From contig JAJZLX010000253.1 in NCBI GenBank assembly GCA_021850555.1, positions 1-40,904 of the forward strand: DNA of 40,904 nucleotides, written 5' to 3'. A model generated the notes under the pieces. The model saw only the letters and a list, made by a program, of their open reading frames with translations, did no database searches and was not told the origin of the DNA. Position 1 is the stretch's first letter. Every line of letters starts with the position of its first letter. Source of the DNA: Pseudomonadota bacterium (lineage in GTDB: Bacteria; Pseudomonadota; Gammaproteobacteria; Steroidobacterales; Steroidobacteraceae). The translations under genes were made by a program, and so were the position numbers. Below are positions 1-40,904 of this stretch, one piece after another.

Positions 1-1976
1 CGGTGCTCGCGCTCGATGATGCCCGAGTGCGGGTCGACGCCGCGGCTGACGCGCAGCCAGTGGCGGCCCAGCCACTCGCCTGCGCGGGTGATGACGGACT
101 GTCCGGACTCGAGCGTCGCTCGAATCTGCAGCGCCTCGGCCAGGGAGTCCGCGACGCGCACACCCGCCAGCTGCGCCAGGGCGGCGGCCGGCCCGGATAC
201 CTTGCGGCCCAGGGTATCGCCGGCCGCACCGATGGAGGCGGCGCCATCTTCAACCAGCGTCAGGTGACCCTCGGCAAGCCGCTCGAGCGGCCCGGCAAGC
301 GCATCGAGACCCTCGACACACACCGCCTCGAGGTAATCCCCAAGGGCAGTCTCGACCGCGCGCTCCCAGCCGGGCTCGACCGCGAGGCGCTCGGCGAGCC
401 GCGGGCGTCCGGCAAGGCCGGCGCCGGAAAGCCACTCGATCGCCTCCCCGGCGCTTGCCGAGAGCGCAGCCCTTTGCACCGCCTCGAGCGAGGTGCACTC
501 GGCGCGCGAGCGCTCGCGCTCCGCGCGAGCCGACTCGAGCTCCTTTTCCGCGGCAAGCTGTCCGGCCCGTGCGCCCTGCACACGCTCCACGGCGAGCCGC
601 AGGTTCTCCGAGAGCGTCTCGCCGGCGGCGCGCGCTTCGCTCTCCTGGCCGGTGAGCAGATCGAGCTGCTCGCTCAGGTCCTGGGCGGAGAGCGCGTCGC
701 GCTCGAGGGCAAGCCGCTCGGTCTGCGCTTGGAGGCGCCGCAGCTGATTCTCGAGCTGCTCGATGCGCGCCCGCTCGACCTGAGTGGTGCGGTCGGCGCC
801 GCCGAGCGCACTGTTCAACCGTTCCCAACGCTCCTGCCAGGCGGCAAGCTCGCCCTCGCTCGTCTCGAGCGCCTGCGCGCTCGCCTGCTCGGCACGCTGG
901 GCGTCCTCGAGCTGCGGGAGCGAGGTGCCGAGATCCTCGCGGACGGCGGCGAGCTCGAGCTCGTCGCGCTCGATGTGCGCGCCGAGCTCGGCCAGCGTCG
1001 AGCTCGCCTGGGCGAGATCGGCGCGCTGGCGCTCGCGCAGCTGCCGGGTATGTTGGATCGCCTGCTCGAGGCGGGAGATCTCCGAGCCAATCTCGTAATG
1101 GCGAGCCTGGACGGCCGAGAGCCGTTCGGCGCAGGCCGCGTGCTGCGCGCGCCGGCTCTCGATCGCCGCCTCGGCGGATCGCTGATCGGCGAGCGCTGAT
1201 TGCATCTGCAGCTCGCGCTCGCGGGTCGCGCTGTCGTGGACCTCGGCGCCGCTGTCGAGCTCTCGTATGCGCAGCGCCAACAGCTCCGCGGTCACGCGCC
1301 GCTCCTGCTCCTTCAGCCCCTGATAGCGCCGAGCGGTCGCCGCCTGGCGCTGCAGGTGCCGGATCTGTTTCTCGACCTCATCGCGCACATCCTGCAGCCG
1401 CTCGAGGTTCTCGCGCGTATCGGCGATGCGGCTCTCGGTCTCCCGACGGCGCTCCTTGTAGCGGGAGATGCCGGCGGCTTCCTCGACGAAAGCGCGCATA
1501 TCCTCGGCCTTCGCCTCGATGATACGCGAGATGGTGCCCTGCTCGATGATGGCGTAGCTGCGCGCGCCGAGGCCCGTGCCAAGGAACAGATTGGTGATGT
1601 CCTTGCGGCGGCAGCGCGCCCCGTTGATGTAGTAACCCGAGGAGCCGTCGCGCGCGACCTGGCGCCTGAGGGAGATCTCGTTGTAGCTCGCGTAGGGACC
1701 GCTGATCTTGCCGTCGGAGTTGTCGAAGACCAGCTCGACCGAGGCGGTGCCGACGGGCTTGCGGGCCGAGGAGCCGTTGAAGATCACATCCGCCATGTTG
1801 TCGCCGCGCAGGTGCTTGGCCGAGAGCTCTCCCATCACCCAGCGCACCGCGTCGATGACGTTCGACTTGCCGCAGCCATTCGGCCCGACGACGCCGGTGA
1901 GATTGCTCGGAAAGCTGACTTGGGTCGGATCGACGAATGATTTGAAGCCGGCGAGCTTGATCTTGGTCAGCCGCAT
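1..1976 (-). CDS. smc: Chromosome segregation ATPase SMC, N-terminal part (cut by window edge)
   Basis: This gene reads leftwards off the window, so only about the first 658 residues are visible. The start ATG (complement of 1974-1976) gives MRLTKIKLAGFKSFVDPTQV, the typical SMC opening. The Walker A motif GPNGCGKSN is at about residues 31-39. A long Glu/Arg/Ala-rich coiled coil covers roughly residues 170-510. The last visible part reads GEWLGRHWLRVSRGVDPHSG and fits the hinge domain. The second coiled coil, ABC signature and Walker B would lie outside the window. SMC is the ATPase of the SMC-ScpAB condensin that organizes and segregates the chromosome. It is divergent from queF. The long open frames on the opposite strand here are shadows of the coiled-coil codons. 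Confidence 0.95.
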   Translation of the reverse strand, partial: MRLTKIKLAGFKSFVDPTQVSFPSNLTGVVGPNGCGKSNVIDAVRWVMGELSAKHLRGDNMADVIFNGSSARKPVGTASVELVFDNSDGKISGPYASYNEISLRRQVARDGSSGYYINGARCRRKDITNLFLGTGLGARSYAIIEQGTISRIIEAKAEDMRAFVEEAAGISRYKERRRETESRIADTRENLERLQDVRDEVEKQIRHLQRQAATARRYQGLKEQERRVTAELLALRIRELDSGAEVHDSATRERELQMQSALADQRSAEAAIESRRAQHAACAERLSAVQARHYEIGSEISRLEQAIQHTRQLRERQRADLAQASSTLAELGAHIERDELELAAVREDLGTSLPQLEDAQRAEQASAQALETSEGELAAWQERWERLNSALGGADRTTQVERARIEQLENQLRRLQAQTERLALERDALSAQDLSEQLDLLTGQESEARAAGETLSENLRLAVERVQGARAGQLAAEKELESARAERERSRAECTSLEAVQRAALSASAGEAIEWLSGAGLAGRPRLAERLAVEPGWERAVETALGDYLEAVCVEGLDALAGPLERLAEGHLTLVEDGAASIGAAGDTLGRKVSGPAAALAQLAGVRVADSLAEALQIRATLESGQSVITRAGEWLGRHWLRVSRGVDPHSGIIEREH

Positions 1977-2069
1977 CTACTGTGTCTTCCGGTCTCTTGA
2001 ATGGCCGCCCTGGAGCCTGGCGGACTTGTGATCGCCGCAGCGAGCGCGGCTAGTGTAGAGTAATTGCCC

Positions 2070-2459
2070 ATGCCCTCACAGCCTTCCGCCACGATCGAGA
2101 CCTTCCCCAATCCGCGCCCCGGACAGGATTACACCATCCGCATGCGCATCCCGGAATTCACCTGCCTGTGCCCGCGGACCGGCCAGCCGGACTTCGCCAC
2201 CCTGGAGCTGGCCTATGTGCCGGACTCAAAGTGCGTGGAGCTGAAGTCCCTCAAGCTCTATATCTGGTCTTTCCGAGATCGGGGCGTGTTCCACGAGGCC
2301 GTCACCAACGAAATGGCCGACTATCTCGCCGGGGAGCTCTCGCCCCGGTTTCTGCGGCTCGAGGCGCGCTTCAAGGTGCGCGGGGGGATCTACACCCGTG
2401 TGATCGTGGAGCGACGTCAGGCGGGCTGGGCTGCGGCCCCGCCAGTCACCCTGCCCTAA
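2070..2459 (+). CDS. queF: NADPH-dependent 7-cyano-7-deazaguanine reductase, short (type I) QueF
   Basis: QueF reduces preQ0 to preQ1 with two NADPH in the queuosine tRNA-modification pathway. The protein has about 129 residues, the length of the unimodular YkvM-type enzyme rather than the long E. coli form. The segment [16 protein letters not shown] carries the catalytic Cys and the following Asp. The family NADPH motif appears as [17 protein letters not shown], followed by FHE. I chose the ATG at 2070. A TTG at 2064 is also in frame and would add two residues. No strong ribosome binding site is visible. The gene is divergent from smc and precedes dksA on the same strand. No other queuosine genes are in the window. 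Confidence 0.93.
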
Positions 2460-2504
2460 GCAGTCTACTTCCTTTCGGCGCGCAACGCCGCCGCATAATG
2501 AGAC

Positions 2505-2532
2505 TGTACAGCGCCTAGCGCGCCGGTATAAT
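2505..2532 (+). promoter_or_regulatory. Sigma-70-type promoter for dksA
   Basis: A perfect TATAAT -10 box lies at 2527-2532. A TGTACA -35 box (4 of 6 matches) lies at 2505-2510, with a 16-bp spacer. The expected start is near 2539, giving a leader of about 35 nt before the dksA ATG at 2573. AGGAG at 2562-2566 serves as ribosome binding site. Confidence 0.6.
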
Positions 2533-2572
2533 CGCGCGTCCTGCACGAGGCTTAAAGCTTTAGGAGCAACTG

Positions 2573-3373
2573 ATGCCGGCCAAAAAACCCGCGCCGAAGG
2601 CTGCGAAGGGTAAAAAGGCCGCACCTGGCAAACCCCCAGCCAAGCCCGCCGCCAAGAAGCCAGCGGCCCACAAACGCGCTGCCGAGCACAAGGCGGCCCC
2701 ACAGGTTCACCACAAGGCGGAGGCTGCGGCGCGGGAAGTCCGTCGCGTGGCCCCCGATGCGATTGCTCACCACATGACGGACGTAGTTGAAGAAACCCGC
2801 AAGTCCGGCGCGAGCGCGCCGGGCAAGGCCAATGAGACGGCCCGTGCGACGGAGATAGCCGCCCGGACGCGCACTGCTTCGCTGAGCAGCGCCGCATCGG
2901 ATGGCGAGGACATCGAGGCGATAGAGCCCGGAAGCCTGCTTGCGGGCCCGCGCAACGTCCAGCCTTACATCCCCAAGCGCGGGGAGCAGTACATGAGCAA
3001 GGAGCAGCTCGACCACTTCCGCAACATCCTGAACAGCTGGAAGCGCGACCTCATGGTCGAAGTCGACCGCACGGTCTCGCACATGAAGGACGAGGCGGCG
3101 AACTTTCCCGACCCATCGGACCGGGCCACCCAGGAAGAGGAATTCAGCCTGGAGCTGCGCACACGCGACCGAGAGCGCAAGCTCATCCGCAAGATCGATG
3201 AGGCCCTCAAGCGCATCGAGGACGGCACCTACGGCTACTGCCTGGAGACCGGCGAGGAAATCGGCATAAAGCGTCTGGAAGCCCGCCCCGTGGCCACCCT
3301 CAGCATCGAGGCCCAGGAGCGCCGGGAACGGCGGGAAAAGCAATACGGCGACCGCGACGACCGCTATCGCTAG
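2573..3373 (+). CDS. dksA: DksA-type RNA polymerase regulator with long basic N-terminal extension and degenerate zinc finger
   Basis: DksA binds the RNA polymerase secondary channel and, with ppGpp, shifts transcription during the stringent response. The C-terminal ~150 residues match E. coli DksA closely: EQYMSKEQLDHFRNIL, then the coiled-coil tip FPDPSDRATQEEEFSLELR with its two Asp residues, then GYCLETGEEIGIKRLEARP. Residues 1 to about 115 form a Lys/Ala/Pro-rich, probably disordered extension that E. coli DksA (151 aa) lacks. Of the four zinc-finger cysteines only the first remains. The others read Thr, Ser and Ala, as in Cys-poor DksA proteins known from alphaproteobacteria. AGGAG lies 6 nt before the ATG. 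gluQ follows, as in E. coli. Confidence 0.93.
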   Translation: MPAKKPAPKAAKGKKAAPGKPPAKPAAKKPAAHKRAAEHKAAPQVHHKAEAAAREVRRVAPDAIAHHMTDVVEETRKSGASAPGKANETARATEIAARTRTASLSSAASDGEDIEAIEPGSLLAGPRNVQPYIPKRGEQYMSKEQLDHFRNILNSWKRDLMVEVDRTVSHMKDEAANFPDPSDRATQEEEFSLELRTRDRERKLIRKIDEALKRIEDGTYGYCLETGEEIGIKRLEARPVATLSIEAQERRERREKQYGDRDDRYR

Positions 3374-4292
3374 CAACCCTTTCGCGCCAGGCGGTGGCTA
3401 CACGGGCCGCTTTGCTCCTTCTCCAACCGGCTCCCTGCACCTTGGCTCGCTGCTTGCCGCCACCGGCAGCTTCCTCGATGCGCGCTCCCGCGCAGGCCGT
3501 TGGCTGGTCCGGATGGAAGACCTCGACCACGGGCGGATCATCCGCGGCAGCGCCGGCGAGATTCTGAGGACACTAGAGCGCTTCGGTCTTCACTGGGACG
3601 GTGAGATCGAGTATCAGAGCCGACGCACAGCCCATTACCTGCAGGCACTCGCTGCGCTGCAGGCCGCCGGAGCCACGTTTCAGTGCAGCTGCTCCCGGCG
3701 CGTGCTCACGGATCGCGCCTCCCGGCAGGCCGGCCGGAACCCCCGCGTCTATCCGGGAACCTGCCGCCCAGGCCCTCGTCGACCGGGACCCACCTCGACC
3801 CGGTTCAGGATGGAGGACGTCGTGATGGCGGTCGAAGATCGCTTTCAAGGGTCCCTCACCTTCTCGCCCGGCTCGCTCGGCGATGTCGTCGTGCGGCGCC
3901 GGGACGGCGTAGTCGCCTACCAGCTCGCGGTCGTTGTGGATGACGCCCTCCAAGGGGTCACGGACGTCGTGCGCGGGGCGGACCTGCTGGACAGCACCGG
4001 CTGGCAGATCGCGCTGCAACGGGCCCTGGGGCTGCCAACGCCCCGCTACGGACATCTGCCTCTGCTCACCGAGCCGGACGGTGCCAAGCTTGCCAAATCC
4101 CGCCGCTCCGTGGCCATCGACCCCTCCCGGGCCGGCTCGGAGCTATTGACGGTGCTCAGGGTGCTGAATCAGGCGCCGCCTGCGGCGCTCTGCGGCGCCC
4201 CGGCCCCCGAGGTACTCGCCTGGGCCATCCCCCACTGGAATCCCCAGGCTTTCCACGGCATCCGGGAACTTGCACTCCCACGCGGAGGTTGA
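3366..4292 (+). CDS. gluQ: Glutamyl-Q tRNA(Asp) synthetase, start codon unclear
   Basis: This class I aminoacyl-tRNA synthetase paralogue attaches glutamate to queuosine at position 34 of tRNA-Asp. It shows GRFAPSPTGSLHLGSLLAA (HIGH region), RMEDLDHGR, zinc ligands in FQCSCSRR followed by YPGTCRP, and a KMSKS equivalent, KLAKSRR. The reading frame must begin before 3408 to include the HIGH region. From the in-frame stop at 3267-3269 to the Met at 3513 there is no ATG, GTG or TTG. The first in-frame CTG is inside the HIGH region. The start given (ATC at 3366, overlapping the dksA stop) is only a placeholder. Start options are an unusual initiation codon, a +1 shift out of dksA, or a sequence error. 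It shares the queuosine pathway with nearby queF. Confidence 0.85.
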   Translation: MASNPFAPGGGYTGRFAPSPTGSLHLGSLLAATGSFLDARSRAGRWLVRMEDLDHGRIIRGSAGEILRTLERFGLHWDGEIEYQSRRTAHYLQALAALQAAGATFQCSCSRRVLTDRASRQAGRNPRVYPGTCRPGPRRPGPTSTRFRMEDVVMAVEDRFQGSLTFSPGSLGDVVVRRRDGVVAYQLAVVVDDALQGVTDVVRGADLLDSTGWQIALQRALGLPTPRYGHLPLLTEPDGAKLAKSRRSVAIDPSRAGSELLTVLRVLNQAPPAALCGAPAPEVLAWAIPHWNPQAFHGIRELALPRGG

Positions 4293-4296
4293 TGAA

Positions 4297-4324
4297 CGGG
4301 GTTCGCCACTCCGGGCGAACCCCG
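4297..4324. terminator. Strong hairpin between convergent gluQ and pnp
   Basis: A perfect 10-bp inverted repeat, CGGGGTTCGC (4297-4306) and GCGAACCCCG (4315-4324), is separated by an 8-nt loop. It starts 5 nt after the gluQ stop and lies 40 nt beyond the pnp stop. There is no T tract on either side, so it may act as a 3'-end stabilizer or factor-assisted terminator. Confidence 0.55.
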
Positions 4325-4364
4325 CAAGTCCCGCGCGCAGCGTGTAGCTGATACTACGCCAACA

Positions 4365-6452
4365 CTACACCGCGTCGACGTCGCGCATCGAGAGGCGGAC
4401 GCGACCCTGGCGGTCCACCTCCAGCACCTTCACGCGGACGACGTCGCCTTCCTTCAGCTTGTCGCTCACGCGCTCGACGCGCTCGTTGGAGATCTGCGAG
4501 ATGTGCACCAGGCCGTCGCGGCCCGGCAGGATCGTCACGAACGCGCCGAAGTCCATCAGGCGCGCCACCTTGCCCTCATAGATGCGGCCGACTTCCACAT
4601 CGGCGGTGATCAGCTCGATGCGTCGCTGCGCCTCGCGGCCGGCGGTGCCGTTGACCGAGGCGATCTTCACCGTGCCATCGCTCTCGATGTCGATGGTGGT
4701 TCCGGTCTCCTCGGTAATCTGACGGATCACCGCACCGCCCTTGCCGATGACGTCGCGGATCTTCTCCGGATCGATCTTCAGCGTGATGATGGAGGGCGCC
4801 CATTCGGACATGTTGGCGCGGGGCGCACTGATGACCTTGTTCATCTCGCCGAGGATGTGCAGCCGGCCCTCGCGTGCCTGCTCGAGCGCGACCTTCATGA
4901 TCTCGGGCGTGACGCTATCGACCTTGATATCCATCTGCAGCGCGGTGACTCCGTCCTTCGTTCCGGCCACCTTGAAGTCCATGTCACCGAGGTGATCCTC
5001 GTCGCCGAGAATATCGGTCAGTACCTTGTAGCGGCCGCCTTCGAGCACCAGGCCCATGGCGACGCCCGCCACCGGCGCCTTGATCGGCACACCGGCGTCC
5101 ATGAGGGACAGCGAGGAGCCGCACACGCTCGCCATGGAGCTCGAGCCGTTGGATTCCAGAATCTCCGAGACGATGCGGATCACGTACGGAAACTTCGCCA
5201 TGTCGGGCATCATGGCGTTGACGCCGCGGCGGGCGAGATTGCCATGCCCGATCTCGCGGCGCTTGGGCGAGCCCATCATGCCTGTCTCACCGACCGAGAA
5301 CGGCGGGAAATTGTAGTGCAGCATGAAAGGTTCGCGGCGCTCGCCCTCCAGGGCGTCGATGATCTGCGCATCCCGGGTCGTGCCCAGCGTGGTGACCACG
5401 AGCGCCTGGGTCTCCCCGCGCGTGAACAGCGCCGAGCCGTGGGTACGCGGTAAGACACCGACCTTCACTGTGATCGGACGCACCGTCTTGCAGTCGCGCC
5501 CGTCGATGCGAGGCTCGCCGTTGAGAATCCGCTGGCGCACGATGTCGCTCTCGAGCTTGAACAGCGCTCCCTCGGCCTGCTCGGCGGTCCACTTGGGGGC
5601 ATCGCCACCGCTCAGCGCGGCGGTCGCCTGCGCCTTGATCTCCCCGATGCGCGCATAGCGCTGCTGCTTCTCGGTGATGGTGTAGGCCTGGGCGAGCGCT
5701 TCCCTCGCCTGCTGCGCCACGGCGGTGGTGAGCTCGGCGCTTTCGGCCGGGGGTTGCCAATTCCAGCGCGCCCGGCCGCCCTCCCGGGCCAGCTCGCGGA
5801 TGGCGCGGATGGCCACCTGCATCTGCTCGTGCCCGAACACCACGGCGCCGAGCATCACCTCCTCGGACAGGCCCTTGGCTTCCGACTCCACCATCATCAC
5901 ACCCTGCTCGGTTCCGGCGACCACGAGGTGAAGCTCGGACTCGGTCAGCTGCGAGGCGGTGGGATTGAGCAGGTACTGGCCGGCCTTCCAGCCGACGCGT
6001 GCCGCGCCGATCGGTCCGTTGAACGGAATGCCGGACAGAGCCAGCGCCGCCGAAGCGCCCAACATCGCGGGAATGTCCGAATCGACCTGAGGGTCGAGAG
6101 AGAGGACCGTCGCGACCACCTGCACTTCGTTGTAAAAGCCGTCCGGAAACAGGGGCCGGATCGGCCGATCGATCAGACGCGAGGTGAGCGTCTCCTTCTC
6201 CGTCGGACGACCCTCACGCTTGAAGAACCCGCCCGGAATGCGCCCGGCGGCATAGGTCTTCTCGACATAATTGACCGTCAGGGGGAAGAAATCGCGGCCC
6301 GCCGCGGCGGCCTTTTGCGCACACGCGGTGACCAGCACCACCGTATCGCCCATGGAAACGCGTACGGCCCCGTCGGCCTGGCGGGCGAGTTCGCCCGTCT
6401 CCAGGGTGACTGTGTGGGATCCGTAGGAAAATGACTTGCTGACAACGCTCAA
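4365..6452 (-). CDS. pnp: Polyribonucleotide nucleotidyltransferase (PNPase)
   Basis: PNPase is a trimeric 3'-5' phosphorolytic exoribonuclease and degradosome partner. Two RNase PH-like domains are visible ([20 protein letters not shown] in the first, [18 protein letters not shown] in the second). They are followed by a KH domain with GKGG near residue 565 and an S1 domain over the last ~75 residues ([19 protein letters not shown]). I set the start at a TTG (complement of 6450-6452) preceded by GAGGA at a good distance. This gives 695 residues beginning [10 protein letters not shown], close to the usual family start. An ATG at 6503 is in frame but lies in the tail of the rpsO terminator. The gene follows rpsO, the classic order. 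Confidence 0.95.
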
Positions 6453-6493
6453 GCTTCGGTCCTCGTGATAGGTTCGGGCGAAAACACCAGTGC

Positions 6494-6526
6494 AAAAAAT
6501 CAAAGGGCCGCGCTGTGCGGCGGCCC
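6494..6526 (-). terminator. Intrinsic terminator or processing hairpin between rpsO and pnp
   Basis: On the minus strand GGGCCGC and GCGGCCC (6520-6526 with 6505-6511) form a 7-bp stem with an 8-nt loop. The tail is TTTGATTTTTTGC. The position immediately after the rpsO stop matches the E. coli rpsO-pnp arrangement, where part of the transcription reads through and is processed. Confidence 0.75.
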
Positions 6527-6536
6527 CCTGGTGTCG

Positions 6537-6806
6537 TTAGCGGCGGAGCCCCAGGCGCTCCACGAGCTCCTGGTATTTCTGCGGCTTCGTCGCCTTGAGA
6601 TAGTCGAGGAGCTTGCGTCGCTGGTTCACGAGCTTCACCAGCCCGCGGCGTGATGAGTGATCGCGCTGATGCGACGTGAAATGCGCGCCCAGGCCGCTGA
6701 TGCGCTCGGAGAGCAGCGCAACCTGAACCTCGGGGGAGCCGGTATCAGCGGGCCCGCGCCGGTACTGCGACAGAATCCCGCTCTTTTTCTCGGTGGTTAA
6801 AGCCAT
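6537..6806 (-). CDS. rpsO: 30S ribosomal protein S15
   Basis: S15 binds the 16S rRNA central domain and helps nucleate the 30S platform. The 89-residue product (MALTTEKKSGILSQY...) has the family length and the conserved segments GSPEVQVALLSERI, FTSHQRDHSSRRGL and RRKLLDYLK. A ribosome binding site (AGGA) lies about 10 nt upstream of the ATG. In many bacteria S15 represses its own mRNA through a leader structure; I did not resolve one here. It is separated from the upstream truB by about 590 bp holding an opposite-strand lipoprotein gene, so it probably has its own promoter. Confidence 0.97.
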   Translation of the reverse strand: MALTTEKKSGILSQYRRGPADTGSPEVQVALLSERISGLGAHFTSHQRDHSSRRGLVKLVNQRRKLLDYLKATKPQKYQELVERLGLRR

Positions 6807-7052
6807 TGCACAATGGTCCTAAGTAACTGTATCAAGTAACCTTTTAAGGAAGCCCGCAATTCTACCCGGTGAGCTGCCTCCACCACAAGTTTAGTCGGCT
6901 GGTCTTTGATGCCTTTCATCCACCGGGACTCGGGGCCGCCAAGCGAAGACACCGGAGCGGCTTTAGGGCGCCGTTTGGCACTTCCGGGGAGGCCGCAGGC
7001 CTGAAGCGCAGCGAGCGTGCCGAGTAAAATCGATCCGGACGATTCCCTGCGC

Positions 7053-7058
7053 TATGAT
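7053..7058 (+). promoter_or_regulatory. -10 box, possibly for a leaderless lipoprotein mRNA
   Basis: TATGAT (5 of 6 matches to the consensus) ends 9 nt before the ATG at 7068. No clear -35 box and no Shine-Dalgarno sequence are visible. If this box is used, transcription would begin almost at the start codon. Confidence 0.3.
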
Positions 7059-7067
7059 GCACCGGCC

Positions 7068-7334
7068 ATGATCCGATCGATTCTCATCGTCATCGGCACC
7101 GCGTTCGCGCTTGCAGCCTGCTCGAGCCTGCCTGCGCCACGGCCGCACAGCCGCCTCGCTGCCACGCCGGCGGGCTGTGTCCGCAGCGCAGACAGCCTCA
7201 TGCCCTCCAAGAGTCCGTGCATGACCTTTGGCAGCTCGTACTCGCAACGGCAGATCCGCCAGACCGGCCACACCAATCTGGCGCGGGCGCTGCAGAGCCT
7301 CGACCCGGACATCACCGCGACAGGGACCCCGTAG
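7068..7334 (+). CDS. Small predicted lipoprotein of unknown function
   Basis: I do not recognise a family. The 88-residue product begins MIRSILIVIGTAFALAACSS, a short basic N-region, a hydrophobic stretch and a lipobox (LAAC) with the acylated Cys at residue 18. The mature part is short and Ser/Pro/Arg-rich, with two more cysteines (CVRSADS and SPCMTFG), and ends in ARALQSLDPDI. A start at 7017 is also in frame but would bury the signal peptide. The gene lies between rpsO and truB on the opposite strand, converging on truB. It could be a lineage-specific envelope protein. Confidence 0.55.
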   Translation: MIRSILIVIGTAFALAACSSLPAPRPHSRLAATPAGCVRSADSLMPSKSPCMTFGSSYSQRQIRQTGHTNLARALQSLDPDITATGTP

Positions 7335-7396
7335 GCGGTGCCGCTTCATCAACGGGGCCCGCTCCCGCGGCCCCCGGCGGATGCGGCGCGCGTCAA

Positions 7397-8272
7397 TCAG
7401 GCGAACAGCCTCTTCGGCCGCACGCTCCCGCGGCCATCGGCCTCTCCTATGCCGAGGAAGCGCGCCTCTTCATATAGCCTCACCTTTCCGGCGATGGCAT
7501 TTGCGCCTCCGACCTGCACTGGCTGGCCGTGACGGACGCGTCCGGCCTGCAAGGCGCTGAGATGCGCCGCTGGAAGGTGCTTCAGCGGCCAGTCCGCCGG
7601 CAAGATCCCCGGGGCTTCCCCGCGCTCGCAGGCGAGCGCGATGGACTGCAGGGTCTGCATCGGCTCTCGATCGAAAGGCTCGACGCTCGAGCGCCGAAGC
7701 GCCGCGACGTGACCACAGGTGCCCAGCTCCCGGGCGATATCCTCGGCGAGCGTGCGCACATAAGTGCCTTTGGAACAATGGGTCTCGATCTCGACCCGCC
7801 CGCCCTGCCACCCGAGCAGCCGCAACCCGAAGATTTCGATGGGCCGCGCCTGCCGCTCCACCACCACGCCCGAGCGGGCCAGCTCGTAAAGCGGCCGGCC
7901 TTCGCGTTTCAGGGCGGAGTACATCGGGGGAACCTGGCGCCCCGGCCCGAGGAACCCCGCGAGGACGGCCTCGAGTCGGCCGGCTGTGAGTTCCGGCACG
8001 TCGCAGCGCTCGACGACTTCGCCTTCACGGTCACCGGTGGCTGTGCGCACGCCAAGCTCGATGGTGAACCGATAGCGCTTGCGGCTAGAGAGAATCTCCC
8101 CGGCGATCTTCGTGGCCTCATCGAGGCAGATCGGCAGCATGCCGGTCGCCAGCGGATCGAGGCTGCCGGCATGTCCCGCCTTTGCCGCCCCCAGGAGTCG
8201 GCGCACGCGCTGCAGCGCGCCATTCGAGGAGAGCCCCTCGGGCTTGTCGAGCAACACGATGCCGGTGGGCAT
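7397..8272 (-). CDS. truB: tRNA pseudouridine(55) synthase TruB
   Basis: TruB makes the nearly universal pseudouridine in the T loop of tRNAs. The protein has 291 residues and begins MPTGIVLLDKPEGLSSNGAL. The catalytic motif GHAGSLDPLATGML with its Asp is at about residues 34-47. KRYRFTIELGVRTATGDREG and QVPPMYSALKREGRPLYELAR follow. The C-terminal end is PUA-like. The gene is about 20 nt downstream of rbfA on the same strand, within the rimP-nusA-infB-rbfA-truB operon. Confidence 0.97.
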   Translation of the reverse strand: MPTGIVLLDKPEGLSSNGALQRVRRLLGAAKAGHAGSLDPLATGMLPICLDEATKIAGEILSSRKRYRFTIELGVRTATGDREGEVVERCDVPELTAGRLEAVLAGFLGPGRQVPPMYSALKREGRPLYELARSGVVVERQARPIEIFGLRLLGWQGGRVEIETHCSKGTYVRTLAEDIARELGTCGHVAALRRSSVEPFDREPMQTLQSIALACERGEAPGILPADWPLKHLPAAHLSALQAGRVRHGQPVQVGGANAIAGKVRLYEEARFLGIGEADGRGSVRPKRLFA

Positions 8273-8292
8273 GGGGAGCCTGCCGACGCTCC

Positions 8293-8667
8293 CTAGGAAA
8301 GCTTGTGCCTGGCCTGATCCAGCGCCACCGCCCGATCGATCAGACCGGTGAGCCCGGCGGCTCTCTCGGCCGTATCATCCAATACGAACTCGAGCCTCGG
8401 CGCATGCCGCAGCCCGAGCGCGCGACCGACCTCCCCGCGCAGGAATCCCCCCGCGTGGGTGAGGCCGCGGCGCACCTCCTCGGGAGGATGCGTGTCGGCG
8501 AAGGGAACGAAAAACACGCGGGCGAGCCCCATGTCGGCCGAAAGACTGACCGCCGTGATGGTCACGTTCCCGACCCGCGGGTCCTTGAGCTCACGAGCGA
8601 TCAGTGCCGAGAGCACTCGCTGCAGCTGTGCCTCGATCTTTCGTCCCCTGGAGCTGGTCTGACTCAT
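8293..8667 (-). CDS. rbfA: 30S ribosome-binding factor RbfA
   Basis: RbfA is a KH-fold 30S assembly factor needed for 16S 5'-end maturation and cold growth. It is recognised by SSRGRKIEAQLQRVLSALIARELKDPRVGNVTIT and the following LARVFFVPF. I chose the ATG at 8667 (MSQTSSRGRK), 9 nt after the infB stop. A GTG at 8676 is in frame and would add three residues. The close spacing suggests translational coupling with infB. Confidence 0.95.
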   Translation of the reverse strand: MSQTSSRGRKIEAQLQRVLSALIARELKDPRVGNVTITAVSLSADMGLARVFFVPFADTHPPEEVRRGLTHAGGFLRGEVGRALGLRHAPRLEFVLDDTAERAAGLTGLIDRAVALDQARHKLS

Positions 8668-8676
8668 GAGCGCCAC

Positions 8677-11355
8677 TCAAAGGGTCCGTGCAACCTCGAC
8701 GCGCGCGAAGCACTCGATCTGATCGCCCACACGCACGTCCTGGTAGTTCTTCACGCCGATGCCGCACTCGGTTCCGGCACGCACTTCGCTGGCATCGTCC
8801 TTGAAGCGGCGCAAGGACTCGAGCGCGCCTTCGAAGATCACCACGTTCTCGCGCAGCACGCGGATGGGGTTGTTTCGCTTCACGAAGCCCTCGGTCACGA
8901 GACAGCCGGCGACGACACCGAACTTGCTGGAGCGGAACACCTCGCGCACCTGCGCGATGCCCACGATCTGTTCCTTGATTTCCGGGCGCAAAAGCCCGGT
9001 CATCATCTGCTTCACGTCATCGATGGCTTCGTAGATGATGCTGTAGTAGCGCACTTCGACGCCGGTCTCCTTCATGGCCTCGCGGGCTCCGGAATCGGCG
9101 CGGACGTTGAAGCCGATGATGAGCGCCTTCGAGGCCGCAGCGAGCTGCACGTCCGAGACGGTGATGCCGCCGAGGCCGCTCGCGACCAGCTTGACCTGAA
9201 CTTCCTCCGTCGAAAGCTTGGTGAGTGCCTCGCGCAACGCCTCGACGCTGCCCTGCACGTCTCCCTTGACGAGGACCGCGACGACTCCGGCCTTTTCCTC
9301 GCCCAACTGCGAGAACACATCCTCTGCGCGCGTCGCCTGACGCGCAAGCTTCACGTCGCGGGACCTGCCCTGGCGATAGAGCGCCACCTCACGCGCCTTG
9401 CGCTCGCTCTCGAGCGCCAGGATCTCATCTCCCGCGTTCGGCGCGCCGGAAAGACCCAACACCACCACCGGCATCGAAGGCGGAGCTTCCTCCACGGGCC
9501 GGCCGTTCTCGTCGAACATCGCGCGCACGCGGCCGAACTCCGGACCGGCGATGATGGGATCGCCGAGGCGCAGCGTGCCCTTCTTCACGAGCACGGTGGC
9601 CACCGCGCCCCGGCCCTTCTCGATGCTCGATTCGATCACCACACCGCTCGCGAGCCCGGTGCGCGGGGCGCGCAACTCGAGCACCTCCGCCTGCAGCAGC
9701 ACCGCCTCGAGCAACGCATCGATCCCCTGACCGGTGTGCGCCGAGACGTTGATGAACATATTCTGCCCGCCCCACTCCTCGGGGATGACCTCCTGCTTGG
9801 CAAGCTCGGTGCGCACCCGATCCGGATCCGCCCCGCTTTTATCGATCTTGTTGACCGCCACGACGATCGGCACCCCCGCGGCGCGGGCGTGCTGGATCGC
9901 CTCGATGGTCTGCGGCATGACTCCGTCGTCGGCCGCAACCACCAGGATGACCACATCGGTCGCCTTCGCGCCGCGCGCGCGCATGGCAGTGAATGCCGCA
10001 TGACCCGGTGTGTCGATGAAGGTGACCACTCCCTTGGGCGTCTCGACGTGATAGGCGCCGATGTGCTGCGTGATCCCGCCGGCCTCGCCGGCCGCCACCT
10101 TGGCGCGGCGGATGTAGTCGAGGAGCGAGGTCTTGCCGTGGTCGACGTGGCCCATCACGGTCACGACCGGCGGGCGGGATTCGAGCTCGGCCTCCTGCGC
10201 CTGCTCGCCCTGCAGATCCGCTTCGATCTGGTTCTCCTGCAGCAGCTTCGGCGTGTGGCCCATTTCCTCGACGACCAGCAGCGCGGTGTCCTGATCGAGC
10301 GGCTGATTGATCGTGGCCATGACTCCGAGGTTCATCAGTGTCTTGATGACCGCAGGAGCCTTCACCGCCATCTTCTGGGCGAGCTCGGCCACGGTGGTCG
10401 TCTCGCCGATGCTGACCTCGCGCACCACCGGGGCGGTGGGTCTCTCGAAGCCGTGACGGCCTTCGCCCGAGCTAGGCACGGGGCGCGTCTTGACATGACG
10501 TCTTTTCTTGAAACGCGAGCTGACATCCGTGGCGACGTGCAGCTCCTCCCTGCCATAACGGGTATGGCGATCGTCCACCGCGGGCTTGCCGCGCGCCGGT
10601 GTCGGTGCCTGTGTCGGCGCTGGTGCTGGTGCTGGTGCTGGTGCTGGTGCTGGTGCCGGTGCTGGTGCCGATACCGGCTTCGGTGTCGGCGGAACCCGCA
10701 CCTCGGCCGCTTCTGCCGGGGGCGGCACGGGCGCCTTTGCCTCATTCCGTGCGTGGCGCTCCCGCTCCTCGCGCTCCCGATCTTCGCGCTCGCGGCGCTC
10801 CTGCTCCTCCTGGGCATGCTGCTCGGCCTGACGCCGGGCCTCCTCTTGAACGCGTCTGCGAGCCGCTTCTTCCTCCTCGATTCTGCGGCGATTCTCAGCT
10901 TCCAGCCGCTCGTTCTCCCGGCGCTCATGCTCGCGGCGCTCGGCCTCGAGACGCTCGGCCTCGAGACGCTCGGCCTCCTCGCTCTCGCGCCGCTTCTGCT
11001 CGAGCTCATCGTGCTGCTTGCGAGCCTGCTCCTCGAGCACGTCTCGCTTGATGTAGGTGCGCTTGGTGCGCACTTCCACGCTGACGGTGCGAGAACGGCC
11101 CTGCACGCTCGCCAGCTTCAGCTCGCTCTGCGTCTTGCGCTTCAGGGTGATGCGGCGGGGCGCGGCATCGCCCTCGGCCGCCGCCCCCGCGCCATGGCTG
11201 CGCCGCAGATGGGTCAGGAGCTCCAGCTTGGCATCATCGCTGATGCGATCGTCAGGGCCGCTGACCTGAATCCCGGCCTCATCGAGCTGCACGAGCAGCC
11301 GATCCACGGGCACCTTCAGGACCTCGGCAAACTGGGCTACCGTCACTTCCGCCAT
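8677..11355 (-). CDS. infB: Translation initiation factor IF-2
   Basis: IF-2 is the GTPase that places initiator tRNA on the 30S subunit and promotes subunit joining. The N-terminus [21 protein letters not shown] is the IF2N domain. A long Glu/Arg-rich charged linker (about residues 115-220) follows, then a Pro-Ala repeat, then a second IF2N-like segment near residue 310. The G domain has [20 protein letters not shown] and NKID. The C-terminal IF-2 domains follow and end [18 protein letters not shown]. The 892-residue length is normal for the family. It lies 18 bp downstream of nusA in the same operon. Confidence 0.97.
10616..10670 (-). repeat. Hexanucleotide tandem repeat encoding (Pro-Ala)n in infB
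   Basis: On the plus strand GGTGCT is repeated about six times in a row with flanking near copies (GGTGCC, GGCGCT). It encodes an alternating Pro-Ala tract of roughly nine repeats in the IF-2 linker. Tracts of this type can change length by slippage without shifting the reading frame. Confidence 0.8.
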
Positions 11356-11373
11356 ATGTCATGCACCCCGAGG

Positions 11374-12870
11374 TCAGTGGCCGGGCGCGAACCAGGGCGC
11401 CCGCGCGGTCATGATGAGCTTGCCCGCCTCTTCCGGGGCCAGGCCCTCAATATCCGAAAGGTCATCGACCGACTGCTCGGCCAGATCTTCACGCGTGCGC
11501 ACCCCGTGACGCGCAAGAGCCAACGCCAGATCCGGGCTCATGCCCTCGAGCAGCAGCAGATCGTCGGCCGGCATGGCCTGATCCAGCGACTCCTCGCTGG
11601 CGATAGCCTGTGTGAGAAGCACGTCGCGCGCACGGTTGCGCAGCTCTTTGACGATGTCCTCGTCGAATTCCGCGATGGACGCAAGCTCTGCCTGCGGCAC
11701 ATAGGCGATTTCCTCGATGGTCGAGAACCCTTCCTGCGCCAGGATGGTGGCGACGTCCTCATCGACATCGAGCTGCTTCATGAACAGCTGCACCAATGAC
11801 TTGGCCTCGGACTCGCTCTTGGCCTCGGCGTCCGACTCGGTCATGACATTGAGCTCCCAGCCGCTGAGCTGGCTCGCCAGACGGATGTTCTGCCCGCCGC
11901 GGCCGATCGCCTGCGAGAGCTTGTCCTCGGCAACTGCGATGTCCATGCTGTGCGAATCCTCATCGACGACGATGGAAAGGACCTCGGCCGGCGACATGGC
12001 GTTGATGACGAACTGCGCCGGATTCTCGTCGTAGGGAATGATGTCCACACGCTCGCCGGCGATCTCGTTGGACACCGCCTGCACGCGCGAGCCGCGCATG
12101 CCGACGCACGCGCCCACCGGGTCGATGCGCGGATCGGTACTGCGCACGGCGATCTTGGCGCGCACGCCCGGATCGCGCGCCGCACCGAGGATGTGGATCA
12201 GGCCCTGGCCGACCTCGGGCACCTCGAGCTTGAACAGCTCGATGAGAAATTCCGGCGCGGTGCGCGTGAGAAACAGCTGCGGCCCGCGCAGCTCTGAGCG
12301 CACCTCGCGCAGATAGGCCTTGATGCGGTCCTGAGCCTTGGCCTGCTCGCGCGGGATCATGTCGCTGCGCGGCACGAAACCCTCCGCATTGGAGCCGAGA
12401 TCGATGTAAATGCCGTTGCGATCGACACGCTTGACGACGCCGCTCACGAGCGTACCGATGCGATCGTGGTAGGCGTCGACCACCTGCTGGCGCTCGGCCT
12501 CGCGCACCTTCTGGACGATGACCTGCTTCGCCTGCTGGGCCGCGATGCGCCCGAAGGAGACCGATTCCATTGGCTGCTCGACGAAGCCGCCGGCCTCGGC
12601 CTTCGCATCGAGGTCGCGCGCGTCCTCCAAGCGCAGCTCCCGATCGGGCGCCTGCAGCTCGCTGGACTCGTCCGCGAATACTTTCCAGCGGCGAAATGTC
12701 TCGTAATCGCCGCTCTTTCGATCGATGGCCACGCGCACGTCCCATTCCTCGCCGTGCTTGCGGCGCGTGGCGGAGGCGAGCGCGGCCTCGAGCGCCTCGA
12801 AAATCACTTCTTTGTCGACGCCCTTCTCGTTGGAGACGGCATCCACAACCATCAGGATTTCCTTGTTCAC
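11374..12870 (-). CDS. nusA: Transcription termination/antitermination factor NusA
   Basis: NusA binds RNA polymerase and affects pausing, termination and antitermination. The N-terminal domain begins NKEILMVVDAVSNEKGV. S1, KH1 and KH2 domains follow, with DPIGACVGMRG-like sequence (DPVGACVGMRGSRVQAV) and AIGRGGQNIRLAS. Two C-terminal helix-hairpin-helix repeats complete the gammaproteobacterial type. I placed the start at GTG 12870, because AGAGGTGA lies about 8 nt before it. The in-frame GTG at 12879 is part of that Shine-Dalgarno sequence. The gene lies between rimP and infB. Confidence 0.96.
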   Translation of the reverse strand: MNKEILMVVDAVSNEKGVDKEVIFEALEAALASATRRKHGEEWDVRVAIDRKSGDYETFRRWKVFADESSELQAPDRELRLEDARDLDAKAEAGGFVEQPMESVSFGRIAAQQAKQVIVQKVREAERQQVVDAYHDRIGTLVSGVVKRVDRNGIYIDLGSNAEGFVPRSDMIPREQAKAQDRIKAYLREVRSELRGPQLFLTRTAPEFLIELFKLEVPEVGQGLIHILGAARDPGVRAKIAVRSTDPRIDPVGACVGMRGSRVQAVSNEIAGERVDIIPYDENPAQFVINAMSPAEVLSIVVDEDSHSMDIAVAEDKLSQAIGRGGQNIRLASQLSGWELNVMTESDAEAKSESEAKSLVQLFMKQLDVDEDVATILAQEGFSTIEEIAYVPQAELASIAEFDEDIVKELRNRARDVLLTQAIASEESLDQAMPADDLLLLEGMSPDLALALARHGVRTREDLAEQSVDDLSDIEGLAPEEAGKLIMTARAPWFAPGH

Positions 12871-12925
12871 TACTGTCACCTCTGCAACCGGCAGCCCGTG
12901 CGGGCCACTCGCCCGACTCGCCTAC

Positions 12926-13378
12926 CTAACCTGCCAACCTGGCCCTGGCCACTTCCGCAAAACCCAGCGCGACCCGCTCACCGTCGACCTCGAGCTCGAT
13001 CCCCGAGTCGCCCACCGCGATCAGCGTCCCGGTGTAGCGGCGCCTTCCGGCGCGCGCGGCGGAGAGCTCCACGAATACCCGGGAGCCCGTGAAGCGCTCG
13101 AAATGCGCCCTCGTGCGCAGCACCCGGTCGAAGCCCGGCGAGGACACCTCGAGGGCGTAGGCCGTCGGTATAGGGTCCTCGACGTCGAGCAGCGCCGACA
13201 CCTCGCGGCTGACGCGCTCGCAGTCCTCGATACCCACGCCGCCCGGACGATCGATGTAAAGCCGCACCACGGCGCTACCCCGGCCCGCGCCGTGCTCCAG
13301 GTCCACGAGCTCATAGCCGAGCCGCCCGATCAGAGGCTCAATGAGGGCGATGAGCCGCTCTCGCAACGTCGCAGACAT
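12926..13378 (-). CDS. rimP: Ribosome maturation factor RimP
   Basis: RimP is a 30S assembly factor. The product starts at the ATG of MSATLRERLIALIEPLIG (complement of 13376-13378), preceded by GGGAG. It has 150 residues, the family length. Recognisable segments are LGYELVDLEHG, VRLYIDRPGGVGIEDCERVSREVSALLD and LEVSSPGFDRVLR. An upstream in-frame extension to 13477 would run through a terminator hairpin and is not credible. It is the first gene of the nusA-infB operon and follows a structured leader. Confidence 0.96.
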   Translation of the reverse strand: MSATLRERLIALIEPLIGRLGYELVDLEHGAGRGSAVVRLYIDRPGGVGIEDCERVSREVSALLDVEDPIPTAYALEVSSPGFDRVLRTRAHFERFTGSRVFVELSAARAGRRRYTGTLIAVGDSGIELEVDGERVALGFAEVARARLAG

Positions 13379-13403
13379 CGATGCTCCCGCGCCCCCGGCC
13401 CCA

Positions 13404-13428
13404 TAAAAAGAATGGGCCCCACGGCCCA
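13404..13428 (-). terminator. Second intrinsic terminator in the rimP leader
   Basis: TGGGCC and GGCCCA (13413-13418 with 13423-13428) form a 6-bp stem with a 4-nt loop. It is followed on the minus strand by TTCTTTTTAT. The T tract ends about 25 nt before the rimP ATG. Confidence 0.55.
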
Positions 13429-13470
13429 CCCCACGCCCAAACGGCCTCGCCTTTTCGGGCCAACCATAAA

Positions 13471-13497
13471 AACGCAAAAAGCCCCTCGGGGGGCTTT
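13471..13497 (-). terminator. First intrinsic terminator in the rimP leader
   Basis: AAAGCCCC and GGGGCTTT (13478-13485 with 13490-13497) form a perfect 8-bp stem with a TCGG/CCGA loop. On the minus strand it is followed by TTTTTGCGTTTTTA. It lies about 100 nt before the rimP start, so it would stop transcription entering the operon. Confidence 0.7.
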
Positions 13498-13705
13498 CTG
13501 GCTATTGTCCTGCTGAAACAGGCTTCGGGGCGCTAGCCCCGAGGGCGTAGCCACTCCGATCCCCGCGCGGCCGAGGCGCCGCGAAGGCGCGCATTGTACG
13601 CCGACACGATCAGGCAAGTATAGGATTTTCTACCGCGGGTGGAATTTATAGGACCCTGCGGGCTTGCGCAGTCCCGCCGGCCCGCCGGCCCGGTACCATA
13701 CGCGC

Positions 13706-14122
13706 ATGAGTCCGTACGAGGCACCCGCGGAGGGCACCGGGGGCGGAGCGGCCCGAGTCGATCGCTGGCTCTTCGGGGTGCGCCTCTTCAAGTCCCGCTC
13801 TCTGGCCACCCAGGCGGTGAGCGGCGGCAAGGTGCACGTCAACGGCCAGCGGGTCAAGCCGGCACACACGCTTCGCCCGGGCGACCGGGTGAGCTTCGTG
13901 CGCGGAGCGATGGCGTTCGAGTGCGTGGTGGCGGATATTCCGGCACGGCGTGGACCGGCTCCCGAGGCGCTGCGGTGTTACCGGGAAACCGACGCCAGCC
14001 AGGCTCACCGAGCCGAGCTTGCCGGGCGTATGCGCCTGGCGGCAGCGCTCGCACCCCGGCCGCAGGAGCGCCCGAACAAGCATCAGCGGCGCGAGCTGCG
14101 CCGCCTGCGCGGTCGTGGTTGA
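13706..14122 (+). CDS. hslR: Ribosome-associated heat shock protein Hsp15 (S4 domain)
   Basis: Hsp15 binds free 50S subunits carrying stalled nascent chains after heat shock. The S4 RNA-binding domain is clear: ARVDRWLFGVRLFKSRSLAT, then GGKVHVNGQRVKPAHTLRPGDRVSF. A basic C-terminal tail ends RPNKHQRRELRRLRGRG. I chose the ATG at 13706 (MSPYEAPAEG), giving 138 residues. A TTG at 13664 is in frame but adds a non-conserved stretch. It is divergent from rimP. Confidence 0.9.
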   Translation: MSPYEAPAEGTGGGAARVDRWLFGVRLFKSRSLATQAVSGGKVHVNGQRVKPAHTLRPGDRVSFVRGAMAFECVVADIPARRGPAPEALRCYRETDASQAHRAELAGRMRLAAALAPRPQERPNKHQRRELRRLRGRG

Positions 14123-14282
14123 GCCGGCCGCTGTCGTGGCAAGACAAGTCCCCGGGTACCGCTGCGGCTGATAATGCACCCAATCGTCATGATCGAGAGC
14201 CCGGTGGTGAGGCGATGGCCACAGCCTGCTCTTGATCGCAATGCAACGTCCCGGATACCACCGTGGGCGCGAGGTTCACTGA

Positions 14283-15650
14283 ATGTCTCTTAGCGTGTTT
14301 GACATCTTCAAGATCGGCATCGGACCGTCGAGCTCGCACACCATGGGCCCGATGCGCGCCGCGCGCGAGTTTCTGCTGAGCCTCGAGCAGGAAGGTCTGC
14401 TTCCCGCGCTCGAGACGCTCACCGTGCGCCTGTACGGCTCCCTCGCCCTGACCGGCCTCGGTCATGGCACCGATCGGGCGGTGCTGATGGGTCTCACGGG
14501 AGCCGAGCCCGAGACGGTCGATCCCGACCGCATCGAGCCGACCCTGCAGCACATCCGCGCCAGCGGTCGCATCCGCCTGCTCGATCGCCACGAGATCAAG
14601 TTCGACGAGAAGAATGACCTCTTGCTTCTGCGCAGTGAGCGGCTGCCGCAGCACTCCAACGGCATGCGCTTCACGGCGAGCGGGGCCGGCGGACAGCGCC
14701 TTCGCGAGGAGGACATCTACTCCGTCGGCGGCGGCTTCATCGTGCGCGCCGGGGAAACGCAGGCGCACGAGGCCGCCATGCGCGCACCCGCCCGCTACCC
14801 CTTCAACAACGCCCGCGAGCTTCTCAGCCAGTGCCGCGAGAACGGCCTGGAGATCTTCGAGCTGATGCTGGCCAACGAGCGCGCCTGGGCCGGCGAGGAG
14901 GAAGTGCGCTCGGGGGTGCTGCGCATCTGGCAGGTGATGCAGGCCTGCGTCGAGCGGGGTTTTCGCCAGAACGGGGTGCTCCCCGGTCCTCTGAAGGTGC
15001 GCCGCCGCGCACCGAAACTGTACCGGCAGCTCACCGAGAGCGCGGCTGCCCGACCGCTCGAGGCCATGGACTGGGTGGATGCGTTTGCGCTCGCGGTGAA
15101 TGAGGAGAATGCCGCCGGCGGCCGCGTGGTCACCGCCCCGACCAACGGCGCAGCCGGCATCGTGCCGGCCGTGCTGCACTACTACCGGCGCTTCGAGCCC
15201 GGAGCGAGCGAAGACGGGGTGATCCGCTTCCTGCTCACAGCGGCGGCCATCGGCATGCTCTACAAGCAGAATGCCTCGATTTCGGGCGCCGAGATGGGCT
15301 GCCAGGGCGAGGTGGGCGTCGCCTGCTCCATGGCGGCGGCGGGCCTGGTGGCGGCACTGCAGGGCAGCAACGAGCAGGCGGAAAATGCCGCCGAGATCGG
15401 CATGGAGCACAATCTCGGGCTCACCTGCGACCCGGTGGGCGGGCTGGTACAGATTCCGTGCATCGAGCGCAACGCCATGGGCGCGATCAAGGCGATCAAC
15501 GCTGCCCGCCTGGCGATGCGCGGCGACGGCACCCACAAGGTTTCGCTCGATCACGTGATCCTCACCATGCGCCAGACCGGCGAGGACATGTCCACGATCT
15601 ACAAGGAAACCTCGCAGGGAGGGCTCGCGGTGAACGTACCCGAGTGCTAG
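14283..15650 (+). CDS. sdaA: L-serine dehydratase (iron-sulfur, single-chain)
   Basis: This enzyme deaminates L-serine to pyruvate and ammonia using a [4Fe-4S] cluster. The N-terminal domain begins [23 protein letters not shown], the family hallmark. The C-terminal catalytic domain has [52 protein letters not shown] and a terminal segment with [13 protein letters not shown]. The cluster cysteines are all present and the 455-residue length is normal. GAGG lies about 8 nt before the ATG. It is convergent with the diguanylate cyclase gene. Confidence 0.95.
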
Positions 15651-15798
15651 GAGCCTGGCGGGCTCAGGGACACCTGTCGCGAGAGCAGCTCGCGCAGCGG
15701 GCAGCGATCGGGCACGATGCCGGGGCTGGCTGCCCCACCGCGAGGCAAGGCGCATCCGAGGCCCACGGCAGCGCGCAGCGGACAAGGACGCGGCAGGC

Positions 15799-15819
15799 GA
15801 GCCTGAGCCGGACAGGCTC
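15799..15819. terminator. Hairpin between convergent sdaA and the diguanylate cyclase gene
   Basis: GAGCCTG (15799-15805) and CAGGCTC (15813-15819) form a perfect 7-bp stem with a 7-nt loop, adjoining the stop codon of the minus-strand gene. It has no T tract. A smaller inverted repeat GAGCC/GGCTC follows the sdaA stop at 15651-15665. Confidence 0.35.
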
Positions 15820-16851
15820 TCAGGAGGGGACGCTGTCCGGGGCAAGCGCCACGCGATTGCGGCCGGCGGCTTTGGCGCTGTAGAGAGCAACATCTGCGTT
15901 GTGGCGCAAGGACTCCAGCGTATCGCTCGGCCGTCCGGCCGCCGCGCCGATCGACAAGGTCACTTCTCCGGCGAAACGGGTGCCGTCGGCCCGCACGATC
16001 AGGGTGCGCTGGGCGCTGGCGCGGATCTTCTCGGCCAGCGAGGCGGCGCTCGCCAGCGTCCTGCCGGGCATGAAGACCACGAACTCATCCCCTCCCACAC
16101 GGGCGGCGACATCCTCGGCCGAGAGCTGCTCGGACAAGATCTCGGCGATCTTCTTCAGCACCTTGTCGCCGATCACATGGCCATGGGTGTCATTGACGCG
16201 CTTGAAGTTATCGACGTCCACGGCCAGGAAGGCTACTTCCGACAAATCGGCCGGATCCTCCCGCATCTCCACCGCGCGCTTGAAGCCGTAGAGGTTGTTC
16301 AACCCCGTGAGCGGATCGCGCAGCGGCTCGGTCTGCGCCCGCTCCAGACGCTCCATCACCACGGCGACCTCCTCGCGCTGCCGGGTGAGCTGCTCGTGCA
16401 GGCTCTTCAACGTCGACTGCACCTGCCACGCCCTCTCCAGCACGTCGGAAATCACGCGGGGAGCCGCTTGCGCGCCTTCCGGGCCGCTGAGCTGTTGGTT
16501 GGCTTCTTCCAGGCAGAGAGTGAACCGCTGTACGGTGGTCTCTGCCTGCAGGGCGTCCTGCTCGGACCTGCCGAGCAGCTCGCGCAGCTCGCTGCGTGCC
16601 AGCTCGAACGTCGCAACGTCTCGGGCCGCAATGTGCAGAGCGTGCAGGCGGCAGATCTCGGCGTCCGACAGCAGGCCCTCGGAAGAGAGCAACTTCTCGA
16701 GCTCCTGGGTGAGTGTCGGATTGATCTCGGCGACATGCTCGTACCAGACGGCGTAACTCAAGGGATGGTACCCGGCCCGGTGGGGTGACATGAGCTGCAG
16801 GGCTCGACGCAGGATGGCGGCGCTTTCTTCCCTCGATTGCTGGTAGCGCAT
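15820..16851 (-). CDS. Diguanylate cyclase (GGDEF), cytoplasmic
   Basis: The C-terminal GGDEF domain (about residues 175-335) should make cyclic di-GMP from two GTP. DPLTGLNNLYGFKRAVE opens it, FLAVDVDNFKRVNDTHGH provides metal-binding Asp, and RVGGDEFVVF is the intact active-site loop. The usual RxxD inhibitory site just before GGDEF is replaced by SAED, so product inhibition there is unlikely. The first ~170 residues contain no transmembrane segment. They look mostly helical and Glu/Leu-rich, ending in a likely coiled coil. I do not recognise this N-terminal domain. The gene is downstream of csrA on the same strand, but about 320 bp separate them. Confidence 0.88.
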   Translation of the reverse strand: MRYQQSREESAAILRRALQLMSPHRAGYHPLSYAVWYEHVAEINPTLTQELEKLLSSEGLLSDAEICRLHALHIAARDVATFELARSELRELLGRSEQDALQAETTVQRFTLCLEEANQQLSGPEGAQAAPRVISDVLERAWQVQSTLKSLHEQLTRQREEVAVVMERLERAQTEPLRDPLTGLNNLYGFKRAVEMREDPADLSEVAFLAVDVDNFKRVNDTHGHVIGDKVLKKIAEILSEQLSAEDVAARVGGDEFVVFMPGRTLASAASLAEKIRASAQRTLIVRADGTRFAGEVTLSIGAAAGRPSDTLESLRHNADVALYSAKAAGRNRVALAPDSVPS

Positions 16852-17170
16852 GCGGTGGATGCTGAGCGGTCGTTTTTACTTATTGCAACAAATATAGCAC
16901 CCTCCGAGAGGGTGTTGAACCCCCCTCGATGAAGTGCGCGAGGTGCTCGAGGACCGCCACGGGCATTGCCCGTGGCCCCTGCCGGCTCGGTTCAGCCTCC
17001 GCAGAGTCGCTGGGGTCGAGGCGGTGCCTTCCAGTGAAAGCGCCGCGTCACTCCTCCGGGCGGGGGTCTGGGAAGGGACAGCCCGGGCCTGCGCGCCGCA
17101 ACGATCGAGGTGCGCAGGGGGAGCCGCTCCGTGCTTCTCAATGGCGCAGCCGCAGCCACACTGGACCGGC
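16852..17170. other. Gene-free interval between csrA and the diguanylate cyclase gene
   Basis: I see no convincing gene. The interval holds a hairpin GCCACGGGC/GCCCGTGGC (16956-16964 with 16968-16976, loop ATT). It also holds a terminator-like hairpin (16897-16904 with 16908-16915) followed on the minus strand by TATATTTGTT, which probably ends the csrA transcript. The csrA-adjacent tRNA-Ser known in enterobacteria is absent: no T-loop consensus was found on either strand. The middle is GC-rich and contains several GGA trinucleotides on the minus strand. Confidence 0.5.
16897..16915 (-). terminator. Terminator-like hairpin upstream of the diguanylate cyclase gene
   Basis: An 8-bp stem (one G-T pair) with a 3-nt loop is followed on the minus strand by TATATTTGTTG. 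It separates csrA from the next gene, whose ATG is at 16851. Confidence 0.5.
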
Positions 17171-17401
17171 TCAGTTCCCCGGGGGCGCGAAGCTCGGGAC
17201 AGGCGGCGGCGGCTCTCCGTTCGCCGTTGCGGCTCGCTGCTCCCTCTTGATTCGCTCGTAGATCTCCTCGCGGTGGACCGCGACGTGTTTTGGCGCGTTG
17301 ATGCCGATACGGACCTGATTGCCCTTGACGCCGAGCACCGTAATGGTGACGTCGTCCCCGATCATCACGGTCTCGCCGACTCGCCTTGTAAGTATGAGCA
17401 T
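17171..17401 (-). CDS. csrA: Carbon storage regulator CsrA/RsmA
   Basis: CsrA is a dimeric RNA-binding protein that represses or stabilizes mRNAs at GGA motifs. The start [20 protein letters not shown] is the canonical N-terminus. It continues [30 protein letters not shown], with the conserved VAVHREEIY segment. The protein has 76 residues, with a Pro-rich tail ([13 protein letters not shown]) beyond the normal ~61-residue core. The ribosome binding site AGAGGA lies 7 nt before the ATG. The leader holds a 13-bp tandem duplication with GGA motifs. It sits downstream of fecR rather than in the usual alaS neighbourhood. Confidence 0.95.
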
Positions 17402-17423
17402 CTGCTGTTCCTCTGTAGGTGTT

Positions 17424-17449
17424 GATTCCAAAGAACGATTCCAAAGAAC
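17424..17449 (-). repeat. 13-bp perfect tandem duplication in the csrA leader
   Basis: GATTCCAAAGAAC occurs twice head to tail (17424-17436 and 17437-17449). As RNA on the minus strand it gives GUUCUUUGGAAUC twice, each with a GGA core. A third GGA lies in the csrA ribosome binding site. This spacing could allow CsrA to bind its own leader. Confidence 0.85.
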
Positions 17450-17491
17450 GGTCCGACTCTCCCCCGGCATCGGGCTCGATCTTCCCAAAGG

Positions 17492-18526
17492 TCAGGGTAT
17501 GGACCCCCCGCTTTCCCGAACCGATCGATAACCCACAATGAGCTCCCCGTCCCGATGAGTGACGGTGATGGGCTCGATTCGGGCAATGCGCTCGAGCGTG
17601 GCGTCGACGTTTCGGACGCTGAACGCTCCGCCGATCCTCATCCGCGCGGCGCGTGGATCGGCGATGACGATGCGCTGGGACGTGTAACGGCTGAGATTGC
17701 CGATGAATCGCGACAGCCGCTCTCCCCGGGTCTCGATCATGCCCTGGCGCCAGCGAATGACGCTCAGGGCGCGCACGGGGTGCACATCGGCCACCAAGCC
17801 CACCGGGGAGTACTCGATCTGCTCGTTGCTGGTGAGCCGGCGGCTCCAGGACGGCCGTGCGGCCGGCACGCTGCCCAGTCCCTCGACCGACACCTTGCCG
17901 CTCACCACGGTGACGACGACGTTGCCATCCGCCTTCTGGTACACGTCGAATCGCGTACCGAGCACCTGCACCTCGCTGTGTGCCAGCAGGATACGGAACG
18001 GGCGGCTTGGGTCGTGCACCACTTCGAAGAACACCTCCCCGCCGAGCAGCCGAACCCGCCGATTCTCGGGACTGCCTATCCATTCCAGCCGTGTACGCGT
18101 ATTGAGGTAGGCGACGCTGCCGTCAGGCAGCACGACACTGTGCATCTGCCCGACCCCGGCCCGATACATCCGAGGCAGATAGCCCTGGTCGTTCAACCAC
18201 AGCCACCCGACCATCACGGCGGCGAGCACGGCGACCACCGTCACCGCGGAGAGCCACAAAAAACCCGCCCGCGGGCGCTTGCACGACGCCGTCTCGGCGA
18301 TGCTCTCGAGCACCTCGGCCTTCACAGGACCCGTGAGGTCCGCCGCAACATCGCATATGGCCCGCAACTCGCGGAATTCCCGTGCATGCAGCGGCTCGGC
18401 GAGCCAAGCGGTAAAGGCGTACCGGCGCCGCGGGGCGAGGGGCTCGTCCAGGGAGACCACCCACGCCGCCGCCTGCCCGCGCACACGGCGGCACCGCCAC
18501 CCGGAAAGCAATCCGCCGAAACTCAA
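17492..18526 (-). CDS. FecR-family anti-sigma / sigma regulator
   Basis: FecR proteins cross the inner membrane and relay a signal from a TonB-dependent receptor to a FecI-type sigma factor. The N-terminal cytoplasmic part spans about residues 1-85. A single transmembrane segment follows (FLWLSAVTVVAVLAAVMVGW), then the FecR domain (VVLPDGSVAYLNTRTRLEW...VRLLGGEVFFEVVHDPSRPF). The C-terminal end has an STN-like fold (LSRFIGNLSRYTSQRIVIAD). The start is TTG at 18526, overlapping the sigma stop as TTGA, which suggests translational coupling. The likely partner receptor is at 19518-22511, which carries an STN domain. Confidence is high for the family, moderate for the pairing. Confidence 0.88.
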   Translation of the reverse strand: MSFGGLLSGWRCRRVRGQAAAWVVSLDEPLAPRRRYAFTAWLAEPLHAREFRELRAICDVAADLTGPVKAEVLESIAETASCKRPRAGFLWLSAVTVVAVLAAVMVGWLWLNDQGYLPRMYRAGVGQMHSVVLPDGSVAYLNTRTRLEWIGSPENRRVRLLGGEVFFEVVHDPSRPFRILLAHSEVQVLGTRFDVYQKADGNVVVTVVSGKVSVEGLGSVPAARPSWSRRLTSNEQIEYSPVGLVADVHPVRALSVIRWRQGMIETRGERLSRFIGNLSRYTSQRIVIADPRAARMRIGGAFSVRNVDATLERIARIEPITVTHRDGELIVGYRSVRESGGSIP

Positions 18527-19092
18527 TCGACCTCCGCCAAATCAATGCCTTGAGACGATAACCTCGTACGACACTGCTTCAATGCCCGGGTCATGCGCTT
18601 ATCGACCCGCTTCTCAGAGATACCGAGCCGACCGGCGATCTCCTTGCGCGATTTGCCCTGGACATGCGCCATGACGAACACCTCACGCAGAGTCGGGCGC
18701 AGTCCCTTGATGACCTGCATCAGGTGCTTTCCGATCTGATCGGCCAGGACTTTGCGCTCCGGGCCCAGATCCTGGTCGGGGACCTCTTCCATTCCCGCGG
18801 ACCCCGCGAACAGCGTGCTCTCCAGCCGCCGCCGCCTAAGACGCATGAGGGCGAAATTGGTCGCGATCTTGAACAGCATCGCGCGCGGGAACTCGAGCTG
18901 CTCCGGGCGATACATCCTTTGCAGCTTCTCGTAGGCATCCTGAGCCACCTCACGGGCCAGATCCGCTCTGCCGAGCATCTGGGTGAGGTATGCGAGCAAC
19001 TGTGCCTCATTGGTCCGGCACAGCCGCGCGAAAAATTCGTTGCCCCCCCCTGTTCCGGGGAAACGTCTCACTTCGCCCAATGTCTTGTCCAT
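18523..19092 (-). CDS. ECF sigma factor, FecI type
   Basis: The 189-residue protein has sigma region 2 (AREVAQDAYEKLQRMY, then RAMLFKIATNFALMRLRRRR) and region 4 with a helix-turn-helix (GLRPTLREVFVMAHVQGKSRKEIAGRLGISEKRVDK). It lacks sigma regions 1 and 3, as expected for ECF factors. AAGGA lies about 7 nt before the ATG. It is coupled to the downstream fecR-like gene and divergent from the lasso precursor gene. The 246-bp space between the two starts is AT-rich around 19170-19200. It probably directs transcription of the receptor or precursor once released by FecR. Confidence 0.88.
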   Translation of the reverse strand: MDKTLGEVRRFPGTGGGNEFFARLCRTNEAQLLAYLTQMLGRADLAREVAQDAYEKLQRMYRPEQLEFPRAMLFKIATNFALMRLRRRRLESTLFAGSAGMEEVPDQDLGPERKVLADQIGKHLMQVIKGLRPTLREVFVMAHVQGKSRKEIAGRLGISEKRVDKRMTRALKQCRTRLSSQGIDLAEVD

Positions 19093-19154
19093 TCCCTATT
19101 CCTTGCCTACTTAGATGCGGCGGCGGAGCTCTCCCCCCACCCCGGCGAAAGATT

Positions 19155-19182
19155 TTGCGGTCGGCGCCCGTTACGCTAGACT
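19155..19182 (+). promoter_or_regulatory. Candidate promoter for the lasso precursor gene
   Basis: TTGCGG (19155-19160) and TAGACT (19177-19182) are spaced by 16 bp, a moderate sigma-70-like match. An AT-rich partial palindrome TTATTGAACATAA follows at about 19184-19196, within the divergent region shared with the sigma factor gene. I could not recognise an ECF-type promoter with confidence. Confidence 0.35.
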
Positions 19183-19338
19183 ATTATTGAACATAATGTG
19201 GCCAGGCGTACCGCGAGCATGCCCGAGGAGCTGCTTGAGCGTATGCTCTGGACAATGAGCCTGCGCAGGCGCCCATCGCGGCCGCCGATCCGGCGCGGGT
19301 AACAGATGTTGTGCGGTAACGGCAGGAGAAGTGGAGCC

Positions 19339-19512
19339 ATGAATACTCCCAAGAATGACGACCGGCTGCAGGCGATTGAGACGGATCAGGTTGAGCAGGC
19401 CGCTCAAGGTGAGGAGGCGGGGAGCCTGACGGAGCTCGGCAAGGTCTCCGACACCCAAGGGGGCATCTTCGGCTACAAGGTCGACAGCGGGCTTGGCTGG
19501 CAGTACTTCTGA
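19339..19512 (+). CDS. Lasso peptide precursor (A)
   Basis: The 57-residue precursor begins MNTPKNDDRLQAIETDQ and has an acidic leader of 40 residues. The leader ends SLTELGKVSDTQ, with Thr at position -2, the residue lasso leader peptidases require. The predicted core is GGIFGYKVDSGLGWQYF. Gly1 is the nucleophile and Asp9 would close a nine-residue macrolactam ring. Trp14, Tyr16 and Phe17 are bulky and could lock the threaded tail. AGGAGA lies 9 nt before the ATG. An in-frame start at 19306 is possible but lacks a leader-like sequence. The matching B and C enzymes are at 22524-25195. A cut after Gly41 would give an eight-residue ring but misplace the Thr. Confidence 0.85.
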   Translation: MNTPKNDDRLQAIETDQVEQAAQGEEAGSLTELGKVSDTQGGIFGYKVDSGLGWQYF

Positions 19513-19517
19513 TCGCC

Positions 19518-22511
19518 TTACCATCTCTCGGTCAGGTCCAGGCTGAGCACGCGTCCCAGGGCCTGGAAGTTGGCGATGTCGTAGCCGAATTGGCTGTTGA
19601 CGAAGGGCGGAGCGTGGTTCAGCACGTTCACCACGTTCAGCGACAGATCGGTGCTGCCCGACCGAAACGCGCCGGCCATCCGGTAGGCCACCAGCGCATC
19701 CACCGTGGTCCAAGCTGACACGTTGGACAGCGTGGTGCCGGCGGGATTGCGGTACGCACCGGTGTAGTTGATGGCCAGGTGCAACAGCCACCCCGGCCGA
19801 TCCGGCCCATGACGGCTCCACTCGACCGTGCCCCGCAACCGCAGCGCCAACGGGTTGGCCACGGTATTGAGAATGCTGACCGGCGGGGAGGTCGGGGTCA
19901 CCGTCTGCAGGAAACGGAACACGTAATTGCCTTCGAGCCCGAAGGCGAATTGGCCCCAGCGACTCGCGAATCGCTCATGGGCTTCCAGGTCGAGCCCGCT
20001 GGTGCGGGTGGCGGCCAGATTGGCGAGGCGCAGATCGATGATGGCCGCCGGCCGGCTCGACAGACAGCTCACCGCTGAGCCGACGAACTCGGGGCTTTCG
20101 CATACCGCCGCGATCTGCGCTTGGGTGGGATCGCGTGTGATCACCGCCGCCCACTCGGCCGCATGATCGAGGATACCGAGAGGGTCGGCGGCGGCGGGTT
20201 GCTCGATGCGGTTGAAGTAATCGATGGCGTAGTAAGTCAGCGACACCTCCGATCCTCTCCCGGGCGCCACATCCATCCCCGCCGTCCAGGTCTGGGCGGT
20301 CTCCTGGCGCAGGTTCGGGTTGTTCCCCTGCTCACCCAGCACCAGGGATCGTCCGGTGGAGGACTTGGGATCAGACAGCACCGTCATGAAGGCGATGTTC
20401 TGCGAGGCGTCGTAGAGATCATCGAGCTTCGGCGCCCGGAATGAGCGGCCCCAGCTGCCGCGCAGCTTCAGCCAGTGCGCCACGGTCCACTGCAGGCGCG
20501 CGGTGGGATTGAAGGTGCCGCCGAAATCGCTGTAGTGGTCGTACCGGCCCGCGAGGCCCAGCACCAGCCGCGGGGTCGCGCGCCGGTTGTGCGCATCCCC
20601 CACCAGCGGCACGTCGAGCTGGGAGAACACCGACCAAACATGGCGCCCGTACCGCGCGGCGGTCGGAAGCCCTTGCGGATCCGGCACGACTTGATGGAGC
20701 GTTTCGCTCCTGCGCTCCACGCCCACGGCAAGCTTCGCCTCCCCCGCCGGCAATCGCATCAGGGGCCCGTTCGCAACGAGGTCGCTCTCCTCGATGCCGT
20801 CGCTCGAATGCAGCCGGTAGTCGCGGCGGATGTGGGCCAGGGTGGCCGGGCTGGTGAATGAGCCGTCGCCGAAGGGATCGAACGCGGTGGCCGGGTTGGA
20901 GTCGGCCAGGGCGGCCGCGAGCTGCTGGGGATCAGGCACGTTGTATTCATCGTCGAGCAGGGATTGGTTGCCGGTGGACTCGCTCAACGTGGCCTCCCAG
21001 CCGCCGCCCAGCCGAGCCGTGAGGCCGAGCGTGCCCATGTACACGCGCGAGCGGGAAGCAAACCGGGTCGGGCCGAAGTCGCTCTGGAAGCTGTAGGAGA
21101 CCAGCGTATACGGCACGCCGGCATAGGGATTGACGTAGAAGGGGTTGGTGGCCGGTACGGTCAGCACCTGCTGATCCGGCCGGGTGCTCAGCTGCGTGTC
21201 CCGCTGGGCGTATCGGGCCTGTACGAACACCTTCAGTGCGCCGGTCAGGTCCTGCGAGGCCGCGGCGTAGAACTCGTGTGCTGTGCGCTCGGGAAAGATC
21301 TGGAACCGGGCGAAGGGGTTCTGCAGATTTATGCTCGAGGTGAGCTCGCCCGCGGTCAGCGCCTTGCCGTCCTGGCCGGCGGGGATACCATAGGCCGGCA
21401 GCAAAGTCAGGGGATCGAGAATATTGCCCGGGTTGCTGTAGTAGCTGTCGTAATTGGCGCCACCGTAGGGAGTCTTGTCGGCATTGGCCGCATACGGCCG
21501 GTTCGCCGCCGCCAGCGGCGTCGCATCGGAATATTCGTACGCCAGCATGGCGTGCCCGCCCTTCCAGCCGGCACCGAGCAGCTGCGAGACCACTGTCTCG
21601 GCACGCCCGTCCGGCGCCGTGGCGTACCTGACGTCTGTTTCGGCACCCTTGAACCGATTGCGCATGATGATGTTGACCACGCCGGCGATCGCGTCCGAGC
21701 CGTACAGCGCCGAAGCGCCATCAGGCAACACTTCGATGCGCTTGACGGCGCTCCACGGGATGGTCGACACGTCGACGAAATCGCCCGTCAGTCCTCCGAG
21801 CGGCTGGCGGTAACCGTTGACCAGCACGAGCGTGGCCCCGACCCCGAGGCCGCGCAGATTGATGCCGGCCCCATACTGGTAGTTATCGTCGACACCCAGG
21901 TCCTCGCGCGGGCCATCCATCGATACGAGCGGCAGCTCGTACAGGGCGTCCTGCACCGTGGCGTAGGCCGCCTCCGACAGCTGTTGATGCCTTATGTAAA
22001 GGAGCGGGGCCGACACGTCCTGTACGCCGCGGATGAGGCTGCCGGTCACCTCCACCTCCCGGAGCTGGCCGCCACCCGGTTGCGGATTGGAAGGGGCACG
22101 GGCGGGGCGCCGCGCGGCCTGGGCGCGCGAGGCCGGCGCGCCCCGGGGGCTCGCGGCAGACGCCGGCCGGATGATGACCGAGCGCTCGCCATCGAAAACG
22201 AAAGTGAGGCCGGTGCCCCGCAGCATCCGCGCCAGGGCAGTAGCACTGCTCATCAGGCCGGAGACTTCCCGGGTTTGGATCCTCTCGACCCGCGCCGTCG
22301 CCGCATAGATCGCCTGGACGCCCGACTGATGGTAGAAATCGAGTATGGCCTGGGGGAAAGGCTCTGAGGGAAGGTGGAACCGCTGCAGCGGCCCATTGGC
22401 CCAGGCCGGAGCGCTGAGCAGCGCCGCCAGAGCGAGGCAGGCGCGGCGCGCCCCCGCCGCGCGAAGAGACCTCGTATCCTCGCCCCTCGAGGCTTGATTG
22501 GTTTGATCCAT
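19518..22511 (-). CDS. TonB-dependent outer-membrane receptor with STN signalling domain
   Basis: The signal peptide is LRAAGARRACLALAALLSAPAWA. An STN domain covers about residues 43-115 (LQRFHLPSEPFPQAILDFYH...LTFVFDGERSVIIR). A linker, then a plug (VQDALYELPLVSMDG, LRGLGVGATLVLVNGYR, RIEVLPDGASALYGSDAIAGVVNIIM) and a 22-strand-type barrel follow, with the C-terminus LSLDLTERW. STN receptors contact a FecR-type protein and start transenvelope signalling; the FecI/FecR pair is at 17492-19092. The gene lies 12 bp downstream of the lasso cyclase in one operon, and its stop is 5 bp from the precursor stop. It probably imports or senses the lasso peptide or a complex of it. Confidence 0.92.
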   Translation of the reverse strand: MDQTNQASRGEDTRSLRAAGARRACLALAALLSAPAWANGPLQRFHLPSEPFPQAILDFYHQSGVQAIYAATARVERIQTREVSGLMSSATALARMLRGTGLTFVFDGERSVIIRPASAASPRGAPASRAQAARRPARAPSNPQPGGGQLREVEVTGSLIRGVQDVSAPLLYIRHQQLSEAAYATVQDALYELPLVSMDGPREDLGVDDNYQYGAGINLRGLGVGATLVLVNGYRQPLGGLTGDFVDVSTIPWSAVKRIEVLPDGASALYGSDAIAGVVNIIMRNRFKGAETDVRYATAPDGRAETVVSQLLGAGWKGGHAMLAYEYSDATPLAAANRPYAANADKTPYGGANYDSYYSNPGNILDPLTLLPAYGIPAGQDGKALTAGELTSSINLQNPFARFQIFPERTAHEFYAAASQDLTGALKVFVQARYAQRDTQLSTRPDQQVLTVPATNPFYVNPYAGVPYTLVSYSFQSDFGPTRFASRSRVYMGTLGLTARLGGGWEATLSESTGNQSLLDDEYNVPDPQQLAAALADSNPATAFDPFGDGSFTSPATLAHIRRDYRLHSSDGIEESDLVANGPLMRLPAGEAKLAVGVERRSETLHQVVPDPQGLPTAARYGRHVWSVFSQLDVPLVGDAHNRRATPRLVLGLAGRYDHYSDFGGTFNPTARLQWTVAHWLKLRGSWGRSFRAPKLDDLYDASQNIAFMTVLSDPKSSTGRSLVLGEQGNNPNLRQETAQTWTAGMDVAPGRGSEVSLTYYAIDYFNRIEQPAAADPLGILDHAAEWAAVITRDPTQAQIAAVCESPEFVGSAVSCLSSRPAAIIDLRLANLAATRTSGLDLEAHERFASRWGQFAFGLEGNYVFRFLQTVTPTSPPVSILNTVANPLALRLRGTVEWSRHGPDRPGWLLHLAINYTGAYRNPAGTTLSNVSAWTTVDALVAYRMAGAFRSGSTDLSLNVVNVLNHAPPFVNSQFGYDIANFQALGRVLSLDLTERW

Positions 22512-22523
22512 GTTCCCTGCCGC

Positions 22524-24353
22524 TTAAGCGGGAGTCTGCCACAGGGCGCGGTCCGGTGAGGAGATACCGCTCACCCAACGCCGCACCCAGGCCTCGACGC
22601 CGGCGTACTCCAGCAGCTCCGCGGACTCGGTCTCGATCTGCGCCCGGCCCGAGAGGGCGAGCTCGAGCCGCCCCGGATCGATCAGCCCCTCGCGAACCAA
22701 CCCGCCCTGCCACAGCAGCTCGCGCAGCAAGCCGCGGTTGCGCTCGACGGTGAGCCGCAGTTGCGCCTCCATGCCGCCCTTGTTCCGGCGGTTGCGGACT
22801 TCGGGCGGCAATTCCCCGTAAAAGGCCCGCCGCGCGATTGCCCGGTCCCAGCCGCCCGTTGTCAGCACGTCGATGGGTATGCGAAGACACAACTCCATCA
22901 ACGGCTGTGACAGCAACGGCGCGACCCGCTCCGGGTCGGCCGGCTCCCCGAGCGGGTCGTAAAAGTCGAACGGCGCGACGATCTGGTGAGCATGGAAGAG
23001 CTTTCCGCTCGGCGCGCCGCGCCGTGGCCGCAGCAACGGGTGAAGACAGTCCTGCGCCCGGATCGCCTCGATCACCGCCGCGCGGGACAACAAGGGCCGG
23101 CCCCTGCCCGCCTCCCGCGCGGGACTCCACCGGCGGCGACCGACAAAGGCGCCGAGCGTGACCCCCAATACCCGCCACACGGACAGCTCATCCATCCGCG
23201 CCGACTCGAGCAGCACGCGGCCCCAGCCGGGCCGCAGGCCGCGCCGGCGCAGGAACTCCTCCGGGGCCCACAGCGCGCACTCCTGGTAGAAGAGCTGGTC
23301 CCCCCCGTAGCCGATGAACACCGCCTCCGAAGCCGACTCGGCGGCCTGTGCGGCCTCCGGACGGCTGTGTTCCAGATAGTATGGATAGTTGGTCGGCTCG
23401 GGCGTGGGATGGATCGAAAGCAGCGGCTGCAGGCTGAACCCCGGCGGCCGAGGCCGCTCGAGCAGAGTCAGGCCGGCGGCCGCGGCCGCGGCGCGCGCGA
23501 ATCGGCGCTCGTCGAGATCCGCCTCCAGCGGGTAGTAGTGATAACAGTGCAGCCGCGGGCCCGCGGCGCGGGCGAGGCTCGCGAGGATGATCGATGAATC
23601 GAGCCCTCCGGAGAGCGACAGCAGCACGCTGCGATAGCAACCGGCCCACGCGCGCACCACGTCCCTGACACATTGGCTCATCGCTTCGGCGGCCTGACCG
23701 GCATCCTCGAGCACGTCCGCGGCGATCGAGAGAGGGTCCCAGTAAAACCGCCGCGCCACCGAGCGCGGCCGGATCTCGACACACTCCCCCGCCAGCAGCT
23801 GAGTCACCTCGCGCAACCCGGTCCGGGCGCAGTGCTCGCGCATCCGGCAAAGGCCGGCGATGAGATAGGACCAGTCGATCGTCAGGGACATTGCGCGCAG
23901 CGGCAGCACGTCCTCGATCCACGAGAAGTACAGATCGACCGCGCCGAGGCGCAGCGTATAACAGGGCAGGGCGCCGGACGGATCGCGAAGCACCCATCTG
24001 GTGTGCGAGCCGGTCTCGCGCAGAAACGCCACGTAACGGCCCCAGTACTGCTCGACCAGGCGGCGGCCGCCGCTTGCGAGCAGCGCGCGGCTGTCGCGCT
24101 CCCCGAAGGCGGCCGGCGCAGGCCTCGAGCCGTCCGCCCCCCTTGCAAAGAGTCTGCCCAGCACCACGCCCTCACCGCCGGCGAGCCGATACACCTCGCA
24201 TGAGCCGGGCCGCAGGCCCGCGCAGCGCACCTCGATGCCGCGCCCGTTCAGCACCGTCTGCCAGCCGGGCGGAAGCGGCGAGAGCAGTGCGTGCGCCTGT
24301 TGGCGGGCGTCCGGGTCCTCGTCATTCCAGGTACAGGCGACATAACGAAACAT
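22524..24353 (-). CDS. Lasso peptide cyclase (C), asparagine synthetase-like
   Basis: This enzyme should activate the core Asp side chain with ATP and join it to Gly1. The N-terminal glutaminase-like domain begins MFRYVACTWND and lacks an N-terminal catalytic Cys, as in other lasso cyclases. The ATP pyrophosphatase motif SLSGGLDSSI is at about residues 245-253, and GYGGDQLFYQ is near residue 350. The C-terminal part carries RNRRNKGGMEAQL, typical of the family. The start is the ATG at 24353, 2 nt after the B stop; an earlier in-frame start at 24536 overlaps B heavily. It has 609 residues and is the middle gene of the B-C-receptor operon. Confidence 0.9.
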   Translation of the reverse strand: MFRYVACTWNDEDPDARQQAHALLSPLPPGWQTVLNGRGIEVRCAGLRPGSCEVYRLAGGEGVVLGRLFARGADGSRPAPAAFGERDSRALLASGGRRLVEQYWGRYVAFLRETGSHTRWVLRDPSGALPCYTLRLGAVDLYFSWIEDVLPLRAMSLTIDWSYLIAGLCRMREHCARTGLREVTQLLAGECVEIRPRSVARRFYWDPLSIAADVLEDAGQAAEAMSQCVRDVVRAWAGCYRSVLLSLSGGLDSSIILASLARAAGPRLHCYHYYPLEADLDERRFARAAAAAAGLTLLERPRPPGFSLQPLLSIHPTPEPTNYPYYLEHSRPEAAQAAESASEAVFIGYGGDQLFYQECALWAPEEFLRRRGLRPGWGRVLLESARMDELSVWRVLGVTLGAFVGRRRWSPAREAGRGRPLLSRAAVIEAIRAQDCLHPLLRPRRGAPSGKLFHAHQIVAPFDFYDPLGEPADPERVAPLLSQPLMELCLRIPIDVLTTGGWDRAIARRAFYGELPPEVRNRRNKGGMEAQLRLTVERNRGLLRELLWQGGLVREGLIDPGRLELALSGRAQIETESAELLEYAGVEAWVRRWVSGISSPDRALWQTPA

Positions 24354-24355
24354 GA

Positions 24356-25195
24356 CTACACCAGCAGGATGGGCGAGTACTGTCGGACGCGATCCGGAGA
24401 GTCGTTGAACAGCACCTCGCCCCGCTGAACCCAGCAATGCGCATCGAAGGGCGCCGTCCTGACACCGAACACCCACTCCGGATACACTCCGGAGGCGGCG
24501 AGGAAGTGCACCAAGGTCAGCGAATCGAGCAGGCACGCGCGCCGGACGGTGTAGAAAAGCGGGCGCAGATGCACGAAAGTCATCAGCAACTCCCGCTCGC
24601 GCTTCGGATCGGCCCCATGCGCTGCCTGGGGCAGATGCGCCTTGCGCGCACGCACGCCGGCGACGATGGAGTGGATGGGGCGCAGCGCGAGGGAGGATCG
24701 CGCCCGCACCCAGGCAAGCGCGAAGCGCCGCAGATCAGCGGCGCTCGCCATCGGCGGCCGGTCGAAATCGAACTCGAGCAAGGTGCGCTGCACGACCGGG
24801 AGAGCGAGCGGAGTGGCGGGCCGGCCCGCCCCCGCGCCTTGCACCAGCATGCCCTGCGCAAGCAGCTTCGAGAGCAGAGCCGGGGCGCGTGGGCCGTGCG
24901 GGCCCGCCCGCCCGCTCCCGGAGGCGGCCTGTGCCGGCGCCTCCGCGCCCGGCCAACCGCGCACCCAGCCGGCCAGCAGATGGGCCGGCTGGGCCGCGAC
25001 GTATCGATCGCGCCGCAGGTCCATCAGCACTACATGCCGGCCGCAGACGCACAGATGCACGTGCGGCGCGAGCAGGTACGGTGCTTCGCCATCGTCCACG
25101 GATGTATCCCCCCTGTCCTCGCCATTTTCCTGCCGCGCTCCGAGGCGCGGGCGGGACCCGCCCGGCGCGCCTTGCGCCGCTCCCCTCTCTAGCAT
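24356..25195 (-). CDS. Lasso leader peptidase (B), fused RRE and transglutaminase-like protease
   Basis: B binds the leader and cuts it from the core. After about 40 variable residues, the segment YLLAPHVHLCVCGRHVVLMD looks like the PqqD-like recognition element (RRE). The C-terminal part is the transglutaminase-like protease: Cys221 in RRACLLDSL, His253 in FDAHCWVQ and Asp265 in LFNDSPDRV form the expected triad. Single-chain B proteins of this kind are usual in proteobacterial lasso clusters. The ATG at 25195 has GGAGG 5 nt upstream. A GTG at 25099 has AGGGGGGA upstream and would start just before the RRE, so either start is possible. It is the first gene of the operon. Confidence 0.88.
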   Translation of the reverse strand: MLERGAAQGAPGGSRPRLGARQENGEDRGDTSVDDGEAPYLLAPHVHLCVCGRHVVLMDLRRDRYVAAQPAHLLAGWVRGWPGAEAPAQAASGSGRAGPHGPRAPALLSKLLAQGMLVQGAGAGRPATPLALPVVQRTLLEFDFDRPPMASAADLRRFALAWVRARSSLALRPIHSIVAGVRARKAHLPQAAHGADPKRERELLMTFVHLRPLFYTVRRACLLDSLTLVHFLAASGVYPEWVFGVRTAPFDAHCWVQRGEVLFNDSPDRVRQYSPILLV

Positions 25196-25291
25196 GGCGC
25201 CCTCCAATAGCAAAGACGTAAATCCGGGGCAATTCACGCATATAGAGGATCCTGCCCACTTCGCCGGCCACGGTGGTACCCTTCCGGCGCC

Positions 25292-26473
25292 ATGTCCCAA
25301 CCCTCCCCTGCCGGCGTACCGCGCGCCGGGCAAGAAATCGATTGGAGCGCCTGGCGCGGCGGATTCCCGCTGCTCAAGCGCAAGGTGTACCTCAACAGCT
25401 GCGCCTACGCGGCGATGGCGCAATCGGTCTCCGCGGCCCTCGGCGCCTATCTGGCAGCCCGCGAGGAGTCCGGATGCGCCTGGGACCTCTGGGTCGAGCG
25501 CTACGAGACGCTTCGCCTGTCGCTCGCCTCGCTCCTCGGAGCCGGGCTCACGGAAATCGCGATCACTTCCTCGGTGTCCGCCGCGCTCAACGCCATCGCC
25601 AGCGGCCTGCGTTTCGACAGCCCGCGCAACCGGATCGTGATCACCGACCTCGAATTCCCGACCCACGGCCAGATCTGGCATGCCCAGGCCGCGCGCGGGG
25701 CCGAGATCGTGCAGATCCCCTCGAGCCGGGGCCGGGTCGACCCCGAGCGCTTCGCCGAGGTGGTCGACGAGCGCACCTTGCTGGTGGCCACCTCGGAAGT
25801 CTGTTACCGCAACGGTGCGCGGCTGCCGATTGCACAGATCGCCGATATCGCGCACCGCAACGGCGCATTGCTCCTCGTCGACAGCTACCAGGCCATCGGC
25901 ACGGCGCGCGAGAGCGCGCGCGATCATGGCGCGGATATCATCGTCGGCGGCATGATGAAGTACCTGCTGGGCACCTCCGGCATCGCCTTCGCCTGCGTGG
26001 CGGCGAGCCTCATCGAGCAGATCTCACCCACCGCAACCGGTTGGTTCGCTCAGCAGGACATCGGTGCCATGGACGCCACGGCGCACCACCCCTCCCTCAC
26101 CGCCCGGCGCTTCGAGGCGGGCACACCGCCGGTCGCGAACGTGTACATGGCCGAGGAGGGGCTGAGGATCATCCGCGAGATCGGCCTCGGTGCCATAGAG
26201 GAACGGATCAGCGGCCTGACCGAGCGTATCAAGCGGCGCGCGCTGGAGGCCGGATACACACTGGCCACCCCGCAGCAGCACGGGGCGATGATCGCGCTCG
26301 CTGCCCCGGACTCCCCCGCCCTGGTCGCCGCGCTCGCGCAGGAAGGCATTCTCGCCTCCACTCGCGACGGAAATCTTCGGATCTCAACGCATTTCTACAA
26401 CGATGAGTCGGACATCGACGCCCTGTTCGATGCGTTGCGCAGACACGAGCGCCTGATGCCAAGGATGGGCTAG
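25292..26473 (+). CDS. Class V aminotransferase-fold PLP enzyme
   Basis: The fold is that of cysteine desulfurases, kynureninases and isopenicillin N epimerase-like proteins. The N-terminal FPLLKRKVYLNSCAYAAMAQ is followed by ITSSVSAALNAIASGL (PLP phosphate site), LLLVDSYQAIG (Asp for the pyridine nitrogen) and GGMMKYLLGTSGIAF (Schiff-base Lys). FEAGTPPVANVY is also typical. The exact reaction cannot be read from sequence. It is divergent from lasso gene B, 96 bp apart, so it could belong to the lasso locus or be an unrelated neighbour. No Shine-Dalgarno sequence is seen. Its TAG stop shares the palindrome CTAG with the stop of nagE. Confidence 0.82.
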   Translation: MSQPSPAGVPRAGQEIDWSAWRGGFPLLKRKVYLNSCAYAAMAQSVSAALGAYLAAREESGCAWDLWVERYETLRLSLASLLGAGLTEIAITSSVSAALNAIASGLRFDSPRNRIVITDLEFPTHGQIWHAQAARGAEIVQIPSSRGRVDPERFAEVVDERTLLVATSEVCYRNGARLPIAQIADIAHRNGALLLVDSYQAIGTARESARDHGADIIVGGMMKYLLGTSGIAFACVAASLIEQISPTATGWFAQQDIGAMDATAHHPSLTARRFEAGTPPVANVYMAEEGLRIIREIGLGAIEERISGLTERIKRRALEAGYTLATPQQHGAMIALAAPDSPALVAALAQEGILASTRDGNLRISTHFYNDESDIDALFDALRRHERLMPRMG

Positions 26474-28323
26474 CCGGGCGCTGCGATGAGCTCCCGCAGC
26501 GCGAGGCACGCCGATTGCGCGGCCGGACCCACGATGACGTGTACACAATCCGGCGCCACCACCGCCGCGCCGCGCAAGCCCAGACGCTCGATGGCGGCTT
26601 GGTCGACCCCTGCAACGTCCGCCACCGACACCCGAAGTCTCGAGGCGGCGCTCTCGACGACGCGCACGTTGTCACCACCGCCAAGAGCGGCCAGTAATTT
26701 CTCGATGACCGGCTTTCTGAGCGCGGCGACCTCCGGCACAGGCGTGGCGGGCGCGCCGTGCAGATCCGACACGGGCCGCCCTGCCCTGCCGCCCTGGGCC
26801 GGGGCGGCCTGCGGCAGAATCGCCAGCACCTCGCGGATCTCCCCGGCGAGCAGCTCCGCGGTGGGGCCCACGATCACCTGCAGCGCGCTCGCCGAGGGAC
26901 GCACGATGCCCATCGCGCCCAGTCGCTTCAGTGCCCGCGTGTCCACAGCATCCTGGGCCCGCACGGTCAGACGCAATCGGGTCGTACAGGCGTTGACGTC
27001 CTCGAGATTGGCGGGGCCCCCGAGCGCCGCGAGGTAAGCACCGGCCCGATCGGTCGGATCCGCAGTGCGGGCTGCGGCCGTGCCGGCGGTCGTCCCCGAC
27101 GGCAGACCGCCCGGTGCGCCGAGCTCCCCCGGCTGCCCGGCGCCCTGCGGCTCGGTCTCTTCCCTGCCCGGGGTCTTCAGATCGAACCTGACGATCGCGA
27201 AGCGGAAGATGCCGTAATACAGACCGAAGTAAAGCGCTCCCACCGGTAGCAGCAACAGGGGGTGGGTGGCGTGGTTGTAATTGAGTACGTAATCGAACAG
27301 CCCGGCCGAGAAGCCGAAGCCGAGCTTCACATCGAGGGCGTTCATGATGATGAAAGACAGGCCTGTCAGCAGGGCGTGCACGAGATACAGCCCCGGAGCG
27401 AGGAACATGAACGTGAACTCCACCGGCTCGGTTACCCCGGTGAGAAACGAGGTGAGCGCGATCGAGAGCAGCAATCCCGCCACCGCGCGGCGTCTTTCCG
27501 GCAGCGCCGCATGGTACATGGCGAGGCATGCCGCCGGCAGACCGAACATCATCACCGGGAAGAAACCGGCCATGAAGCTCCCCGCAGTCGGGTCGCCGGC
27601 GAAGAAGCGGTTCATGTCTCCGGTGACGCCGTGGTAATTGCCGACGATGAACCAAGCGAAGCTGTTGAGGATGTTGTGCAGCCCGGTGACGATCAACAGG
27701 CGATTGAGCACGCCGTAGACGAACAGGCCCCACGGCCCTGCGGCCAGCACCTCACGGCTGAGCACCTCCATGCCGTTCTCGATGTGAGGCAGCTCCAGAC
27801 CCAGCAGGATGGCGAACGGCAGCACCGCGAAGCCGGTGACGATCGGCACGAATCGCCGCCCGCCGAAGAAGGCGAGGTAACTGGGCAGCCTGATACGGTG
27901 GAAGCGATTGTACAGCGTCCCAGCGAGAAGCCCCGAAACGATTCCCACCGGCACGGTGAGCTGCAGGAGCTCCTTGTCCTTGAACGCCGCCGCCACCAAC
28001 ACCCGGGCGTGCTCCGGAACGCCGGCGAGCGCGGCGGCGGGGGCTGAAATGAGCACCGCCGCCCCCTTGATCGTCACCAGGTACCCCACGACCGCGGCCA
28101 GGCCCGCGGCTCCGTGATTGTCGCGGGCGAGGCCGATTGCCACGCCGACCGCGAACAGCAGTCCGAGGTTGCTGAAAATGGCCTGGCCGGCGTGGGCCAT
28201 GACCGGGATGTTGAGCAGATCGGGCTGGCCGAGACGCAGCAGCAGCGCGGCGGCGGGCAGCACCGCGATCGGCAGCATCAGGGCGCCGCCGAGCTTCTGC
28301 AGCGGGTTGAGCAGTTGCTTCAT
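26470..28323 (-). CDS. nagE: N-acetylglucosamine PTS permease EIIC-EIIB with a second, Cys-less EIIB
   Basis: The membrane EIIC domain (about residues 1-370, MKQLLNPLQKLGGALMLPIAVLPA) has about ten hydrophobic segments and the glucose/GlcNAc family motifs GDMNRFFAGDPTAGSFMAGF and TGVTEPVEFTFMF. A Pro/Gly/Thr-rich linker leads to EIIB1, with the phosphorylated Cys in NACTTRLRL near residue 440. A second EIIB-like copy at about residues 535-612 has ESAASRLRVSV, with Ala in place of Cys, so it cannot carry phosphate. No EIIA is fused; it is supplied by the upstream gene. GAGG lies 8 nt before the ATG. It is the last gene of the receptor-chitinase-PTS operon. Confidence 0.92.
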   Translation of the reverse strand: MKQLLNPLQKLGGALMLPIAVLPAAALLLRLGQPDLLNIPVMAHAGQAIFSNLGLLFAVGVAIGLARDNHGAAGLAAVVGYLVTIKGAAVLISAPAAALAGVPEHARVLVAAAFKDKELLQLTVPVGIVSGLLAGTLYNRFHRIRLPSYLAFFGGRRFVPIVTGFAVLPFAILLGLELPHIENGMEVLSREVLAAGPWGLFVYGVLNRLLIVTGLHNILNSFAWFIVGNYHGVTGDMNRFFAGDPTAGSFMAGFFPVMMFGLPAACLAMYHAALPERRRAVAGLLLSIALTSFLTGVTEPVEFTFMFLAPGLYLVHALLTGLSFIIMNALDVKLGFGFSAGLFDYVLNYNHATHPLLLLPVGALYFGLYYGIFRFAIVRFDLKTPGREETEPQGAGQPGELGAPGGLPSGTTAGTAAARTADPTDRAGAYLAALGGPANLEDVNACTTRLRLTVRAQDAVDTRALKRLGAMGIVRPSASALQVIVGPTAELLAGEIREVLAILPQAAPAQGGRAGRPVSDLHGAPATPVPEVAALRKPVIEKLLAALGGGDNVRVVESAASRLRVSVADVAGVDQAAIERLGLRGAAVVAPDCVHVIVGPAAQSACLALRELIAAPG

Positions 28324-28347
28324 GAGAATGTCCTCGTGGGGCCGCGC

Positions 28348-30936
28348 TCAGGCGCCGCTTGAAGCCGGCTCGCCGACGCCGCCGGCCACGGCGGCACGGA
28401 GCGAGCGCACCGCCTCGGCCGACCCCAGCGAGAGCGCCTTGCGCGCGAGGCGCGTGCACTCCTCCATCGTCAGCCCGCCGATGTACGCCTTCAGGCGCGG
28501 AATGGCCGACGGCACGCAGGACAGCTCGCGCACCCCCAGGCCGATCAGGATGGGCGCGGCCGCGGGATCGGAGGCGAGTCCGCCGCAAACGGCGAGCGGG
28601 CGATTACGGGATCCGGCCGCCTCCGCGGTGCGCCCGATCAGCCGCAGCACGGCCGGATGCAGCGCATCGAGCCGGGCGGCGAGCTGCGCGTGGCCGCGGT
28701 CCATCGCAAGCGTGTACTGGGTGAGGTCATTGGTCCCGATGGAGAAAAAATCCGCTTCCTCGGCCAGCGCTTCGGCCATCAACGCCGAGGCCGGCGTCTC
28801 GATCATCACGCCGATCTCGGCCGCCTCGCTGCGCCCGATCTGCCGCGCGGCCTGTTCCGCGAGCACGCGCACCGAGCGGATCTCCGCCGCATCGGTGACC
28901 ATGGGTACAAGGATCCGGCACTGGCCGAACGGTTGCACCGCCAGGATGGCGCGCAGCTGCGCGCCCAGCAGATCCGGACGCCACAGGCTGGTACGCACCC
29001 CGCGCAGGCCGAGCGCGGGATTGTCCTCGCGAGGCAGTGGCAGGTAGGGGATCGGCTTGTCGCCGCCGATGTCGAGCGTGCGGATGGTGACGGGCCTGCC
29101 GGCGAGCGCCGCGGCGATCGGTTGGTACTCGGCAAGCTGCTCGGCCTCGGTCGGAGCGTCCCTCCGATCGAGGAAAAGGAACTCGGTGCGCAGCAGCCCG
29201 CAGCCCTCCGCACCATTGCGCACGGCAACCTGGGCTTCGGCCAGCGAGCCGACGTTGGCCAACACCTCGATGCGCACGCCGTCGGCCGTGCGGCATTCGC
29301 GCTGCGCCGCCTGCCGCTCGAGCGCATCCCGCCTCACCGCCCAATCGATCCGGCGACGGGCGCCCTCGAGGCGCTCCTCCCCCGGATCGACGTGCAACAC
29401 TGCGGCATCCGCATCCAGAATCAGGGCCGTTCCATCGGCGATGCGCCGCAGGGAGGGGCCGAGTGCCACGAGCGCCGGAATCCCGAGCGCAGCCGCGAGA
29501 ATCGACACATGGGAGGTGGCCCCACCGGCGGCAAGGCAGATCCCTCCCGGCTTGCCGGCATCGACACCGAGCAGTTGCGAGGGCAACAGCTCCTCTGCGA
29601 TCAGGATGGTGTTCCCCGAGAGCGCAAGCGCCGACTCGACCCGCTCACCGCTCAAGGCCGAGAGCACCTGCCGCTCCAGATCGATCAGATCATCGGCCCG
29701 CTCGCGCAGGCGCGGGTCGTCCAAACCGCCCAACACCTCCACACTCTCACGGATCGAGCATCGCCAGGCGAACGCGGCGCTCGCGCCGCCGGCGATCTTC
29801 GAGAGCGCCCGCTGCGAAAGCTCCGGGTCGTCTATGAGCGTCAGATGCGCCTCGATGATCTCGCGCGCGGCGCCCGAGGCCGTCCCGAGCGCCCGCTGCA
29901 ATGCCGAGTGAACTCGCTCGCGCGCGCGATGCAACTCTGCCGTCTCGCGCTCGACGCCCGCGCCGGCCTCGCTGACCTGTATGTCCTCGCCCGCTAAAAC
30001 CCGCGCGGTGCCGACCGCCAGCCCACGGCTGGCGGTGACTCCCGGGAGTGTCGCGCCCGGCGCTGGAGCCACGACCGGTGCGGGCCGCGTGTCGCACGGC
30101 GGCGATGATTGCGCCGGGACCTCGACCTGCCGCTGCGCCCGGGTGTGCGATCCGCTCGGCCGCCCATCCCTGCTCTGCCCGGCCTGCAGCACCGCGGCAA
30201 CCGCCTCGGCCGCCGCCGCCGCATCAGCGCCCGAGGCGAAGATCTCGATCTGTCCGTCCCTCGGCACACCCAGCGCCATGAGCGCCACGGTGCTGCGCGC
30301 GTTGGCCTCGCGTCCGCGGGCACTCAGCATGACCTCGGCGTCGAAGGCCTTCAGAGCGGTGACCACTCGAGCAGCGGGCCGGGCATGGATTCCATGCTCG
30401 AGCCCCACCCGCACGCGCAGCCGGATGCCCTCGCCCGCCTCGAGCGGCAGGGTCTGCGCCTCGCCGGGCCGCGAGGGCACAACCGCCTCAAGCTCCATGA
30501 GCACATCGCCCACCGCCACCCCCCGGCCCTGCGTGCGGCGGTGAATGGCGAACACGCCACCTTGCAGCACCAGCACCGGTGTAAGCAGGCTCCTGGCCCG
30601 GCATGCGAGACGGTCGAGATCGAAGCTGATGAGCGCATCCCCCGCTCGAACCACCTGCCCGGCTTCGATGTGGCTCACGAACCCCTCGCCCCGGAGCTCC
30701 ACGGTATCGATTCCGACGTGCATCAGCACATCGGCTCCGTAGGGCGTGCGCAGCGTGACGGCATGCCTCGATTGCGCCAGCGCGGCCACCACTCCATCGC
30801 AGGGCGCATGCAAAGTGGCCCCGAGCGGATCGATCGCGAGCCCATCGCCGAGCATGCGTGCGCAGAATACCGGGTCGGGAACCTCCTCGAGCGGCGCACT
30901 CCAGCCGGCGAGCGGTGACAGGAGGACGTGGGTCAT
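28348..30936 (-). CDS. nagF: Multidomain PTS phosphotransferase EIIA-HPr-EI
   Basis: Three PTS proteins are fused. The EIIA-Glc-type domain (residues 1 to about 155) has VLMHVGIDTV with its active His. HPr (about 170-260) has LEHGIHARPAARVV with the active His and a regulatory-type Ser in NARSTVALMAL. EI (about 300-850) has GGATSHVSILAAALGIPAL with the phospho-His, IGTNDLTQYTLAMDR and CGGLASDP near the end. It would pass phosphate from PEP to the EIIB of the next gene. The start ATG overlaps the chitinase stop as ATGA. The same architecture is known for NagF/FruB-like proteins in Pseudomonas and Xanthomonas relatives. Confidence 0.93.
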   Translation of the reverse strand: MTHVLLSPLAGWSAPLEEVPDPVFCARMLGDGLAIDPLGATLHAPCDGVVAALAQSRHAVTLRTPYGADVLMHVGIDTVELRGEGFVSHIEAGQVVRAGDALISFDLDRLACRARSLLTPVLVLQGGVFAIHRRTQGRGVAVGDVLMELEAVVPSRPGEAQTLPLEAGEGIRLRVRVGLEHGIHARPAARVVTALKAFDAEVMLSARGREANARSTVALMALGVPRDGQIEIFASGADAAAAAEAVAAVLQAGQSRDGRPSGSHTRAQRQVEVPAQSSPPCDTRPAPVVAPAPGATLPGVTASRGLAVGTARVLAGEDIQVSEAGAGVERETAELHRARERVHSALQRALGTASGAAREIIEAHLTLIDDPELSQRALSKIAGGASAAFAWRCSIRESVEVLGGLDDPRLRERADDLIDLERQVLSALSGERVESALALSGNTILIAEELLPSQLLGVDAGKPGGICLAAGGATSHVSILAAALGIPALVALGPSLRRIADGTALILDADAAVLHVDPGEERLEGARRRIDWAVRRDALERQAAQRECRTADGVRIEVLANVGSLAEAQVAVRNGAEGCGLLRTEFLFLDRRDAPTEAEQLAEYQPIAAALAGRPVTIRTLDIGGDKPIPYLPLPREDNPALGLRGVRTSLWRPDLLGAQLRAILAVQPFGQCRILVPMVTDAAEIRSVRVLAEQAARQIGRSEAAEIGVMIETPASALMAEALAEEADFFSIGTNDLTQYTLAMDRGHAQLAARLDALHPAVLRLIGRTAEAAGSRNRPLAVCGGLASDPAAAPILIGLGVRELSCVPSAIPRLKAYIGGLTMEECTRLARKALSLGSAEAVRSLRAAVAGGVGEPASSGA

Positions 30937-32096
30937 GAGCGTGGCTTGGCCGGCGCGAGGTGCGACACCAAGGCGTTCAACAGGGAGTTGCGCGCATCGT
31001 CCTCACCGAGCACCCAGATCATAACCCCACGCAGATGCGCACTGCGCACGAAGGCGGCCTTGATGGCCATCGAGCGCGGATCGTCATAAGTGAAGAAGAT
31101 GTGCCGTGCGCCATTGTAGAGCCAGGGCGCCTCGGCGGTAGCGCTCCAGTGACGCACCCAGCGCGGGCTGGTGAGCATCCGCGACTCGATCACTTTCCAG
31201 GGCGTCTCCGGGAAGCCTCCGGTGAAGCGCGAATACAGCCCCGCATGCCGCGCCGAGACACCGGAGAAGCCCCGTCCGTAGAATGCCACGCCCAGCATGA
31301 TCTTGTCCGCCGGCACCCCGTGCGCCTCATAATAGCGCACCGCCCCGACGAGAGTGTCGCGCGAGCGCTCCGGCTCGGGCGCCGGATCGCGCGGATCCGG
31401 CCTCATCGGGGCATTGAAGCCGCTGTAGGGGCTGAAGACGGTGTTCATATCGTAGGTCATGACATTCAGCCAGTCGACGTACGGCACGAGCGCGGCCAGA
31501 TCGTAGCTGTCGCTCACTGAGTACGCCCCGCCCTTCTGCCAGGTGCCGGCCGGAGTGGCCACGGTGAGGAGGTAATGACGGTGGGTGTTGCGGCCGAGCG
31601 CATCGAGCCGCATTCTGAGCTCACGCACAAGCGCGGTGGCGTCCGCCCGGTCCTGGGGACGGGACTCGCTCATCCCGCCACGCACCGGGAACTCCCAGTC
31701 GATATCCAGGCCGTCGAATCGCTGCTGCTCGATGAACAGCCGGATGCAGCTGCGGGCGAATTTTGCGCGCGAAGCGGCTGTGAGGGCGATATCGGAGTAC
31801 TGGGGCGCGGCATTCCAGCCGCCGATCGACACGAGCAGCTCCAAGCCCGGGTGCAGCCGGCGAAGCCGGCGCAGTTCGCTGAACGTTCGCCGCTGCGCGG
31901 CGGTCGGCGCCGAGCACACGCCGCGCGCATCAGGCTCTCCAAAGGCGTAGAAGATCGTGTCGAGCTTACCTGCCGGGATATCCGCCACCGGCATGCCGCC
32001 ATCGTAATAGGCGGCAATCTGCGGCGCCGTACCGGCCCGCGCGGCGGCGGCGCCGAGCAGGCCCGCCAAAAGAACACTGAGCAGCGAAGATCTCAT
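30933..32096 (-). CDS. Secreted glycoside hydrolase family 18 chitinase
   Basis: The signal peptide MRSSLLSVLLAGLLGAAAARA points to export. The GH18 catalytic motif DGLDIDWEFP (DxxDxDxE) gives the acid Glu. LLVSIGGWNAAP, WLNVMTYDMNT and IMLGVAFYGRGFSGV are family segments, and FTYDDPRSMAIKAAFVRSAHLRGVMIW closes the barrel. The 387-residue product has no carbohydrate-binding module, so it probably cuts soluble chitooligosaccharides. The start is the ATG at 32096 with GGGGGA 8 nt upstream; a GTG at 32120 is in frame. It overlaps nagF by 4 nt and follows the receptor gene. Confidence 0.93.
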   Translation of the reverse strand: MRSSLLSVLLAGLLGAAAARAGTAPQIAAYYDGGMPVADIPAGKLDTIFYAFGEPDARGVCSAPTAAQRRTFSELRRLRRLHPGLELLVSIGGWNAAPQYSDIALTAASRAKFARSCIRLFIEQQRFDGLDIDWEFPVRGGMSESRPQDRADATALVRELRMRLDALGRNTHRHYLLTVATPAGTWQKGGAYSVSDSYDLAALVPYVDWLNVMTYDMNTVFSPYSGFNAPMRPDPRDPAPEPERSRDTLVGAVRYYEAHGVPADKIMLGVAFYGRGFSGVSARHAGLYSRFTGGFPETPWKVIESRMLTSPRWVRHWSATAEAPWLYNGARHIFFTYDDPRSMAIKAAFVRSAHLRGVMIWVLGEDDARNSLLNALVSHLAPAKPRS

Positions 32097-32140
32097 AGGG
32101 GCATCCCCCAAATCCTGCACCCGAACGCCCCCGATGCCGG

Positions 32141-32157
32141 CCCCGCCGCAGGCGGGG
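32141..32157. repeat. Hairpin in the receptor-chitinase intergenic space
   Basis: CCCCGCC (32141-32147) and GGCGGGG (32151-32157) form a perfect 7-bp stem with a 3-nt loop in the 100-bp gap of the operon. It lacks a T tract. It may stabilize the receptor mRNA end and lower expression of the downstream genes. Confidence 0.5.
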
Positions 32158-32196
32158 GAGGTGTCCGCAGCGGGCCCGGCACGGGGGCGCCCTTCC

Positions 32197-34893
32197 CTAG
32201 AATTTGTACTGCGCCGTCAGGTAGTACTGCCGGCCGTTGTTGTAGATCGCCACCGGCTGCGACAGGTTGTTGCCGTACTCCTTGACGAGCTCATCCGACA
32301 GATTCCGGGCGGCGAACGTCAGGCTGAGGTTGCGCAGAAGATCGTAGCTCACCTGCAGATTGAGGTATCCGGCGCCGGCCACGTTCTCCGCCGAAGACTC
32401 GCTCACCGCCGCATAATAGTGCGACCGGTAGTTGTAATCGACGTTCGCGCTGATCGGACCGTGCTGGTAGTACCCGCCGATGTTGTACGTGTACTTCGAG
32501 TTGTCGAGCACCTGATTGCCGTCGCCGGCCTTGCCTTCCGAAAGCATGAAGTTCGTCTGCAAGCCGAATCCGTACGGCAGCGCCTGGCTCCAGGCGAGCA
32601 CTGCGCCCTTGATTTGCGCAGTCGTATTGAACGGCGTGCTGATCGTGAACAGCGCATTCTGCTTCGTGGTGGCATTGTAGTACACGCTTTGCGCGTTGCC
32701 GAAGTCGACGTAGTTCGTCAGATTCATATCGAACAGCTTGGCCTCCACCATGGACTCCGGTCCATAGTAGTATTCGAGGTCCGTGCTGTAGACGGCGCCC
32801 TTGACCGGCTTCAGGTTCGCATTGCCGCCCTGCCCGGTCAAGTTGGTGTCCGTGAGCAGGATCGAGGCGCCGAGCGCGCTGTAGTCCGGGAGCGTCATCG
32901 TCTCGGCCGCATTGAACCGCGCCACCAGGTGCCGCGTGAGATCGAACTTCAGATTCACGCTCGGCAGGGCATTGAAGTACCGGTGGTCGACCTCCGTCGG
33001 AACGAAAGCGCCGAATGCGGAGAAGGTGAGCGCACCCGGGGCCGTTGCGCTGCTCGGCAGGTTCGTCAGCACCTCCTCCAGAGTGTTCACGAGGCGCACG
33101 CCGAAGTTGCCGCTCCAGCGGTCGCCGCCGATGTCGGCCATGACATAGCCCGCAAAGTCGTTTTCCCGCACATCGTAGGACTGCAGCCAGTAATAGCGGC
33201 TCGGCCCGGTGCTGAGATTCGTGGCGTCGAACGCCTCGATGGCGCTCTCGGAGTCCATGAAGATGTTGCCGGCCCAGGCGCCGCCGCCGGGCAGGGAGTC
33301 CTGGAAGTTCGCCGGATACTCGCCTCCTGAGTAGACGGGCGCGCACTTGGGAGCGCCGCCGGAGCAGTTCAATCCCTGATCCTGGTTGAACGCCGTTTCG
33401 CGCTCATGGTGTGCGAAGCGCACGCCGGCCCTGACGTCCTTGATCGCCCCGTCATCGACCTTGAACGCGGCTCCGAGCTTGCCGTAGGACTCCTTGTCAA
33501 TCGAGTGCACGATGTCGTTCCATGCCCAGCTGACCCCATACCCGGCCGGATTGTTGGTCGCGACGCCGGGAAATTGCACCGTCGCCAGGCGATCGATGCC
33601 GTTCAGCTGATAGGAGACGCCGTTGCCGCCTGCATACTCGTACGCCGGCTGGCTCGGCTGAGTCCCGCTTCCGTAGGTGAATCCGACTTGTCCGTCGAAA
33701 GTGAGGCTGCTGGTGGCGTCCCAGGTACCGTCGAGGTTGAGGAAAGAGCTGTTGTCGGAGGCATCCGGCCGCATGATCTGGTCGTACACGATGGAAGACG
33801 GCGCACCGGCCTCGGCAGGCCAGCTGCCCGCGAGCAGGGTTCCATTGCGCACCGTGAGGGATGTGGGTACATACGTCGGGGAGATGAAGCTGCTCCCCCA
33901 CATCATGAAATTATCGTTGAAATTGGAGGCCAGCTGCCTCGCATAATAAGCCGTAAGATTGAACGAGAGCGTGTCGCTCGGCTTGACCTGGACGTCGAGC
34001 AGGCCGCCCTCGTTTTCCATGGTCTGCTGGAAGAGCACTTGGCCGAGCAGCGTCGGATAGAGCGCTCCTGCGGCATTGGGCAGGCTCGGATTCGCCTTTT
34101 GCCAGGCCGCGGCGGTGGCGGCCGACACCGTGGCGTAACCGAGCTCCTCCTGGCCGTCGCGGCGGATGCCGTACTTCTGGTAGAAGACCTGGCCGAGCAC
34201 GCCGACCCTGCTGTTGTGCCAGCTCAGCTGCACGCTGCCCTGCGGATTGGCCTTGCTCGGAAGATCCCAATAATTGGCACCGGCATTCACGAAGCCCGAG
34301 AACCCCCGCTTGTAGTCGAACGGTCGCGGGGTCAGAACATTGACGGATCCGGCCGTGCCACCCTCGATCATGCTGGCATCCTGGCTCTCGTAGACCTGCA
34401 TCTGCGAGATCATCGTGCTCGGAAACAGCGCGAGGTTGACGCTGCGGCCGACGGTCTCGTACATGTCCTCGATGAACCAATCGCCCGTGGAGACGAAATG
34501 ACCGTCAACCGTGGTCTGCGTGAGGCTCGCGGGCGCTCCCAAAAGGGCGACCCGGTCGTTGATCGCGAAACCGCCCTCGCCGGCCACCGAGGACTGCGTG
34601 TTCACACCGGGCATCGTCTGCAGCACGTCGGCGATGTTTTGCGCCGGCAGCCTGCCGACGTCCGTGGCGGTCACCACTTCCACACTGTCCGTCGCAGCGC
34701 GCTTCAGAGCCAGCGACTTCCGCACGGAATAGCGGATGCCCGTCACAACGATGGCCTGCAGGGTCGGCGCGCCGGTGGATTTTGCCTCGGCCGCAGCGCT
34801 GGCCGAAGTCTCGCCCTGGTGCGCAAATGCGTTCGCTCCGAACAGCGCCACCGCTACGGCGGTGCCTACAACCGTGGATCTTGCGATTCTCAT
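32197..34893 (-). CDS. TonB-dependent receptor for chitooligosaccharides/GlcNAc (inferred substrate)
   Basis: The start ATG (complement of 34891-34893) gives a signal peptide, MRIARSTVVGTAVAVALFGANAFA. A TonB-box-like region LQAIVVTGIRYSVRKSLALKR and a plug (PAQNIADVLQTMPGVNTQ) follow, then a barrel ending REYYLTAQYKF-like (GRQYYLTAQYKF) with terminal Phe. It has about 898 residues and no STN domain, so it does not signal through FecR. The substrate is inferred from position: it heads the chitinase-PTS operon and faces the nag regulator across an operator region. An upstream in-frame extension to 35082 would run through the operators and is rejected. Confidence 0.9.
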   Translation of the reverse strand: MRIARSTVVGTAVAVALFGANAFAHQGETSASAAAEAKSTGAPTLQAIVVTGIRYSVRKSLALKRAATDSVEVVTATDVGRLPAQNIADVLQTMPGVNTQSSVAGEGGFAINDRVALLGAPASLTQTTVDGHFVSTGDWFIEDMYETVGRSVNLALFPSTMISQMQVYESQDASMIEGGTAGSVNVLTPRPFDYKRGFSGFVNAGANYWDLPSKANPQGSVQLSWHNSRVGVLGQVFYQKYGIRRDGQEELGYATVSAATAAAWQKANPSLPNAAGALYPTLLGQVLFQQTMENEGGLLDVQVKPSDTLSFNLTAYYARQLASNFNDNFMMWGSSFISPTYVPTSLTVRNGTLLAGSWPAEAGAPSSIVYDQIMRPDASDNSSFLNLDGTWDATSSLTFDGQVGFTYGSGTQPSQPAYEYAGGNGVSYQLNGIDRLATVQFPGVATNNPAGYGVSWAWNDIVHSIDKESYGKLGAAFKVDDGAIKDVRAGVRFAHHERETAFNQDQGLNCSGGAPKCAPVYSGGEYPANFQDSLPGGGAWAGNIFMDSESAIEAFDATNLSTGPSRYYWLQSYDVRENDFAGYVMADIGGDRWSGNFGVRLVNTLEEVLTNLPSSATAPGALTFSAFGAFVPTEVDHRYFNALPSVNLKFDLTRHLVARFNAAETMTLPDYSALGASILLTDTNLTGQGGNANLKPVKGAVYSTDLEYYYGPESMVEAKLFDMNLTNYVDFGNAQSVYYNATTKQNALFTISTPFNTTAQIKGAVLAWSQALPYGFGLQTNFMLSEGKAGDGNQVLDNSKYTYNIGGYYQHGPISANVDYNYRSHYYAAVSESSAENVAGAGYLNLQVSYDLLRNLSLTFAARNLSDELVKEYGNNLSQPVAIYNNGRQYYLTAQYKF

Positions 34894-35071
34894 GACTTCT
34901 TTCACCCCGATGATGTTGTCGTTTTCGAGACCGCCCTGGCGCACCTTTCCACCCCAACTGGTCCCATTGACCGCGCGGCGCTTGCTCCACGGCGGCCGGT
35001 TCAATCCGTGCCGCGACACTCCCGCCGCCTGCGACTTCCGTTTCGCAGGGATACCGTTGTGTAGACACCAC

Positions 35072-35105
35072 ACTGGTACCATTTAGATGCCAGTGTAATA
35101 CCAGT
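35072..35105. promoter_or_regulatory. Operator cluster upstream of the receptor gene
   Basis: CCAGTGTAATACCAGT (35090-35105) reads ACTGGTATTACACTGG on the minus strand. ACTGGTACC lies beside it at 35072-35080, with arms ACTGG/CCAGT around it. The same 16-bp motif recurs at 35208-35223 with two mismatches. HutC-type GntR regulators of amino-sugar genes bind TGGT/ACCA-type sites, so the product of 35265-36002 is the likely binder. Confidence 0.6.
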
Positions 35106-35133
35106 TTCATAAAAAATCTATACCAATCTCCGT

Positions 35134-35162
35134 TTGACGGATCGATTATTAATTTTTATAAG
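35134..35162 (+). promoter_or_regulatory. Strong sigma-70-type promoter for gntR-nagB-nagA
   Basis: TTGACG (35134-35139) and TATAAG (35157-35162) each match the consensus at five of six positions, with a 17-bp spacer. The predicted start near 35169 gives a leader of about 95 nt that includes the operator at 35208-35223. Confidence 0.65.
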
Positions 35163-35207
35163 TAATTACAGTGCATTATCAGATAAAAATAGATGGGAGT
35201 GGCGCAA

Positions 35208-35223
35208 ACTGGTATTGCAGTGG
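35208..35223. promoter_or_regulatory. Operator copy in the gntR leader
   Basis: ACTGGTATTGCAGTGG matches the receptor-side motif ACTGGTATTACACTGG at 14 of 16 positions. It is followed by a further partial copy, AGTGGTATTATG. The site lies downstream of the gntR promoter, consistent with autorepression. Confidence 0.55.
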
Positions 35224-35264
35224 TATTATGTCGGCGATCCATATTCCAGCGCGGGAGCGGAGCC

Positions 35265-36002
35265 TTGATACTGTCTCAAACCATCGGCAGGCTCGATGAA
35301 GGCAGCACGCAGCCACTGTATCAGCAGCTGCAGCGAGCTCTGCGTCAGGCGATCGAGACTCGCCTCATCGCGCCCGAGGATGCGCTGCCGCCCGAGCGCG
35401 ATATTGCAGAGGATTTGCGCATCTCGCGCATCACCGTACGCAAGGCGATCGACGGCCTGGTGAGCGAGGGGCTGCTGATTCGCCGCCAGGGATCAGGGAC
35501 ATTCGTGAGTGCGCGCGTGGAGAAGAGCTTCTCCAAGCTCACCTCGTTCTCCGAGGACATGCGCGCCCGCGGCCGATCCCCGCGCAGCGTGTGGCTCAAG
35601 AGATCCGAGGGCAGCGTGACGCCCGAGGAGGCGCTCACCCTGCGATCGAGTCCCGGAACGCCGGTCTTCCGCTTCCAACGCATCCGCTTCGCGGACGATT
35701 CGCCGATGTGCATCGAGTACGCCACCGTGCTCGCCTCGTGCCTGCCCTCCCTCGATGCGGTGGACTCGTCCTTGTACGAAGCGCTCGAGCACAGAGGCAA
35801 CCGCCCGGTGCGCGCCCTGCAGAGGCTGCGGGCGGTGCTGTTCAACGCCGAGCAGGCGAAACTGCTGCAGATCCGCGAGAAAGACGCGGGCCTGCTGGTC
35901 GAGCGCGTGGGCTTCCTCAAGGACGGCCGCGCAGTCGAATTCACCCAATCCTATTTTCGCGGCGACATCTACGACTTCGTCGCGGAGCTCAGCGACGTTT
36001 GA
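35265..36002 (+). CDS. nagQ: GntR-family (HutC/UTRA) regulator of GlcNAc genes
   Basis: The N-terminal winged helix reads PLYQQLQRALRQAIETRLI, then LPPERDIAEDLRISRITVRKAIDGLVSEGLLIRRQGSGTFVS. The UTRA ligand domain follows, with RFQRIRFADDSPMCIEYATV and a C-terminal RAVEFTQSYFRGDIYDF. Relatives such as NagR, DasR and NagQ respond to GlcN-6-P or GlcNAc-6-P and repress nag genes. The start is TTG at 35265 with GGGAG about 7 nt upstream. An upstream in-frame ATG at 35193 would place the operator inside the gene. It is followed by the deaminase 2 nt later. The symbol is by analogy with the Xanthomonas nag system. Confidence 0.87.
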   Translation: MILSQTIGRLDEGSTQPLYQQLQRALRQAIETRLIAPEDALPPERDIAEDLRISRITVRKAIDGLVSEGLLIRRQGSGTFVSARVEKSFSKLTSFSEDMRARGRSPRSVWLKRSEGSVTPEEALTLRSSPGTPVFRFQRIRFADDSPMCIEYATVLASCLPSLDAVDSSLYEALEHRGNRPVRALQRLRAVLFNAEQAKLLQIREKDAGLLVERVGFLKDGRAVEFTQSYFRGDIYDFVAELSDV

Positions 36003-36004
36003 CC

Positions 36005-37039
36005 ATGACCTTGCCCGAGTCCGCAACCCGCATGCACGCGGAGGCCGCCCAGGCCGCGCAGGCCGTCCGCGATCAATTGTTCCGCAATGCCGAGGAGATG
36101 GAGCGGCTCGGCGAGCGGCTGCGCCGCCTCGCCCCTCGCTCCGTCATCACCTGCGCCCGCGGCAGCTCGGATCATGCCGCGACGTTCGCCAAATACCTGA
36201 TCGAGACCCGCCTCGGCATTCCCACCTCCTCCGCCGCCCCGTCGGTGAGCTCGATCTACGACGCACGCCCGATTCTCACCGGATCCTTGTGCCTGGCGAT
36301 TTCCCAGTCCGGCGCGAGCCCGGATCTGCTGACGTCGGTCAAGAAGGCTCGCGAGGGAGGCGCATTGGTGGTGGCGCTGGTGAACGCAGAGGGCTCTGCG
36401 CTGGCAGGGCTCGCCGACCACGCCGTGCCGCTGTGCGCCGGCCCCGAAACCAGCGTGGCGGCCACCAAGTCCTTCATCGCATCCCTCGCCGCCATCGTTC
36501 ACCTGGTGGCGAGCTGGACGCGGGGCAAGGCGTTGTATGATTCTTTACGCAGGGCGCCGAAGCAGCTCGAGCATGCCTGGCAGCTCGATTGGAGCGCAGC
36601 GATCGAGCCGCTGCGGCCCGCCACCGACCTTTACGTGGTCGGGCGCGGCCTGGGCCTCGGGGCGGCCCAGGAGGCGGCTCTGAAGCTCAAGGAGACCTGC
36701 GGCCTGCACGCCGAGGCGGTGAGCGCCGCGGAGCTGCGCCACGGCCCCATGGCGCTGGTGAAGGCGGGGTTTCCGGTGTTGATCTTTTCTCAGAACGACG
36801 AGGCCCGCGCCGGCATCGAGATGCTGGCGATGGAGCTCGCCTCGCGCCAGGCCGCCGTCATGATCGCCGGTTCCCGCTGCCCGCAGGCCCTGCAACTGCC
36901 GGCGGAACCGGCTGACTCGGCGATAGAGCCGATGCTGCTGATCCAGACCTTCTACCGGCTGGTGAACGCCCTGTCGCTCGCACGCGGCCTCGATCCCGAC
37001 CATCCACCTCACCTGCGCAAAGTAACCGAGACCGTCTGA
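36005..37039 (+). CDS. nagB-II: SIS-domain glucosamine-6-phosphate deaminase (NagB-II type)
   Basis: Two SIS sugar-isomerase domains make up the 344-residue protein. The first has VITCARGSSDHAATFAKYLIE and LAISQSGASPDLL plus TSVAATKSF. The second has VVGRGLGLGAAQEAALKLKET and the segment HAEAVSAAELRHGPMALV with its conserved Glu. It resembles the isomerase half of GlmS without the glutaminase half. In nag operons lacking classic NagB, this NagB-II converts GlcN-6-P to fructose-6-P and ammonia. The ATG at 36005 is 2 nt after the gntR stop, and its stop overlaps the nagA start (TGATG). AgaS-type isomerases are the alternative; the context favours GlcN-6-P. Confidence 0.9.
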   Translation: MTLPESATRMHAEAAQAAQAVRDQLFRNAEEMERLGERLRRLAPRSVITCARGSSDHAATFAKYLIETRLGIPTSSAAPSVSSIYDARPILTGSLCLAISQSGASPDLLTSVKKAREGGALVVALVNAEGSALAGLADHAVPLCAGPETSVAATKSFIASLAAIVHLVASWTRGKALYDSLRRAPKQLEHAWQLDWSAAIEPLRPATDLYVVGRGLGLGAAQEAALKLKETCGLHAEAVSAAELRHGPMALVKAGFPVLIFSQNDEARAGIEMLAMELASRQAAVMIAGSRCPQALQLPAEPADSAIEPMLLIQTFYRLVNALSLARGLDPDHPPHLRKVTETV

Positions 37040-38187
37040 TGCCCATCGCACTTCTCAACGGTCGGGTGCTGCGCGGCAAGGCACTCGTTGAAGGACTGTG
37101 TGTGCTGATCGAGGACGGGAGAATCCTCGCCGTGGCGCCCGAGGACGACCCGCGCTGCCGGGATGCGGACCCGCGCGACCTCGGCGGTCGCATGCTGTTT
37201 CCGGGATTCATCGACATCCAGGTAAATGGCGGCGGCGGCGTGCTGTTCAACGATGCGCCGACGGTGGAGACGATCCGCCAGATCGGCCGCGCCCACCGGA
37301 GATTTGGCACGACCGGCTTTTTGCCGACTCTGATCAGCACGGACCTGGATGTGGTGGCCCAGGCCATCGCGACGGCTCGCGAGGCCCTGGCGGCCGGTGT
37401 CCCGGGGGTTCTCGGGATCCATATCGAGGGCCCGTTCCTCAATGTCGAGCGCAAGGGCGTGCACGACCCGGCCAAGCTGCGCGAGCTCGACACCAGCGCC
37501 GTGGGCCTTCTGACTTCGCTCTCGAGCGGCATCACCGTGGTCACACTCGCCCCGGAGATGACGACGACGCACATCATCCGGCGGCTCGCCGACGCCGGGG
37601 TGATCGTCTCCGCGGGCCACACCAACGCCACCTACGCGCAGATCGTGCAAGCGCTGCATCACGGCCTGCGGGGGTTCACCCATCTGTTCAACGCGATGTC
37701 GCCGCTCACGAGCCGCGAGCCGGGGGTGGTCGGCGCGGCACTCGAAGATCATTCCAGCTGGTGCGGCGTCATCGCCGACGGCGAGCACATCGCCCCGGCC
37801 GTGCTTCGGCTGGCGATGCGCTGCAAGCCCTTGAACCGGTTCATGCTGGTGACGGATGCCATGCCGAGCGTCGGCACCGACGCGCGCTCGTTCAAGCTGC
37901 AAGGCCGCAAGATCACCGTCTCCGGGCCGGTCTGCCTCGATGAGGACGGCCGGCTCGCAGGCTCCAACATCGACATGGCGAGCTGCGTGCGCAACGCCAT
38001 CGTGCTTCTCGGCCTGCCGCTCCCGGAAGCCGTGCGCATGGCAAGCCTCTACCCGGCGCAGTTCCTGGGCTTGGCTCACGAGCTTGGCCGCATCGAGCCC
38101 GGCTATCGAGCCAACCTTGTGCTCGCAGACGATGGCCTCAATGTGCTCGAGACGTGGATCGACGGGCAGCAGGCCCGGGAGCGGTGA
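37039..38187 (+). CDS. nagA: N-acetylglucosamine-6-phosphate deacetylase
   Basis: NagA removes acetate from GlcNAc-6-P, the product of the nagE PTS. This amidohydrolase has FPGFIDIQVNGGGGVLFND, HIEGPFLNVERKGVHD with the metal-binding Glu, SAGHTNATY and FTHLFNAMSPL with metal-binding His, and LVTDAMPSVG with the catalytic Asp. The 382-residue length is normal. The start overlaps the deaminase stop, so the three plus-strand genes should be one transcript. After the stop, an imperfect inverted repeat ATGGGCC/GGCCCAT (38190-38196 with 38220-38226) may act as terminator, though no T tract follows. Confidence 0.96.
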   Translation: MPIALLNGRVLRGKALVEGLCVLIEDGRILAVAPEDDPRCRDADPRDLGGRMLFPGFIDIQVNGGGGVLFNDAPTVETIRQIGRAHRRFGTTGFLPTLISTDLDVVAQAIATAREALAAGVPGVLGIHIEGPFLNVERKGVHDPAKLRELDTSAVGLLTSLSSGITVVTLAPEMTTTHIIRRLADAGVIVSAGHTNATYAQIVQALHHGLRGFTHLFNAMSPLTSREPGVVGAALEDHSSWCGVIADGEHIAPAVLRLAMRCKPLNRFMLVTDAMPSVGTDARSFKLQGRKITVSGPVCLDEDGRLAGSNIDMASCVRNAIVLLGLPLPEAVRMASLYPAQFLGLAHELGRIEPGYRANLVLADDGLNVLETWIDGQQARER

Positions 38188-38431
38188 TGATGGGCCAGGC
38201 TCTCCCCCGGCCGGGACGCGGCCCATCCGGTCGGCCGCCCCCACCCCATCGGCCGTGGCGCAATTCCCTGCCCCACCGCAGGAGGGGGGGCTGACCGGCC
38301 ATCCTTGAGCGAACGGAGAGCCGGCTGGAACCCTTGAGGCGTCTTTCGCTCAAAGACGATACACTAGACGTTTACCGGACGCTCATCCCGAGCGGTCCCG
38401 GACCACCCATCCCGACCGAAGGGGGAGATTG

Positions 38432-40357
38432 ATGAGCTTCGATCGCGCTCGCGCAAGAACGGGCGTCTGGGGCGTTCTGCGCTCCGCCATCTGCGTAGTG
38501 GGAGCCGGGATCGCCGTGGCGCTCGCCGGCTGCAGTGCCAGCACGAGGGTTTACAACGGTACGCCGGTGCTGACCCTGACCGGCGTGGCCACCGGGGATT
38601 TCAGCAGCTACATCGTCGGCATAACCTCGGTCATCCTCACCCGCAAGGACGGATTCACCTACCCTGCGCTGTCCAATGAGGAGCAGGTGGATCTCACCAA
38701 AAGGACCAATCTCACCGAGCTGCTCACCGCCCTCGGCGTCCCGCAGGGCACCTATACCAAGGTCAGCATTACGCTCGATTACTCGGCCGCCACCATATTC
38801 ATCAAGGGCGAGTCGACGGCCGCCAAAGTGGTCACACCGAGCAGCGGCAGCCTGCAGACCCTCACGGTCAAGCTCGATCCTTCCCATCCACTCGTGCTGA
38901 ACCTCGACCAGTCGGCACCTCTGGCGATCGACGTCAACCTGGCGGCCTCCAATTCGATCGATCAGAGCACGAACACCGTCACGGTCAAGCCGTTTCTGAC
39001 CGCCACCGCGCAGCCGGCCGACACCAACCCGATCCGCGCCCGCGGCCTGTTCGTGTACGTAAGCACCAGCAAAAACAACTTTACGGTGAATCTGAAGCCG
39101 CTCGACGACACGTACTACTATAGCGGCACCTTCGGCGCGCTGACGGTCAATACCTCGCCCGGCACCTATTTCGACATCGACGGCACCCCCTACATGGGCT
39201 CGGCGGGCCTCGCTCAGATTGCGCAGCAAAGCAATAGCGGCGCGCTCAGCAGCGACTCGACGATCGTCAGCTATGGAACGATCGGCGATCTGTCGACCAT
39301 CACGCCCACCTTCAACGCGACACAGGTGTATGTCGGCTCAAGCGCCGTCAGTCCCGGCGCCGACGAGGTGCGCGGGACCGTGAGCGCGCGCAGCGGCAAT
39401 TCACTCACGCTTCGGGGGGCCACGTATATCTGTCCGCAAGACATCAGCAGCGGCTATCCGAGCGAGCCGCCGGCCATTCACTTCGAATCCGCCACGGTGG
39501 ATATCGGACCCTCGACCAAGGTGACCGAGGACGGTGTGATTGCAAGCGGACTGTCCACCCAATCGATTTCCGTCGGCCAGGACATCTACGCCACGGGCCA
39601 GGGCAGCGTCTCCTGCCCGCTCACCTCGACCAACTCCACCGCCTCGCTGACCCTCAATGCGACCACCGGTGAAGTGCGCCTGAAGCCGACCACTCTCTGG
39701 GGCACGCTCACTGCGGGCACTACGAGCAGCGCCACTCTCGACCTGCTGGAACTCGGGGGGCACGCTCCCACCGACTTCAACTTCGCCGGCACCGGGATCT
39801 CGAGTGCCAATGACGCCAATCCGGCTAGCTACACGGTCGATACCGGCACAACGGACGAAAGCGCCACGGCCTCGGGCACCCTGCTCACGGCCGATGGCCT
39901 CGTGACCCCCTTCGGCTCGGCGCCGCCGGACTTCACCGCCTCGGCGGTGACGCCGGGAACATCGGAGCCCTCCACTCTGATCGTGGAGTGGAACGGAGGC
40001 ACCACGTCCCCCTTCACCACCTATGGCAGCTCAGGCCTGGTGGTGAATCTCGGCAATTCCAGCATCGATACGGACATCATCCGCACCGGACCTCAGAGCA
40101 CGCAGTTGTCCAGCCTGCCCTCGAGCCCCACCATCCTGCCGGGATGTCAGAGCGGAGCCTGCACCAGTAACGTCGAATACTCGATCGGCAACGCCAAGAA
40201 CGGCGTCTCGGAATTCGGCAGCGCCTCGAGCTTCCTCAGCGACCTCTCGAGCACCCTGAACGGATCGAACTCGGTCTTCAAGCTGGTTGCCGTCGGTACC
40301 TACGATTCGACGAACAATACCCTGTATGCCCAACGCATCGACGTAGCGCTGGAATAG
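38432..40357 (+). CDS. Large lipoprotein with DUF4382-like domain
   Basis: The N-terminus has a signal peptide ending AVALAGCSAS, a lipobox with acylated Cys, so the protein is membrane-anchored. Residues ~40-180 (GTPVLTLTGVATGDFSSYIVGITSVILTRKDG and VDLTKRTNLTELLTALGVPQGTYTKVSITL) resemble the DUF4382 beta-sandwich. The remaining ~460 residues are Ser/Thr/Gly-rich and look like repeated beta-strand modules of unknown function. The start is ATG 38432, with GGGGGAG just upstream; a TTG at 38429 is in frame. Its 641 residues and single-gene setting give no pathway clue. Confidence 0.7.
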   Translation: MSFDRARARTGVWGVLRSAICVVGAGIAVALAGCSASTRVYNGTPVLTLTGVATGDFSSYIVGITSVILTRKDGFTYPALSNEEQVDLTKRTNLTELLTALGVPQGTYTKVSITLDYSAATIFIKGESTAAKVVTPSSGSLQTLTVKLDPSHPLVLNLDQSAPLAIDVNLAASNSIDQSTNTVTVKPFLTATAQPADTNPIRARGLFVYVSTSKNNFTVNLKPLDDTYYYSGTFGALTVNTSPGTYFDIDGTPYMGSAGLAQIAQQSNSGALSSDSTIVSYGTIGDLSTITPTFNATQVYVGSSAVSPGADEVRGTVSARSGNSLTLRGATYICPQDISSGYPSEPPAIHFESATVDIGPSTKVTEDGVIASGLSTQSISVGQDIYATGQGSVSCPLTSTNSTASLTLNATTGEVRLKPTTLWGTLTAGTTSSATLDLLELGGHAPTDFNFAGTGISSANDANPASYTVDTGTTDESATASGTLLTADGLVTPFGSAPPDFTASAVTPGTSEPSTLIVEWNGGTTSPFTTYGSSGLVVNLGNSSIDTDIIRTGPQSTQLSSLPSSPTILPGCQSGACTSNVEYSIGNAKNGVSEFGSASSFLSDLSSTLNGSNSVFKLVAVGTYDSTNNTLYAQRIDVALE

Positions 40358-40377
40358 GAATAGGCGAGCAATCCGCA

Positions 40378-40418
40378 TGCAATGAGCGGGCCGGTTTCAC
40401 CGGCCCGTGCTGATTGCA
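40378..40418 (+). terminator. Extended hairpin after the DUF4382-like gene
   Basis: Nested inverted repeats TGCAAT/ATTGCA (40378-40383, 40413-40418) and CGGGCCGG/CCGGCCCG (40387-40394, 40400-40407) form a long hairpin with a TTTCA loop, about 20 nt after the stop. No T tract follows. Confidence 0.6.
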
Positions 40419-40548
40419 ATGTCTCCAATCTGCGACTGTACCCAACCCGGAACACTATCCAGGGCCAGTGCGCCAAGATAGGCGCTCCCATCCGAAGATT
40501 GGCTTTGGCCGTGGCATAATGGCCCTTCGATCCGGAGGGGGACTCGAC

Positions 40549-40904
40549 ATGCTGCAGTCGCTGGGCTCACATGCCCGCCACATCCATGCGATGTTGCAGG
40601 GCACGATCCGTGACGAGGGGCCGGGCACGCCCGAGTACATCAAGCGCTCCTGGTTGCGTTGCCTCAACGAGTACCACCTCGATCCGCAATCCGAGCGCGA
40701 GCCGTTCGTGCTGCCGCGCCAGGAGCGTCTCGCCCGCAAGGAGCGCAACCAGGCCCTGATGGCCCTCGCCGATGCGGAAATGGCCCACCTGTACCACCAG
40801 CTGGCCGGCTCCGGCTACTCCATCATCCTCACCGACCGCGACGGGGTGCTGCTCGATTACTACGGGGACTTGAGCTTTCGCAACGCCGCCTTTCGCACCG
40901 GGCT
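40549..40904 (+). CDS. Sigma-54-dependent activator, AcoR/Fis type, N-terminal part (cut by window edge)
   Basis: Only about 118 residues are visible. MLQSLGSHARHIHAMLQG is followed by YIKRSWLRCLNEYHLDPQ, then a VLPRQERLARKERNQALM stretch and SGYSIILTDRDGVLLDYYGD, the start of a GAF sensor domain. This order is characteristic of AcoR-like activators of acetoin, glycerol or alcohol metabolism. Their AAA+ sigma-54 and Fis HTH domains would lie beyond the window. GGAGGGGG lies about 8 nt upstream of the ATG. The activated genes cannot be told from this window. Confidence 0.8.
   Translation, partial: MLQSLGSHARHIHAMLQGTIRDEGPGTPEYIKRSWLRCLNEYHLDPQSEREPFVLPRQERLARKERNQALMALADAEMAHLYHQLAGSGYSIILTDRDGVLLDYYGDLSFRNAAFRTG

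Follow-up and report, generated by a model that had tools for sequence, protein, structure and literature searches.

A predicted lasso peptide gene tail to tail with a TonB-dependent receptor gene in Steroidobacteraceae, and relatives that keep the receptor without the biosynthetic genes

What a lasso peptide may do for a cell that encodes a receptor right next to it is the question raised by the locus described here. The window, i.e., the whole analyzed stretch of 40,904 nucleotides from a member of the Steroidobacteraceae, comes from a soil-type bacterium with a gene set for making a small knotted (lasso) peptide, with a receptor gene adjoining the peptide gene. The preliminary description of this DNA listed a precursor (A), a leader peptidase (B), a cyclase (C), a TonB receptor with an STN domain, and a FecI/FecR pair, and this gene set is confirmed (Table 1). 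The tail-to-tail arrangement of A and the receptor gene, the occurrence of the two as a unit elsewhere, and the existence of receptor-only relatives come in addition to that description. A search of the open-licence literature, with most subscription papers lying outside it, found no convergent precursor/receptor pair, moved pair, or receptor-only relatives.

Table 1. Features of the lasso peptide locus (positions in the window)
Feature	Position	Strand	Basis or remark
FecR-type anti-sigma factor	17492..18526	-	PF04773 and PF16220 over cut-off; 6ovk/6ovm matches
FecI-type ECF sigma factor	18523..19092	-	TIGR02937, PF08281, PF04542; divergent from A
Divergent intergenic region FecI/A	19093..19338	.	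Contains TTGAACATAAT; upstream alignment
A leader, 40 aa, ends ...KVSDTQ, Thr at -2	19339..19458	+	Sequence, relatives
A core GGIFGYKVDSGLGWQYF and stop	19459..19512	+	Predicted Gly1-Asp9 macrolactam
TonB-dependent receptor, N-terminal STN domain	19518..22511	-	Convergent with A, 5 bp between stops
STN signaling domain of receptor, residues 44-118	22158..22382	-	Match to 2a02
C, asparagine-synthetase-like lasso cyclase, SGGLDSS	22524..24353	-	PF00733, alignment A1
B, leader peptidase (RRE and transglutaminase-like)	24356..25099	-	NF033537, PF13471
RRE (B1) domain of B, residues 38-120 (ORF numbering)	24836..25084	-	Predicted structure

The B, C, and receptor genes follow one another on the minus strand with spacings of 2 bp (B end at 24356, C start at 24353) and 12 bp (C end at 22524, receptor start at 22511), and the FecI and FecR genes lie further downstream on the same strand. 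The precursor gene is located on the plus strand, between the receptor and FecI genes. The TTGAACATAAT motif is found in 7 of the 13 aligned regions upstream of A. One flank of the locus contains csrA (named by us from its sequence), a GGDEF protein gene, and an L-serine dehydratase gene, and the other an aminotransferase-V gene followed by a GlcNAc PTS/chitin region. This region of GlcNAc/chitin use (26470-38187) encodes a PTS EIIBC, an EIIA-HPr-EI fusion, and a GH18 protein, along with a second TonB receptor, a GntR/UTRA regulator, a SIS protein, and an amidohydrolase. The aminotransferase gene (25292-26473) was considered as a source of a tailoring enzyme and rejected, with matches to the query in only 8 of the 57 mapped loci; it adjoins B as a whole gene in the window, L002, and L004 and is present only in fragments in L001, L003, L018, L029, and L131. 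The Pfam scan of the 35 ORFs of the window revealed no peptidase or hydrolase of the isopeptidase kind, no match to ABC_tran or ABC_membrane that would indicate an ABC exporter (D gene), and no immunity gene. Likewise, no GntR-like cluster regulator precedes A in the window, where the sole GntR/UTRA gene is the one in the GlcNAc region (35193-36002).

Leader peptidase B scores 76.2 bits against NF033537, the curated lasso B2 model (cut-off, 33). Its ORF is open up to an ATG at 25195, with the GTG at 25099 being the likelier start, judging from alignment A5 and the sequence. The Cys221-His253-Asp265 triad and the RRE, both listed in the preliminary description, are borne out, the former by an alignment of 27 rows in which Cys and His are invariant and Asp is present in at least 90%, and the latter by a predicted structure (pLDDT of at least 90 in most blocks, low at residues 81 to 110), via matches to 6jx3_B, 5v1u_A, and 5v1v_A. 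Sequence searches of solved structures returned just two unrelated chains for B (E values above 0.9) and no match for C (P0002, alignment A1). The assignment of C as an asparagine-synthetase-like cyclase with an SGGLDSS motif also holds: it matches PF00733 with 83.5 bits, and its S246 and S248-S253 are invariant in the 26 rows of alignment A1. Its score with NF033535, the NCBI lasso cyclase "exception" model, is 64 bits, far under the cut-off of 525. Relatives of C comprise 690 proteins at an E value of 0.001 or less among the 7,992 scored; among the 120 listed, the named organisms are mostly Steroidobacteraceae and otherwise Gammaproteobacteria or "Pseudomonadota bacterium."

The predicted mature peptide has 17 residues and, with a Gly1-Asp9 ring, a computed monoisotopic mass of 1874.899. 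Protein relatives of A, 11 besides the window copy, could be identified, and Thr-2, Gly1, Gly5, and Asp9 are invariant in the alignment of 16 rows, so that the Thr at -2 and the Gly/Asp9-type core noticed previously are kept in relatives. The precursor thus combines the Thr-2, the Gly1, and the acidic residue at ring position 7 to 9 that mark lasso precursors; the core in the window contains neither Cys nor His. Two divergent candidate precursors were also noticed (L128:11761-11931 and L020:13799-13942), of which one carries its ring Asp at position 8 (GGFIGGPD...) and the other has a Trp-rich tail (GYLSGLAYDGGYWWWG). Given that B exceeds the cut-off of the B2 model, C belongs to the matching cyclase family, and the motif of A is conserved, lasso biosynthesis, as proposed initially, is well supported by sequence, the product and its threading being predicted.

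Residues 44 to 118 of the receptor match 2a02, an 82-residue chain named ferric-pseudobactin 358 receptor, with an E value of 1e-6; we take this chain to be the signaling domain of PupA. The Pfam STN match falls under its cut-off, and the mean pLDDT of the predicted receptor structure is 53.8. FecI scores 75 bits against TIGR02937 (cut-off, 42.9). The periplasmic part of FecR matches 6ovk (E value of 2.6e-15), presumably the PupB-PupR complex, and 6ovm. These matches agree with the early assignment of an STN-bearing receptor and a FecI/FecR pair, and we infer signaling through STN, FecR, and FecI. PMC7186176 deals with such a sigma regulator.

The association of A with the receptor gene was followed in 217 genomes, the family of G001, nearly all of them metagenome-assembled according to the record titles where shown and with completeness unstated. 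Using a model built mostly from copies that adjoin receptors, A was found in at least 28 genomes (E value of 1e-4 or less), a C-like match in at least 50 (1e-60 or less; canonical lasso clusters included), and a receptor match in at least 40 (1e-120 or less; distant ones included), these counts being lower bounds, since up to 30 candidates for A, 5 for C, and 3 for the receptor were scored per genome. The receptor gene adjoins A on the same contig, in convergent orientation, in 27 of the 28 A-bearing genomes, and in the remaining one (G006), A lies ∼220 bp from the contig end. The gap between the two stop codons is 5 to 70 bp in 14 of the 15 measured loci, to which the window with its 5 bp does not belong, and 346 bp in L001. 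Receptor matches without A are found in 12 of the 40 genomes (G022, G031, G035, G039, G043, G055, G102, G132, G141, G178, G180, and G210) and are mostly distant (34 to 46% identity), except for G022, G039, and G043. Of the 24 genomes that match C most strongly (E value of 4e-200 or less), 22 have a receptor; in the other two, G014 and G054, the cluster stops at the contig end, and neither A nor the receptor was found, which places them outside the pairing count. One contig search with C gave 54 loci. Many relatives of the window show the gene order B-C-receptor-A(antisense)-FecI-FecR-csrA-GGDEF-sdaA, to the extent that their contigs cover it.

Five loci (L005, L006, L008, L009, and L010) contain B-C-FecI-FecR with neither A nor the receptor gene in between. 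A search of 16 whole genomes with the A model detected A in 15, including the five split ones (G004, G005, G007, G008, and G009), in each of which A adjoins a receptor gene of the window's family on a contig other than that of B-C-FecI-FecR, and the pair is flanked by BtuF-like and AhpD genes. In G009, two contig ends carry A, which is probably a single gene. The five receptors form one clade (support, 100/100), and the joined order is found in G015, G016, and G141, which branch outside it in a tree drawn with a midpoint root, so a single transfer of the pair as a unit is the simplest interpretation. In the joined genomes G015 and G016, BtuF and AhpD are 0.6 and 2.5 kb apart, with no such pair between them. 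In L093, L094, L095, and L097, the moved receptor gene is immediately preceded by a gene for a BtuF-like periplasmic binding protein, and no match to it at an E value of 1e-40 was detected in any of the eight joined-type inner-clade genomes searched. The moved receptor genes (L093 to L097) share a conserved upstream stretch, GGTATCGC ... CTCTGGTA, with exact two-box parts in four of the five, which is a possible promoter; a simple scan for exact two-box motifs, in which the B starts were approximate, found no promoter motif common to B and the moved receptor genes, so control of both by FecI is no more than a proposal. Lasso precursors can therefore sit apart from B and C, and genome mining restricted to the vicinity of B-C would report such clusters as lacking a precursor.

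The biosynthetic genes are less persistent than the receptor gene. According to tblastn searches and ORF checks, eight genomes (G022, G040, G043, G044, G046, G047, G048, and G053) have only fragments of B-C, or none of it, at the cluster site; in G046, for example, only residues 19 to 218 of B remain, followed by C only from residue 569, on the upstream contig. G028 and G039 fall outside this count, their contigs ending before the B-C site. Seven of the eight retain an open receptor frame, with FecI and FecR open. This frame is uninterrupted from end to end in G022, G044, G047, and G053; G040 and G048 show it on two contig pieces that overlap, and G046 shows it on two pieces with 12 residues unseen. 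The receptor of G043 is devoid of residues 63 to 303, so the receptor is not always kept. The precursor is affected as well: the same searches did not find it in G022 and G043, it is frameshifted in G047 and G053 by one identical 1-base deletion, is devoid of Asp9 in G040 and G044, has Gly2 changed in G046, and is two residues short in G048. Where inspected (L037 and L124), the further C-like matches of these genomes belong to the canonical type. In the receptor tree of 31 rows, G048 is placed next to the window, G047 groups with G053, G040 groups with G044 and G046, and G022 and G043 (the latter with G039) are placed separately, which makes at least four losses of B-C, those in G022 and G043 possibly being one shared event. 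Given that nearly all genomes are metagenome assembled and their completeness is unstated, faulty assembly could account for some of the losses.

The receptors of these genomes are still under purifying selection. Those of G047 and G053 differ with a dN of 0.038 and a dS of 0.142 (dN/dS of 0.266; bootstrap, 0.20 to 0.36; 962 codons), and, owing to the identical deletion in A, this divergence most likely took place after the loss, without a peptide of their own; among the pairs that have lost B-C, this is the only one in which the loss is known to predate the split. Five pairs among the B-C losers plus G039 give dN/dS values of 0.20 to 0.32 (upper limits up to 0.47), which tend to lie above the 0.13 to 0.23 of nine producer pairs, so a slight relaxation is possible. 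For FecI and FecR, the values are 0.12 to 0.25 in two loser pairs versus 0.05 to 0.22 in four producer pairs, and FecR in the window compared with G048 is looser, at 0.388 (0.26 to 0.60). For C, seven intact pairs give dN/dS values of 0.13 to 0.28, which indicates purifying selection. The remnants of C provide a weak control with wide limits that points the expected way: 0.68 (0.33 to 1.66) and 0.65 (0.34 to 1.36) in two pairs versus 0.07 to 0.40, with some limits above 1, for the corresponding part of C in the seven intact pairs. G016 and G141, with their divergent candidate precursors, are outside the dN/dS set.

At most, the genomic data indicate that the peptide and the receptor are functionally tied and that the receptor is still useful to cells that have stopped making the peptide. 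Repeated loss of production in relatives that keep the receptor suggests that cells share the peptide and then take it back up or sense it. On balance, the 17-residue Gly1-Asp9 lasso peptide is probably a shared ligand of the adjacent receptor, which would signal via FecR and FecI, with some relatives living as takers that have only the receptor. By homology, B would bind the leader through its RRE and cut after Gln40, and C would close the Gly1-Asp9 ring with the SGLGWQYF tail threaded through it. The peptide would leave the cell by an exporter encoded outside the window and be bound by the adjacent TonB-dependent receptor, whose STN domain, as in homologous cell surface signaling systems, would act through FecR and FecI to raise expression of the system. 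Such a ligand, like methanobactin or a siderophore, may return something to the cell or report its own presence, and its shared use would allow some relatives to drop production. The sigma/anti-sigma homology is the only hint of iron, or of any cargo at all. The fuller version, in which the peptide is a public good that its own receptor retrieves or senses, A and the receptor gene are one inherited unit able to leave the biosynthetic enzymes behind, and several lineages have turned into receptor-only takers under continued selection, is put forward more tentatively, as a possibility on which we would not yet rely. The receptor could also serve a ligand other than the lasso peptide.

The best-surviving alternative, unlikely in our view, is that the peptide acts solely as a pheromone, which the receptor senses and through which FecR and FecI autoinduce the cluster with no cargo involved, so that the receptor-only relatives eavesdrop. 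The STN domain, FecR, FecI, the divergent orientation of A and FecI, and a core free of Cys and His would all fit this explanation. However, seven of the eight genomes with broken B-C have kept a barrel of a transporter family, and the lack of a shared promoter motif in the scan of B and the moved receptor genes also speaks against it.

An ordinary nutrient receptor, through which the peptide enters relatives as a narrow-spectrum antibiotic and which the receptor-only genomes keep for the nutrient, is a still less likely explanation. Microcin J25 enters by FhuA. Lasso antibiotics enter cells by TonB receptors (PMC13352647), and this, like the retention of the receptor without working peptide genes, would suit a toxin. 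On the other hand, the ORFs of the window include no recognizable ABC exporter or immunity gene, A and the receptor gene have stayed together at their second place, a linkage not required of a toxin and its target, and the producers themselves keep the receptor, save for G014 and G054, whose clusters stop at contig ends. Finally, a degenerate or non-lasso locus, in which B and C act on another substrate or on none, is very improbable: the low score of C with the "exception" model is offset by the score of B over its cut-off, by the conserved catalytic residues and precursor, and by purifying selection on C, and non-lasso roles of B and C were rejected because B fits the B2 model and has the triad and an RRE fold, and because the precursor is conserved.

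If the peptide is indeed a public good, this would provide a long-missing role for receptor-linked lasso peptides that have no antibiotic activity. The notion of a carrier or signal can be tested with one peptide, one receptor, and one receptor from a nonproducer. The unity of A with the receptor gene and the receptors that outlive production are a direct lead on the role of isopeptidase-linked lasso peptides with TonB receptors, which the review PMC9266682 describes as enigmatic.

Compared with known systems, the locus is a lasso cluster, but not of the usual isopeptidase type. Clusters of the latter type, as described in PMC9266682, contain a TonB receptor with sigma/anti-sigma genes, an isopeptidase, and a GntR-like gene; the earlier remark on the existence of lasso clusters that have TonB receptors and FecI/FecR was correct, but those clusters have an isopeptidase and this locus does not. 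The astexin, benenodin, and sphingopyxin clusters share with the window A, B, C, the TonB receptor, and the sigma/anti-sigma pair (PMC9266682), and an isopeptidase and a TonB-dependent receptor are named for the sphingocin cluster of Sphingomonas BPH (PMC11006600). The gene order of isopeptidase-type clusters, which include the isopeptidase and the GntR-like regulator, is nearly constant. Neither of these two genes was detected in the window, in which, unlike in those clusters, A converges with the receptor gene, and B, C, and the receptor gene are consecutive on one strand. The Rubrinodin cluster (PMC9266682) has an ABC transporter, an isopeptidase, a receptor, and FecI/FecR, of which the window has the receptor and FecI/FecR, with no ABC transporter or isopeptidase found. 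Metanodin BGC 89, from a soil metagenome, has its closest genome match in the Steroidobacteraceae, the family of the window, and its precursor required manual calling; however, it has colinear A, B, and C, an isopeptidase gene, and an Asn1 ring, and the word "TonB" is absent from the main text of that paper (PMC12670498).

Both lasso types coexist in several relatives, with canonical-type clusters found beside window-type clusters or their remains in L014, L015, L021, L023, and L037. L044 contains a canonical-type cluster, with an ABC relative adjoining, and no window-type one. Whole genomes of 24 relatives were searched with the isopeptidase model NF033523 (cut-off, 400), which was exceeded only in G023 (L050, Asticcacaulis); the best scores in G001 and G002 were 31.6 and 84.2 bits. 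The canonical-type cluster of L014 includes an ABC gene and a divergent isopeptidase-like gene that scores 56.5 bits and is missed by this cut-off, so the absence of the isopeptidase holds for the locus, not genome-wide. An ABC gene is found upstream of B in L014, L021, L023, and other loci, and may or may not be the exporter for window-type clusters, an ABC relative being present also in L044.

The FecA/FecR/FecI system has the STN domain, the FecR periplasmic domain, and a FecI homologue in common with the window, in which the ligand is instead a predicted self-made lasso peptide. The closest worked-out parallel is methanobactin uptake, in which MbnT2, a receptor with an N-terminal signaling domain, and MbnI2/MbnR2 import the methanobactin of another species (PMC9601215). 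Methanobactin binds copper and belongs to another peptide class, but it resembles the model proposed here in combining a peptide product, a receptor with a signaling domain, and an ECF sigma/anti-sigma pair.
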